Source of the DNA: Ectocarpus siliculosus
Taxonomy: Eukaryota > Sar > Phaeophyceae > Ectocarpales > Ectocarpaceae
NCBI GenBank assembly: GCA_000310025.1
Contig: FN648618.1
Coordinates: forward strand, 40,427-104,426
DNA length: 64,000 nucleotides
Direction: 5' to 3'
The position numbers and the translations under genes are program-made. The notes beneath the pieces were generated by a model that ran no database searches, was not told where the DNA came from, and worked only from the letters and a program-made list of their open reading frames with translations. Positions 1-64,000 of the stretch are shown in pieces; the first letter of the stretch is position 1; each line of letters begins with the position of its first letter.

Positions 1-429
1 GAACATTATTCTAGGTCCGTTCGAATCCCCGTGGTCACATATATATGTTAACCTGCGCCCTCCGGATACTTAATGGCGACCAAAGCGAGAAAAGTATCCA
101 GCATCGAAAGCGAATAACCTCTGTTCGGACGTCTGGCCTGAAGGCTACCCGCCCCCCCGCCCCCTCTCCTCCCCCATATACGATGTTGAGGGGCGCACGC
201 CCTTCCGTTTACCGGATATATAGTAGAGGCCTTCCGAGAGGGGCGAGGAGGCAGAATATCACACAAACAGGCACATATTTATGCTGGCCCCTGACCAACG
301 TAGATAGATATAGCTCAAGGTGATACCGAACGCGAGATGAGTCCTCACGCGCATGTGGGCTCAGGTGTTTGGCACGCCTCAAGTTTGCGTCCCGATGTCC
401 TCTTTGTACTCACATACACACAATGCGTG
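1..429. other. no gene; first copy of a local direct repeat
   Basis: I see no convincing coding sequence. Bases about 176-260 (a stretch with 'gatgttgaggggcg' and ending in 'atcacac') recur in diverged form at about 845-955, so this and the next interval look like decayed repetitive DNA. Confidence 0.4.
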
Positions 430-665
430 GGCTATACCATTAGGTTACCCCCTGGGGACACTTTGGCAGGGGGGGGGCGGGGGGCGGGGGTACAGGGCTC
501 CTACCAATCACAAAGTCTGGGCCCGGAACTTGGTAAGGTGTTGTTGTGTCGGTGACGTCTAGGGCCTTCACCTTGTACATGCCCGACACCCTGTCCGGTA
601 TTCTCGGTGATGCCCTGACAGGGTCAAGTGCCGAACAAGGTGAACACGGGAACCCTGGCAAGGTG
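430..665. repeat. dispersed G-rich repeat, copy 1
   Basis: This stretch holds a conserved 'cctggggacac' motif, a long G run, a purine-rich middle, the phrase 'caccttgtacatgc' and the end 'gatgccctgacagggt'. The same blocks in the same order and spacing occur at about 12030-12266, inside an intron of the 9.3-15.1 kb gene. It is therefore a dispersed repeat. I see no terminal inverted repeats or coding capacity, so its class is unknown. Confidence 0.55.
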
Positions 666-1781
666 CTAGGCCTTGACGGGGTTTCCCCTCATGAATCTGC
701 CACTACCCCATCATCCTTTACCGGGCATCTTGTGGGACCTTCCCAGGGTGACGGTTGATACAAGGTAACGTGTTCAGCCTTGGTAAGGTGATTGTATAGT
801 ACAGGGTTGGAAATGGGGACATTGGGCTATGTATCCATCCTAACCCTATACGGTGTTGAGGGGCGTCGTCCTGCCATTCAATGTTGGGAACCGAATCAAG
901 AAAGGATAGCATATGCGCCTTCCAAGAGGCGAAGATGCAGCACATCACACCTTTAAAGCTATCTCCACTCACTTGGGTTGATTCATATAGACTTTATCTC
1001 TAATACATCGGAACCCCGAACTGTGTTTCTATCAGAACGAAGAAGAGCACAACAACAAGCTTTTCGAAAATATGAGCGTCGCGAGCCCTTTTCTACAAAA
1101 CCTCGCGGTCGACACGCCGACGACGAACATTGCTCTGGCATCGACGAAATACCTTCGTTACATACGTCTGAAGTTCTTCGCGGCCTCGTGTGTGTTGTGT
1201 GTCGCCCACCGTCAAATGTATTCGCATGAAAAAAAAATGAGCACTTCCCCCTGGTCCTGATGCTGTATTGCGCATTTCTACTAGATTCTCGTCCCACGCC
1301 CGTGACACCGAACCTTAGGTCCAGGAAACGACATGCATCCAGCACGTGCGAAGAGGGCTGGCTGGCGTTTGCCAGAGGAGTATATAGCACCGGTGGCGGG
1401 GACGGCGCAACCGGCGAGAAGCACACAGTGCGGGGGGAGTTTAACACAGAGGCAACGGGGTGCGGCGAGGTTACCGAAGTGGACATGATGTCTTATTCGC
1501 GACGTTGTTCGACAAAGTTTTTGAAAGGGGCACGTGTCGATAGAAGCATAATGTAGTGGGGCGCCTACCGGGAGCTACTGTATGTACCTGTACAGCTCAA
1601 ACTGACCGGAATAGAGTACAACGTGCCGTCGTCAGACGCAAAGGTGGGTTATTGATAAATGTGTGGTCGATCTCACCTTGAGTCAGACGAACGAGTCTTG
1701 GAATATGCTGTGATGGTTCTCATTCAAAAGTTACTTGTCATACTCGGCCGAGCCCGGGTCAGACAACTTGTATGTGTGCTT
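666..1781. other. no supported gene
   Basis: The interval contains the second copy of the local direct repeat (about 845-955) and only short unsupported reading frames. It lies downstream of the transposase gene on the minus strand and may include its 3' flank or the end of that element. I could not define a terminal inverted repeat. Confidence 0.3.
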
Positions 1782-2908
1782 CTACACTTGGCCACCACCT
1801 GCCGATGACGGGGCAATGCAGCATGTCCGCTTCGACGAGGTCCGCAGTACCTTGCCCTGCTCGTCGACATCTTCGCCCCGGGCGTTGACTGCTACAGGAC
1901 ACAAGTGGTAGAGGTGTACGTGTCGCCTGATAGCTGACACAGCCCAGACCGATGGACGCCCCCTTCCTCTTAGCAACATCGTTGGATGCTGTGTCACCCC
2001 GTCCGGTTGGCGTCTATTTCCAGGGCCAGCCGACACATACTCGAACCCTAAAACAAACTCCGTCGTCGGGCGGTTGCTTCCTTGGATGCGTTGGTTTCCA
2101 ACATGTTGGAAGAAGCAGACTATCTTGGCCATAGTAAGAGTGTCTACGCTGGGGTCGTCGTCGTACGGGGGCTTCCCCTTGTGGATCTCCACATCCTCGC
2201 CAGACCCCGCCCCGACAACCCACTCGTCCGGTGGGTTGGATGAATATGCTGCTCGCGCGTTCCCTCCTTTCCAACGCCCGCTGCCGCTGCTGCTCTTCGC
2301 GGAGGCGGTGTGATTAAACCTAGAGCATGAGACTTTTTTGTTTTCCAGCGTTGGTGGGTTTCTCCAGCAGTAGGGACAGCGCACGTCCATGCAAGGCTCT
2401 GGTCGAGAACACCGCCCGCATCCATAAACGTTTCGGTACGCCTTGACCACCTCTACCATGCTTGGACGAAAGTGTCCCGCTGAGACGACCTCCCGCCAAG
2501 ACCCTGCGTTAGTGGTTGGTTGTCCCGCCTCATCGAAAAGAGTTGCATCCCACAGTGCGGAACCCTGGTGGGAGCCTTCCAACTGCACTCGAGTTGGCTC
2601 CGATGCAGCCGAAAGGTCGCTCGGGTCCCCTAGTCCTCCCGGAAGTCCTCCCGGCAAGTCTTTCATCAGCTGCTGTACGACTCGGACACAGTCGACTCCG
2701 GGGCGAACGGTAACCTCCTCTCTAACTTTTGTCGAGCGGTTGTACTTCATCACAGAGTACGGTAAGCCGTTCGCCAGGGCATGCCACGCGCACATGGTAT
2801 TCATGTGGCGCATATAGTGCGCTGGGACGTCTCTCCCGCTGCTGGATTTGTTCGCCCTCTTGTGTTTCTGGTGGGCGAATTCCCCGCTAGAGGCGTTGGG
2901 CATGTGTC
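1782..2908 (-). CDS. Tnp2-like transposase, C-terminal exon with Cys cluster
   Basis: An exon of 375 codons after an acceptor at 2909-2910 (…gcgtcag|G), joining the 3092-3182 exon in phase 1. It begins 'HMPNASSGEFAHQKHKRANK', resembling the E..H+..K segment that ends the catalytic domain of Tnp2-like proteins. Residues about 160-185 carry the cysteine cluster 'GCGRCSRPEPCMDVRCPYCW', likely zinc-binding. A later block, 'FVLGFEYVSAGPGNRRQ' to 'VWAVSAIRRHVHLYHLC', recurs in the exon at 57995-59115. The two are paralogues with the same phase and nearly the same length. The last 20 residues differ from the paralogue, so the end here may be altered or continue in another exon. Function beyond transposition is unknown. 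Confidence 0.6.
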
Positions 2909-3091
2909 CTGACGCGTCAGCAAAAGGAGGAGGAGGCCATTGGGTCTAGAAATTGAATGCAGTTGTTGACGCGGCCGGGTCAAAGGTGCAAGAGGTGCGG
3001 AGTGTCATTAGGAGGGATGTTCGCATAGAATATAGTTGCACATAGGCTAAGTTTTCGCCTCGCGGCAACAGAGAACATCCCACAAACTCAC

Positions 3092-4770
3092 CGTGGTTCT
3101 TCACGGCTTCCGAATAGTGTAGGGTACTGTGCATTGAAGGCCTCACGCCGTCCTTCCCGATAACTTCCTTCGCCACATGCACCTATACTTGTGTATGCAA
3201 GTATTATCCGTACAACACATCGAAATATGGGGGGGGGCGTCATGCTCAATATAAAGGTGCCACACTGTGCGCCATTCGATACAATGTGAAACCTCGAGGA
3301 AGGAGGTATTCGAGTTGTGCATACTATTAAGTATGGGTGGGCACATTGGGCAGCAAAATAGTTTTTGTGAGATGTTTAAATTACGAAAAAAATTCAGTCA
3401 TATTTCGACGAGGGCATGGCGAGACTTGACCCAAAAATACGGACCATTTCGTCTTGTCTCACCATGTCTTGCGCATGCTTGTGGAGCTGTTGCAGTTCCT
3501 CGTCGTTGTGGGAGGGTGCTCGCACCGCAAACGACAAGGCAGATGCGGATTGCACGAGCTTGAGTAAATCCTCCCACGCACCCGTCTGATTTCCCCAATT
3601 TGATTCCAGAGTCTTGACTAAGTCCTGCTTGAAGTATTTCACCTGTTGCGGACGGGCAGAGAGAGAGAGAGAGACAGAGAGACAGAGAGAGAGAGGGAGA
3701 GCGAGTAGAGAGAGGGAGATGAGACTGATTTTGATCCATCTTTTTACGTGGAATACAAGAGCTTCCGCGGTGGCGTAGCAGACTTGTCTGTTTTTAAAGT
3801 ATAGGCCGGGAGTGCAATGTAAAAGGGCGACCACATCGCACGGGTTTTGCCTTCATCATATAAGGTCTTCTGTACAGCTTTCATCATCTCAGGTCTTCTG
3901 CACACACGGCCAGTCTCTCACCATGGACCACGAGCTTTGAAGCACCTGTCGGAAGACGAGTAGCATGATGGGGGACAGCAGCCACTTATTACTGCCCGTC
4001 AAGGAAGAGTAGTTAGTGACGATGTCCTTCAGTGGCTTCTCGCGTGGTGGGTACAAAGCGTGGCCGTGCTCCCTGATGATGGCCGACACGAGTTTCCGGC
4101 CAACCGGATTCAATCTCGTGAGGATGAAACTCTGAACGAGGGACTGGACGTTCTAGGGTGCGCAATTAGAGAAAACACACGGTAAAGAGAACAGAGGGTG
4201 CGCATATGTCAAAGAAATTATGTGATGAGAAATAGTCTATAGGGATACGCACAGTGGGGCTTGCGTATAACCCATGAAGTACTGTGAATGTACCAGGTAC
4301 TCTGTAGCCCCGCCATTCATAATCTAATACACTCTCTGCGTCTCCACGACAGTGCACAAACACGACCCCTGACGGCTTTTTATGTCGGCGGCGACGCCTT
4401 ATTATGCTATGGTAGGGGTTAGCCCGGTTGTATGGTATCGCCCGCGGGTACAACAGTAAATAAATACTCTATGTACAAATCGTTTCAATTTACCAGCGCA
4501 TCCGCATGCAGGCTTTCGACTGGGGTTGCCTTGAGTGCATCGAGCTTGACGATGTCGTGTAACGGCCATATTTCTTGTTCCGCTACTGGTGCCACGACGC
4601 CGAGTGTCCTTGAGAGGCTCGTTTGGGCCGTTGGCGTGGACGCCAACTCAGCCAGACGAAGTCTCCCCATCAAAATCTGGCCTCTCGTTCTTCGATTTGA
4701 TTCTATGTCATACTTAGCTGACCCCAAATCTCCGCGGTCGTCTCCGAATTGCTCCACAAGGCAGTAAGGG
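3092..4770 (-). CDS. Tnp2-like transposase, middle exons
   Basis: Four exons. About 4494-4770 encodes 'PCPYCLVEQFG', a run with many Arg, and 'TPVESLHADAL', ending at a GTAAAT donor; its 5' limit lies in a short AAC microsatellite and is unclear. Exon 3922-4152 (77 codons, phase 0-0) is helical, with 'NPVGRKLVSAIIREHG' and 'NKWLLSPIMLLVFRQVL'. Exon 3463-3642 (60 codons, phase 0-0) contains 'ELQQLHKHAQDM'. Exon 3092-3182 (91 nt) ends in 'HSTLHYSEAVKNHG', the PxxHxxxH…G signature before the C-terminal exon. All four have GT-AG borders, and the shared phase argues against chance. The 5' side of the third intron (3643-3921) contains a GA microsatellite. Confidence 0.5.
3659..3716. repeat. GA microsatellite in an intron
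   Basis: A run of (GA)n with interspersed 'gagaca' units. It lies just upstream (transcript sense) of the 3' acceptor of the exon at 3463-3642, where it supplies a pyrimidine-rich tract on the minus strand. Confidence 0.85.
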
Positions 4771-4784
4771 CACGGGTGCAGGGT

Positions 4785-4811
4785 TGTTGTTGTTGTTGTT
4801 GTTGTTGTTTT
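4785..4811. repeat. GTT microsatellite
   Basis: About nine GTT units followed by a T run. On the minus strand it lies directly before the CPYC-encoding exon, which blurs that exon's 5' border. Confidence 0.85.
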
Positions 4812-6089
4812 TCTTCACATTAAACTCGTGTCAGTTGCTAATCCCAAAATCTAGCAAAGACTCGGCCCGTGGTCACAAAAATGCTAAAGCCATCAGAAGA
4901 TCTGAAGAACACGCACACTATTAGCAAGAAAAGGGTACACAAGCCCGAGGAGGTACACCTACAATCCCTGCAGCACGTTTGCGTGCTCACAACTGAACTA
5001 CACGCCCACACACTACAATTCGACTACAGCAGGCGGCATCACCCCCCTTCCTTGTCCCGCACTTCACCAAAATGAATGTTTGTCGACTACAGCGTACTGC
5101 TGTCTGAAGTGCTGTCTGTACAAAATAACACCATGGTGTATGGTGCACAGCAAGCTCGGGGCATGCAGCTGCTGTCTGAAGTGCTGTCAGAATGGTCCCG
5201 TGGACATACAATGAAGAAGAACAACCAACCAAAGCCATCATTGCAATTGACAATCGCCCGAATCTATCCAGATCATCTGTGTTAGACACAGCAGTGTAAA
5301 CATCGGCACTGACTAGGAATCGTTCCACATTGAAGGGGTCTTCCACGATGCAGGTACACAATTAAGGCACCCGGGTTATCCGCGCAATCTCTGCCGCGTC
5401 TCTCTACAAAACCAGTGACGACGACGTCATTACACACACCTAACACCTATATTCAGGAAACAAAACGGAAAATAATTGCCAACACAGGAGATGTTTGTCC
5501 GTGCGACACGGTTCGATGCCGTCCGCATGCTCCGGTTCCGCTGCTGCTCCGGTGCCGCTGCTCCGGTGCCGCTTCTCCGGTGTCGCTGTGGCCAGTCCTA
5601 GCACGACCAAATTCGACCCGCTCCGCTTCGTACACGCTCTCGTTGCTGTCCTTCCCAGTCGGTTCCTCGCTTTCTCCCTCGTTGCACTTAGGGTTCTTGG
5701 TCTGAAAATTCTCGCGCCGAAGGGTCAACCAGCCCAGTCAGCTCGTCACCACCTGTCCCCTCCTCATTTGATGGCAAAACCAGGTTACTGAGACAGTACA
5801 GCTCCCTCTAGCAAGCATAGGGCCGTGTACATAGTGCCCGTCCACCTTTCTGATGGCGTCTGCCTCCGCGCACAAAGATGAGATGGGCATTGCTGCCTGC
5901 ACCGACGGCCTCGAGGCCCGCGCATCTGCACCTTTGTACCTGACGCACCAGTGCCGACCCAACTCCACCACTACGCACGCCTTGCGGCGAGTGCGCCGTA
6001 GCAAGAAGGTATCGGTCCCTTGAGGATGAGTCTAGCCCTGCTCGCTAGAAAGACCCCCCCCCTCGCTTTGGGTCATGCCTAAGCAAAAC

Positions 6090-6209
6090 CTTGCCGAGGC
6101 AGCGAGGGGAAGAAGGGAGGGTGGAAGATGTGGGATGCTTGCAGTATAGAATGAGCGCTCGTTGGGGCGAGTCTGCCACAATCAGCAACATCCCGCATCG
6201 GACAAACAC
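6090..6209 (-). CDS. Tnp2-like transposase, exon 2 (core with VADSP)
   Basis: A 40-codon stretch after an acceptor (…cttaagcag|GTG) that joins exon 1 in phase 0. It reads 'VFVRCGMLLIVADSPQRA', which matches the hydrophobic strand plus acidic residue that follows the DGFN region in Tnp2-type transposases. The downstream limit is uncertain because the donor candidate (GTTTTG) is weak; the exon may end elsewhere. Confidence 0.4.
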
Positions 6210-6372
6210 CTGCTTAAGATATAGACACACAGAGAACAGAGAGGATATAAATTTATCTATCTAGAATTCCGCCGTACTTTTACACAACGCCAAACACGGC
6301 AGCAGTAGGCCATCGATTGTGGTGCTCTAGTGGAAATTTGCATATATGAAGAGTAATACGATATACACGCAC

Positions 6373-8364
6373 CTCCACTTCCTTCCACCTTCCATCCCGA
6401 TCCTGTACGAAAGCTCTGGCGATGCACCCCTTTTCAAGCTCATGCAAAACCTTTAATTGCAGAAGCATCTCCCCCTCGCTCGACGCCCCTGGAGAAGCGA
6501 CTGTGGCAAGGTGTATCTCTTGCTTTTTTCTCTGCAAAGCTAAGCTGTTCCACGCCCAGCTCAGGTACGACCCTCCCACCGATTTCTTGTTTCCGAGCCC
6601 ATGTGCATTGAATCCGTCAATGTGGTAGTTGACTGGCACGCTCACGAACGGCCTGTTTGCGACGTTGTGAGAGTAATCGTCTCCGCGGATGGTGAAAAGC
6701 GGTTCATCCAGAGTGCCCTCCAGCTTCCATGGCTCTGATCGTTTGTATTGCGGCGATGCCAATGATGCTGCGCCACCGGGTTTGTTTCGCTTCCGGTTTC
6801 CACCTCGATGCTTGTAGCGAATAACAAACGCTACACCAACAGCAGCCAGCGGTTGTATGTCGCCCACACGCTCCCCTTCTTTCCAGTCGGGGATTTTGCC
6901 TTGGCGATTCGTCACCTCGGCTTCCGGGTATATTTCGCACAAGTCTTGGATGTCGGTGGTCCCCACCTCCTCGGTAATGGACTTGTCTGTGCCTTGTGGC
7001 TCCCACACTCTCAGGAATTGCACGCCGTAGGCTGTCAAAATCGCCCCACCACCGTCTTGCTCCCCCGCGACATCGATAGCAGGTATGAACGGGCGCACTG
7101 ACGCTAACATTTTCCCCTTTTCAGCATCCCAAAAAATCCCCAACACTCGGCAAATCCTGTTTGTCGTTGTCACATTATTACCATCATCTTGAGGTTGGTG
7201 GGCTGCGACAATTGCGTCGTCGTTTACGTGAACTGTCCTCCCTCTCGATCTAGGCGGCCTAATACCGTCGTAGCCATAGTGGGGGGTTGATCTAGCTAGG
7301 ATGCCGTGCATGTTTGCACGTCTTCTGTTGCCCACAGGCCTCTCTGGGCCACAAAATATGTGCTCAGAAGCCAGCCCGGATTGGATCGCCTCGTTTCTAG
7401 AAAGTTGCTTTCCTCCCGGGTTTTTTAAAAACGTCTTCATCGACGAGGAAGTTTCCAGCTGCCGTTTGATTATCAAGTTCGCCGGGGCATCGTACACAAC
7501 TGAAGTGCTATCGTTGCCCCCGGCAGCGATGGCGGTGGGTGAGCATCGCACGTCTCTCTGGTACACTTCATACAAGTTCATACAGTTGCGCATCCTAGCA
7601 ACGAAGTGTTCGGCTTGTACGCCGTCTAGGTCGTTTATGTCAAACCCGCCCCCTGTTTTGGAGTCTTTGAACGGAAGCATAAACAATAATCCGGCCAATG
7701 CCGCCCGTGACATCTGCTCCTTGGTGACTAACTCCATCAACAGCAAATGGGAGAGGGTCGGAAAGGGGTATGTCGTCGATTTCGCAGCCTTTGTGTTAAA
7801 CCTAAGGTTTGGGGCCCCTCCTTCCATGAGGACTGCACCTTCCGCTTCACAAATGGGCTTGTGGACATTTCCTAGGCGCCGCATGTGACTGTCACCTTCA
7901 GGGACACCTTCAACGGAATCTTCACCGGCAGCATCACGAATTTTAGTTTCTTCGATACCGCCATCCCTAATATCCAATATAGAGTCACTATCGTCGCCAA
8001 AATCATTACCGTCTAACAACTTGTCAGCATTCGACCAGCCAATATCATCACCACTCCGGTCAGACCCTTCGCTGCTGCTGCAGGGGTAGTTTCTATCGCC
8101 TTCAACAAATTTGCAATTCATCAGAAGTCGTTCCTGCAAGCTGATTTCGTGGTCGTCCTTCGCACGACCCCGCATGGCAAAAGCAATGCTTTCTGCGTTT
8201 CGGATAATTTCCGCCGAGTTGCTGGCGGACGACGCCGCGCTACTACGTGCATCGGATGAAGCACCCGCCATACCTGTGTCGTGTGGGTTATATATCGCAT
8301 TTGATGCTGAAATTACCGAACTTGAGGAAGCAGTATAGACTAATACTTTAGACGCAAAATGCAT
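6373..8364 (-). CDS. Tnp2-like transposase, first large exon
   Basis: An open exon of 664 codons from an ATG at 8364 to a donor at 6373/6372 (…GAG|GTGCGT), ending in phase 0. Residues 1-150 are Ser/Ala/Asp-rich and look disordered. Around residue 200 comes 'YPFPTLSHLLLMEL', typical of the helical start of Tnp2-like proteins. Near residue 420 is 'CRVLGIFWDAEKGKML', and near residues 580-640 'YHIDGFNAHGLGNKKSVGG' followed by a basic, Leu-rich stretch, which I read as the start of the RNase H-like catalytic core. Reading past the donor reaches a stop at 6280, but 'VFVRCGMLLIVADSP' at 6209 joins in phase and restores the family pattern. It could belong to an uncharacterised relative rather than Tnp2 itself. 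Confidence 0.6.
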
Positions 8365-9269
8365 CTATAAGTAACACCCGATAAGCTGACGTGACTGTGT
8401 GTACATATTGCAGAGTAATCAATTAGCCGCTGTTCCGAATGGTGATAATAAACGTATCTACGGCACGCGTAGTGGGTAAGGCCGCGCGCACTAACCGTGG
8501 AGATTTTCCTGGAGACACTACACATATCCCCTGGACCGTTTAAGTATACTCCATTACTCAACAACGAGGGTGATGTGCCTAAAGGTGTAAGGTGTATTCA
8601 CTAGGACAGAAGTATTTCGACGAAACAGCAGTTAAATGCCACCATGTTCGGCGCCGCCCCTCTCTGTGCAAAATGTATGTTGTGGACGAATAAAGCACGG
8701 AAAACTATCCCGGGTTAAAGTGGCATCATACATGTAACAAGGACACGTACGCACGATTCATCGATTAAGTGTTGCAGCGAGCCCCCATCATCCTGCATAT
8801 ATCACCATACCTTCAGCGGGTTCGTCAACATGACTTGGGGGAGCAGACGCTTTCGATGCCCAACCGGCACTACCACAGTCATGCTGGTATGTCGGCGGTA
8901 CTGCTGTACGACCCCGCGCCTCCTGACATCGGACATGGCCGGGTTGAAATCTAGCTTGGTGTTGACGTAACGCCCGCGTGTCACGCGCTTCCGTTCCGCA
9001 GAAACAGGCAAATCTTCCTTGTTTTTTATGAGACGTCGCCCGCTCCGCCTCGCGCCCGGCCATTACTTATGTACACATATGTCAACTCTGTGTTGCCTGC
9101 TGCCTAGACAACGGTTTCACGCACATCGCACGGGCGCGGCGTAGGAAAGAATAAAGTCACAACGAAACGGAAAAAAGTAACGCCTTTTTTTTTTAAACCT
9201 TCTAATGGTTGAACCTGTCCCACGTCAGAAACCCTCACTCCCCGCCCACCACCCACACAGACGCGCGCC
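8365..9269. other. intergenic region, no supported gene
   Basis: Between the divergent transposase (minus) and the spliced gene (plus). I see only short unsupported frames. It should hold the promoter of the transposase and that of the plus-strand gene, but I cannot identify a specific element. Confidence 0.35.
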
Positions 9270-12200
9270 ATGGCGTCAAGAGGGTCGGGTTCATCAACCC
9301 GTAGGGCTACCCCTGATGCCATAGAGGCGGGCTGGATCGCGAGGACAGGGGGGGGGTAACCCGCTTCTCCCGCTCCAAGTCTAAGGGAAAGGGGAAGAAG
9401 CATGCTTCGCCACCGCCGCAGGCTCAAGTAAGTTCGCGCGATACCGATGGGACCTGTCATGGGGTTAGTGCAGCTGCTGTTGAGGAGGCTCAGCGATATC
9501 TTGGTCCATTGTCGGATTTGATAGATTCACCAGTGAGCGGTTCCCACAGAGGCCGGCGCCTGCGCAAGCTCAGGTCCAAGATGGCCGTTGAAGACGAAGC
9601 ATGCAACGTGCGTAAATGCGCGGCTACCGTTATTTTTTTTTTAGTTTTCGTACCATCATTACATGGCCTTGTCAAATAGCTGGACCGTCCCTATGGTGTC
9701 ATGTACCCGCACCGATAGGTACGGCTGTCCTTTCTATTACAGTCGCGACCGCTCTTCCTTTTAGTCGTGAACTCCCTCTCTACGTGGCAGTTGAAAGGAC
9801 AAAGTGTCGAGAGCATGACGCACGTATGCATGATGGCCTGCACATAATTTCCAAACACCAACCATCTACAAGCACAGCATTTGGAACTTACCTGCACCTG
9901 TGTCTGGTTCGCTCTGGACCCAATTTGATGCAGATGAACTGCAGAGGGGCATGTGTACTTTCCTACAGGCTGTTGCGGAGTTTGAGCTAGGTTCGGGGCT
10001 CTTGCCTTGATGGATGTGCTGGATGAGGAAACCTGTAGCTTTCACCAACGAGTGCTTTTTTCAAGGCAGCACAATATCTCGCGTTGTTGAATTTATTGTA
10101 AGTAGAGTATAATGGAATAATTAATAAAGACTACCCATTCGAGATATATTAGTTGCGCTAGAGCGAACAGCCAACAACTACAAGTACGCTTCCATATATG
10201 GGTACAACTTGTCCTCGAAGATTTCAGATGGCATACCGGCTAACCCCGAATCTCGAGTCCTCTCAACGTCCTCCCGTCATAGCCGCATTATGACGCAATA
10301 CGTTGTGCCCAGCCACATCGCAAAACTTGCTCTAATTTTTTTTTGTCTGACCCGCCCTTGTCGGGTTGCTTGTGTCTTTGTCTGTCCCAGGCGGAGGAGC
10401 CCAATGTCGATGATGATGTTGAGGCGGACCTGTCTTCCGTCAGGAACGTCTCCGCAGGCTCGGATCCGTCGGCCAGAGCGTCGAAGAGTGTTGGTAGGCA
10501 GTCGACGGGGGCTGCCCCGCAGGGTTCGTCTTCGCAGACGGTACCTGCCCCGTCCACACGTCGCAAGTCCGCGCCCCCCGTTACCGGTGCTGGTAGCGGG
10601 AGCGGCGGCGGCAGCAGCAGTGCCGCGCCCGCAGCATCCTCCGCCGCAACATCTTCGCAGAGCACCTCACGCAGGACTTCTGGTACGTTTGGCGAGATCA
10701 CACCCTCGCGCCCTGCTGCTGCCTCCGGCTTCGGTTCTGGTGCTGCCCCCGTCGCTGCTGATGCTGCCTCCGGCTCCGGTTCTTCTGATCGTGAGATCAC
10801 GATAACGTCCGCCATGACCCCGGCTGAAGCCATGGCGCGCGTTATGGTGGTTCTCGGCGGAGCTGCGGCAGGCCCAATCTTCATCTACATGCTTCAGAAG
10901 CATATGGAGGAACACGTGAGTAAAATAGGTCTTCCCTGAGAAAATAATCACTTTTGTTGGACAGATATGTTTTCATTTTGGATGAACGAGTCATTTACAA
11001 ACATTAACTTTGGGCATCCAGCACGTGTTCAACAATTGGGTCTTTCCCATAAAGTGGACGACGATAGAAGAAGGGGTTAACGTTATGGGTCTAACTCAAC
11101 GTCTGTCCTCTTGCGTAGACACACCACTCTCATTGTTCCACTATATTTTCCATGACGTGGAGGCGTAGCCAGGACTCCTACATATACCTTGATGTGTATT
11201 GGAATCCTTCCAACCGTCACACACACATGGTCAATCGAGTACTTCCCGTCATGCAGCAATGGAAAGAGTTGCAGTTTTCATCCTTGACATGAGGCCGAGG
11301 GTCTTGGTCATGAAATATTGCGGCGTGCCGCACTCAACCTGTCGTCTGTTTGATGTTGTTGGATTCCTACAAAATGTATTCGTCACAGACGGCAATCCAC
11401 ACTCTCCCTCCTGCCCCGCTTGATGTCCCGCCCGCCGTTGTTTTTCCCACTACATCCGTCGCAGGTAAAACTGGTTTTCTCCCCACTTCTCGGCGGCAGC
11501 TCGTCGGTCGTTGCGGGTTCTCCGGGAAGTGCGACCCAGCCTGTCAGGCAGCCAGGAGGCTCAGTACGTGGCTTCACTGCTGCCATCTTCGTGGTGTGGA
11601 GGTTTGCACTCATCGGGCCCCAGCAGATGGACTACTGTACGGGGTATGGGCGGACGGACCCTGACACGAACGTATTCTGTAGGACGTCCTACATGTTCTG
11701 GGAGCCCACCGGTCTACGATACGAGCCCTTCATGAGTGAGTGTTGTGTTTTTTTTGGGTCATTCGAATAAGTTTTTGTGTGAACTGATTCACTCACAGGT
11801 AGAGCGATTCGTCAAAGTTGCCCTGACCGTAAGGTCTCTAGTCATCGCGGTGGTCGAATACAACGTTGTGCTTATGCTGCTGAAATATTAGATTTTGGCA
11901 CATACACTACACAGCCCCGGAGTTCACGCCAATTGTAGTTTTTCGTAAGAGTCGGTCAATCGGCCTCCGTCCTTCGCTTTAGTTTGCCCGCGGAAACATA
12001 TCGATTGCCGTTATCGGTCGGTGTTGCAGGCCCGCCCTCTTACGATGTGGCCACTCGGCTACCCCTGGGGACACCTTAGAAGGGGGGGGGGTCAACACTG
12101 TAGGCACCCTGTGATGGGGGGGGGGGGGGGGCACAGGGTTCATAGCGAAGGCAAGGTCCGGGCCTCGACCTTGTTAAGGTCTTGTGCCTTGGTGGGGTCT

Positions 12201-15075
12201 AAGGTCTCCACCTTGTACATGCTCAACACGCTTTTCGGTGTTGTTGTTGATGCCCTGACAGGGTAATGAAATTTAAGAGGTGAACATGTGGACACCTTAC
12301 TGTTGCCTGACGTGTCCGTTCACTATCGTCCATTCGTTTTTGGACTGCTCAAAACCCAGAGGCATTCCGGCCAGCGCTTCAGTCGGCCCGGGCTCAGTGG
12401 CACAAGGGGGTCATGCTCGCCGTGGTGGAGTTCGTGCTCTCCCAGCTTCGGTTCGTCGCTAAAGATCCGTCCAGTGTCGGCAAGGACTCCCATGGTCTTC
12501 TGAGGCTCGTCGCCCGCGCTTTGATGCAGGATGATCCCGAGCAGCTCGCAAACAGCGAGGTTAGTATGTGGGTCGTGTGTCTTTCGTTGTGTTGGGGTTG
12601 ACGACACACACTCCAATTTGCACTTTAGCCGCTATAGCGGCAGCAGTGTAAGTGACGGGATGATATCGACATTTCATGCCGTTCGTATGTCCTGAATGCC
12701 TCCACCTACGATGTTTTAGAGTTTGGTGCCAATAGTTTGCTGTTGCAAAATTAAGCGGTTTATGGTTCCCGGACGCGAACGAGTAGCCGTATGCGCAGGA
12801 AGGGGGTGCAATCACGAACGGATGGGCTGCCATCATCATGTACATCATCCATGTGGTGGTAAACTACACAATAATACCTCCATGAACCTACCCTTCGTCT
12901 TGTTTGTTTCCGCACACAGGAGATGATGGAGTGCGTCGACTCCATGATCGAGCTCCCTCTGGACGCCCATAGGTCGGGAGGCTGGGAATCCCTGGGCCCC
13001 TTTGACATCTGGGGGGGGAATGCGCCTCTGTTCATCGAGGATGTGAGAAAAATGAATGTGGCTGGTGTGGTCGCGCCCAATAATAATACGCCATTGACGT
13101 CCGTCCCCGTTTTATTTTTTTTATACACACTCTGTCATGATTAAATATTCTGCAGAACAAAAATGTATAGCGTGATAATCACGAGCAGCAAGGAGTATGG
13201 AGGTAGGTAAAGAGTTTGGTATTGTACATTGTTCTCCATGCGTCTCGGAAGCAAACTGCTGCTGTAGCCAAGGACCAAATTTTTCCGGTAGGTCGTCGAT
13301 CGATTTTTCTTCACAATTCCAAGTCGAAGCGAGAGTGTTTGCCAGAATGTTGCCGGCCATGATTCCGAATTGTATAACGCCGTTACGTTCTCGTTTGTAA
13401 GTCGCTTTGAGGATGGGGGATGTGGGTGTTGGTGGAAGACACACCACCCGGCCGTGTGGTGTGTACAGCAAGCTCTCTGCACAAAAAAACACTTATTAAA
13501 GTAGCTGCGGACAGGCGCGAACATTAAGAGTCGCGAGCCCAAATATTCTTGAGAGCTAGCTCTGCGAGAAACGCCCGGCGGCTGTGTTTGGCGTCGAGTA
13601 CTAAAGATTCACGGGGTAAAAACTACATACATACCTTGATATTTTACAAGCCCTCGTTACGCCTCTAATTCGTGCCTACGTCGGCTTATTTCTATTTGTA
13701 CTGAACACCAGGTTGCCTTACCCCTTCTGGAGCTTGCAATCCAACAAATGAAAGTGCTGCCGGATGACGACGACACCACGGACGCTTTTTCCAAGGCCAG
13801 GTCGCGGGTAAACCGCTGGGCCCTTTTGGAGAGGGGGGGATCTCCCAACCAGGTTTTTCAGAAGGAGTGAGTACGAGACATACCCTAAATATCCCTATGT
13901 ACACAAAAAAAGTAGGGTATAGCACACACACCCTCATCATTTGGTACTCTGCAGCACGACAAGGGAAACATGTGGTCGGGCATTATTTTTGTTGTTCCAT
14001 TTTTCGGATCTTACCAAGTCATATTATGCGCAAGTCATATTATGCGAAAGGCTAGTTATTTTCTGCGAGATGAATCGCTCCCCTGAGCGGCTTGTGTTAT
14101 TTAATGCATGTAGACGACTACGCTACTCTCGCGAGATTTGTTCTAGGCTATACCACACACCCCGTAGGCGTATATACTGCAAAACATGCACACTACAACC
14201 AGACGTGTCTTCCGCCGTCCCCTCGCCTTTTAAACACGACAGGTTGTTCCGGAGCGCCTTCTTGTGGGCGACTGGGGATAACCAGACGCTCAAGCCCTGC
14301 CTGGGTCTAGACGCGAAGTCACTGAAGCAGGCCGACCTCAAGCAGTACGCGTGTCCTTACCTGTCGAAGCGGAGTAAGTTTCGAGATGCCAATGTTGTCC
14401 TTTGTGTTCATCATGTATAGGCCTGGGAGCAACATAGTAGTCGCCTCTGTTCGCCGCCACATGTCTTCGTCCTATGTTTGCCAACCTTGCCCTTTCGAAT
14501 CTTGTGTACACCCCGTGCATGTTCGTTCGGGGTGCTAGATTCGCAAGCTAGCGAAATATCTCGCGCCGGTTTTGTAGTCCCAAAAGTGGAATCTGTAGGT
14601 TTAGCTTCGGGTTGTTGGTCCCAGTCGCTTAATAAATCCGCATGCATGAGCACTATGTACCACCTTGGATTGCCCGTAAGACAACCTGCAGTCACTCCTT
14701 CCCCAGTGGTTTTCCGTTCCGTGTTGCCTCGTGGCGCCTTCGTCCATTTTTTCCAGCACGTAGTTTTCGTATAACTGCGTCGCGATCCTAAAACTTCGAT
14801 AAGCTGCACATGTGCCCGCTTCGAATGATTGATTGCTGTTCCATGGCGTGTCATTTGTCGTCATCTTACATCCTTCACTTTCACATGCGTCACCCGATGT
14901 TGTGGCAGCCCCTCGCAAGGACGACGACGTTGGAGATATCGCGAACGAGGACTCCGATGACGAGGTCCCGGAGACCCTCGCCCCTGGCGTTGGCGGTGAC
15001 GTGGACAGCGAGACCGATGATGGCGTGGACGCGGACGGCGACGACGTGGACGCAATGGCCGTCGACGCCGTCTAG
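9270..15075 (+). CDS. conserved-looking eight-exon gene, product unknown
   Basis: Proposed exons: 9270-9607, 10391-10915, 11465-11735, 12360-12559, 12920-13042, 13712-13866, 14243-14373 and 14909-15075 (TAG). Every border is GT-AG and phases agree (0,0,1,0,0,2,1). Exons 2-8 sum to exactly 524 codons including the stop. Exon 1 starts at an ATG in 'gcgccatggcg' and reads openly to its donor only if the nine-G run at 9347-9355 has one more G; this may be a sequencing error or a real lesion. The protein has a Ser/Arg/Lys-rich start, a Ser/Gly/Ala-rich linker, a hydrophobic stretch near 'MVVLGGAAAGPIFIYML' that could be a membrane segment, helical middle exons, and a very acidic tail (D/E-rich, ending 'DAMAVDAV'). 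I recognise no family. It could be a host gene or a TE-associated one. Confidence 0.6.
12030..12266. repeat. dispersed G-rich repeat, copy 2 (intronic)
   Basis: Shares with 430-665 the 'cctggggacac' block, long G runs, 'caccttgtacatgc' and the terminal 'gatgccctgacagggt'. It lies inside the intron 11736-12359, so it inserted without breaking the reading frame. Confidence 0.55.
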
Positions 15076-15497
15076 ACCTGATCTCCCCTTTATTGGCGGC
15101 ATATTCAGGCGCAAGGGTTGATTTCCGGTCTCGTTTTCTTGTGATACACGGTGTTTCCGATGCGGATTGCTACAGTGGGTTGTGCCGCGAAGAGAGTACA
15201 AAGAATACTATTTGTGGCTGGGGTGTTATCGCCAATTTCCCGTCTGTGACTGATGGATTTTGAGAGGAGAATAATGATGGAAGAGCGACCGACACATGCT
15301 CGAGCGTCGTGTCCAAATTTGTTTTTGTACCGGTCGGTGTGATCGTCTTTGGAAACCGGCAAATTCTTGTGTCCTGCGTTATCGTATAAGGTCGTGCGCA
15401 ACAACTCATGCGAAGCCATCAACTGAGACAGTGCTGCCGATGGTACATAGGTGTGTCTGGAATTATGAAAGAAGTATGTAACGTAGCGAGTTATTCC
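15076..15497. other. 3' flank of the eight-exon gene
   Basis: No coding signal beyond short frames. It presumably contains the 3' UTR of the upstream gene; I see no clear polyadenylation signal. Confidence 0.3.
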
Positions 15498-16435
15498 GGA
15501 TCATGGTTGGATATTTGTTGACGTACACCCTGTTTATTCCTTGGCGTGCTTCGTCGGTTGTAGAGCATTGCATTGATCGATGATGGGTTTGTTCAGGCAC
15601 AGTGTGTTGTGTGTGGTTTCTTGTTTAGTAGAAAAGTCTGTGAAGACACAAACATGCAGACAGCAGAGAGAGAGACCCGGCGCTACCCCTGATGGTACTA
15701 GAATTGTAAGTTTGTAGTTCCGCCGTTTACTTTTAATCTTTGGTGAAATATATAGTGTGTACGTCACCCCTCTAAGCCCTGAGGGTGTGGCATATACATA
15801 CCCACACCATCGCAGAATACATCCGATTTTTTAATGGATCATGGTTGGATATTTGTTGACGTGCACCCTGTTTATTCATAGGCGTGCTTCGTCGGTTGTA
15901 GAGCATTGCATTGATCGATGATGGGTTTGTTCAGGCACAGTGTGTTGTGTGTGGTTTCGTGTTTAGTAGAAAGTCTGTGAAGACACAAACATGCAGACAG
16001 CAGAGAGAGAGACCCGGCGCTACCCCTGATGGTACTAGAATTGTAAGTTTGTAGTTCCGCCGTTTACTTTTAATCTTTGGTGAAATATATAGTGTGTACG
16101 TCACCCCTCTAAGCCCTGAGGGTGTGGCATATACATACCTACACCATCGCAGAATACATCCGATTTTTTAATGGATCATGGTTGGATATTTGTTGACGTG
16201 CACCCTGTTTATTCACAGGAATACATCCGATTTTTTAATGGATCATGGTTGGATATTTGTTGACGTGCACCCTGGTTATTCACAGGCGTGCTTCGTCGGT
16301 TGTAGAGCATTGCATTGATCGATGATGGGTTTGTTCAGGCACAGCGTGTTGTGTGGTTTCGTGTTTCGTAGGAAGGTTTTGTCTGTGAAGACACAAACTT
16401 GCAGACAGCAGAGAGAGACCGCCCTGATGATACTA
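15498..16435. repeat. tandem repeat, about 338-bp unit
   Basis: Two nearly identical units start at 15498 and 15836, each with 'ggatcatggttggatatttg'. A 67-bp truncated unit starts at 16173 and a fourth, diverged and shortened, at 16240. Each full unit contains a GA run and a short 'agccctgagggtgtgg' segment. The truncated unit jumps from the first 45 bp to the last 25 bp of the repeat, as expected after unequal exchange or slippage. No ORF is shared. Confidence 0.9.
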
Positions 16436-16916
16436 GAACTTTGGGTTTGTTGCATGTTCAGACATTGTTTCTCTGTTTGATTCAGAATATGTGGGGCAAT
16501 GTTTGGTTGTGCCCATAGGAAAGTGTGTCGCAACTAGTGGTAGGCCTCATGAGATGACATATGTGACTAGTCGTCGTTTTTCGGCCGCACGCTCTGCGGT
16601 ACAACTGTTAAAACGTTGTGAAACATCTTTTTGTTGTTCAGCGTCATGCTCGAATCCCTCGTAGGGCCGCCGGCCTATGCAGGCAATGTTGCGAACACCA
16701 CACCTGGGCCAACGTCGCAATGTGGTTGTTGGCAAGGTTTGGACGTATGTAGTGATACAGCATGCCCCGAACCTAGCCGAAGGTCACCGTGCCCTACATT
16801 GGCAGGTCTGGGCCGTTCGTTCCTTTCCCAGTTTCACACCTTAGTGAGACAATCATGGCGCACGTTGGCAGGGTCGGCACGTAGGCCGTGCCAGGTAGCG
16901 TGGAACCCTACCCGGA
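16436..16916. other. spacer between satellite blocks
   Basis: No gene supported. The right part (from about 16750) already carries phrases found in the 88-bp array, such as 'gccgaaccct'-like text, so it may be a decayed edge of that array. Confidence 0.3.
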
Positions 16917-17246
16917 AGCTGACCTTGTCCAGGTTACCCAACCCTAGCCATCTGATAATGGGGGCGTACTCAAAAGGTCGTTCGTGCCGAACCCTGCTCA
17001 TGTACTATACCTTGGCCAGGTTACCCAACCCCACCCATGTGATAATGGGGGGCGTACCCAAAAGGTCGCTCGTGCCGAACCCTGCCCAGGTACTTGACCT
17101 TGCCCAGGTTACCTAACCCTAGTCATGTGATAATGGGGGCGTACCGAAAAGGTCGCTCGTGCCGAACCCTGCCCAGGTACTTGACCTTGCCCAGGTTACC
17201 TAACCCTAGTCATGTGATAATGGGAGGCGTACCGAAAAAGTCCCCC
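16917..17246. repeat. tandem repeat, 88-bp unit, four copies
   Basis: 'gataatggg' recurs at 16953, 17041, 17129 and 17216, giving periods of 88, 88 and 87. Each unit contains 'ccaggttacc', 'aaaaggtcg' and 'gtgccgaaccct'. The reading frame across it is a by-product of the repeat. Confidence 0.9.
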
Positions 17247-18293
17247 CCCCCCCCCAACCTTGTGGCTTAGCCGAATGGCCACGGGTGCAACAGGGCCTCC
17301 GACACGCTAATTCTTTCGGATCGGCCATCTATATGATGCTGGCCGATAGCGCGGCTGCCGCCCTATGATTGTTGAGCTCGTCCATCTTTGGGCAGGTGGT
17401 GGTCAAAGATGGGAGTCGCAACCGTGAAAAATGAGCTGGCAAACTGAAGAAATCGCAAGCAACACCCAGGTGGCGACATTCTGCCCTGCGCCTGTTGTTG
17501 CTGAAAGCTGAAAACAGCAGGCCAGGTGGACGGGATCTTTCTAAGTGTGTTGCCCTCTGTGTCGGGTGCTTCTCATTGTCCTTTCACCGCTGCTCTATGG
17601 TGAGCAATACCATGTCAACCTGTTGTGTGTCGAGCAAAACGTGTATTCAGGGAAGGAAACGTACTTTTCGCGATGACATCACGATTAGAACAAGCGAAAA
17701 ATAATCGGATCTTTTCACCGTTCCGTGAAACAATGCGTTTTTTTTTGTTGCGTTAGCAATACCCCTCAGGTCTCTCCGCAATGTAGGGCGCCTTCAAGAC
17801 CAAAACGTTTGTTCAGTCTGTAGGTCTTAGAGTACATGACTTGGTTTGAATAGTTATTTTTTGCGAGAAGAGTGTGCATAACGTATATGCGCGCAAAAAC
17901 AAAATACAGTTTACCATGAGGGAGGGGGGGGGGGACGACGCCATGCGTGTCTCTCCGTCCGTCCGTCTGAGATGCCTAAATATGCCAGCAGACTGGAGCT
18001 CATTTCACCATCTAGGCACCAAATTGCAATCTTAGACTTGCGAACAACAAGTAATATTTGCCCGAGCTGTCCCAACTGCTACCTTTTCATTCCGTGGTCG
18101 GTGCGTCAAGATAGCACAGCATCTGTCTGTGCGGAATATACATGTCGCCTTCAGGCGTCCCCAACTTGCAGAGGAGGAGGCTTGTTGGACCAGACGTACG
18201 TAGGCCCACGCAGCAAGACACCATCATCCGGCGCCAGACATATGAGCCAGGCAGGGGGGAGGGACACACACACACACAAAACCCAGCGACAGG
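17247..18293. other. no supported gene
   Basis: Includes C and G homopolymers (about 17242-17255 and 17922-17933) and short unsupported frames. Nothing else stands out. Confidence 0.3.
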
Positions 18294-18790
18294 GCGAGAC
18301 GGCGGGAGCATGGTGTGCCCTATTACTGTTAGCTACCAGCGGAGGAAGCGAGAGGAGAGATACACGTTTGGTTTTGATTTGGGTTTCGGGCTAAAGTCTA
18401 CATGCAGACTGCTGCTGTGTTTGGGACGGTTAGGCAGGCAGCACGCAAAGACACCACGCACACAGAGCCAGACATAAACAAAGGGGGAGGGGGACAACAC
18501 CACAGCGAGGCGAGACGGCGGGAACATGGTGTGCCCTATTACTGTTAGCTACCAGCGGAGGAAGCGAAGGGAGAGATACACGTTTGGTTTTGATTTGGGT
18601 CTGGGGCTAAAGTCTACATGCAGACTGCTGCTGTGTTTGGGACGGTTAGGCACGCAGCACGCAAAGACACCACGCACACAAAGCCAGACATATACAAAGG
18701 GGGAGGGGGACAACACCACAGCGAGGCGAGACGGCTGGAGCATGGTGTGACCAATGCTGCAGTTAGCTATCGGCGGAGGAGGTGGGAGGA
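18294..18790. repeat. tandem repeat, 216-bp unit
   Basis: The phrase 'gcgagacggc' starts units at 18294, 18510 and 18726. The first two are nearly identical for 216 bp; the third is kept for about 65 bp and then diverges. Units carry 'ctgttagctaccagcgg' and 'agactgctgctgtgttt'. A similar 'agctatcggcgg' phrase with nearby 'gcgagacgg' is seen at 59680-59740, so a related sequence exists elsewhere. Confidence 0.9.
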
Positions 18791-19269
18791 GCGATGCGCG
18801 TTTGTTTGGTTTGATCTCTCTCTCTCGGTCGGTCACCGCTTCTTGTTTTTGCAGCGAGCGCCGGGAGTTGGCGGCAGCGCCAGGCGAATGTTTGGTGATG
18901 TTCCATTTGAGCGTTGAGTTTTTTATGTGCACGATGCGCCTCTGAACACAGAGAAAGGTCGCCACGCCCATCCCCGTAGAGTTTGTCCGACACCTGCACC
19001 CTCGCCAGGTCAAGGTAGTACAATCCAGCATGACACGGGGACGTTTTCCACAAATCGCTATGATGCGCACGCTTTGTTTGGGTGTGGTAGCTCGTCAGAG
19101 GCCGAAAGAGACAGAAGGTTGACTCATGACCTTGTTGTTTAGAGAGTGAGAGCCATGCCGTAGGCAACACCATCGCCATGCAGCATGCCCATCAACACAG
19201 TTCATCCGCGTACCACCCCGGATGCCCCGTAGACAGTATACCCTGCCGAGCACCCCAAACAGCCGCCCT
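18791..19269. other. no supported gene
   Basis: Diverged continuation of the 216-bp repeat, then unique sequence with short unsupported frames. Confidence 0.3.
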
Positions 19270-19875
19270 GCTCAGGCCAGTTGTTATGGAAAGGATTCCC
19301 AACTGGGAATCCCGATAGGAGGCCTTTTACATCCAAACCCCCATGCGTCAGCAGGAGTTCTGCGCACTTGGTGGGAGAAGCACACCAAGGCGCTTTGTCA
19401 ATCAGTACTCGCCTCACAGAAACCCGTTTGCGATCAAACCTTCGAGGCTGTAGGCTACATTGCTGCGAGCCTCTCGGAGCCAAGTTTGCGGAGCTGGGGT
19501 GGGGTGTGTGCTCATCATGCTTGGAAAAATAGCAATACAATCTGGGAATATTGGACAATCCTGCGTGGGAATTCATCATGGATTCCAAACTGGGAATTGT
19601 GAATTTGCTTTCATATTCGAGACTACTCAGTGCACACTCCATTCTAGCTGCTTAAACTTGGCTCCGCAACGCTCACAGCAGTGGACTGTACAGCCTCGGT
19701 GGCTTGATAAGGAACAGATCTCTGTGAGGCAAAGACTAAGTATCGAAGTGCCGTGGTGGGCTCTGCTTGCTATCCAGTACGCACGCCTCTTCTATTATTG
19801 GGGGGTGGCTAACCATTTTCTGTCGACCCCCCGGATTCAAGTCTGGGAAAATCTACCATAACAACTGGCCTCAGT
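19270..19875. mobile_element. foldback-like element with long imperfect inverted repeats
   Basis: The ends are inverted copies: 'ctcaggccagttgttat' at 19270-19286 matches the complement of 19859-19875 with one mismatch. Inside, 'cttggctccg' near 19657 is the inverse of 19477-19486, and similarity runs along both arms (about 220 bp each) with a spacer of about 165 bp. The arms even give related translations in opposite directions. This fits a non-autonomous foldback or MITE-like element. I see no clear target duplication and no transposase. Confidence 0.6.
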
Positions 19876-21639
19876 ACGAGATACGATCTACGAAATCCCC
19901 GTACACGACTATCATTGCCAGATAAAACGGCAATAAATCAAACTATTATGCACATCCAAACGGAAATCATCTACCATTCATTCCAATTTCTCAAATAATC
20001 TCCCAACAAAACAATTTTCTCTATACGAAAGAAATCTGTCGACCTCCCAATAAAATATGTTCTACGAAATCTTTCAAATCTTCTGGTCATGTCAAACTGC
20101 TTTCAAAGGTTTGTCAACAAACAAATCACCCTCTTGAGAAAATGCTCTACCAAACTCATGCGGTCAAATGCAAACAAACACCCTTGGAAAAATATCAAGT
20201 GAAGACCAACATTACTTACATCGGAGTTGCGTCAGAACAGGGACGGGTAACTCCGGGAAAACGTGCCCCAAATCATGTTATATATACAAGGGCTCCGGAC
20301 TTCGGGCGCAGAGGCGCCCTCGTCCTCAGCAGTAGGCTTAAAGGGAAGGTGTGAAGACTGTGCACAGCATACCAAGGGCATGAAGCCGCAGGGTGACTGA
20401 ATGAACGGCGTGAAGATGTTCGCGATGTATTCGAGAAATAAATGTGTCGTTCCCGGTGTAACATGAAGCCAAAAGAGTCGCGTGTACGTGAATTTTTGTC
20501 TAGCTTCGCCTGGTGCGGACGAAAAGGAGATGTAAGCTACGGTCGCCTCCCTATTCTTTCGCCGGTAAGAACGTAGTCACACTCTCAGGCAACGTTCTCT
20601 AAGTGGCTTTGCTGTAGCCAATATCCTCCCCAAAGGGGCCAAAGAAAGAACGAACACTGCAATTGTTCGACGGTATTGCCGGTAGTTGATGGTGTGTTGC
20701 CGCCTAGCTCTCATATTCAAACTTCTTCAGTGTCACGCCAATCTCTAATACCCCCCTCTAATGTTCTGGAGCTATTATTCTAACTTCTTTAGTGTCGTCC
20801 CGCTCGAACGGTCATATTCTAACTTCTTCAGTGTCGATCCCTCTATGTCGCGCCCTTCTCTAATGTCCCCCTCTAATGACGCCGATATGCGGTATCCCTC
20901 ACATTGTGAAAGGAGTCGATCACCTACAACATTCAGACAAAGTAAGAACAAAAACCGCACGCAATGGTTCGACTGCGTTGCCGCTAGTTGACGGTGAAAG
21001 AGTTGACGCCTACCGCCTCGGGTCATCGTTGCCCCTTACGGCCCTGGTGGTTATTGCCGATTACCACTGCGGAAGGTATAGTTTCGTTTGCAGCCTTGCA
21101 CGAAGGTCTCGAGCTTCTCAATGTTGAAGCACGTCGGTGATGGCCGTGATGATGTCGGTGATGGTGCAGGCGGTAGGGTGCCTGCGCTGGCGGCAGAATG
21201 CAACTATTGGGGAGATGGATGTAAGAGCGTGAACGTGTCATAATGCCTAGCTAGATGATACCTAACTTAAATTTAATAGCAGAAGAAAGAGGTTGTTGGG
21301 GAGGAGGAAATGTGAAGGCATTGAAGTGGATGTTTATCCGAGCATTAAAAAATCGTTTAGCTGCGATGATTTCTTCGGCACCGAATAGTTCTCATAATGT
21401 TGCTGGAGGTCGAATATGCGGTGGTAAGCACGTCCAGGCAAGGTGAGCATTAAAGGGGCTGGCGGTTCAGTCCATGTCTTTTTTTGAATACCGCCTGCGC
21501 CAAATGCAGTAAATCCGAAAAGCCCGTTGTACCTTCTTTGAGCAGAAATGAATATATTTAGTAGTTTCAAACAGCGCCATAAGATGGTGGGGGATAGAAT
21601 TGAGAGGATGGATACCCGACTTGCCTTTGTTACAATAAT
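19876..21639. other. no supported gene; small direct repeats
   Basis: AT-rich at 19880-20140. Around 20720-20840 the phrase 'attctaacttcttcagtgtc' occurs about three times in variants. This resembles the minisatellite at 23640-23815. The remaining frames are short and unsupported. Confidence 0.35.
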
Positions 21640-22223
21640 TTAATCTCTTTTCTTCTTTCCAAAGTTGAGCATTGCAGTGAGAACATTTTGATATTTATTT
21701 TGTGGATAATCCATATCCGTGTGTTTTAGCTCGAAACGTGCCGAGGGGAAGTCGAATGATTGCGAGTCAATGTCTTGCGCTCCAAGGCAGATTTGGATAT
21801 TAGCATCACCGCGATGGCTGTCTAAACTGGGTGCCGGTAACCTTGGTGCACGATTCTTCATTTGGCTAAAATGTTGACGTATCATATCGAGTTCAGGGAC
21901 TGAGTCGTGTGGTGTGTTATTGTTTGCATTGCGACGTCGACGTTTCGCTGAGATTTCAGCTTGGGCGTTATCCGGACAGGTTTTTGGTGTTCGAGTTTCA
22001 GGCGTCGTTCGTGGTTGGGTGAGCGATCTTCGTTGGGTATTTGGACGAGCTGAAGGTGTTCGTCGAGTTCGAGTTGTTTGTACGTTCCTTGAGGGAGTGT
22101 TACTCTGACTGGGTGTGGAACTTTGGTGTGGATTGTGACGTGCAGTATGTGATCGTGTTTGGCGATTGATTGTGAGATGCGGCTGCTGAACGAGTTTCCC
22201 GATGAATTGGCGTCGGCCGGCAT
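21640..22223 (-). CDS. possible small hypothetical gene (two overlapping frames)
   Basis: Two minus-strand frames abut: 113 codons from 22223 and 81 codons from 21885, in different frames. The first is rich in His, Gln and Pro; the second ends in a Lys-rich tail. I recognise neither and see no clear splice pair joining them. This could be a decayed or chance frame. Confidence 0.15.
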
Positions 22224-22349
22224 CGATGATTGTCAGACATGGGGTGATATCTTTACTCTATTGATAGTTGGCGAAAGCTAGTTAAAGGTGGCAACAATGT
22301 GCCTTGAATTTCTTGAGACGTTTACTTTTTTTTTTTTTAAATGGAAACA

Positions 22350-23543
22350 CGCGTCATACTTTAGAGGTCGGCGTGGGTAGTTCCCAGGTCGCGGTGCTCG
22401 TCGGTCTTGTTGAGGATCTCGTTGATGGTCTGGTCCCACAGGCGGCGGGCGCACTGGTAGTGCAGCGGCGGGGAGTCTCAATCCTTGATGATCAAGTCGT
22501 CCTCAACGATCTCGCCCGTGCACCCGTCGGCCAGGTCTTCCTCGTTAGTCGCTGCGTCGGAACACTCGCAGTGCACCTTTCTTTGCAGTGGATATCGGAT
22601 GAGTGTCAGGGGAAAGTATAAGGAATAAATTTCACATGGTTTTACAATATACAAAAATGATATTTTCATTTACGACGTCGCCGGTTGAACTCGGTGTACT
22701 GACAGGGGAAAATATAAGGAATAAATGTCATATGGTTTCCCCATACTAAAAAATGTTAATTTTTTTAGGACGTCGACCGGTGAACACGGTGTACTTTTGT
22801 GACATATGGGTAACTAATTTACAGCAACAGTCGGATGCATCCGCGCACCCATATCTAGGTAACTACGCACACACACGACTGGTCACTACACAATCACGTT
22901 CCGATGTAAACGGGTGTACACATGATTTACCCCGATAAGGCTGGCGGGGGCGACGGTGACGTGCTTGAACTTCTTGCCGTCCGAAGACTTGGCACCAGCG
23001 CAAACACGCCACACAGCGTGGATAATATTCCACTCTGACAACAACAGCAAGCAAAAAGGGTATTGTTGTGGAGAGATTTAGCGGTTGCGGTTGCGATGCA
23101 GTTTCATGTCAGGGCTTCATGCAACACCTGAACAACATTCAGGCACACATCAGGCGGAAATTACTTGATACAATCAAAGAGAGAACTTTTTTTTACCTTT
23201 GTAGCCGCTGCTGTTGACCTGGTCGGTTGGGATCCCGAGCGAAGGAGTACCTCCCACCGGGGCGAGGCAGAGCTGGCACGGCTTGGGGTACGTTGTCGAA
23301 GGTGCAGGATACGCTACAACTGTCCTCGTGGCGGTTGGTTGTTGTTACGGTCGCAAGGGGCAAACTTGCCTTTCTTTACCGTCGCGCTTGTTTATGAGCT
23401 TGAGGTGCACTACCGTCGCAGGCGGGCCCGGGGCAAGGCCAGTTGGGGTCGCCCTGTTGTACAGGGCGGCGGTACACTCCACTACGACTCGCTGACTGGG
23501 TGGACTTACGCTTTGCTGGGGAGCTACGGGAGAGGGCGTTCAT
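22350..23543 (-). pseudogene. weak multi-exon candidate, probably decayed
   Basis: Exon-like pieces on the minus strand. 23380-23543 starts with ATG, has 'CPGPACDGS' and ends at a GTAAAG donor. About 22936-23038 follows a good acceptor (…gttgttgtcag) and reads 'AVWRVCAGAKSSDGKKFKHV' to a GTAAAT donor. About 22352-22590 reads 'NEEDLADGCTGEIVEDDLI', an in-frame TGA, then 'YQCARRLWDQTINEIL'. The codon content looks protein-like, but I cannot chain the phases fully and the TGA would truncate it. No family recognised. Confidence 0.25.
22601..22795. repeat. tandem duplication, about 97-bp unit
   Basis: Two adjacent copies of a block beginning 'gtcaggggaaagtataagg' or 'gacaggggaaaatataagg' and ending near 'cggtgtact'. 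They sit between the exon-like pieces of the minus-strand candidate. Confidence 0.8.
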
Positions 23544-23639
23544 GTTGTGTTGCAGCTGAAGCTCGACGCGGGAATGAGAGGAGAGGATGCCGAAAGTGAG
23601 AGTGACCGGGATGCGCACTCTTTCATTCAGTCTGCACGG

Positions 23640-23815
23640 ACTAACTTCTGAAAGACTTCCAGCAAATATTCTAACTTCTGACTAACTTCCAGCAGATATT
23701 CTAACTTCTGACACACTTCCAGCAGTTATCCCATGAATTAACTTCTGACTAAATTTAAACTTCCAACAATTATTCTAACCTCTGACTATTGTAACTTCCA
23801 CCAATTATTCCTTGA
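23640..23815. repeat. minisatellite, 'ttctaacttctgac' family
   Basis: Repeats of 'attctaacttctgact' followed by 'aacttccagcag' at roughly 30-35-bp spacing with decay to the right. Related phrases occur at 20720-20840. Confidence 0.8.
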
Positions 23816-24524
23816 AACGGTGTGATATCACGAAAAGTTGATCTCTGTATATATACGATGTAGCGCAGTCTATAGCAGCACCTTCAATACAACAACAGCA
23901 GTACAACAACAACAGCAGTGTTCACAGTATTACAGAAGGACATACGCCTACAACCTTGCAGCACTTGCAGCAATTGATGATGCCGTGAGATTTGCGTGCA
24001 TGTTCAAGCTCAAAACAGAGCAAGTTAAGTCTAAAGTTGCGGAGTACCACAACAACAACGATCAATCTACATTTGTCAAATCTTCCTTGCTACATACAGC
24101 TGCAGAATACTAGGAACAATAAAAACACACACAGAAAGCTGCAGAATATGTGCAACTTGGAGGTGTGTGGCATATACGTAGTACGTACGTAACCATCCGT
24201 GCGGTGACAATACACGATGCACATACTCCAGTTCGCGTTGCTTCCGCTAGAGAAGAAGGCGACAGGATGCATGCATGAACTACTGTACCTACAACGCATA
24301 CCATATAGTATACGGACAGTCTGTCGATATCTATCTACAGATGAGACCATGCGGCAAAAAAACGTCTGTGCTAGGTACTGCATGTATGCTTGTACTTCAA
24401 GTATGTGTCATGATTTATGAGGTGACGTTCTCCGAAATCTCGTCCAATGAGCTGCGTGATTCTTTAGAGATCACAGTCCCTTGATGTCCCTTGCGTAGAC
24501 GCGCCCGGATGCACGATATTTAGC
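23816..24524. other. no supported gene; CAA/CAG-rich patch
   Basis: A 'gtatatata' sequence at about 23847 precedes a CAACAG-rich frame (23838-24113) that encodes a Gln run. It could be a short gene but has no other support. Confidence 0.25.
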
Positions 24525-24810
24525 CGTACTTCACGGTGCTGTAACTCGGCTCGCCCTTGGAGTCTAGAGCTCGCGACAGGGGCGCTGTGGTCTCGAGAGT
24601 GGCGCACGCCCACGTCGGCGAAGACGGCCGAAAAAATTGTTTGAACCCCATTTAAAAACAATTAAAACCGATTTACCGCACCGCAACGTCTAGCTCAATG
24701 ACTGAAATAGTGGTTGCGGGCACCGTGCTGTAACTCTACTCGCCTTTGGAGTTTCGAGCTCGCGACAGGAGCGATGCGATCCAGAGACTGGCCCGCTGCA
24801 GCGGGCAACA
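24525..24810. repeat. pair of diverged direct repeats
   Basis: About 24531-24610 and 24725-24800 share 'gctgtaactc', 'gcccttggagt' or 'gcctttggagt', and 'gagctcgcgacagg'. The two copies lie about 192 bp apart. Confidence 0.65.
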
Positions 24811-27619
24811 GCCGGCGAAAAAAAAAGTCTCAAGGCGACCGCGAACTGATGCACCGCAAAAAAACGTCTTGCTTTTAGAGTGCAACAATGGTTGAACTCT
24901 TGCGTCTCAGGCCTCCGACATAATTGTAGTTAAGTCTATACTTACGGGATGGTCGTCGTGACGTGATACACTTCTTGTTATTAGTATGGAAAAAAATAAA
25001 AAAAAGATGGCTCGATTTTTGAATTTCTACAGCAGTATGGACCAGACGCCGACTTTTTACATGGAAGTCGGACGAGTGTTACATGGAAGTCGTACGAGTG
25101 TCGACTTAGTTGTGCTGTCACAGCATCTTCCACGCACTTCTGCCAGTGCTGGTTTGTTGATTGGAGTCTTGTAGGTCGAGATACAGCAGTGTGATTCTCG
25201 GGTTATGGAGGCAAAAGTGAACCAGAGCACAAAAAATCATGCATAGCTCGATTACTGCTGCTGCTGTGTTTTTGCTACAGCAGTATGGACTAGACGCCGA
25301 ACGACGTCCGCGTGCTACAAGTACCGCAACGACCTAACGGGATGGGATACTTCCTGCCACGGCGAACCATAGTACAATACGATGCAAACATCCGTTCGTG
25401 TGTCGCGCGGCTGCCACATGTGTCGACGTCAGGTACACGTAGAGCTCTCGCCATGTTGTCGTTACCGCGCAGGAGGACCTCTCGGAGATGTTCCACATGG
25501 TGCTACAACTTCCTTGCCTCTCCCAACACCTTCCCTTCTTCCCGCCCTTACAAATCCTCTCCCCTTCTTCTTCTTCTTCTTTCCGTTCTTCCGGACACTC
25601 ACCACCATCCGTCCTGGACGTTGGCCCACAGCCCCATTGGGGGGCGGGGGGGCAATCCTTATCCCTAGTTCATACATACTCAGGACATATTCCTCAGATA
25701 GAAATCATGTTCAACCCAATGACTAGTTCAAACAACCTTCGGAAGCACACAAAGGCTTTCACCATGACTTGTCGAAACATGCCAAACCCTTCCCCCAATA
25801 CTTGAGACATACTAGTACGATAGAAAAGTCCGCAAACAATCCGATGAAGTCATCCCAAACCAGCAAACGTGTTTCTTCGGAAACAAGCGTCTACAGTGTG
25901 TAGTAAACCTTTAATCAAAACTGATGCGGCTTGGATTCTTGGATTCCTCCATCTCAGCTAATCCATCCAACAGGCCCCCTGCTGGGACATCTTATATAAA
26001 CGCAACTAAAATTCCATTCAATATTCAATTCCATATCAACTCCGCAGGTAACACGCGGAAAATCCAAACAAGTTAAACCCCTTTGGGTCTAGGCTACTCC
26101 CCGGCTGAAAGGGTGGTCGGCCAGCCGCATGTTCCGTTTCGATGTTTCTTTTTATTATTTCACAGTTTCGGACTGGGGCTCCAAATTTGCTGAGATAAGG
26201 AAACAGATTTTGAGATAAGAAATTTTCCTGGAAACTTCCTGCAGGCGAATATTTTTCGATTTAAGGCGGCTTCATGTGATTGGCTGTGGGACGACAGTCA
26301 CCCAACCAACTTCCCCTGTTCGCAGGTACTGCTGTTTTTTGTGGTGCGCTGCGTGACAGCTGCACCCTGATCACAGCGCTCCCACTGCTACTGTTAAATG
26401 TGCGTGCATGCGTGTCTGTGTTGCCCCCTTAACCCCAGCACACGAACCCGCACCAGAACAGCGACAGGAAGTACACATAATGCCCGGCAGCCCTGTACGA
26501 AGTGCTGTGTATCGCATTTCAAGCGTTGGGGAGAGGGTGATTTTTTTGGGGCGGGGGCACATCGAAGTCAAACACGCTCTCTCAAGTAGAAGCAGATAAT
26601 ACTCTTTCTTGCGGCGCGTCACCAGAAGGCAACAGCAGCGTGCTCTTCCTCCTCTCTGCCCTTTGCTGGCGGTGCTGCCACCTCCTCTACGTCGTCGGTT
26701 GCTGCGGTTCGTTCCGGCGCTCTTTCTCCCCCTTGCCTCAACCTCTGTGTGTGACGGGCGCGTGTTGCTGACCTAAAGCCGCGCAACAACCAACCCCAAC
26801 TTGGTTTTCTGACCGTGCAGCCTCCCGCTTTCTGTGTTGGTGGCGCGCCAACTCCAGGGCATTTGCGCTGGGCGCTGGGTTTTGTGTGGGCGGCCGCTGG
26901 ACATGCTCTTGCAGACTGTGTGTGTGCGTGTGGGTGGCGCCTGATGATGTGTTGTGTGTGGTGCCTGATGTGGTATTTCAAAGAAAGCTGCTAAATCGAA
27001 AAGTTGGCAAAATTTTCCACAAAACCAGCCTCCCTCCGCTGTTAAATCTGATTATTTTTCCCTTATCTTGGGTTCTGGCGAGACTGTCAGGAACGATCCT
27101 CAGAACGATGGCTTAACTCAAAATATATTTCCTTATTTCCTTTTTTTTTGGTTCCGAAACTGTCAATTATTGGAACCAAAAAAAAACGGGGCGGAGAGAG
27201 TGCGGCGAGGGCGAGAAGTGCAGCAAAACAGCCCGCTGTACTTCTGCACAAGCAACAGCTATCTTCACCTGTAGGCCATGAGAGTAGCCCCCGACAGGAT
27301 GCTGGCCGAAGATAGGGTCATGGAACGGTTGTTGCGTGGTCGGGGTGCGGCGGGTAGGGCAGGTTAGCCTTGTAGACTTTGCAATGATCAGTCGTTAAGG
27401 TGCCAAAACAACTCTATTTCCAACATGTATGTTGTAAATGATCAGTCAAGAGGGGGCAAAATGATCCGTGAAGACCCATAGCTGGTACTTGCTTCCGTAC
27501 TTCTCTGTCTCCACCCAATGTGAGCCCTGCCAGCTCTCTAGAGCTCCTGAAAACACAGAGCACACGAGCTACAGCAGCAGTAGCACCTTGTACCGCCCCA
27601 AGCTTTGCAGCAATAAGCT
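24811..27619. other. long gene-poor stretch
   Basis: I see no convincing exon. Minor features are 'atggaagtcg' repeated at 25060-25095, a TTC run near 25565 and low-complexity frames. A minus-strand frame at 26619-26981 is basic then acidic but has no supporting splice sites. Confidence 0.3.
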
Positions 27620-28764
27620 ATGGAATTTCCAGCACCAGACGTCGAGGCGTACAAGGCCAGCAACGCAACGGCCTGCCACGATAAGCTGGTGTCTTTGATC
27701 GCCGACAACCCACCATCGGAAATGGCAAAAACCACAATCTGGCGCGTGCTTTTGCCTTCGAAATTGCCACCGCCGTGGGAGTATTGCCATCACTTGACCG
27801 AGCCCGAGCCCATGCCCAGCATGGCCCCGGCAGCTGCCAAGGTAGCTGCTGCCGATCACCCGGGTCCGTGCGGCGTGTACCACGCCCACATCATAGCTGC
27901 CGTGAAGACCCAGGTGGTGCAAGCACGATCGGGCTCAACCACGGGGAACAAATACCGCACCCAAGTGAGTGCTTGCGTATGAGGAGGGGCGGGTGTGGTG
28001 TTGTTGTGTGTTGTTGTCGTTGTTGTTGTTGTTGTACAAGTATGAGGATCACTAAGCGAAAAGAGAAAAGAGAGCTTTGCTGGCCGTCGTAGATATGTAT
28101 GTAGATACGTTTCAGCAGACCCTGCTGTGCTGCAGGTTATACACTGACATGTTAGTGAAATAATGCCACCTATCTATCTATTCAGCGGTGCAACAAACAA
28201 GTCAGCAGGTAGACTTTAGTCACGTGTATGCATGTAGCAGGCAGATAAACTCCTTCCTTCCTGCTGCTGCCCGCGAGTCGCTGTTAGAGTAAGCGCCTGC
28301 TGGGCGATGTGTCGTCGACGGTGTCATGTACTGCTGTACGATGTTCTGTGTGTTTCATGTCGTTGGCCTACTCCCTTATCTGTGCCCTACTCTTCGAAAA
28401 GGACTGTCTGTGCGGGTGTCGGCGAATATCGCTAATGCACCCGTCACGACGCTAGGAAGTTGAGTTGGAAGTGGCTTGCCGCCTTGAAACGATAATATGC
28501 CCACTGCAGCATGGCTGATGGGCACACTCCTCGCCTTCTCCGTCCATATGAATGTGTATGTAAGTAAGGCTCCGGTGACTGATGTGTGTATCCTGGTCAA
28601 CGCATGTAATGCCACAGGCTTGCTTCGACGGGGCGATGGTCATGAACGTTCGAGGGGAGGGAGTGCAGCTCAAGAGGGCGGAGTGTTTCACGCACGCTTG
28701 CCGTGCGTTGTGGCCTGGAAACGAGGAATTGGAAGCCTCGGTGGTTGAGGCGTTCTCGTGCTAG
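27620..28764 (+). CDS. hypothetical two-exon gene
   Basis: Exon 1 (27620-27964, 115 codons) starts at ATG and ends at a strong donor (ACCCAA|GTGAGT) in phase 0. An acceptor at 28615-28617 (…atgccacag|GCT) opens a phase-0 exon to a TAG at 28762-28764. The 653-bp intron removes a GTT microsatellite. The predicted protein is 163 residues: an acidic, Pro/Ala-rich first part and a C-terminal part reading 'GVQLKRAECFTHACRALW'. No signal peptide or known domain recognised. The phase match and open frames make it plausible, but the intron choice rests on consensus only. Confidence 0.4.
28014..28037. repeat. GTT microsatellite in the intron
   Basis: About eight GTT or near-GTT units inside the proposed intron of the two-exon gene. 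Confidence 0.8.
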
Positions 28765-29381
28765 AGGGTCCAGCCGCCCTTCGCAAGACCTACTACTTGG
28801 ACATGTTGGCGTGTTGCAAAAAAGGGCTATGTAGCTGTAGGTGTATTCGACGTTGTCGTGGCTGAAGGCACAATGCTGTGGTGTCAGGGTCAAAGCCGGA
28901 TGTTTTCGTTGGTCATGCTTTCAATTTGGCTTCTTGTTTCGATCGCCTCTACAATGGTCTCGGGAGTACCGTGTTCCTGTGATGTTGCCCTAAATAATGG
29001 GCCTACTGTCTTGATTTGTGCTTGGAATGCCGTCTTGATTGGTGCTTGGATTGGAGAACAGCATGTTCAAGGGAAATTTGCCTACTTGTAGCCTGTGTGA
29101 TGTGTTGGAACACGCCGGCCCTCGCGTGGTTATCTTCCCTCCCTCCGCATAGGTGTGAAGGTTGCAACAGTCCCTGGTGACTACACCCCGGTCTGTCGTA
29201 GGATACAAAGACCGAACCACAGTTTTGATGTCTTAGTTGAATGTGACTCGTTGTGTTGGGCTTTGTTTAGGAGCTCGTGCGAGCGGGAGCGATCGGCTCT
29301 TTTGGGGGTTGTCTTAGCCCGACATGACGTCAGCGATGTCTGGTGGGGTGGGGCTTTGTCTTGTGTTGTTCACGGTATAAT
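28765..29381. other. no supported gene
   Basis: Left flank of the tyrosine-recombinase element. 'gtcttgatt(t/g)g(t)gcttgga' occurs twice at 29011-29055. No coding signal recognised. Confidence 0.3.
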
Positions 29382-29886
29382 CTGCCTCATTCGGGATGCG
29401 TACACCCTTGGTGGGATAGTTGGCTTGTGACCACGACAGGCGTACGAGCCAGACGGATGTAAGCCGCTACTGAGCGGACGCTGCAGCATGTGCTGCAGGA
29501 AGCAAAAGCACGGCAACCACGCGAGCTCTCGCACAAAAATCCGTAGGGTTAGGAGTGTTTGCGCAAACATTGAAGAGACATGAAACATGCATGCACGTTC
29601 AATCTGGCCACATCCATCGCCACCAACGGCACCAGCGCACAGCAAACTCTGGGCGTTCATGCTTTGCACACACATGCAAAACAGAGGGTAGGTACAGAAC
29701 CATGAAAGCATAACATGTGTGTTGTGTGTTGTTACACATATTTTACATAATATTATAGCTATACTGTTGGCGCTTGACCATTCGCCCCATCGATCTAGCA
29801 GCGGACGATACCTCACCCAATTGACGTTCACTGCGTTCGTCACACTTCGAGCGCCGAAAGGTTGATTATCAATATTGACCTACGAA
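29382..29886 (+). repeat. terminal direct repeat A1
   Basis: 505 bp beginning 'ctgcctcattcgggatgcg' and ending 'tattgacctacgaa'. About 99% identical to A2, pointing to a recent insertion or homogenisation. Confidence 0.9.
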
Positions 29887-29907
29887 TTTATGTGTTGTCA
29901 GTTTCAG

Positions 29908-30041
29908 CGAGGGACGCGCCAATGAGTGGAAGCACCCGCGCTGTTGGCAAGTGGAGTTCACCGTATCCAACGCATCGAAGAAAAAAAAAACACGTATCAG
30001 CACGGGACGCGCCAATGAGTGGAAGCACCCGTGCCGATGGC
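29908..30041 (+). repeat. short repeat pair in the element's leader
   Basis: 'gggacgcgccaatgagtgg' occurs twice, about 91 bp apart, each followed by 'aagcacccg'. It lies between A1 and the Gag-like ORF and could be regulatory. Confidence 0.7.
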
Positions 30042-30429
30042 GAACCGGGACTCACCGATTCCAAGAAAATATAGATATAAAAAAAAAAGAAACCATCGCT
30101 AGTGTTCACTGAGAGAAATATTCGGGATTGGTCGACGTCCGGTGACCGTAGCGTCAGCAGCAATAATCACTCCATTCAATCCACAGGCGTCGAGAACGAA
30201 CTAACGCGAGCTCGCGATATAACAACGCGTCGTTCTGGGCCCGACGAAAACCCTCGTCAGATAGTTTCGCCCGAAGATAGGATTTGTAGACCATTCTAAC
30301 TGCAGATCCAGGCGCGCGATCGACTACGCCCACGATGAAGAGGAAAAGAAGTGTTCCCGCAACGCCGCCCTGACGCTCGCCCGCCGCCTGCCGCCGGTTC
30401 GCTGCTTATAAGACTCTAACCGCGACCAG

Positions 30430-31797
30430 ATGCCGACACGGGCCTCCACGCGGAGCGGCAGGGCAGCGGCTGGGCAAGCAGGGCGAGGTCGGGCGGCGAC
30501 ACCTTCGACACCACGCACCGCGCGATCGGTGGCGGGCTCGACGGCTCGCCCCTCGACGCGCAGCGGATCACGTACTCCCGCGAGGCGTCGAGCGGTATCC
30601 TCCTCGCGAGCGCGAGGGACAGGCACCCGCGGCGACCCCCCCGCTGATGAGACTGAGCTCGCTTCTCTCCGCGGGCTGGTGGACGGCCTGAGGGAGGAGC
30701 TGCAGCGGAAGCGCGATGAGGCTGCCGGCGATCGCCAGCAGCTTCAAGCAACGATCGACGACTTGATCGCCACCCAAGCAGCAGGACCTGGCTTTCAGGG
30801 GGAAGTGCAACTGGTGGGCACAACAGCCCCACCATCGGCCTCTCGGGCCCCCGCTACACCCAGCGCCGAGGCGGCTAAGGCTACGGCAAAGGATAGAGCG
30901 CGGATGTGGGGGGACCTCCGCCGGGTAAAAGCGTCGCTCATCCTGGGGCGGCCTCCGGCAGTTTCAAAACTGTCGCAGATGGAGTGGTAATCCTTGCTTC
31001 GCAAAGGCGTCCTGGTGACAGAGAAAGTGGCGGCATCGCTCAACAAGCTCTCAAACTTCCGGGTCGAAGACTACCGTTCGGGATCTGACACGCCTAACGC
31101 CGAGGTTCCGTTGGAAGAGTCGCTCTCGATCCTCATCACGACCATATCGGCGTTGCTCAAAGCAGGCATTACCGATTCTGAGAGTCTCCAGCGCGTGGGC
31201 ATCCTCGAGGAGTCCCTCAACGTCGGCTTGGCGATGGTCACCGAGCACTGTCGTGAAAACCGCGGCGAGATGCGAAATCCCGCGAACAAACTCCGGTTCG
31301 CGGGATTCATGAACGACGATCTAATCCTGTTCGCATCGCGGTGGTTTGACGCCGCCATCAGTTTCAAGACAACGAACTCTGCGCCGCCGACTGTCATCGA
31401 GGATTTTCCGCCCGTGGTAACCATCGAGTGGAAGAGGATTACTGGCTTCATCGCCATGGGCGGGGTCGGCGCGGCCGCCTTCTACCAGCCTCAGATACGG
31501 GCAGGAGAACAGCTCCTATCGCCGTCCAAGCGAGCCCGGGGGACCACTTCCGGAAGATCACGTGGTTACTGCTTCGCCTTCAACTCGTCGTCCGGTTGCC
31601 ATGATCGTAACTGCCCGTACATCCACGCCCAGAACCCTTCCCACGCTAGGCGCGGAGCGTCCGAAACTCCGGCAACCGGCGCGCGCGGCGTTGGCCACGG
31701 CAACGGGGGAGGGCGCGGAGGAGAGGCGCGCGCCGCTGGTGAGGGCGGCGCGAGACCCAAGGCCGCTGACTTCTTCACCCACGGGAAAGACAAATAG
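30430..31797 (+). pseudogene. Gag-like ORF with CCCH zinc finger, one internal stop
   Basis: One frame runs from ATG 30430 to TAG 31797 (456 codons including the final stop), interrupted only by TAA at 30988-30990 (codon 187). The first 70 residues are Arg/Ser/Thr/Ala-rich. A coiled-coil-like stretch follows ('LRGLVDGLREELQRKRDEA'). The middle is a mixed helical region, and residues 378-399 carry C-X8-C-X4-C-X3-H ('CHDRNCPYIH'), a CCCH-like finger suited to RNA binding. The tail is Gly/Ala/Arg-rich. The position before the recombinase and the nucleic-acid finger suggest a Gag-like role. The stop may be an inactivating mutation, as it has no obvious recoding signal; the recombinase ORF downstream is in the same frame. 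Confidence 0.5.
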
Positions 31798-31815
31798 GGG
31801 TGCGGGCTCTCCCGC

Positions 31816-33045
31816 GTGGCGGGGGGGCCTACCTCGGATGGCAGCGCACCTGCGGCTAAATCGAACGGCAGCACGCCGGTCTGCACGAGGTTGGCTCCAG
31901 GGCTATCAGCAGGTTCAGGACCTGGGACAGGCAGGACGGGACTTTGTTACCGACGTCTTGGCATGCAGCTCGTCGAGCACTCAGTTGCGTCTTCGTCTAG
32001 AAGGACTTACACGTCAGGCTTCAACTCTTGGTGCACGTTTCGCAGGCTGACGGAGAAGCCTAAGTTCCTAGGGCAACGTGCCGGGGACCTTCATGTGTGG
32101 GAGTTGATAGACTTCGTAGCCTGGTGTTTCGAGTCTGAGAGTAATCCAGCGAGTACAATATCCGGAAAACTCACGGCTGTACAACATTTTCATAGGCTGG
32201 AAGCTTCTGTCGAGCTAGACTTGTCGTCTCCGATGTTGAAATGTGCGCTAAGGGGGATTGCGAGGAACCACGTGGCTATGGGGACGGTACGCCGTGTGCG
32301 CCTGCCTGTGTCTTGGCGTATGCTGCTGGACGGGGAAAGCGCAAGCCAGAACTGGGGGGAAGGGGGCAGAGTGATGTGGCTGTGTCTGTGCTTGTCCTAT
32401 CTCTTTATCACACGGTCTGATGAGGCGTTCGCGAATGATGCGGGCAGGGTGTATGAGGCACACTGTCTTACGAGGGCGGACGTAGCATTGTTTGCTGGCG
32501 AGACGCAATTAGTCTTTAGTCACTATCGTAGAGCAGACCGTGTCGAAATGAGGTTTAGAGGGCACAAGGCCGATCAAGAGCAGAAAGGAAACATACGGGT
32601 TCGTACACGAGACGAAGTCACCGGACCGCAGTCAGGTGTGAGAGCACGCGGCGGCGCGGTGGCTCTTGTGGTGGAGCTGTTATCGTGTCATGCGACGTTG
32701 CCTGACTCCGCACCGTTGGCTTCGTACCGTAGTGGAAGAGCAGTGAGAGTAGTGAGGTATACTGCTGCCCTCCGTGCAGTCAGAGAAGTGGTAGTGAAGT
32801 CGGGGCGTAACCCCCAGGAGTACGCGTTGCACTCGTTGCGAATTGGAGGCGCGACGGCTCTTGCATCGGGCGGAGACATCGCAGAACGAGTGATTCAGAG
32901 AGAAGGGAAGTGGAGGTCGGATGCATACAAGCCGTACGCGCGAAACAATGTAGAGGATTCGCGGCGAGTGTCACGGAAACTTACAGACGGCAGTAGGATC
33001 GTATCGAGACAGTCGGGGGAGGGGACCGTATGGGGGAACGGATAG
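31816..33045 (+). CDS. tyrosine recombinase (DIRS/Crypton type)
   Basis: An intact 409-codon ORF. Residues 55-150 form an N-terminal helical domain with 'SSSRRTYTSGFNSWCTF', typical of SAM-like core-binding domains. Catalytic residues read as R200 ('ITRSDEAF'), the basic residue in 'FRGHKADQ', H339-x-x-R342 ('HSLRIGGAT'), W366 ('GKWRSDAYKPY') and nucleophile Y374. That is the complete R-K-H-R-H/W-Y set. The enzyme would join element ends to a target through a 3'-phosphotyrosine link. It starts 18 bases after the Gag-like stop, in the same frame, so coupled or readthrough expression is possible. The form 'HSLRIGGATALASGG' fits DIRS-like and Crypton recombinases equally well. Confidence 0.85.
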   Translation: MAGGPTSDGSAPAAKSNGSTPVCTRLAPGLSAGSGPGTGRTGLCYRRLGMQLVEHSVASSSRRTYTSGFNSWCTFRRLTEKPKFLGQRAGDLHVWELIDFVAWCFESESNPASTISGKLTAVQHFHRLEASVELDLSSPMLKCALRGIARNHVAMGTVRRVRLPVSWRMLLDGESASQNWGEGGRVMWLCLCLSYLFITRSDEAFANDAGRVYEAHCLTRADVALFAGETQLVFSHYRRADRVEMRFRGHKADQEQKGNIRVRTRDEVTGPQSGVRARGGAVALVVELLSCHATLPDSAPLASYRSGRAVRVVRYTAALRAVREVVVKSGRNPQEYALHSLRIGGATALASGGDIAERVIQREGKWRSDAYKPYARNNVEDSRRVSRKLTDGSRIVSRQSGEGTVWGNG

Positions 33046-33086
33046 TTGACTTATTCGGTAGTCGTCCAGAAACTGACCTCGATGTG

Positions 33087-33324
33087 GGTGTTGTAGAATG
33101 GTGTGTACCATTTGAGGACTTGGTCAGTTGTGGGACTCCTGCGTTTGCAGTCGTAGTCCCCCGGCTAGTATTTGTGGGGAGAGAGATGGATTTGTAAGAG
33201 TTGACGCCGGCCTTTGCAGCTAACGCGGCCGGAGAGACGATGAGCGTTTCGTGCGTCTCTCCCCCCAACACGTAGCCTAGAAACCGAAGAAACAATGAAG
33301 CAATTCGAAAGAAAACAAAATAAA
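33087..33324 (+). repeat. internal direct repeat B1
   Basis: 238 bp from 'ggtgttgtagaatggtgtg' to 'gaaaacaaaataaa', about 97% identical to B2. It begins 42 bp after the recombinase stop codon. Confidence 0.9.
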
Positions 33325-33645
33325 GGAAGGTTTGTTCGTCGAAGCAGATAGAATAAACTGGTGTTTATTTTGTAACAGTCGAATTTGAATTTGGCTTCAT
33401 TTTCTACCGGAAACCCAGGGTCACGGTGTTTGGAATTATTAGTCTATAGTTGGGGGTGTCATTCCGTGATCGAGTCCACGCAGGGGCTGTAGCAAAGTCG
33501 GGTAACGTGTGACAGCTACAGAGCGCGTGAAGCAACGGAAGGACACTGCTACGCAGTAGCGGCGGCAGTTTAGAAAATCCCGCCCTCCCATCCCTTTTCT
33601 TTCGAAGGTGGCGGCATAAGTTCGGGAATATTCGGTATCTAGTCA

Positions 33646-33883
33646 GGTGTTGTAGAATGGTGTGTGCCATTTGAGGACTTGGTCAGTTGTGGGACTCCTG
33701 CGTTTGCAGTCGTAGTCTCCCGGCTAGTATTTGTGGGGAGAGAGATGGATTTGTAAGAGTTGACGCCGGCCTTTGCAGCTAACGCGGCCGGAGAGACGAT
33801 GAGCGTTTCGTGCGTCTCTCTCCCCAACACGTAGCCTAGAAACCGAAGAAAAAATGAAGCATTTCGAAAGAAAACAAAATAAA
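33646..33883 (+). repeat. internal direct repeat B2
   Basis: Second 238-bp copy, separated from B1 by a 321-bp unique segment and directly joined to A2 at 33884. Confidence 0.9.
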
Positions 33884-34388
33884 CTGCCTCATTCGGGATG
33901 CGTACACCCTAGGAGGGATAGTTGGCTTGTGACCACGACAGGCGTACGAGCCAGACGGATGTAAGCCGCTACTGAGCGGACGCTGCAGCATGTGCTGCAG
34001 GAAGCAAAAGCACGGCAACCACGCGAGCTCTCGCACAAAAATCCGTAGGGTTAAGAGTGTTTGCGCAAACATTGAAGAGACATGAAACATGCATGCACGT
34101 TCAATCTGGCCACATCCATCGCCACCAACGGCACCAGCGCACAGCAAACTTTGGGCGTTCATGCTTTGCACACACATGCAAAACAGAGGGTAGGTACAGA
34201 ACCATGAAAGCATAACATGTGTGTTGTGTGTTGTTACACATGTTTTACATAATATTATAGCTATACTGTTGGCGCTTGACCATTCGCCCCATCGATCTAG
34301 CAGCGGACGATACCTCACCCAATTGACGTTCACTGCGTTCGTCACACTTCGAGCGCCGAAAGGTTGATTATCAATATTGACCTACGAA
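33884..34388 (+). repeat. terminal direct repeat A2
   Basis: 505-bp partner of A1. The right boundary is where similarity stops after 'gacctacgaa'. Confidence 0.9.
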
Positions 34389-34762
34389 CATCACAGGCAG
34401 CAAACTGCAAACCCAAGCCGGACCATTCTGTCGCGGCAGCCAAGAAGCACAAAAATCTGGTTCATCATTGCACACACCAGCCTTGCGATAATTCGTGGTA
34501 ATTCCTTCTGTTGCTCTGGAAGCCATCGGAAAATACGAACCCCCGAACCGGTCGACATCCCTATCCATGTAAATAAGGACAATTGGCCGCCCTACGCCTG
34601 GTTCTATTAAATATCGTTACAACAGGGCTGTGTTTGCCCACACACTACTACAAGGAAATACCCCCCCCCCCGCCCCCCCGCCCGATCGTATTCTGACGGC
34701 GGCGACGCCTTCCTTGGTGGTACTTTACTGCACGTGCCTAGAACACACGGAAAAACAAAAAG
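34389..34762. other. short spacer, no gene
   Basis: Between the tyrosine-recombinase element and the last piggyBac exon. Contains a C-rich run at 34662-34681. It may hold the piggyBac 3' end, but I could not place a TTAA-flanked terminal repeat. Confidence 0.3.
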
Positions 34763-35510
34763 CTATTCTGGCGTCGCTTCCAACCAAGAGATGCGCTTGT
34801 ACTTTCTCCCGGCGGCCCATTCCCTAGCGGCAATATGCGCTTCCGGTATTTTGTGACACTTCGTGCACAGGATCAACGCCCGGTCTTTCCCCTTCCCACC
34901 CGTGCAAGTATCACACCAGCATACCCCACAAGTTCTAGTCCCAGTGTACGGACCGGCCGTCTTTTTGCAAGCCCCCCTACGGCACACACGGGGTGAACGT
35001 GCGCCGTTCACGAGGTACGACTCAAAAGGTTTCGTCGCGCGCCTCGCCCCATTCTCGGTGTGTCCTACATTACACAAGGACGTGACGTGATTCGCGAGCC
35101 TACGGTCCCACTCAACACGCTCCATCTTCATGGTTTTCTCGACGAGGGTTTGAAACTCGCGAAGCTCTGCCACCGTGAGGTCGCAACTGTCCGCCGCCGC
35201 GCCTCCCTGTGCGGCCTCCCCGGCGTCACTCAACCCCCCGTCTTGAGTCGCTGCCTCCAACGCCGCCGTACACTGCGTGGCTAGCACCTCAGCCCACTCG
35301 TAAAACAGGAGCCACGCCTTGCTGACAGCTTGAGCGAACTTTTGATCGAAGACACGCCTCCAGAAGAACGTTATCGGCCTGTGCGAATGGGCGTGGGCGC
35401 CTAGCCGCTTGTCCGCGACGTCGACGCCACCCATGTTCTTGACATGGTCCTTGAGAGCTAGTGGCTGCCCGCTCGACACTTTCTCGCCGTTGTTGTTCGC
35501 AGCTCGCTTC
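34763..35510 (-). CDS. piggyBac transposase, last exon (third Asp and Cys-rich tail)
   Basis: Begins after an acceptor (…ctttccag|G), completing a phase-2 codon from the previous exon. 'HVKNMGGVDVADKRLGAH' holds the third catalytic aspartate of the piggyBac family. The following segment 'RPITFFWRRVFDQKFAQA' is the typical trailing helix. The C-terminal 70 residues contain paired cysteines ('CGVCWCDTCTGG', 'LCTKCH') like the RING/PHD-like finger that binds terminal repeats in piggyBac proteins. It ends at TAG/TGA-type stop 34763. Confidence 0.8.
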
Positions 35511-35855
35511 CTGGAAAGATATGAAAAAAGAAGATCGGCGGAAGCGTCAGGTTGATCGGAAAATATAGTACGGTGGGTGATGCATATGTAACCCTAGCCC
35601 GTGCTGCAGGCAAAACAAACTTTCCATTTCACGATGGAAGTCTTTCACCTCCAGCAGAGAAGCATGCCCTCCCAAACCGCACTATATTTCCCCCATTGAT
35701 CATGCCGTACAACACACCGCCAACTTGTTTGGGAGAAAACCATTAAACAACTAATCTACTCATCACTTTATAGGGGCGACACGAACGGTACACAACGATT
35801 GGGTGCAGATCCGGGAGAAACTACCATCGCGGCGTAGTTTTGCGGTTGTACTCAC

Positions 35856-36324
35856 TCGTAAGCGAGAGGTTCCCACTCGTCCGCAAGTACATGCTTCGTC
35901 GACATCAGGTACACCTCCTGGGAGTCTATCCACTTGACGATCACGAGCTCGTCCGAGCGGGCCGTCAGCATTTGCCCACGCTCCGTCGCCGTCATGCCCT
36001 CCTTGGCCCAGAGGTAGTTGGCGAGCTCCACTCCGATGCGGTTGCCGCGTAGAGTCCCGACGGCGAAAATGTCCCGCGTAGCGAGGCATCGCAGCAGGGG
36101 TACTCCGGTGAAGAAGTTGTCCATGGCTACCGTAATACCCTTGCCAGTGATTTTGTTGGAGAAAGTCTCACACGCCTCGAGTAGGACGTGCATGACCGTG
36201 CGTGCCGACCGCCCAAGGGGGCAACTCGCATACGGCCTCAGCTTGATGTCGCCGATGAACCCGCCGTCGATGCTCTGGACGAAGCAGTAGCCGGAAGGGC
36301 AGCAAATAGCCCAGCATTTGATTC
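35856..36324 (-). CDS. piggyBac transposase, core exon (second Asp)
   Basis: Opens 'IKCWAICCPSGYCF' right after '…KPIKHG' of the preceding exon, reproducing the family's 'KPIKxGIKxW' junction. 'ITVAMDNFFTGVPLLRCL' carries the second catalytic aspartate; 'GTLRGNRIGVE' is the following conserved turn. Ends at a GTGAGT donor. Confidence 0.85.
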
Positions 36325-36872
36325 CTGGGCGGGAGCCGACGAAGGACAAAAAAAGAAAGAAAACGGGCACGTGAGTTGTCGCCATTGCTCCCTCACTGTA
36401 CAGTATGTCAAAGTTGACACAAGCGATGCACTTCAACTTTTGTTTGACACACCCGCAGGAATCTGTAAATGGTTCAATATTACCATTAAGTGTTTGGCGA
36501 ACTGTGCTTGCTGACGTCCGTTCGGAGGAAGGCTGGGAATGGACAATTATTTTTTCTGGTACTTCAACTCCCAGAGACAGCAGCACTGTGTAACTACATC
36601 GAGGGTGCTTGACTAATGTCAATACAACGTGGCGTGGTCATACCCTTTGCACGGAGTGAGGGTTCGGAGTGCAAGGGGTTCTCGACTCTGCACGATATGT
36701 TCTACAAGACCACCCTCATGGTTGTACACCAAAAAAACAAACAATAAGGCGAAAACGCAATGTTTACATGCAACGGTCTGAGAACCGATGATGCAACCGA
36801 CATTAGACACAAGAGATAAAGCCCCCCCCCCCCCCCCCCGCGATCTACTCGGATTCTCACTTTCAACCTCAC

Positions 36873-37018
36873 CGTGCTTGATAGGCTTCGCCATGTTGAA
36901 CCTCATGAGCGCGAACATCACTCTCGCCGTGCTCTTAACCATCTGCTCGTCGTACGACAGCCATGCGCCCGGTTCCACAAGCTCGCTCCAGCACTTGTTC
37001 AACACGTCCTCCAGCTTC
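36873..37018 (-). CDS. piggyBac transposase, exon with first catalytic Asp
   Basis: 146 nt between acceptor …cttggcag and donor GTGAGG. It reads 'WSELVEPGAWLSYDEQMVK' with the DEQM motif of the first catalytic aspartate. Phases on both sides match (2 in, 1 out). Confidence 0.8.
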
Positions 37019-37481
37019 CTGCCAAGAGTAGCAGATATTTTTTGTGGTCACATTCGAACGAGTCATCTTACACGGTCTGACGAAGGGCACACTTGTTTTG
37101 TCGGGAAACATTATACCGTCGAAACACAGCATGTGCCGAGCTACCCGGCATATGTTTTGGCCGGCGTCGTTATGGGCGTTTCACGCTCCGACAACGACAT
37201 ACACTTTATGCCAAAGCAGCTGCCCGTGGGCCTGAGGGGTCCGTTTTCATGCACTTCATATGAGGGGATGGGTAGCACATTGGAGAGGGGGAAGAGAGCG
37301 AGAAAAGCTGTTTGCTGTGTGTATCTTTCTTAGTTTTATTATTCGACACACACACTCCCTTCCCGCAACCCCTCGTGTCCTACGAATAGTAGAGTATTCT
37401 ATTTTAGGGGTCGATCCTCTGTTTTGTTATTGCGACGTTTCCTCTAGTACCTAATTAGTTATTTTTCACGTTTGGGGAATA

Positions 37482-37779
37482 TGTTAAGGAGTGTGGCTGC
37501 TAGCTTGAATAGGGTACATCTTATTTCTTGATAGGATGTGGGTCGGTCCCAGGAGGTATACCCTTCAGACACCTACCCTCTCAAAGTTTGTCTAGTCTGC
37601 GTACCCCCCTGAGGTGAAGTTGGATCCCCACTTCACCTCAGACCCTTGCTGATCGTCTCTCAGCAATAACGAGCAACTTTCCCATCTCAACATGGTCGTG
37701 GACAAGCGTGTCAACGACAGAACCTACCTTCATCTATCTCTAGGAGCAAGCTACCGCCCACGGCTTCACCTCCTTTAAA
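37482..37779 (+). repeat. 5' LTR
   Basis: 298 bp, starting TGTTAAGGAG and ending CTCCTTTAAA, so its ends are imperfect inverted repeats. It differs from the 3' LTR by about ten substitutions and carries 12 extra bases near 37603-37614. It should contain the promoter; I see no clear TATA box. Confidence 0.9.
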
Positions 37780-37781
37780 CT

Positions 37782-37800
37782 TGGCGTCAGCTGGCATTAC
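37782..37800 (+). promoter_or_regulatory. candidate primer-binding site
   Basis: TGGCGTCAGCTGG starts two bases after the 5' LTR, the position and TGG start expected for a tRNA-primed minus-strand origin. I cannot say which tRNA would match. Confidence 0.45.
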
Positions 37801-37811
37801 ACGGTAAGCGG

Positions 37812-38862
37812 GTGCTGGACGCGGCCTCAACACTGCTGTGTGTTGTTGTCACGCTTTCTTCACAATCACTGGGTTGTCTGTTATTTGGTCTCACCACCCA
37901 CGAGAATCTAGACTTAGCCTCTGCTTCTTCTCCTGTAGAGATGCTGGCTTGCGATGCTTTTGCTACGCGTCCGCGGGACTGGGACCTTGCGAAGGATGCG
38001 CGCCCCGGCGGTCATCGCGATGTTGTGGGTGATCTTTCCTACTTTCGCCGCCCCTCCCAAGCTATTTTGTCTGCATCGTCGGTCCATGAAGTTATTTCGG
38101 TGGCGGATACGCTTTGCATGCAGCAACCGGAGCTGCTGACTTTGTGTAGGGGGACTCGAGATGGCAGCATGCTTCCCACGTCCGCTACCTCCTCTACTGC
38201 ATTCATGCCGGCGTACCGGCCGATGTCCGCGGATTTCCCTGTGGTGCTCTCCGATTTGACTCCGCTTGTTTCGTCGTGGAGAGCGTTGTGCGCACACAAA
38301 TTGGGTGTCAGCCGCCCCACCAGCCTTCCTTCCATTTTTCGCAAACACATGGCAATTGGTTTGGGGAATCGTTCACCGTCAAGGCCTTTGAATTGGAAAC
38401 CTTTCAACAGCACAAACCCACAGCGGTCTTTGGTCGCACTTCGGCTCCAGTTGCAGAGAAACGCCGTGCTGCTCTGCGTGTGTTTTGGTCGGACAATCTC
38501 GTGTCTCCATCTAATACGGGTCCTTTTGTACTAGCTTCCACTGCTGTCTATGCGTGGCATGGTGTGCTTTTGGACGCTTTTTCTGCTTGGTTGGATCCGC
38601 TTCAACCTCATGTGCACCAAGCTTTTATCACCGGGCGTATGCTATCCTGTGGGTATCTCCGTTTTTCGCGTGGACCTCGGTTTACTTCTCCCGCGCTTGC
38701 ACCCACCTTTACTGTTTCTGCTGCAATCGGTTCTGCTGCCGCAACTGCGGTTGGGGGTGACACATCTGCTGTTTCTGGCCGTACTGACCTTTCCGAAATC
38801 GATAGTAGCTACCCTTCTGGCCCTGTCTTTGTCAAAAAAGAGAACAACTGTCGAGCGGCCAT
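37812..38862 (+). CDS. retrotransposon 5' coding region, frameshifted, function unknown
   Basis: Protein-like sequence runs in one frame from about 37940 to 38270 ('SVADTLCMQQPELLTLC', 'YRPMSADFPVVLSDLTP'). It then continues in another frame to about 38860 ('FELETFQQHKPTAVFG', 'LASTAVYAWHGVLLDAF'). A diverged copy of the first part is present at 54590-54915 on the other strand, and both copies keep the same peptide phrases. That supports genuine coding history. I recognise no domain. It precedes the usual Gag and is not normal for gypsy elements. Confidence 0.45.
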
Positions 38863-40694
38863 GTGGAATTGCTGGACGGCAATGAGGAAATCCTGGACTA
38901 CGAAGCCGAGGGCGAGGCTTCCACCGCGGAGCAGTTTCCAGTGGCCGGGAAGAGAGACGAGAGCGGGTTCGCACCCGGCGCGCCCACAGTTGAGGACCTG
39001 CTGGACAACATCGCCACGGCGGATCCGGCGGACCTGGAGCAGGCATACAACGCTGGACGGATCTCTCTGCAGGACGTTGTCGGGGCAGCTCGTTTGTCCT
39101 CCGATTCCCCCATCTACGTTCGTCCTTTCCCGCTCCCTCAGGAAGCCACACTGCTGCACTTGCCGCAAAAGGAGTTCGAGGCTTATCAAGACTTGAACGA
39201 GATGTGGTGCCGAGGTCTGGCCAGCAAGGTAGCGGAGGCGCAAGCGCGGAAGCAGGAGGAGGAGCGTGAGGCTGTCCTGGCTGCTGCTGCGAGGAAGCAG
39301 GAGGAGGAGCGTGAGGCTGCTCTGGCTGCGGCTGCGAGGAAGCAGGAGAGGAGCGTGAGGCAGCTCTGGCTGCTGGTGCGAGGAAACAGGAGGAGGCGGA
39401 AGAGAGGAAGCAGGCGGAGGAGCGTGAGGCTGCTCGGGCTGCTGCGCAGAAGAAGGCGGAACTGGCGGCGCGCGAGAAGTATGTCCAAGCTGTTCGGGCG
39501 AAGCAGGGGGCGCTCCGATCACGGCTGGAGGACCTGGAGCAACGCCCGCAAGCTTCGGCTTTGCCTTCGCCCCCCCCCCATCGTCGTGTCATTCCCCCTC
39601 TCAAATCCCAGGCGACCTCTCGTCTTCGGAGCACAAGTTGGCAAGAGGGGACCGGGCAGGAGGTGGCTGCGGCTCAGAAGTTTTCCGTGACGCTGGATGG
39701 ACCGGCCGGGGATGCCGACGGCGTGTCGGCCGACGCAGCCACAAAGTACAAATTTCGCATGAATGACACGGCGTTCCTGTCCCGCCCCCTAGAGACGCCT
39801 ACAGACGTGGTCACCTTCCATGATGCCGACAGAACTGGCGCCCTTTTCCCGTGGGCCGGCATTCAACAGATCGTGTGTGACCAGTATCCTAATTCCTATG
39901 CTGAAGTTGGCTTTGCGCACATTGTGTCAAGCCCCTTCCTCGACCAGCTTGAGCCTTCCCTGCAACAGGGCGTGTTTCGGCTCGTATCTGCTCTCCGTCG
40001 GGCTTCATTCACCGAAGGTCCTCAGGGAACGTCGGTGGTGGTCCGCAATGGGGGAATCCGGCTGCCTCTGGCTCGTACTGCCACTGCGCACGACTTTCAG
40101 CATGATCTGCAGCTCCCCCAGCAGGATTCTGCACGACATGCCTATGCTTCTGGAGGGAAGAAGGATTACAGTCGGTCGGCGGCTCCTGCATCCACGAACC
40201 GGAGGAACCGTTTGGGTGACCAAGCTCCCACGGCCAAGAGCGGGACGACCGAGCGCCACCGTTTCGACCCATCTTCGCGAGGGCGCGGTGTCGGAGATGG
40301 CGGGCGGGGGCACGCGGGAGCCCAGCTTCCCAGATCTTCGTCGACGCGTCGCCACCGCCGGAGCCGGAGCCGGAGCACAGACCGTCAGCAACGCCACGCG
40401 CCTTCGTCTCGGCGTAACGCAGCCGGAGCGGCGAACACGGCGAGAGCAACACGCCTTCGAGTAGGCGTAGCCGCAGCCGGACCCAGACGAGGAGCGGGGG
40501 CAACAGCAGGGCGACCAGCTCGGACAGCGGTCGAGGTGGCAAAGGGAGAAGGAAATCAGGTCAAGGTAACAGGCAAGTGCAGTATGATCGGCGTCATCTT
40601 CATAGCTCTGGGTTGTTGGGGGAAAACAAGGATGCTTCAGAAGACGGTTCCCTCTGTTCTTCGCCACTTGTTTTGCGCCCCCTCGCTGATGTAG
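38863..40694 (+). pseudogene. retrotransposon ORF with coiled-coil repeats, one 1-nt deletion
   Basis: The frame opens around 38863 with an acidic region ('TVEDLLDNIATADPADLEQA'), then a coiled coil built of 15-residue repeats of the type KQEEEREAALAAAAR. A 1-nt deletion in the third 45-nt unit (about 39349) shifts the frame. The other frame continues the coil ('AEERKQAEEREAARAAAQKK') and then a folded-looking domain with 'YKFRMNDTAFLSRPLETPTD' and 'QIVCDQYPNSYAEVGF'. The tail is rich in Arg, Ser and Gly (RS-like), suited to RNA binding. It ends at 40694, overlapping the next ORF by 118 nt. I do not recognise the domain; a second Gag-like structural protein is possible. Confidence 0.5.
39244..39446 (+). 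repeat. 45-nt coding minisatellite
   Basis: Units begin at 39244, 39289, 39334 and 39378 ('gcgaggaagcaggaggagg' type). The third unit is 44 nt, so a single-base deletion there causes the frameshift in the coiled-coil ORF. Confidence 0.85.
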
Positions 40695-42733
40695 GACAGC
40701 CGCCCGTGTCTACCTTGGCGTTCAAACTTGCCAACATGCAACTTCGTGAACACTCATCCGCGGTGAAAAGCCATGCCCCTACACATACCGTTGTGGATCA
40801 TCCCACATCTTCCTTGCCTTTGGACGAACGTGTTGACTCACCACGCCATGCTGCATCACACACCTCGACTTCGGCTTCCCGTATTGAAATGCTGTTGGAA
40901 CAAGTGCTCACTCTTCTGCGAGCGCAAAAGCCTGGCCAAGTTGTGGATGCTGCTGCCGACCCGAATGTACCACCTCCTGTGCCCTCGAACGCCCCTAGCA
41001 TGCCACTTTCTGCCCCATCTTTTTCGTCACGAACGCATTTGGCACCGCTGCAAGACCACGCTTTGACTTCCTCGGGAGTTCGTCTAGGGTACGAGGTTCG
41101 TGAAGAGACGGCTGCCGGGGCCACGTCAGGGTCATCGTCATCAGCCACGAGGTCGGCGTCCATACCTGTCGGACCTGCGGTGGTGCCATCAGCGTCGACC
41201 GCCCCAGCTCTGTCGCAACAGCCTTTGGTGGTGCCCCCCCCCCTCCAGCATACGTCTATCCTGATCGATCCTGGCTCGGCGACCGGCCAAATCGTCGCGT
41301 CACCGGCCCACGCGACATCGCCGTTGCCTCAGGATGATGCTAGCTTGCCTTTGTCTTCCACGGGAGCGAGAACGAGGCAGGAGGCTCTGGACGCCGCAGA
41401 CGCCGCTGCAGCGGAGGCCGCCACCATCCGCATTCAAGACAAGATGGACAAGCTGAGACCGGAACAACTCGATAGTGTCACACGCTTGCCCCTTGGTCCT
41501 GATCCCGATGAATTTGCTCGTTTCGCGTCTAGCTGCAAGGGCGTGGTCACAAAGATCCTCAACAAAAGCGACGTCAAGCGCAAGCAAACTTTCAATTCCT
41601 CCACCTGGGTCACCGGATGGCTTCCGTTGTTGCGCAAACGTGTTCGTGCTGCTGTCGTTGAAGGCCAAACCACCAACCGTACCACGCTGGAATTTCTTGA
41701 TGCCACTTTCCTCCAGGTAGAAAACCATCTGCGCAAGGAACCGGCCGGGCCCTCGACGTACGCGTTCTTCATCCAGAAATTGGCGGCTGCCTGGGACACT
41801 CAAGCCAATAGCTCGGGGATTGATCGTCTTCGTAGTTTTGGCGTGTCCACCGGCGAGGCTTACGGAGAATACATTCGTCGCTATAAGGCTCTGGCCGTGA
41901 CCGTCATGGTTTCTCACCACGCGTTCAAGCCTTCGGATGCGCAAGTGCAGATAGCTGTTCGAGACTCCATGTTGAAGCAGTTTCCCGTAGTGTCTGGACA
42001 GGTGTACAAGGATGAGCAGCTCTCCATGGAAGCCCCTTTTGGGCGACATGCTTCGTGTTTGGACGATGTGTGGGATGTGTTGGACAAGCGTGCTTTCGCG
42101 CACACGGCGGTGGTGCATGGAGACGATTTCTTTTCGGTATCTTCCACGAATGCTAGGAGTTCGTCTGCTGTTTCGCGTGCTGTAGCTTCTTCGGCGTTGT
42201 GTTCGTCGGTGACCCCTTCGTGGAGCCGAGGTTCTTCGGCTGCTGTGATGAGTGTTGACCCTCTACCTAATGATGATCGGGACCCTTTGCTGTTGCACTA
42301 CAGCGACTGGCCGTTGCAAGGACACTTCCAAGAGGTGTACAATGTCGCTAGTGAGATGGCTCTAACCAAGAATGATCCGCCATTGTTCACCCCCTTGGTC
42401 TCGGCTAAAGACCGCCGCAACGCGCTTCGGCTGTACAAGGGCAAGTGCCTCAACTGCTTAGGAGAAGACCACTCCTTCAAATCCTGTACTCGTGGTTTCA
42501 TTAACGCCACAGGCCTGCTTCACAATGACATCAAGCTCTGCATGGAAAAAGATCCCACACTTTGGAGTCGGTGGAAAAAGCGCATGACCTCGTATAGACG
42601 CCCTGCAGGACGCAACCCACCCCGTAATCACTCCTCGGGACGCGCCCGCCGCTCATCTGACACATCGGAGATGAAACAGTCCTTACACACAGAATCCTCG
42701 TCGGAGACTTCCACTTCGGCTAAATGGGGCTGA
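40577..42733 (+). CDS. gag: Gag polyprotein with CCHC zinc knuckle
   Basis: An open frame of 718 codons. Residues 1-290 are Ser/Pro/Ala-rich and low complexity. Residues about 300-480 form a helical region with 'VVTKILNKSDVKRKQTFNSS' and 'GEAYGEYIRRYKALAVTVMV' that has the look of a retrotransposon capsid. Near residue 623 is C-X2-C-X4-H-X4-C ('CLNCLGEDHSFKSC'), the nucleocapsid zinc knuckle. A Ser/Arg-rich tail follows. The true start is uncertain, because the frame is open before the zinc-knuckle protein needs it and the upstream ORF overlaps. It ends at TGA 42731-42733, followed by a second in-frame TGA five codons later, after which the same frame reopens as the NADAR ORF. Confidence 0.8.
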   Translation: MQYDRRHLHSSGLLGENKDASEDGSLCSSPLVLRPLADVGQPPVSTLAFKLANMQLREHSSAVKSHAPTHTVVDHPTSSLPLDERVDSPRHAASHTSTSASRIEMLLEQVLTLLRAQKPGQVVDAAADPNVPPPVPSNAPSMPLSAPSFSSRTHLAPLQDHALTSSGVRLGYEVREETAAGATSGSSSSATRSASIPVGPAVVPSASTAPALSQQPLVVPPPLQHTSILIDPGSATGQIVASPAHATSPLPQDDASLPLSSTGARTRQEALDAADAAAAEAATIRIQDKMDKLRPEQLDSVTRLPLGPDPDEFARFASSCKGVVTKILNKSDVKRKQTFNSSTWVTGWLPLLRKRVRAAVVEGQTTNRTTLEFLDATFLQVENHLRKEPAGPSTYAFFIQKLAAAWDTQANSSGIDRLRSFGVSTGEAYGEYIRRYKALAVTVMVSHHAFKPSDAQVQIAVRDSMLKQFPVVSGQVYKDEQLSMEAPFGRHASCLDDVWDVLDKRAFAHTAVVHGDDFFSVSSTNARSSSAVSRAVASSALCSSVTPSWSRGSSAAVMSVDPLPNDDRDPLLLHYSDWPLQGHFQEVYNVASEMALTKNDPPLFTPLVSAKDRRNALRLYKGKCLNCLGEDHSFKSCTRGFINATGLLHNDIKLCMEKDPTLWSRWKKRMTSYRRPAGRNPPRNHSSGRARRSSDTSEMKQSLHTESSSETSTSAKWG

Positions 42734-42796
42734 GAGGGTAAGAAATGACATGCCGATGGCGGAGTTCAGCCGGTACTACCGTCAACAGCAACCACC

Positions 42797-44464
42797 GTGC
42801 ACCCTTTTGAAGTCTCCCAAGATGTTCATGTACAGCCTACTTCTTTGGATACTACCCACGTCCCTAAACCACATCTAGTTTCTCGGCCCGCCTCCTCGTC
42901 GCCCGCCTCATCGTCTGCTGGTATTGGACATGACAAACGCACTCCGGCACAACCTTTGTGGTGTGGGCGACAGGGAGGTGAGACGTCGAGCGGTTCACCC
43001 CTGCTCACCTCGTCGTCTCGGGTTACAGAAGGAACAAGAACCTCGTCTACTACTGTTCGTCAAGACTCTCCTGGTGTTGTCAGCCGGGCCTCTTCTCGGA
43101 TCGCACACGAGCCTTCTTCTACACTCGTCGGGGACCCCATCGATTCTCCTTCTCTTTCGCAGCTTTCGTTGTCTTCGACCGTCCGCTGCCCCCGTGTGAC
43201 AGCACCTGATACGAATGCGTCTTCCTCTGCTGCCCACCACGTGCTGGCTGCACCACTGCCATCGGGATCGGATGGTAGTGCCCACCATTCTGTGGAAAGT
43301 TCGGCTCCTTTGTCACGGGGGAGTAGTCCAGAGCGCCCTGCGTCCATTCAAAAACATCCGTCTACCGCAGGAATGACTTCTCCTAACGAACAGGTCTCTA
43401 ATAGCCGAATGGCCTCTGCTAACATTGACCTCGCCAGAGCCGCCGCCCGTAGGCCGCCCTCCGGAACATGGACCGGAGCGACTTCGCCCGCTCCTCCCTC
43501 GCTTTCTGGGTCCTCCCCGTCGGAGATGAAGACCCGTCCGCTTGGCCCACCCCCGCCCTTGCCTGGTGCCCGCTCTTTGCCCCTCCGCCCTGCACCGGCT
43601 CCGCCGTTTGATGACAAATGCGAGTACGCTTCGGATGACGTCCTCCTCTTCTGGAAACCTCCGTCTGTGTTCTCGCAGTGGACTCCCTCGGCTTTTGACG
43701 TATTGGGGGTACGTTATTCATGTGGTGAGCTATTTATGATGTCTGAAAAAGCGAAGTTGTTCGGGGATATGACGTCGTATGACAAAATCATGGCTGCAAC
43801 AGATCCCAAGGCACACAAGTACTTGGGTCGTAACGTACGTCCTTTCGACTATGCTGAAGGGGATCGTCGTCGAGAAGAGATCGTGCTTACGGGGTCGTAT
43901 GCCAAATTTGCTCAAAACCATGACATGAAACAACATTTACTGGAGACGGGTACCCGCCTCTTTGCGGAAGCCAGCCCCTTCGATCGTGTTTGGAGTATCG
44001 GCATGTCTGCATGTTTTCCGAAAGCTAGCATTTCATCCAAGTGGGCGTCTAGCGGTAAAAACTTGTTGGGAAAAGCTTTGATGGAAGTTCGGCGCATATT
44101 GCGTGATCATCCCCTGTCTGGCGAAACTCTCCCTGCCTCCACTTCTCCCACTCCCCCCATTTCGCAGCCTCCTCCCCACGGCCGTAGACGCATCCGCGAG
44201 GTTGCTACCGCGGCCGGTTCGTCGTCACGGGAGGACCGGGGTGAAGACCCAGCTTGTCTCCGTTTGGACGCTCCGGGGGACCGTGCTCCTGGTGTTCATG
44301 TCGTGGCCTCGACCTCCGCTTGTGCAGACCAACCTCCTCTTCTGGAACAAGGGCCCGATCTGGTCGGCGGCACGCTCCTGTTGGACTCGGACTCATACAC
44401 CACCCGGGTTCTGCTGCATGGAGGACCTACAGCCACTTCTCAACTCGCGCGAGTGGCCTGCTAG
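42797..44464 (+). CDS. NADAR (YbiA-like, DUF1768) domain ORF inside the retrotransposon
   Basis: An intact frame of 555 codons in the Gag frame. Residues 1-270 are Ser/Pro-rich linker. Residues about 281-436 match the NADAR fold: 'LLFWKPPSVFSQWTPSAFDV', 'YSCGELFMMSEKAKLFGD', 'AHKYLGRNVRPFDYAEGDRR', 'YAKFAQNHDMKQHLLETG', 'FAEASPFDRVWSIGMS' and 'KNLLGKALMEVRRILR'. These keep the conserved Glu (GEL), KA.LFGD, KF.QN, LL.TG, EASP.D..W and N.LG..LM.VR. NADAR enzymes are glycosidases that remove ADP-ribose-linked bases or adducts. The frame has no early ATG (42797 is a GTG), so it is probably made as a Gag extension. It overlaps the protease frame by about 200 nt at its end. Confidence 0.8.
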   Translation: MHPFEVSQDVHVQPTSLDTTHVPKPHLVSRPASSSPASSSAGIGHDKRTPAQPLWCGRQGGETSSGSPLLTSSSRVTEGTRTSSTTVRQDSPGVVSRASSRIAHEPSSTLVGDPIDSPSLSQLSLSSTVRCPRVTAPDTNASSSAAHHVLAAPLPSGSDGSAHHSVESSAPLSRGSSPERPASIQKHPSTAGMTSPNEQVSNSRMASANIDLARAAARRPPSGTWTGATSPAPPSLSGSSPSEMKTRPLGPPPPLPGARSLPLRPAPAPPFDDKCEYASDDVLLFWKPPSVFSQWTPSAFDVLGVRYSCGELFMMSEKAKLFGDMTSYDKIMAATDPKAHKYLGRNVRPFDYAEGDRRREEIVLTGSYAKFAQNHDMKQHLLETGTRLFAEASPFDRVWSIGMSACFPKASISSKWASSGKNLLGKALMEVRRILRDHPLSGETLPASTSPTPPISQPPPHGRRRIREVATAAGSSSREDRGEDPACLRLDAPGDRAPGVHVVASTSACADQPPLLEQGPDLVGGTLLLDSDSYTTRVLLHGGPTATSQLARVAC

Positions 44465-44770
44465 ACTCTGGGTCTCCTGCGTCTTTCGTGTCCGACTCCG
44501 TGGTCACCGCCATGATAGCTGCTGGAGCCCTGACAGCTGGCAGCGTTCGTGTTTCGCCCTCTCGTCGTTGGGTGGGTTTGGTGATGGACCCGCCCTTGTG
44601 ACCACTCGGTCAGTTCGTCTCACCGTTAATTTTCTTCATGGAGAGCGAGCTACCGCTTCTTTTGGCGGTCTGGGCCTGCGTTGTTCCAGATGCCGCCATG
44701 GGGCACGCCGTGGTTCTGGGTCGTGATAGCTGGATGCGGTTCAACTCTCGAGTGTTCACCACCCTCCCCC
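44440..44770 (+). pseudogene. retropepsin-like aspartic protease, frameshifted
   Basis: 'LLDSGSPASFVSDSVV' at 44458-44505 is a DSG active site in the usual hydrophobic-D-S/T-G-A/S setting. 'VRLTVNFLHGERATASF' near 44610-44660 and 'AVVLGRDSWMRF' near 44704-44745 fit the flap region and the hhLG-D motif. These three pieces lie in frames 1, 0 and 1, with a stop at 44599-44601, so at least two indels have broken the gene. The DSG frame overlaps the NADAR ORF end, so a -1 shift would link them in an intact relative. Confidence 0.6.
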
Positions 44771-45447
44771 ACCCTAGACCGGACGGCCGGGTTATGGGCG
44801 AGCTCACGCTCTCTCCGCGTTTTACCGCTGGCGCTTGTGTTTACGCTACACACGACGACGCTCCTGCCTCCTCGTTCACCTAAAATATGCAGGGAGCTCG
44901 GGCATTTCCTTATGGCCGGAGCCTGCCCTTGTTGAGGTGGACCTCGTCCGTTCTTCTGGCATGCCTGCGTTGATCGGCGAATATCTCGTATCGTTCCGAC
45001 CCAAAGTGGGTGCGCTTTCGTCCCCCGATGCATTTGTTTCCAATGGTCTCCAGCGTATTCCCCTTGCAGGTTGTGCCGAACTGGAGCCGGGCGACGTTCT
45101 TGGAGTGTCTGCTGCACCGCTATTACGAGTACCAGTAGAAACCCTGAAGGCGGCACCATCCTCGATTCCTACCGGTCCTACGACCTCTACATCACCACAT
45201 CGGGTCAACGCCGTTGGCCTCAAGTCCGGGACTCGCCGCTCTCCGGACCCAGTCTCCGCCCCGCCTCCTCCGAAGCCGTCTCCACAAGAACTACTTGACC
45301 GCTTCTCCGAGACACAGCGCTCCAGCTTTCTGCGCTTGTGAGCTAGGCTGCCCGCACATATGCACGACATCGCTTTCGATCACACAACCCGGGGTGGACA
45401 CCGAAGGCTATTGATCGTTTGGCCGACCCTTTGTTGAGTATTCCGAC
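44770..45447 (+). other. protease-RT linker region, frameshifted
   Basis: Coding-like sequence in more than one frame, for example 'EVDLVRSSGMPALIGEYLV' to 'AGCAELEPGDVLGVSAAPLL' (frame of 44835-45341), then a Ser/Pro-rich run. Likely the normal pol linker. Confidence 0.4.
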
Positions 45448-47173
45448 GTGTTCTCTACTTCGAAAACCGATTTTGGTTCCTGCACCGTCATGCCATTCAC
45501 TCTTTCTGTCCCCGCAGGGACAAAGTCCGTCGCATCACGCCCGTATCGTATTAACCCGTTAATGCAGAAGAAAGTGGATGCCGTGTTCGACGATTACATG
45601 GCGGCAGGGCTCATTCAGCATTCCACCTCTCCCTGGGCGTCTCCTCTGGTCGTCATCCCCAAGAAAGAAGAATCGGTTCGCATCACCGTCAACTACAAGC
45701 GTCTCAACGCCCTGGTGGACTTGGATGGACAACCTCTCCCTCGGGTGGACGGTATCTTCGATTCTCTGTACACCGGGAAAGTGTTCTCCATCTTCGACCT
45801 CAACTCGGCCTTCCACCAGATCGTTTGTGACCAAGACACTGTCCCGCTCACCGCCTTTTGTACTCCCACGCAGTTGTTCGAATGGCTTCGGATGCCGCAA
45901 GGAGCCAACGCAAGCCCGTCTTGGTTCGTCCAAGGTCATCAACAGAGTGGTGCACGCTCTGGAGCGTGTGCTTGCGTATCTGGACGATGTTATATATTTT
46001 GATGAGGAACCTTTGGGACACGTGCTCAACATGATAGAGTTTTTCAAACGGCTGCGGCAGTACAACCTCAAGCTGTCTCCGGGGAAGGCTCGTGTCGGCG
46101 CCACCCACGCCAACTTCCTCGGTCACACCATCTTCCCGGCCGGTGTTAGCCCTGATGGCGCCAAGGTTCGGGCGCTCACGCACATGCCGCCGCCGACGAA
46201 TGTTATGCAGCTTAGGAGCCTTCTCGGTGGCCTCAGCTACTACCGGAATTTCCTCCAGAATCTCGCCACCAAGGTGCGGCCTCTCAACTCTCTTCTCAAA
46301 CAAGTCGTCCCCTTCAAGTACACCCCGGGCATGGTCAAGGTTGTCAAAACGTTGTTAAGCGAACTCGCGCGTCCCCCGATTTTAGTCTTCCCGGATTGGG
46401 CTGCGGTCGAGGACAACAGCCTCCCTCTCCATTTGTGTTCAGACGCGTGCATCGACGGCTTTGGAGCCTCCCAGGAACGAGAACAACTCGATGGCTGGGT
46501 GAGACCCATTGTGTACATCAGCCGCGCTACTCTTCCGGCGGAGCGGAACTGGACCGTTCTGGATCTGGAAGCTGGTGGCATTGCTTGGGCCATTAAACGC
46601 CTTCGGGGTTATCTGTGGTCAACCAAGTTCATCATCTATTCAGACCACAAAGCCTTGGAGAGCATTGGCAAGGTTGGGGAACACAACGCCAGGGTGCAAC
46701 GATGGCTCGAATTCCTGTCCAACTTCACCTACACCCTGAAATATCGGAAAGGTTCGGCAAACGGCAACGCGGATTTCCTTTCGCGGCTGCCTTTACCAGC
46801 ACAAGACACGGACACAACCGGCCCCGATTGCATTGATGGTGTTGATCAAGCGGGTGTCTTCCTCATTCGGCCTTGTGGACTCAAGTATCACTCGTCGTCT
46901 ACACCGGAGGTCGGTTTTGGGTGGGCTCCGGCCTCCCTGCTCGGCGGGAGTCTTTTCTCCCCCAGCGCTGCAGCACTCCGTTTTTGGGGATTTTCGACGT
47001 CATCACCCGCGCCGGCTGGATGTTCGAACGGACTCGACGATTGCTTACAAGGATTCTCGGAGGTCTCCGGGGGTCTTCGTGGTCTCGCATGTTCCCGGAT
47101 TTCCAGTGCCTGTTTCCTCTTTGACTCCTGCTACGTCCCGCGGGATGTCTCCTGCCGCTTCTTTGGCGAATAG
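45448..47173 (+). pseudogene. pol: reverse transcriptase and RNase H, one frameshift
   Basis: RT runs in frame 1 from 45490: 'RPYRINPLMQKKVDAVF', 'WASPLVVIPKKEESVRITVN', 'FSIFDLNSAFHQI' (motif A Asp) and 'WLRMPQGANASPSWF'. Between about 45925 and 45940 it shifts to the frame that gives 'KVINRVVHALERVLAYLDD' (YLDD at 45977-45988) and 'LSPGKARVGATHANFLGH'. The same frame continues through the RT connection into RNase H: 'LCSDACIDGFGASQ' (D), 'ERNWTVLDLEAGGIAWAIKR' (E) and 'IIYSDHKALESI' (D). The order and motifs are Ty3/gypsy. Synthesis of element cDNA is lost in this copy unless the shift is a sequencing error. Confidence 0.85.
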
Positions 47174-48361
47174 ATATGTGCACGTCTTGTCTTCGCTTCC
47201 GGAGCGGGGACCGCTCATTTCTTTACGGACTCGGGCCAAGACTACCGCTGCTTCCGGAGGCACCGTCACCGGTCCCACCTATTTCGGACGCCAGGCCGCG
47301 GGCTACCATCGTCCCTCGGACATCGTCGACTGCCAGTCGCCCTAGCAGGTCCCGCTCGACAAACAAGACCACCCGGACCGCCGCGCGTCTACTGCCGCCA
47401 TCCGTCTACTGCCGCCATCCGCGACGGCAGCGTCGGCGTTTTCGTCGACTGCCTCTGCGCCACCGGTGCCTTCGCCGGCATCGGAGCGCCCTGCATCTTC
47501 GGTTTTGCCTTCTATACCGGTTTCGCCTGTGACTTCGCCCCTCCCGATGCCTCCTTTGCGGACAACACCGCGGTCTGCAGCTTCACCGGTCGCTGAGGCT
47601 CCTCGTTCTACAGCCTCTTCCGTGGGATCGCCTGACTTTAGTTTGGAGCCTACTGACTTGGACCCCTCACACTTGCGGGCTTGTGTTCAGAGCTTCAGCA
47701 CTGTGGATTGGGCTAGGGAACAACAGCGGGAGAGCGAATGCGTGGTGGCTATGCGTTTTCTGTCTCGCGGCTCTCCCTCCCCACCCCCTTTTGACTTGCT
47801 CACATTTAGTGCCCCGCTTCGCTCCCCTCGGTCAGACGATGTCCTTGCGTTGGCGGCGAAAACCAGACTGCACACGACCGACGATAACGTCACCCTCCTC
47901 GTACATAAATCGGCGCCATCGCCGATTGGGCGCTCTGGTGGCAGGACCACTCGTCTACCGGATACCGGTGTGCCCCGTGTCGACGTGTCCATGCTGATGC
48001 GTCCGTGGGTCCTTCATGCCTGCCATACCGCCGTGTCCTTCCATCTCGGTGTTCATCGTACACAACGTCTGCTTGAGCGTTTCTAGTGGTGGATTGGTCT
48101 GGATCGTTCCGTGCGCTGGTGGCTTCGAGCGTGTTTGGTGTGTCAAGCTCGCAAGACTTCGCGTCAGACCGCTCGGTGGACCGTCATCGCTATGCCATTG
48201 CCACAGGGGCCTGGTACGGTCGTCGCGTCGACTTCTTCGGACCTCTGCCCGTGACTGCCAAGGGCAGTTCCTACATTCTGTTGTTCACAGACCGTTTCAG
48301 CCGGAGAGCCGACATGTTCGCGGTTACAGAGGCGGAATTTACGGCGAAAGGGACGACATGA
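47174..48361 (+). pseudogene. pol: integrase N-terminal zinc domain and start of catalytic core, broken
   Basis: From 47466 a frame encodes a Ser/Pro-rich linker, then 'LHACHTAVSFHLGVHRTQRL' (the HH half of the HHCC zinc finger). A TAG follows at 48084-48086, then 'RWWLRACLVCQARK' (the CC half) in the same frame. Around 48205 the frame shifts and 'VDFFGPLPVTAKGSSYILLF' gives the first catalytic Asp of the integrase core. A further shift lies near 48355. So this part has one stop and two shifts. Confidence 0.7.
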
Positions 48362-48365
48362 CCAA

Positions 48366-49778
48366 GTGGGGATGTCGACTACGTTATTGTCGGACAACGG
48401 ACTGCATTTCTGCTCGAAGCTCTCCATGGCGATCTACGAGGTGATAAAAATCAAGAAGGTCACCACCAGCTCCTACCACCCGCAAACCAATGGCGGCACG
48501 GAACGCGTCAATCACACGATGGCTCAGATGCTTGCGGTGGTCGTCAACGAACAGCAAAACGATTGGGACGTACATCTGCCGCACGTTGAGTTTGCCTACA
48601 ACAATTCCGTGAACCAGTCGACTGGATTGGCGCCGAACGAGATCCACATCGGACGCATTCCGCGGCTTTCGCTTTCGGTCTTCGATCATCCCACGGTAGG
48701 TGGTCATCAAAGCTTGGCCCGCGACCAACTCGAGTATTGCAACTTGGCTGTCGATCGCCAGCGCCGGGCCTACGAACTGGTCCGTGAGTACAACGCCCTG
48801 AAGATTTTGCGACTCGAACGCCGTAACTCATCCCTGCTGGATGCCATCCACAAGCTCCCTCAATTTACTGTTGGCGTGTGGGCTTGGGTGTACAACACGG
48901 CTGCTACAATTCGAAAGGGTGTGCGGAAGGACACGGATCAACAGGTGCTCAAGGCCAAACTCGCGCTTTCCTGGACGGGGCCTTACAAAGTTCTTGCGGT
49001 GGGTCCCGCTTCGGCCGACGCCATCCCAGAAGGAAGCCCGTTGGCGCGTAAACTCCTCTACCTGGACCTGCCTTCCGATCTTTCCAGCCCAGCAGCTCGA
49101 TGTCGCGTGTCTGTCCTTCGTTGGAAGCCCTGTCGCAATCCATACGAGACGGACGACCTGCCACAATCTCTGCCCGCTGAGCTTTCGCGTTATGTCCTGC
49201 ACTCTTTCGGCGATAAATGTCCACCGTTTCACGTCACCGCAGATGATGTGTCGGTGCCTGTCGGGCGCCTCGAGGTCGACTACATTTCGGGACATCAACT
49301 GGTGCGGGGCCGTAGCGGCGTTCTCGCTGTCTTGTACCAGACGCATTGGCTAGGCCTGACAACTCCTTCCTGGGAACGGGAGTCCGACCTCGATCAATTC
49401 CGTCGATACATCCTCTTGTACTGGTCTCGAGAGGTCTGCCAAAGCAAGCAGGGTAACCGTACGTATCGAGTGGCTCGGACACGCGCGGCACAACGGGAGC
49501 TAGCCCGGAATCGTGGAGAATTCTATTTGCCTCCTGGGGCTGATCTTGTGCTTCACGCGACTTGGCTCCGTCGCTTCAGCATTTCGACCCTTCCGGTGGG
49601 AGCGCGGCTGTGGTACAAGGCCCGCGATGGATTGTGGTGGACCGGACGTATTGGTGCGCTCATCAGGACGGCTCGTACATCGTTCGATTTCTGGATGACC
49701 CGGGCCCCAGCGTTCTCCCTCTGCCTGCGCACCTCTACTCCACCGCCGTGGACGCCGTCTGTGGATCATGGTGTTTAG
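48366..49778 (+). CDS. pol: integrase core end, chromodomain and C-terminal tail
   Basis: An open 470-codon frame. 'LLSDNGLHFCSKL' holds the second catalytic Asp and 'SSYHPQTNGGTERVNH' the Glu of the D-D-35-E triad. Residues about 300-355 ('LEVDYISGHQLV', then 'HWLGLTTPSWERESDLDQF') match a chromodomain: strand, W.G..., and the TWE/SWE..L helix. Chromodomains steer integration to marked chromatin in chromoviruses. Near residue 410 'VGARLWYKARDGLWWTGRI' resembles a Tudor/agenet barrel strand pair; this is a weaker call. Ends at TAG 49776-49778. Confidence 0.8.
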   Translation: MGMSTTLLSDNGLHFCSKLSMAIYEVIKIKKVTTSSYHPQTNGGTERVNHTMAQMLAVVVNEQQNDWDVHLPHVEFAYNNSVNQSTGLAPNEIHIGRIPRLSLSVFDHPTVGGHQSLARDQLEYCNLAVDRQRRAYELVREYNALKILRLERRNSSLLDAIHKLPQFTVGVWAWVYNTAATIRKGVRKDTDQQVLKAKLALSWTGPYKVLAVGPASADAIPEGSPLARKLLYLDLPSDLSSPAARCRVSVLRWKPCRNPYETDDLPQSLPAELSRYVLHSFGDKCPPFHVTADDVSVPVGRLEVDYISGHQLVRGRSGVLAVLYQTHWLGLTTPSWERESDLDQFRRYILLYWSREVCQSKQGNRTYRVARTRAAQRELARNRGEFYLPPGADLVLHATWLRRFSISTLPVGARLWYKARDGLWWTGRIGALIRTARTSFDFWMTRAPAFSLCLRTSTPPPWTPSVDHGV

Positions 49779-51288
49779 AAAAACATCGCTCGCGCCCTTT
49801 GGGCGACGCCCGTGGTCGCACTCCTCTAATTACTGACTCCTTACCGTCGGCTGTTCCCAATATTTCTTCTTAGCGTCGTCGTTTTCATGTACGAGTTGGT
49901 CTATGTTGGCTTTTGTTTTGTTTGTTTGTTTGTTTGTTTGTTTGTTTGTTATTTTCTTGTCGATTTTCTTTGTTGGCTTATTTCGTGTTTGGATGCAGGG
50001 CCGACACCGCCTCAAGACACGCGGTGTCGAATGATCCTTCTTTCATGTTGCATGTATTCGTCTGAATCAGTGAACTGCCGCGACCTGGATGCACGTTCTC
50101 TCTCGTCTTTTCCTTGCTTTTATTTTTTTTTCTTGTTCGTATTTGGTTCTCCTGACGGGCTTCTTCCGAAGTTTCCTCCGTGTGGTTTGCCTCTGAACAC
50201 TTGGAAAAAAGTTCCCCAAGTTTCGTCCGTGTTGTTTGCTCTGAATACTTGGAACAAGAGTTCCCCAAGTTTCGTCGGTGTAGTTTGCCTCTGACCATGT
50301 GGACACCGAGTTCCCCGTGTTTCCCTTGGTTCGCCTTTTGCCAACTATTTTGTTTTTTTCGTTTAGCTCCATCGTGCCGCAGAAGTGTCGCCCATGCCTA
50401 TTACTTCGGGATTCCATCCCGTTGCGTCGTCTTCTCCCGTGGACTTTCGTCGTCATCCACACTTCGTTCTACTTCGTCTCCGTGATCGCTACATGCAGGC
50501 GACGCCTTCATCGTCGTCGAGCCCTTGAGTCGTTGTGTTGTTGTGTTTATCTCTGCGACCTTTCTGTGTTTATGTCTTTGTGTGTTATGTATCGCCAGCG
50601 AGACAGGGCGCGGTTCGTCAGATCGCTTCTCAGACGTTGGTCATTCATGCTTTGCATCCTTGGTTTTCTTTAGGTCTTGCCGCGGCCGCCTCGCTATACG
50701 GTTTAGGTTCCTTGACACGCTGGAAATCGGTCTCGGCGCGTTTGCCTGTCGTTCATTTCTCCTGCCCTTCCTTGACGCTTTCCTACATTGCGTTGATTTT
50801 TTCCCCTTTACGTCGCGTCCAGTATCAACGGCCGTATTCGTTCGGAAGTTTGCTCGGGTTTTGAGTTTTGTTGCCGTATTTTGGACTCTCTCGTGTAGTC
50901 ACCTTCATTCCTCCCGTTGTCATACGCGCGGGTGCGAATAAAAGAGTGGTGTGTGGCGTTTAAGCTTTGATTGTATTTCCCTTGTCGTCGTCTGTTCGGG
51001 ATAGCGTGCTCTGCAGCACTACATAAATCCCTTCATTGGCATGAGCGTTGTCATTGAGATGTCGATGTGTCGTCTCGTTACCGTTCGCATCCATCGTTCG
51101 TCTCAATGATGGTGTGGGGGTTGATTCGGGATACTTCTACAACTCACCCTCCTTTTGGATGTTTTGTGAAGAGTCATATCTTAGATTCATGAGCATCAAT
51201 CGTCAGCTATTATCTTTATTGTAGCTTTTAGGATTTAAGCATTGATTGGAGTATATAATCTGTATATATGATATTCAGGGTGGGCTAG
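49779..51288 (+). other. retrotransposon 3' untranslated region
   Basis: Holds a TTTG microsatellite (about 49919-49950) and about three imperfect 50-bp repeats at 50190-50320 containing 'agttccccaagtttcgtc'. Otherwise T-rich with no credible ORF. Just before the 3' LTR, 'cagggtggg' may be a degenerate polypurine tract. Confidence 0.5.
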
Positions 51289-51574
51289 TGTTGAGGAGTG
51301 TGGCTGCTAGCTTGAATAGGGTACATCTTATTTCTTGATAGGATGTGGGTCGGTCCCAGGAGGTACACCCTTCATACACCTACCCTCTTAGAGTTTGTCT
51401 AGCCTGAGGTGAAGTTGGATCCCCACTTCACCTCAGACCCTTGCTGATTGTCTCTCAGCAATAACAAGCAACTTTCCCATCTCGTCGTGGTCGTGGACAA
51501 GCGTGTCAACGACAGAACCTACCTTCATCTATCTCTAGGAGCAAGCTACCGCCCACGGCTTCACCTCCTTTAAA
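51289..51574 (+). repeat. 3' LTR
   Basis: 286 bp, starting TGTTGAGGAG, matching the 5' LTR except for about ten substitutions and a 12-bp gap. Followed by AATA, matching the 4 bp before the 5' LTR. Confidence 0.9.
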
Positions 51575-51659
51575 AATATATATCTTAGGCCGTTGTGCTG
51601 AAGGGGCGGAGCAGGCAACACATCCGAGGGAAACAAAACATACACGTTATCGGGCATAC

Positions 51660-52039
51660 CTTATGTGGTGTTTGCAGTCGTACTGGGGATCGTCCTAGTT
51701 CAGCTTGCCGGTGGCCGGGGCCAAGTGGAAGAAGCGGCCGTAGAACAGGACAAACAGGTCTCGAGGCATACAGGCACGGACGAGGGGGTAATTATCATGG
51801 GCTTCCACTCCCCAGTGATCGGTGATCCGCCGCTTCTGGGTGATTCCCGCGGTGATCAGGATACCCATCACGCCGTACAGGTGCTTGCGCTCGAAGCCGT
51901 ACTCTCGAGATCCATCCGCCAGGTCCTTGTACGGCACCGTCTGAAAGCCACGCGTCACCTGCTTCGCCCGGTGCCGATCTTCTTGGTGTTCAAGGGGCGG
52001 GTCAGACTCGTCGGCGCAGAAGTTGACGTACCCGTTCGT
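51660..52039 (-). CDS. piggyBac transposase, N-terminal domain exon with internal TAG
   Basis: Starts 'TNGYVNFCADESD' after acceptor …cttaccag and includes 'GILITAGITQKRRITDHWG' plus 'MPRDLFVLFYGRFFHL', the conserved helical block before the catalytic core. A TAG at 51695-51697 interrupts the frame 12 codons before the GTATGC donor. The stop is the only lesion I see in the spliced reading frame. Confidence 0.8.
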
Positions 52040-52751
52040 CTGGTAAGAGGGCGGGATATAAAGGCGGGAAGGGGCGGGACACAAGAAAGATCTGTGAAAA
52101 ACAAATTGGCACAACGAAAAGTTATCCAGCCTGGAGGAAGCGTAGCACAACATCTTGAAGATAGTTGGTGGTGCACAGCGTCCCTTCGAAAACACAGCTC
52201 CTGGTTTCAGGTAGCCATCAAGGCATACACGACTCCTGCGGGTTCCATGCAATGTGCGTGGTGTGATTTTCATTGTCGCTCATGATGGTGTAGTTTTTTT
52301 TGCGAGTGCGATGCTAGAACGACTTTCACGCGTCGTCGCTGCCTACCTTTGGCGTATGCATGTTTTTTCTTGTCGACTTTGATACCTGGTGGATCCTAGC
52401 CCCATCGTGTTTCACGAATGCCCCCTCACGCCCCCCGGCCGTCTAAGCAAAGCTCTGCACGCCTCAACATGTAACGATAAACCCATGCCCTCACAAACAG
52501 TTCAAAGTGAAATTCGAAGTGAAAAATGCTTCGTGGCCACTGTCGGTCGGTCGGCCGTTATGCAGTCCGCGCTTATGCTAAAGTGCGCGTGGTGGCCGGT
52601 ATACTCGTCCTCCTACCGCGTGGCATGATGAACACCATTCCACGACTTTAACACCACTCTTTTGTTGTTTGTTGGGGGGGAGGGGGGGGTGTATGCCCTA
52701 ACTCGCCGAATATTTTTGAAAGACACAAAGCACGACCTTGGTTTTCCTCAC

Positions 52752-53033
52752 CTCCTCGAGGACGACGTCCAGCGCCTCCTTCGGGAACGTCTTCTCGAAG
52801 AACATGAATGGGAGACCCTCACCCTTCCCGTTGACGAAAGAACGCAAAGGAGCTAGCCCTTGTTTGTCGACCTTCGGTAGACTCGTCTTCAGCTGGTCCG
52901 ATAGGCTGAACTTGTTGCCGCCGGGGTGTTTGTGCCGTCTCTTGTACGGGTCGGATGACTCGTCCCGGGGTTGTCCCTCCAACACCCACCCTTTGGGATC
53001 GTCCTGCATGGGAGGGGGAGGTGGGTCACCGGC
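52752..53033 (-). CDS. piggyBac transposase, upstream exon
   Basis: 94 codons between acceptor …cttttccag and donor GAGGAG|GTGAGG, phase 0 at both ends. The Pro-rich start leads to 'LPFMFFEKTFPKEALDVV', which fits the segment just before the 'TN.Y' start of the next exon in piggyBac proteins. Confidence 0.6.
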
Positions 53034-53497
53034 CTGGAAAAGGCCAACGAAAAACACCAAGGACGGGTATCGTTAGAGGGTAACCCAAAAATACACCCGA
53101 AAGAAAATAAAGAGTCGTACAGCAGCACCGAACAACCCACGACACAATTGTACAAACATACATTACGATTGGTCACAGTACGACAGACACAAAGCAGTAT
53201 CGTCTACGGCAATGAGCGACACACACATTTGTCGGTAGTCCACCGTCTACATTGTGCGGGGTCGGTGCTACTCCAAAAACAGTGAAACAAGCAACGTGTG
53301 TAGACTGTCTAACCCTAACCCCAATCAAAGCACACTGTTGTGTGCTTCATGGTGTTTTCTCTCGCAGAAGTACAATTTCATGGAAACACACCAGCGCTCA
53401 GAGGTAGGCGAAGCACTATGTGGCGCACCTTTGGTTTTGGGAGTTTGTGGTGCTTCAGGTGCCACACACTCTCCTGCGCTGCCCTGAAGCCCTCATC

Positions 53498-54383
53498 CTA
53501 GGTTTTCCCGGCCTGAGCGCAGTGCAGGTCCCTGGACTTCGCTATGACAGGATGCGCACCAGGAGTCTGCAATTCGTCCACGCCACCACCCAACCCCGAC
53601 TCCGAGTCATAATTTCCTGCCTGGACACTGTCCCCCACTCCAACAGCTGCACCTGAGGCCGTTTTGCGGTGCGATTGGTGTCCATCATGGTGCTTGCAAA
53701 ACCCTGCTGTTCTACCTCCAACCTTGGTGCCGCACTTTTGCCCAGTCCGTGAGCCGCGGCTAATGATAGCGCCGCATACGGACTTGGTGGCCGGAGAAGG
53801 ATCCGGTGGGGACGGTTGCTGTTGCTGCTGCTCCTGTTGCGGCTCACGCGACGTTGTCCGGAGCAGCTCCGTCAACGGTCGTGCCGGGGTCTGTTGTTGT
53901 TGCGAGTTTGAGCTGTTGGCTGGGGCAGGCTCCGGTGATGGTTGCTGCTGCTGCTGCTCCCACTGCTGCTGCTCCCGCTCTGCTGCCTCCCGACTCCGCT
54001 ATCCGCACATACATCGGTTGTCGCTGCTCACGCGTGGCCGTCCGAGCGGGCGGCGTGACTGGTGATACCGGGGTGGGATGCTGCTGCCGCTGTTGTTGAT
54101 GGTGCCGAGCTGCCCCCCTCGTGTTGAGACCAGCGTTGTGCGAGTTTGCAGCATACCGCGCTCGGGACTTGGGGACTAGATCAAACTCGCCGTCTGAGTC
54201 CCCATCGTCGCTAGCCTCATATGGGTCGATGTCAGCCGCGCCGTCCTCCATGCCAGCGTACAAAGCGAGTGTGGACTGCTGCACGCGGGAGACGGGCGCC
54301 AATGTAGAAGCAGGAATGCCAACTGGCGCTGCTGGTAGTGCAACCGCGGGGCGTAGATGCCTGCCCATGAGCTCTCGGCGCAC
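53498..54383 (-). CDS. Cys/His-motif and Gln-rich frames, possible piggyBac N-terminal exon
   Basis: Two overlapping minus-strand frames. The upstream one (53844-54383) is Ala/Arg-rich with an acidic patch ('DIDPYEASDDGDSDGEFDLV'), common near the N terminus of piggyBac proteins. The downstream one (53498-53875) has a Gln run and then C-X13-C-X11-C-X2-H ('CGAIISRGSRTGQKC', 'FCKHH'), a small zinc-binding-type motif of the kind 'C..…G…G..C…C..H'. The frames differ by one, so a splice or frameshift would be needed to join them, and I found no convincing donor to the exon at 53033. It may be a separate gene. Confidence 0.3.
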
Positions 54384-54589
54384 CTTCTCGTGGTTTGTGC
54401 GTGGCGTGTGTGTGGCGTACCCTCGCTTAGCATGCTATGCTGTACCACTCCTCTGCGTGCGGGTTCGTTTTTTTTTCCTATCCTCCCCTACACGACTGGA
54501 CCGTCTGTTCAGCCCAACAAAAAACAAAAAACAATGAACAAAATGATCAATCAATGATCTCTCAGACCGGCCGAAGACTCCGAAGGGAT
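54384..54589. other. spacer
   Basis: No gene seen; contains a T run and an A-rich stretch ('caaaaaacaaaaaacaat'). Confidence 0.3.
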
Positions 54590-54915
54590 GAAGGAGGTGT
54601 AGGCGGAGTCAAATCAGAGAGCACAACAGGAAAATTCGCGGACATCGGGCGGTATGCTGGCATGAATGCAGGAGGTGGTAGCAGATGTGGGAAGTATGCT
54701 GTCATCTCGAGCCCCACTACACAAGGCCAGCAACTCAGGCCGCTGCATGCAGAGCGTATCCGCCACAGAAATACCTTCATAGACCGCCGAAGCAGACAAA
54801 AATAGCTTGGGAGGGACGGCGAACGTAGGAAAAATCACCCAATACATCGCGACGACCACCGAGGCGCGTATCCTTCGCAAGATCTCAGTCCCGCGGGCGC
54901 TCAGCAAAAGCATCA
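54590..54915 (-). mobile_element. fragment of a related retrotransposon 5' region
   Basis: The minus strand aligns by eye, at roughly 80-85%, with 37950-38265 of the LTR retrotransposon. Shared phrases include 'gtggcggatacgct', 'tgcatgcag' and 'ccgatgtccgcg'; shared peptides include 'SVADTLCMQ' and 'FPVVLSDLTP'. Small indels break the frame. Only this piece is present; no LTR is adjacent. Confidence 0.75.
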
Positions 54916-54959
54916 CAGGTGGCCAGAGGGCAGGTTGTGGGTGGGTTGTGGGCATCCAC

Positions 54960-55275
54960 AAGGTAGGGGCAGGTTGTAGAGGGGGGTTGGGAGGAGGCCT
55001 CAACCTTGGCCACACGGCTTGGTTGTACAAGGACGAATGCGGAAGGTTGGGAAGCAGCCACAACATTAGGCCACACCTCTTGGTTGTGCAAGCACCAGTC
55101 ACACAGGTTGGGAGGCAGCCACAACGTTAGGCGATTCCACCTAGTTGTGCAAGCACTGATCACACAGGTTGGGGGGCAGCCACAACCTTAGGCCAGACCT
55201 CCTGGTTGTGAAAGCACCGATGATACAGGTTTGGAGGCAGTCACAACCGAAGGCGAGATCTCCTGGCTGTAGATT
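54960..55275 (-). repeat. 61-bp minisatellite array, copy A
   Basis: About five units with period 61, each with 'ggttgggaggcagccacaac' or a variant and 'tggttgt(g/a)caa'. It is the reverse complement of the unit at 62800-63085. The array directly borders the retrotransposon fragment at 54915. Confidence 0.85.
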
Positions 55276-56042
55276 GTTTCGGTTCGACGGTCCGGGAAAA
55301 CTTTACTTAAGCGTACAACAATTTCTTGTTTTTTCGGCTGGACAAAACGCAACAAATTCGTCTCCAACACAGATATGTAGATATAAGAGCCCAGAATACG
55401 TTGGCACAATGCGTACGAAATGAACGCATATTATTCAACTTGAGCTGTTGTGTGAGTGTGTGCGGGCATTCACGAGTGCTATGTGTGTACCAGCTACATG
55501 GTGCAGGGTATAACAAGCTCTCAGATCAGATCCTGTTACAGATCCCGCCAGGCAGATGGGAATAGGGGGTGGGGGCCATCCGAACCATCGAGCCCCCTAT
55601 TGCATTTGCATGGCTGGCTTTGTTTGCAGTCACAGGTGGCCAGTGGGGCACGTTATGTGAGGTTATGCCCGCGCATAACCTGCCCAGGTTGGATATACTC
55701 GGTATAACGTCTTCATCCTGGGTTACCAACCGCCGGTTTTCTATCGGATTAGGAAATCAATTTTAACCTTGCCTTGTCGGGCTGGCAACCTCAATCCAAA
55801 ACAAATGGGTGCAAGCTCGCCCGCGGCTGGGTGCCAATACAGCGACGCGAGGCTTCGCGTCGAGGCCACAGGAACAATCCCACACAAGGATTACGAAGCA
55901 CACACACACGGAGTATACCACACGAGGATGATGATTGGGCCAAAAATAAAAAAAAAATGGTACTCCCTCACGTCCGAAACGTGAGCTCGATCACGTAAGC
56001 CGGGGGATCCCGCACATATTTAAAGTACGCCGGGGAGAGGGG
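55276..56042. other. no supported gene
   Basis: Includes a short hairpin 'gttatgcccgcgcataac' at about 55662-55679 and short unsupported frames. Confidence 0.3.
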
Positions 56043-56600
56043 CGAAATTATCTCGAAGGCGAATGACATACATACGCGTAGTAAGGAGGAGGTCGGGGGT
56101 TCGATCGCCGCAAAATATATATATATTTTTCCCCCAAACCAACAAATTATACGCGAAATTTCGAAATTTCTCGCGAGGGCATAGGCATATGATATGCGTA
56201 GTACGGAGGAGGTCGGTACTTCCTTCCCCGGGAAACATTTTTTTTCTTCCCGAAACCAAAAAAGTAAGCGCGAAATTAATCGCGAAGGCGTATGACAAGC
56301 GTAGTACTTGTAAGGAGGAGGTCGCGAGTTCGATCCCCGCAAAACATGTTTTTTTGTTTTTCCCAAAACCAACAAATTATGCGCGAAATTTCGAAATTTC
56401 TCGCGAAGGTGTAGGCATATGATATGCGTAGTATGGAGGAGGTCGATACTTCGGTCCCCGCGAAAAAAAAAATTCTTCCCAAAACCAAAAAAAGTAAGCG
56501 CAAAATTTATCGCGAAGGCGTATGATACGCGTAGTAAGGAGGAGGTCGGGAGTTCGATCCCCGCAAAACATGTTTTTTTTTCCCCAAAACCAAAAAAATA
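56043..56600 (+). repeat. dimeric tandem array with tRNA-like B boxes
   Basis: Five units start near 56043, 56155, 56272, 56385 and 56502 (periods 111-117) and alternate between two types, A-B-A-B-A, so the true period is about 229 bp. Type A units contain 'gagttcgatccccgc' or a variant, which fits the T-loop/B-box consensus (GTTCGANNCC) with a partial T stem. Type B units have this motif degraded ('tacttcggtccccgc'). Each unit ends in T/C-rich then A-rich DNA. This looks like a tandem array derived from a tRNA or tRNA-type SINE. No complete cloverleaf is visible. Confidence 0.6.
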
Positions 56601-57994
56601 CTCCAAGAGCATCTATTTACATAAAAACACACACACACGTTTAGGCCTCTCCGAATGATTCATTTTTCCAACCTGACGCTTTGCTTACGGTCAACACCAA
56701 AGACAACCACGACAATCGAAAATGGGCGTCTACAGCCATACCGTAGTGGCTGTGCCCTTCCTGCCATGACCTTCCTCGCGAAAACATCCCGACCCGCCTG
56801 TCCCCCAAAGAGGCTCTGGTGGGCCCGGAAGTGCTTTTTGCAGAGGCTGCCCCCGACAATACACGTCCTAAAAGCAAGGAGAATCATTTTCCACCGCAGC
56901 TCAGCCCCGCGGCGTGGCCTTCCGCCCTCATCCCGCGCTCATCCCGCACCTCTTGCGCTTCCCCCGCCCTCCCGCTTGACTCCGCCCAACGAGACCCGCG
57001 ACTCGAGAAGTCGATAAAAAACAGGGGGAAAATCTGTAGAGCACCGGAATGTCATCTACGTGTATCCCCATCCAGAGACCTGATTGATTACAGAGTAGGA
57101 GCGTGGAATTGCGCGACGGAAGTGGAGGGAGGGGTACCTCGTCAGTAGGGTCCGGGAATCAAAGAGCGGGTCATAGCCTCCGGAATGTTGTTGTTGCTGC
57201 CTGCCTCCAACATGAAGCAATCCCTACGAGTACAGATAGCGCGGACGACTCCGTGGTCACAGCTTGGAAGCTACCTATATACCCAAAGAGGGCACACTCT
57301 AGGACAAACCAAAGAGAACAACCAAGGACCCAGAAACAAACAGCACGAATGCGAAACAGCCCGTCGGGCGTCGATGGCAACACATCCACGCCGGCGATGC
57401 AACTAAAAAACAGAGCGAAGACAACATGTTTTTATATTATCGGATTCCGGTACTCCATGCATGTACATCGAATGCCCTGGTAGTCGCGGAAAACGAGAGT
57501 AAAATACCAGACCAAGGCGAAACCTAGGACTCCATGTTTCCCACCGAGAATTTTCGAGTACATGGCGGGGGATCAGGCTCATTGCAAGCGGCAACTGGTG
57601 CATGTGTGCGTGTGTCAGAGAGGCAAAACAGTTTCCATAGTTGTAGGCACGACCCTTTGCCATTCTCCCCCCCGTTTTCCAACTACTTCCGGTGAAGAAC
57701 CTAAACGTACGGTGGTATCCATTCCTTGGCTTACTCGATGCGAGACAAAAGGCCATTCAATTGCAGATTCGAGACCAGCAAACCACAAAACATCGATCGT
57801 CCGCGGTGCAGGAGGGAAATGAAACTAAATCACTAGATTGCCGTATGGCTCTAGGTTGCTCTAGGTTCCCATCTCAGACAACTTGCGGAGGCAGGGGAGA
57901 CAGAAAGGGTATGCATACGGTCACTCGCATACAACGAACCCGTCGTCAATGTAGCGAGCAAAGTGTGCGCATACATCTCGTCGTCACTCACGGC
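56601..57994. other. no supported gene
   Basis: Downstream flank of the second Tnp2-like exon (minus strand). A CA run at 56627-56639. The remaining frames are short and unsupported. Confidence 0.3.
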
Positions 57995-59115
57995 TCAGGC
58001 GATGGAGTCCCGCAGAACACTGTGGAAGTACTTGTTGAGGAGGTAGTTCGGGTTTCCTGTCAGGTTGCACCGCCACACCGGCTGCTTGCTCCCCTCGTCG
58101 ACCAGGCGGCAGGCGGATGTCCCAGTTGTGGAACAGGCATGCATCATATGCACTACGCACCGGATGGCCGAGGCAGGGAAAAACGTAAGGGACGTGCGCA
58201 TCCGAAACATGTCCAAACCGGTCGCCGGTTCGACCTTGCGCTTGTTGCCAACTCCTGCTGTCACATACTCCGCCACCGCCACCCAAATGGTGAATTCTCC
58301 GTCGGGAATGGCGTTGCTGCTATCACCTCGTCTCCAGTCGTTGCCTTGGTGCTCCAAAAAATAGGCCACTTTCCCGAGAGTCGTGCGACCTAGCCCTCGG
58401 TTTCCAGCTCGCTGGTCTTCGGCCTTGAGGTATATCTCGACATCATTGCCACGCGATGCCGCCGACCGGACCCACGTAGGAGTACCCGCGTCTTTAACCG
58501 GGCCGCCACGGATCGTGCCGATTCCAGCACTGACTTCCGCCGGAGCCTGGCCCCAATGGTTGAACACCACCACCGTCTGACGGACGATGCCTTGGCCTCT
58601 GTTCCTCCAGCAAAACGAGCACGTCCGCCTACTACACGGCGCCTCCTGCGAGGCCCTCCCACACCCAAGCGCATCGTCGTAGCGCTTTTCTAGTTGCTCG
58701 GCGGATGGCAATGTTTTCGATATCGCCTGCTGCCATGCCGGGGCGTCCAGACCGGTCTCGATCCGAGTTGGACCCAACCCGGCATCCCACTGTTGGTAAC
58801 CGTGCGGCCGCCCCCCCCTTCTTCCCGTCGTGCCGTCTTCTGAGGCTGCTGGAGTCGTTTGCAACGGCAAGATCTTGAATACATCCTGAAGCACTTCCCG
58901 GCAGAGAGGGCCAGCTGTCAACTCCTTCGTGACCTCGACCCCGCCTACGCGACCGTTCGCACTCCACCAGACGCCGTCGCACAACGCTTTCAGGGCTTGG
59001 GTGTCGTTCCAAGTCCTGAAAATATGAACCGGGTTGTCGCGTCCACTCGCGGATGTCGCCGACTTCTTCACTTCCTTGTGCTTAGATTCGCCAACGTTCG
59101 CGTTGCCCACCGCAC
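57995..59115 (-). CDS. second Tnp2-like transposase copy, C-terminal exon
   Basis: 373 codons including the stop, after an acceptor in a T-rich tract (…cggacgaaag|GT), entered in phase 1 exactly like the exon at 1782-2908. It shares with that exon the 'GESKHK' start, the cysteine cluster 'GCGRASQEAPCSRRTCSFCW', 'NDVEIYLKA', 'FTIWVAVAEYVTAGVGNKR' and 'FFPASAIRCVVHMMHAC'. The C terminus ('NPNYLLNKYF') is longer than in the first copy. By-eye identity is low (well under half), so these are old paralogues from different element subfamilies rather than a recent duplication. The cysteines suggest zinc binding. Confidence 0.6.
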
Positions 59116-60116
59116 CTTTCGTCCGAAAAAAAAAAAAGTCGATGACGCGGGCCATGGTTCTGGTTAGGGCGGGTACATTGGTCCCACCGGCAAGGCTGTC
59201 TCATTCATTAGAAATCTCGCTTCGCTCGAATAATTTTAATAGCTTTTGGTGGGAAGGTGGCCCGATAGGGGGTGGCTTTTTGCTTAAGCAAGCTCAAAAT
59301 CAATTAGAGGAACCGGACATGTGATGTGCACAAGTGAAAAAAAAAAAGCTCGCACAGGGGGGGGGGGGCAAAACCCACCTGCGGGGGTGTCTGTCTGTCT
59401 GTCTGTCCCACCCCAACATACCCAGGAAAAACTAGGCACCATATCACAAACCAACACTTGTTCCTAACAAGTAGCATTTTTGTCCGAGCTGTCACCACTT
59501 GCTTCCAGCTCAATCCGTGCTCGGCGCCGAACTTGAATTAGGGACCAGCCGTCCCCGCCCCCCAAAAAAAAGGCAGTATTTTTTTGGTTCTCTGGTGCTA
59601 CTGCTGTGGTGCTGCTACTGGCAAGAGACAGGAAACACACAGTAACACGTAAGGGCCGGAGACACACACCACCGGGAGAGCGAGACGGAAGGGCGTGTCC
59701 TATTCTACTGCTGCTGCTAGCTATCGGCGGCGGCCGTGTCGTCGTTGTTTGTGCGTTTTGATGAGCACAGCGCCTACGCTTTTTGTCATCAGCGATAGAG
59801 AGACACTAACACGCGTGCTTCTAGACACCCCATCATTGATGCATGTACTGCGCCTGTACATCTCTACACTTTTGTGCGAAGGTCGTGCCTTCCCTGCTAC
59901 AGCAGTCTGGTCATCACTCATCACATGCTGGACGAAAGAAACCGAGTTAGGCAGCAGTAGCGGCGTGTTTTCTTTTTTCGAGCTCATGTCCACCCCCCAT
60001 CTATGTGAATAACCGGCACCCCTGGACAACTCAACGCACGCACCACGCCAGACGCACGGACTCGCCGGCTGCCCATCCACCACAAAAATGATGTTTACCC
60101 CCCCCCCCCCCCCCCC
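59116..60116. other. upstream flank of the second Tnp2-like copy, no resolved exon
   Basis: Expected to hold the preceding exon (equivalent of 3092-3182), but I could not find it. G run at 59359-59368, GTCT repeats at 59391-59406, and a patch related to the 216-bp repeat near 59680-59740. Confidence 0.3.
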
Positions 60117-60216
60117 NNNNNNNNNNNNNNNNNNNNNNNNNNNNNNNNNNNNNNNNNNNNNNNNNNNNNNNNNNNNNNNNNNNNNNNNNNNNNNNNNNNN
60201 NNNNNNNNNNNNNNNN
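60117..60216. other. assembly gap (100 N)
   Basis: Exactly 100 N between poly-C runs (left 60099-60116; right, further C runs at 60244-60267). The standard length suggests a gap of unknown size. Translations across it are meaningless. Confidence 0.98.
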
Positions 60217-60534
60217 TCCCCCTCCCCCAAAAAAATATTTTTTCCCCCCCCCCCCCCCCCCCCCCCCGAGCCTGGTCCGGTGAGAACCCGGCGTGCTCCG
60301 TCCCGGCTTTGTAGGGAAGCGAGGTCAATGGTTTAACGATTTCGGCATGCACGACTATGAGTACACCCCCCCCGCATCTAGTAGGAGTACACCCCCCCCC
60401 CCCGCATCTAGTAGGCGCCACAGGAGCTTGCACAACACCCACGCCACGTTAGAGTCGATCACTTGTTGGACTTGAAGAATAACGAGCAACCCGAGGCACT
60501 ACCCTACAGCGAAGGTTACACAGAGGGAGCTCAC

Positions 60535-60720
60535 CAAGGTTTCGAATATCGTCGGGAATGTGCAAACCTTTGTGGAAAGATCCGAGCTCCAGCCCCACCA
60601 CACGCGATGCCTGCTTGACCTTGAGGAGTGCAGCGGGTAGGGCGGACATTGTGCGCAGCAAGTTGGTCGTAGCAACCCTCGGAGCACTGTGCTGCCATCT
60701 CAGCCGTTGATATTTGGTTG
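60535..60720 (-). CDS. candidate upstream exon of the second Tnp2-like copy
   Basis: Minus-strand sequence reading 'TMSALPAALLKVKQASRVVG' and 'GLHIPDDIRNL' up to a GTGAGC donor. The pattern (helix, then GLHxP-DDIRxL) loosely resembles the exon at 3922-4152 ('ALYPPREKPLKDI'). The gap lies between it and the C-terminal exon. Phase cannot be checked, so this is tentative. Confidence 0.25.
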
Positions 60721-61040
60721 CCGTGTGGCGAGGTGCGCTCAAAGCGAAATGTTGGCCAGCTCACGCAGCACCGCTTGTTCAGACTTGCAAAGAAAAGACC
60801 CGCAAACAGACGCAGCATCATCCCAACACACACATTGATGGACAAAGTCTTCAATTTCTTGCTCGCTAGATCACCCTCCTGCTGAAACTTGCGAGGATGT
60901 GAGCTCCATCAGGCCGCTCTCTATCGGAGGGACTGCGTCGTTGCTGTTGGCCTGTTCAGTGGAGGGATAACTACAACGCCACTGGTGAAATGGCAAGAAA
61001 TAAATATGTACAGCAGTGAGCGGCAATCCATTTTTCGAAC
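60721..61040. other. no supported gene
   Basis: May contain further 5' exons of the second Tnp2-like copy, but I cannot define any. Confidence 0.25.
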
Positions 61041-61383
61041 AGCAGTCGACCCTCGCCAACTTCGTTGCTCAGCCCCCAGCCCGTCACGGCCTCTGAAAAC
61101 CACAGCACAAGAAGCACCATATACGCAGCTACGGGCGGGTGGCATTGTGGTATCTGTTGGTTCGGTCAGTTAAGAGGGGTCGCTACGAAACCAAACCTGT
61201 GACGTTGCAAATAACTTGTCACTAGCTGTGTTCGAGCTGTGTGTTCGGAGTGTGTTCGAGCGGGGTGTCTTCTTCGAACAGCAGTTGGCCCTCTCACCAA
61301 CTTCAATTCTCAGCCTCCCCGCGCCTCACGGTCTGTAACAACCACCCCACATGAGGCACCATACATACGTACAGACATGGGCG
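61041..61383. repeat. pair of diverged direct repeats
   Basis: About 61041-61140 and 61278-61383 share 'gcagt(c/t)g(a/g)ccctc', 'ccaacttc', 'gtcacggcct' or 'ctcacggtct', and 'gcaccatac/tatacg'. The copies lie about 235 bp apart. Confidence 0.6.
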
Positions 61384-62799
61384 CATGCTTTGCTATTGCT
61401 GTTGTGTGACCCAGTGCGCAGAGATCCAAGAAAACACAAACCGACCGATCATGATATGGTATGGGGTAGAAAGTGTTATGAAAATAGGGGTAGCAAGTGG
61501 TGCTCATGAGAAACCGCCTTACTCGGTATTTACGGCCAACAAACGTATATTTCTATTCCAAAGTGCACATCAATTTCCCGAGGAAAAGAAAAAGAAAAAA
61601 AGGGTGGTGGAAGAAAACGATGGCGCAGAGGAGAATCGAATCCACTGCTGTCTCACAGCAGTTGGTTGCTTAAGATATCACGCCCCCTGGACCAATTTCC
61701 AAACCCTGTTTACTCCCCAGCAGAAGAGGTGGCGGTGCCGGAAATGGTAGCATTGGAACTGTCCAGTCCAGAACTTTCCAAAAATGTATCGTTTGACTTT
61801 GGCATATCATTGTCTTTGTCGGGAAAAATAGAGGTGCGAAATTCGGTTAAGGGGGGTGTGGTATCTTATGCAACCTACGGTAGTCGATTCTTGCTTTCAA
61901 AACGAACGCATGCTTACAATATTGCGACGTGTGAACGACCCTGTGTCAATCGAACAATTACAATTTGTCTAAAAAAAACAGGGCGCGTTGAGGGCTGAGC
62001 GTCGGCTGATGCCTCTGGACGGTTCACGCGGTCTCTGCTAGGCATGTGTGTGGACACGTCATACAGCCGACATGCGCGTTGTCACAAAATACTGATGAAA
62101 AATACTAATACTTCAAGCACGACCCCCGCAAAAAACCGTTGAGAAATGGCGAAGTGCCTACAGCAGCATGTACACCCCCCGCCCTAAACAACGCCTAATG
62201 AGGCTGGGCACTGATTGACGCCTTCGGGACAATTCCCCGTTGTACATGATGAGTAAGAGCTGCATGCGCGCAGTAGGCCCAGAGCCATTGGGTGTGCAGG
62301 ACCAACTGCTGGTGTCTGAGCACATGTAACAACACTAAATGCTGAGTTCGCGCCTCTCCCGCAGGGGACACAGGGATACACAACACACAACTTTCCCTTC
62401 ATTCATCCTTCTTTTGCTTACCTAAGCAGAAACTGCTGCCGGCATGTCGCTCTCTCTTGTCCGCGCGCGCCGTGTAGAAGCTCGTCTTGCCGCTCTTAGC
62501 AGCACAAGTGCGGCGGGTTAGCCGCGGCGGCTGCCGTGCCCGAAGTCCGAGCATCTAGAGATAGTAGCCTGTTGCCTTGGTTACGAAAGGAATGCCATCA
62601 GTCTAATCGTATTCGTCTTGGCACGCTGCGGCCTCTGGTCGCCTGTGTCAAGGCTCGTCATGTGCAGTGTGGAAACGAGTGCGCGCAGGCCACAACGCAA
62701 CACACCACCACACACAAAGCAAACCCACCAACAGGGGGCTCGCTGGTTCAAATGCACACACCCCACTCTAGCTTCCCATCTGTCTGGCGGGATCGGTTG
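61384..62799. other. no supported gene
   Basis: Short frames only. A perfect hairpin 'ctgctgtctcacagcag' at 61643-61659 next to 'gaatcgaatcc' looks tRNA-like on the minus strand but does not fold as a full tRNA. Confidence 0.3.
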
Positions 62800-63085
62800 C
62801 CAACTGCCTCCCAACCTGTGTATCTTCGGTGCTTTCACCACCAGGAGGTCTGGCCTAAGGTTGTAGCTGCTTCCCAACCTGTTGGGTCTGTGTTTGTACA
62901 ACCAGGAGGGCTGGCCAAGGTTGTGACAGCCCTCCCAACCTTCAGCACCCAGCCTTGTACAACCAGGAGGGCTGGCCAAGGTTGTGACAACCCTCCCAAC
63001 CTTCAGCACCCAGCCTTGTACAACCAAGAGGGCTGGCCAAGGTTGTGGCTGCCTCCCAACCCCCCTCCACAACCTGCCCGACATT
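62800..63085 (+). repeat. 61-bp minisatellite array, copy B
   Basis: 'ccaggaggg' or a variant recurs at 62841, 62902, 62963 and 63024 (period 61). Units carry 'ctggccaaggttgtgac' and 'cctcccaacct'. It is inverted relative to the array at 54960-55275. Both arrays end next to a 'ggccacctgtg' sequence. Confidence 0.85.
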
Positions 63086-64000
63086 GGGGGTGCTCCCAAC
63101 CTACCCCCAATGTGTACTTTGGCCACCTGTGCTGTTGGCACATCTTTTCCACCTCATCCTTGGACAGAGCATAGGGCAAGCGCATATATATATATGCTAG
63201 CGGCGCTAGATGCGAAGACGCTGACGGGAGACCGCCTCACAGGAGCGCCAGATCGACGGAAAAAAAACAGCGGCCCGCTCATCAGAGAATCAAGAGCCTC
63301 ATCCACTATCGCACAAAATGCAAAAAAATTGTGATGAATTTTACTACTCTGTACTACAAATAGAGAGCTGTGATCGGAGCTGCGATCGGTGCTGTCGTCC
63401 CGAAAACCCTTGCCTTTGAGCGAAATTTTGCGCACAGCAGACAAACCACCCTTCACTCCCAATACTGGGAACCACGCGCACCGCAACCACAACAACATCA
63501 AGCACCGACGCAGTACGTTAGCATCGGTTCCGGTGTGCGCTTTCTCTGCTCCCCCCCGCGGATACGGCACCGGGTTGATCAGATGTTGGGGCTGTATGTA
63601 CCCTCCGATGGTATTGTGCGTTTGGATCTTAGACTACAGCAAGCAGTATCGGTAGGCAGTAGATTGGATGTGGCAGGATATCTACCCCACGTCAGAGAGA
63701 TGAGGCATGGGTGAATAGTGCTGTGCTATATGAGTCCTGTGCGCATTGCTGATACGCGTGCTTTTGGGGTGGGTTGCCTGTGTCTCCCTGCTGGTCTCTA
63801 TGTGGTTGTTTGCTCTTAGCCGAGGCACAACGGCGATCTTTCGGCACGCAAAGTGATCGGCGCTGAGGACGGAGCTGAATCGGCCTGTAGTCACGAAAGG
63901 GTTAAAGGCCACTTAAGCTACCCTTGGTGCCAAGAGCTCGTTCTGTGACAATATTAGTGACAAGGTACAGCGGTAGCCGTTTGCCCAAGTTGAAGATGGA
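63086..64000. other. no supported gene
   Basis: AT microsatellite at 63184-63195 and short frames only. The window ends here without a recognised feature. Confidence 0.3.

What the first reader, a model, noticed from the sequence alone, without database searches (positions are those of the whole stretch)
43638..44105. NADAR (ADP-ribose glycosidase-type) domain carried by a Ty3/gypsy retrotransposon
An intact ORF between Gag and protease encodes a domain with nearly all conserved NADAR blocks (GEL, KAKLFGD, KFAQN, LLETG, EASPFDRVW, LGKALMEVR). NADAR enzymes cleave ADP-ribose N-glycosidic links and in bacteria counter DNA ADP-ribosylation. A retroelement carrying one could protect its RNA, cDNA or proteins from host ADP-ribosylation, or could detoxify NAD-derived metabolites. 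The domain frame is open while protease, RT and integrase frames are broken. The domain call is from motif pattern; the role is inference.
Basis: partly seen in the sequence, partly recalled or inferred. Interest (0 to 1): 0.88.

Follow-up and report, generated by a model that had tools for sequence, protein, structure and literature searches.

The report
ADP-ribose eraser inside algal retrotransposon
A jumping-gene family of a brown seaweed carries, inside its polymerase polyprotein, a domain of an enzyme family that removes ADP-ribose from nucleic acids; the pairing was reported in 2025, and here it is shown to be kept by selection, related to a gene of the alga itself, and acquired separately by a second retrotransposon lineage.

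Summary
In detail: window 43649-44104 (+) encodes a NADAR domain (Pfam E 4e-40; model pLDDT 96.8; Foldseek E 1e-11 to the solved Phytophthora NADAR), N-terminal in Pol of a 14.1-kb Ty3/Gypsy element (37482-51574; LTR K80 0.036). It is no one-off: at least 150 NADAR matches lie in this genome, and 131 of 150 scored reverse transcriptases of the lineage have a NADAR upstream. It is not new in kind: a 2025 Ectocarpus study reports NADAR in Pol of one Gypsy lineage. The window copy is decaying (frames broken downstream; two residues invariant in the 57-58 other NADARs compared are changed), so its open frame shows nothing by itself. Selection shows across copies (omega 0.115 for NADAR, about 0.045 for RT; six active-site residues all kept in 30 of 35). 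Not seen in five paper searches: Gag and Pol share a frame across one TGA-C stop (readthrough inferred); element NADARs group with an intron-bearing brown-algal NADAR gene; a second Gypsy lineage (P0173, P0206) carries NADAR between protease and RT, an independent capture. Best mechanism (inferred): a particle-packaged guanine-ADP-ribose hydrolase protecting the element's RNA/cDNA from host ADP-ribosylation.

The parts
37482..37779 (+). 5' LTR (TGTT...TTTAAA), preceded by AATA
   Evidence: blastn against the 3' LTR, 276/298 identities with 12 gap positions; flanks read directly
37782..37794 (+). probable primer binding site, 2 bases after the LTR
   Evidence: 61 exact matches of the 13-mer in the genome against 2 for the reversed control; by eye at least seven lie 5.8-5.9 kb upstream of a NADAR listed; tRNA partner not identified
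40155..42745 (+). gag (main stretch 40418-42745, 87.5% aa identity to gag of copy L021), with a frame break near its start and an extra in-frame stop near its end
   Evidence: tblastn of L021 gag; frame reading
42746..42748 (+). TGA followed by C at the gag/pol boundary; gag and pol share one frame
   Evidence: same TGA-C seen in 12 of 21 copies examined, four families
42749..43648 (+). Ser/Pro-rich, poorly conserved linker at the N-terminus of Pol
   Evidence: 26-34% identity between four families against 56-68% for NADAR
43649..44104 (+). NADAR domain; six active-site residues kept, W84 and G129 lost in this copy
   Evidence: PF08719 E 4.4e-40; model and Foldseek; residue tables
44455..45380 (+). 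aspartic protease (DSGS motif) and following region, split over frames 1 and 3
   Evidence: tblastn of L021 pol; motif seen
45355..46969 (+). reverse transcriptase and RNase H, split over frames 1 and 2
   Evidence: RVT_1 E 2e-12, RT_RNaseH E 6e-25
46917..49427 (+). integrase and C-terminal part of Pol, frame 3
   Evidence: tblastn of L021 and L027 pol; chromodomain only at E 0.19, below cut-off
51289..51574 (+). 3' LTR, followed by AATA

Best explanation
The window holds one decaying copy of a Ty3/Gypsy retrotransposon lineage of brown algae (most likely an Ectocarpus) in which a YbiA-type NADAR domain sits at the N-terminal side of Pol, before the protease. Shown: identity, fold (by prediction), position, presence across the lineage, selection on it, active-site conservation. 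Inferred: Pol is made by readthrough of the TGA-C after gag, so NADAR enters the virus-like particle together with reverse transcriptase; there it hydrolyses ADP-ribose from guanine bases of the element's genomic RNA and cDNA, undoing a host ADP-ribosylation that would block reverse transcription or integration. The domain was most likely captured once, as spliced mRNA, from the algal lineage's own NADAR gene (moderate support); another Gypsy lineage captured a NADAR independently.
For: Domain. Not a one-off: 150 scored of 230 candidates, all 150 listed over the Pfam cut-off, 26 of 150 in open frames of 2000 aa or more (count). 131 of 150 scored lineage RTs have NADAR 0.46-4.5 kb upstream on the same strand, 70 of 75 when the RT frame is 1000 aa or longer. 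Selection: omega 0.115, lnL -3818.7 against -4109.8 at omega 1 (20 of 35 held copies, 164 codons); between families NADAR is more conserved than the stretches on either side. Active site (E43, K50, R93, E125, D130, W133 of the Phytophthora enzyme): all six kept in 30 of 35 copies and 9 of 12 elements from other sources. Activity of the family: NADARs, alone among the hydrolase families tested, reverse guanosine ADP-ribosylation in RNA, and they reverse it in DNA (passages). Origin: element and host NADARs form one clade, 99/95, 93/89 with another row set. Second capture.
Against: No host enzyme that would write the mark was found: DarT 0 matches, KptA/Tpt1 0, PARP 4 weak exon-sized matches; these searches read no introns, so absence is weak, and the PARP search rang in 0 of its 14 control genomes. 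No activity data for an element NADAR came up in the paper searches. This copy is itself degraded. RNA folds beside the gag stop of the window copy are no better than shuffles (z 0.48 and -0.24). In 9 of 21 copies the gag/pol boundary could not be read, among them both L009/L016-type copies. Host-gene sisterhood is moderate: elements alone 97/75, and an earlier row set placed the host inside the elements at 84/80 (one-clade test not rejected, p 0.287). The R93 equivalent is K in the five host proteins and S in the second lineage.
Confidence: 0.45

Rival explanations
1. The domain is catalytic but acts on other targets: soluble ADP-ribose/NAD-derived signals or ADP-ribosylated proteins of the host, a counter-defence not aimed at the element's own nucleic acid.
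For: The survey PMC9503650 argues that phage NADARs mostly target soluble derivatives, while those in RNA-virus polyproteins target macromolecules (passages). Catalytic residues and selection fit any substrate.
Against: Position in Pol suggests a particle-borne role rather than a freely made enzyme; the tested NADARs act on guanine adducts.
Confidence: 0.2
2. RNA-intermediate processing, as proposed by the 2025 Ectocarpus paper: the domain works on ends or intermediates of the element RNA.
For: Proposed in PMC12477816 (passage).
Against: [quoted passage not shown] no KptA match in this genome (read without introns).
Confidence: 0.12
3. Non-catalytic use: the fold serves as a nucleic-acid- or protein-binding part of Pol.
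For: Substitution at the R93 equivalent in 3 of 12 outside elements and in both members of the second lineage.
Against: E43, K50, E125, D130 and W133 equivalents are kept in 12 of 12 outside elements and in both members of the second lineage, which a mere binding role would not need.
Confidence: 0.15
4. Passenger or artefact: a chance capture without function, or a misassembly.
For: The window copy is degraded; single close pairs have high dN/dS (L009-L016 0.56).
Against: omega 0.115 across 20 copies; 150 scored matches; same architecture in other records (P0122-P0131, P0136); published in Ectocarpus.
Confidence: 0.02

Closest known systems
NADAR-bearing Gypsy lineage of Ectocarpus (e.g. Gypsy-12_Ec32), PMC12477816, Genome Biol 2025
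   Same: [quoted passage not shown] putative C-terminal chromodomain (passages).
   Different: Probably the same lineage; the Repbase sequences were not held, so identity of the family could not be tested. The passages seen propose horizontal transfer with almost exclusively bacterial blastp hits; the trees here put an algal gene beside the element domain.
Phytophthora nicotianae NADAR (PDB 8bau) and E. coli YbiA (2b3w)
   Same: Same fold (Foldseek E 1.4e-11 and 5.7e-7); active-site residues of the Phytophthora enzyme kept.
   Different: Free-standing enzymes; here a domain of a retrotransposon polyprotein; 28% and 22% identity.
NADAR and Macro domains in polyproteins of RNA viruses (PMC9503650, passages)
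   Same: ADP-ribose-processing domain embedded in a polyprotein beside the polymerase.
   Different: RNA viruses with an RNA-dependent RNA polymerase, not reverse-transcribing elements.
DarT1-NADAR toxin-antitoxin systems (PMC11543638, PMC11125620, passages)
   Same: Same enzyme superfamily; the erasing side of guanine ADP-ribosylation.
   Different: BC4488 type with Asp at the last-strand position; the element domain has Glu (YbiA type), and no transferase of the DarT family was found in this genome.

Membership tests
NADAR superfamily, YbiA family | Pfam PF08719 above the curated cut-off over the whole profile | tested here: met
   138 bits against 35.1, positions 2-163 of 163
NADAR superfamily, YbiA family | YbiA fold | tested here: met
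   AlphaFold2 model pLDDT 96.8; only 8bau and 2b3w below E 0.001; predicted, not solved
NADAR superfamily, YbiA family | Glu (not Asp or His) at the last-strand catalytic position | tested here: met
   E120 of the domain, equivalent of E125
NADAR superfamily, YbiA family | Residues invariant in the compared NADARs kept in the window copy | tested here: not met
   W84 to G and G129 to S in this copy; kept in 32 and 34 of 35 copies
NADAR superfamily, YbiA family | ADP-ribosyl-guanine hydrolase activity | not testable with these tools
   needs an enzyme assay
Ty3/Gypsy LTR retrotransposons | LTRs, short target duplication, PBS | tested here: met
   the LTR ends in AAA, not the usual CA (recalled norm)
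Ty3/Gypsy LTR retrotransposons | PR-RT-RNase H-integrase order | tested here: met
   copies L020, L021, L027 by Pfam, PR by its motif; window by tblastn
[quoted passage not shown]
Ectocarpus NADAR-Gypsy lineage (Gypsy-12_Ec32) | C-terminal chromodomain | tested here: inconclusive
   Chromo at E 0.19 (window) and 0.089 (L027), both under the cut-off
Ectocarpus NADAR-Gypsy lineage (Gypsy-12_Ec32) | RT groups with the published families | tested here: inconclusive
   RTs of copies group with P0124 and P0136 of Ectocarpus sp. CCAP 1310/34; the Repbase entries were not held
Second Gypsy lineage (P0173, P0206) as part of the same lineage | RT and NADAR group with the brown-algal elements, NADAR before PR | tested here: not met
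   PR-NADAR-RT order; RT pair 100* and NADAR pair 100/100 apart from the algal lineage

The most novel reading that the evidence does not exclude
At least two unrelated Ty3/Gypsy lineages independently took up a NADAR at different places in Pol and kept its catalytic core, in the way RNA viruses took up NADAR and Macro domains; this means that ADP-ribosylation of guanine in retroelement RNA or cDNA is a real, undiscovered eukaryotic defence against retroelements, and that the brown-algal lineage stole its eraser from the host's own gene.
Probability: 0.25. Interest if true: 0.88.

Novelty: already known. Interest (0 to 1): 0.52.

Why it matters
Enzymes that strip ADP-ribose from nucleic acid are known as bacterial antitoxins, but in eukaryotes their job is unclear (said so in a passage of PMC11125620). 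A retrotransposon lineage that keeps one under strong selection, and a second lineage that acquired one separately, points to a host modification that retroelements must undo. The alga's own NADAR gene gives a direct, testable counterpart.

Tried and rejected
Chance motif match: rejected. One-off capture: rejected. Direct bacterial origin of the element domain: not supported by the trees, though the NADARs sampled were only those sharing 5-residue words with the query (173 candidates, 152 hits, 120 listed). Of these, one search used P0002, P0004-P0009 and those of P0010-P0086 with 140 aa or more, plus 8 of 14 viral loci and 16 of 35 copies, leaving out the partial P0003 and P0087-P0121; one search used 78 rows chosen by hand. 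A giant-virus or phage origin: viral contigs carry NADARs (14 loci for P0010), but the 8 used fall outside the element and host clade. Element polyproteins in viral contigs: no pattern match. A structured readthrough signal beside the gag stop: not supported in the window copy (other copies not folded). DarT or KptA as the host writer: no match. Copies lacking NADAR within the lineage: 19 of 150 RTs; one lies at a contig start; four were looked at and have no NADAR in the 2.8-2.9 kb fetched upstream; L062 keeps its protease there, L063 part of one, L064 and L065 none. Among the database proteins closest by RT (P0122-P0141, 20), 12 have a whole NADAR, P0141 a fragment and 7 none; six of these seven begin too near the RT to hold one, while P0134 has other sequence upstream. 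P0132 holds Copia-type domains before its NADAR, probably a mixed gene model. Open frame of the window's NADAR as a sign of selection: rejected. RT omega is read from the log and profile (0.045 to 0.05), the last log lines being cut from view. (the window family's RT) was run but not used in the count. The NADAR probe was out of frame, so NADAR positions were taken. An Ectocarpus virus record was not held.

Full report
What is there. ORF 42797-44464 (+) encodes 555 aa; residues 285-436 (43649-44104) match Pfam NADAR at E 4.4e-40. An AlphaFold2 model of 43610-44116 from a 51-row alignment has mean pLDDT 96.8, and Foldseek finds two solved structures below E 0.001: Phytophthora nicotianae NADAR with ADP-ribose (8bau, E 1.4e-11, TM 0.84 by query) and E. 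coli YbiA (2b3w, E 5.7e-7).

The element. LTRs lie at 37482-37779 and 51289-51574, with AATA on both outer flanks, and differ at 10 of 286 aligned sites (K80 0.036). A probable PBS follows the 5' LTR; its 13-mer occurs 61 times in the genome against 2 for the reversed control. Mapped with proteins of copy L021, gag runs 40155-42745, and Pol starts in the gag frame, carrying linker and NADAR to 44458; after that PR, RT, RNase H and integrase are spread over frames 1, 3, 1, 2 and 3. The copy is decaying, and its NADAR, though open, has lost W84 (W in 58 of 58 other NADARs compared) and G129 (57 of 57 with a residue there).

Lineage and copies. The genome (G000, 189 Mb, 492 contigs) gives 150 scored NADAR matches of 230 candidates, the 150 listed all over the cut-off; 53 of 150 lie in open frames of 1000 aa or more and 26 in 2000 or more (counted; a few very long frames may run through masked letters). 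Searching the RT of copy L027, 131 of 150 scored matches (of 422 candidates) have a NADAR 0.46-4.5 kb upstream on the same strand, and 70 of 75 of those in frames of 1000 aa or more; the NADAR list was that plus eight places. The other way round, 125 of 150 NADARs have one of these RTs downstream; both lists were cut at 150. In the Pol frames of L020, L021 and L027 Pfam reads NADAR, RT, RNase H, integrase zinc finger and integrase core in one protein, with the protease motif between NADAR and RT.

Gag-Pol boundary. In L015, L020, L021, L025 and L027 a single TGA followed by C is the only in-frame stop upstream of NADAR in the stretch held; the same TGA-C is present in seven more (L011, L012, L017, L023, L026, L028 and the window) with further breaks: 12 of 21 copies examined. 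In the other nine (L009, L010, L013, L014, L016, L018, L019, L022, L024) the nearest in-frame stops are others and the boundary was not read. Readthrough is inferred; the leakiness of UGA-C is recalled knowledge, and no stable RNA fold was seen beside the stop in the window copy.

Selection. On 20 of the 35 held copies, picked by hand, a codon model gives omega 0.115 for NADAR (164 codons, lnL -3818.7 against -4109.8 at omega 1) and about 0.045 to 0.05 for RT (160 codons, -3275.5 against -3718.3). Pairwise, synonymous change is saturated in 10 of 11 between-family pairs while dN stays 0.16-0.45. Not every close pair is low: for NADAR L009-L016 gives 0.56 and L011-L013 0.41, on 9 and 6 differences, and for RT L010-L024 gives 0.90 on 16. 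Between four families NADAR keeps 56-68% identity; the linker before it 26-34%, the stretch after it 18-43%, PR 48-63%, RT 59-80%. The six ligand or active-site residues of the Phytophthora enzyme named in PMC11543638 (passages) are all kept in 30 of 35 copies and in 9 of 12 elements from other sources; the three exceptions in the latter change only R93.

Organism. The closest named proteins are from Ectocarpus sp. CCAP 1310/34 (89% over 61% of the query), then other Ectocarpus, Pylaiella and Scytosiphon; the host gene is 83, 90 and 95% identical in three pieces to that of Ectocarpus sp. 13, and 62% in a fourth where the alignment runs past an exon edge. The genome is most likely an Ectocarpus or a near relative (inference).

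A host counterpart. P0004-P0008 are free-standing NADAR proteins of Ectocarpales (P0006 is from an unnamed EukProt source), four of the five with a similar Cys-rich N-terminus. In G000 the gene stands out at one place on C24 among the 150 scored matches, in four pieces with gaps of about 0.3-0.46 kb read as introns, and without matches to gag, PR, RT or RNase H of the element in the 2.8 kb held. In a 107-row tree the elements and the host proteins form one clade (99/95), with bacterial, fungal, viral-contig and unnamed metagenomic NADARs outside. There the host lay inside the elements at 84/80, but element monophyly was not rejected (p 0.287); with 24 element rows the elements group together at 97/75 with the host as sister at 93/89. 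The simplest reading is one capture of a spliced message of the algal gene; the reverse direction is not excluded. The 2025 paper proposed horizontal transfer on almost exclusively bacterial blastp hits (passage); a bacterial source further back remains possible for both.

A second lineage. P0173 (JGI, 1931 aa) and P0206 (NCBI contig, 2102 aa) are Gypsy-type polyproteins with the order protease, NADAR, RT, RNase H, integrase; the protease match is under Pfam's cut-off, but both have the LIDTGS motif. Their RTs form a pair (100*) apart from the algal lineage (100*) in a quick tree without bootstrap, and so do their NADARs (100/100). This is best read as an independent capture at another position. 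Long branches are in play, and the hosts are unknown. The 2025 paper also notes NADAR in ORF1 of oyster Tx1 LINEs (passage).

Mechanism. Papers (passages only) show that NADARs hydrolyse guanine-linked ADP-ribose in DNA and RNA, and not phosphate-end or uracil adducts. A Pol domain made by readthrough would enter particles with RT. I therefore favour protection of the element's RNA/cDNA from guanine ADP-ribosylation (about 0.45 for the whole chain; identity and selection above 0.95). Against it: no writer of this mark was found (DarT 0, KptA 0, PARP 4 weak exon-sized matches, read without introns), though guanine-specific transferases of other families were not searched.

Prior art. Five searches for NADAR with retrotransposon (104 papers, 20 listed; many hold Nadar only as a name), Gypsy/brown alga (161 papers with two of three terms, 10 listed), retroelement (2 of 2 listed), polyprotein (3 of 3) and YbiA with transposable element (2 of 2) showed one report of NADAR in a retroelement, PMC12477816. 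Of it I read passages; the terms readthrough, read-through and stop codon do not occur in its main text, and its supplements were not read. Subscription papers and preprints are not covered.

Noticed in passing
window 29377-34388: Direct repeats of 510 bp (98.8% identical) plus 238-bp repeats (97.9%) flank or lie beside an ORF (31816-33045) that by eye resembles a tyrosine recombinase; possibly a Ngaro/DIRS-type element. Pfam gave no match.
   Followed up: partly
window 37950-38265 and 54603-54917: A stretch of about 316 bp inside the element, between 5' LTR and gag, has an 86% inverted copy outside the element.
   Followed up: no
window 55008-55251 and 62793-63134: 61-bp tandem repeat array with an inverted related copy about 8 kb away.
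   Followed up: no
window 15498-17242: Cluster of direct repeats, up to 385 bp and 85-98.5% identical.
   Followed up: no
window 60117-60216: Run of 100 N, an assembly gap or masked stretch.
   Followed up: no
L061 (G000:C24:2124900-2127700): Host NADAR gene in four pieces, with a Cys-rich N-terminus shared by four of five Ectocarpales proteins; Pfam gives no domain for that N-terminus in P0004.
   Followed up: yes
P0173 and P0206: Gypsy polyproteins with NADAR between protease and RT, hosts unknown.
   Followed up: yes
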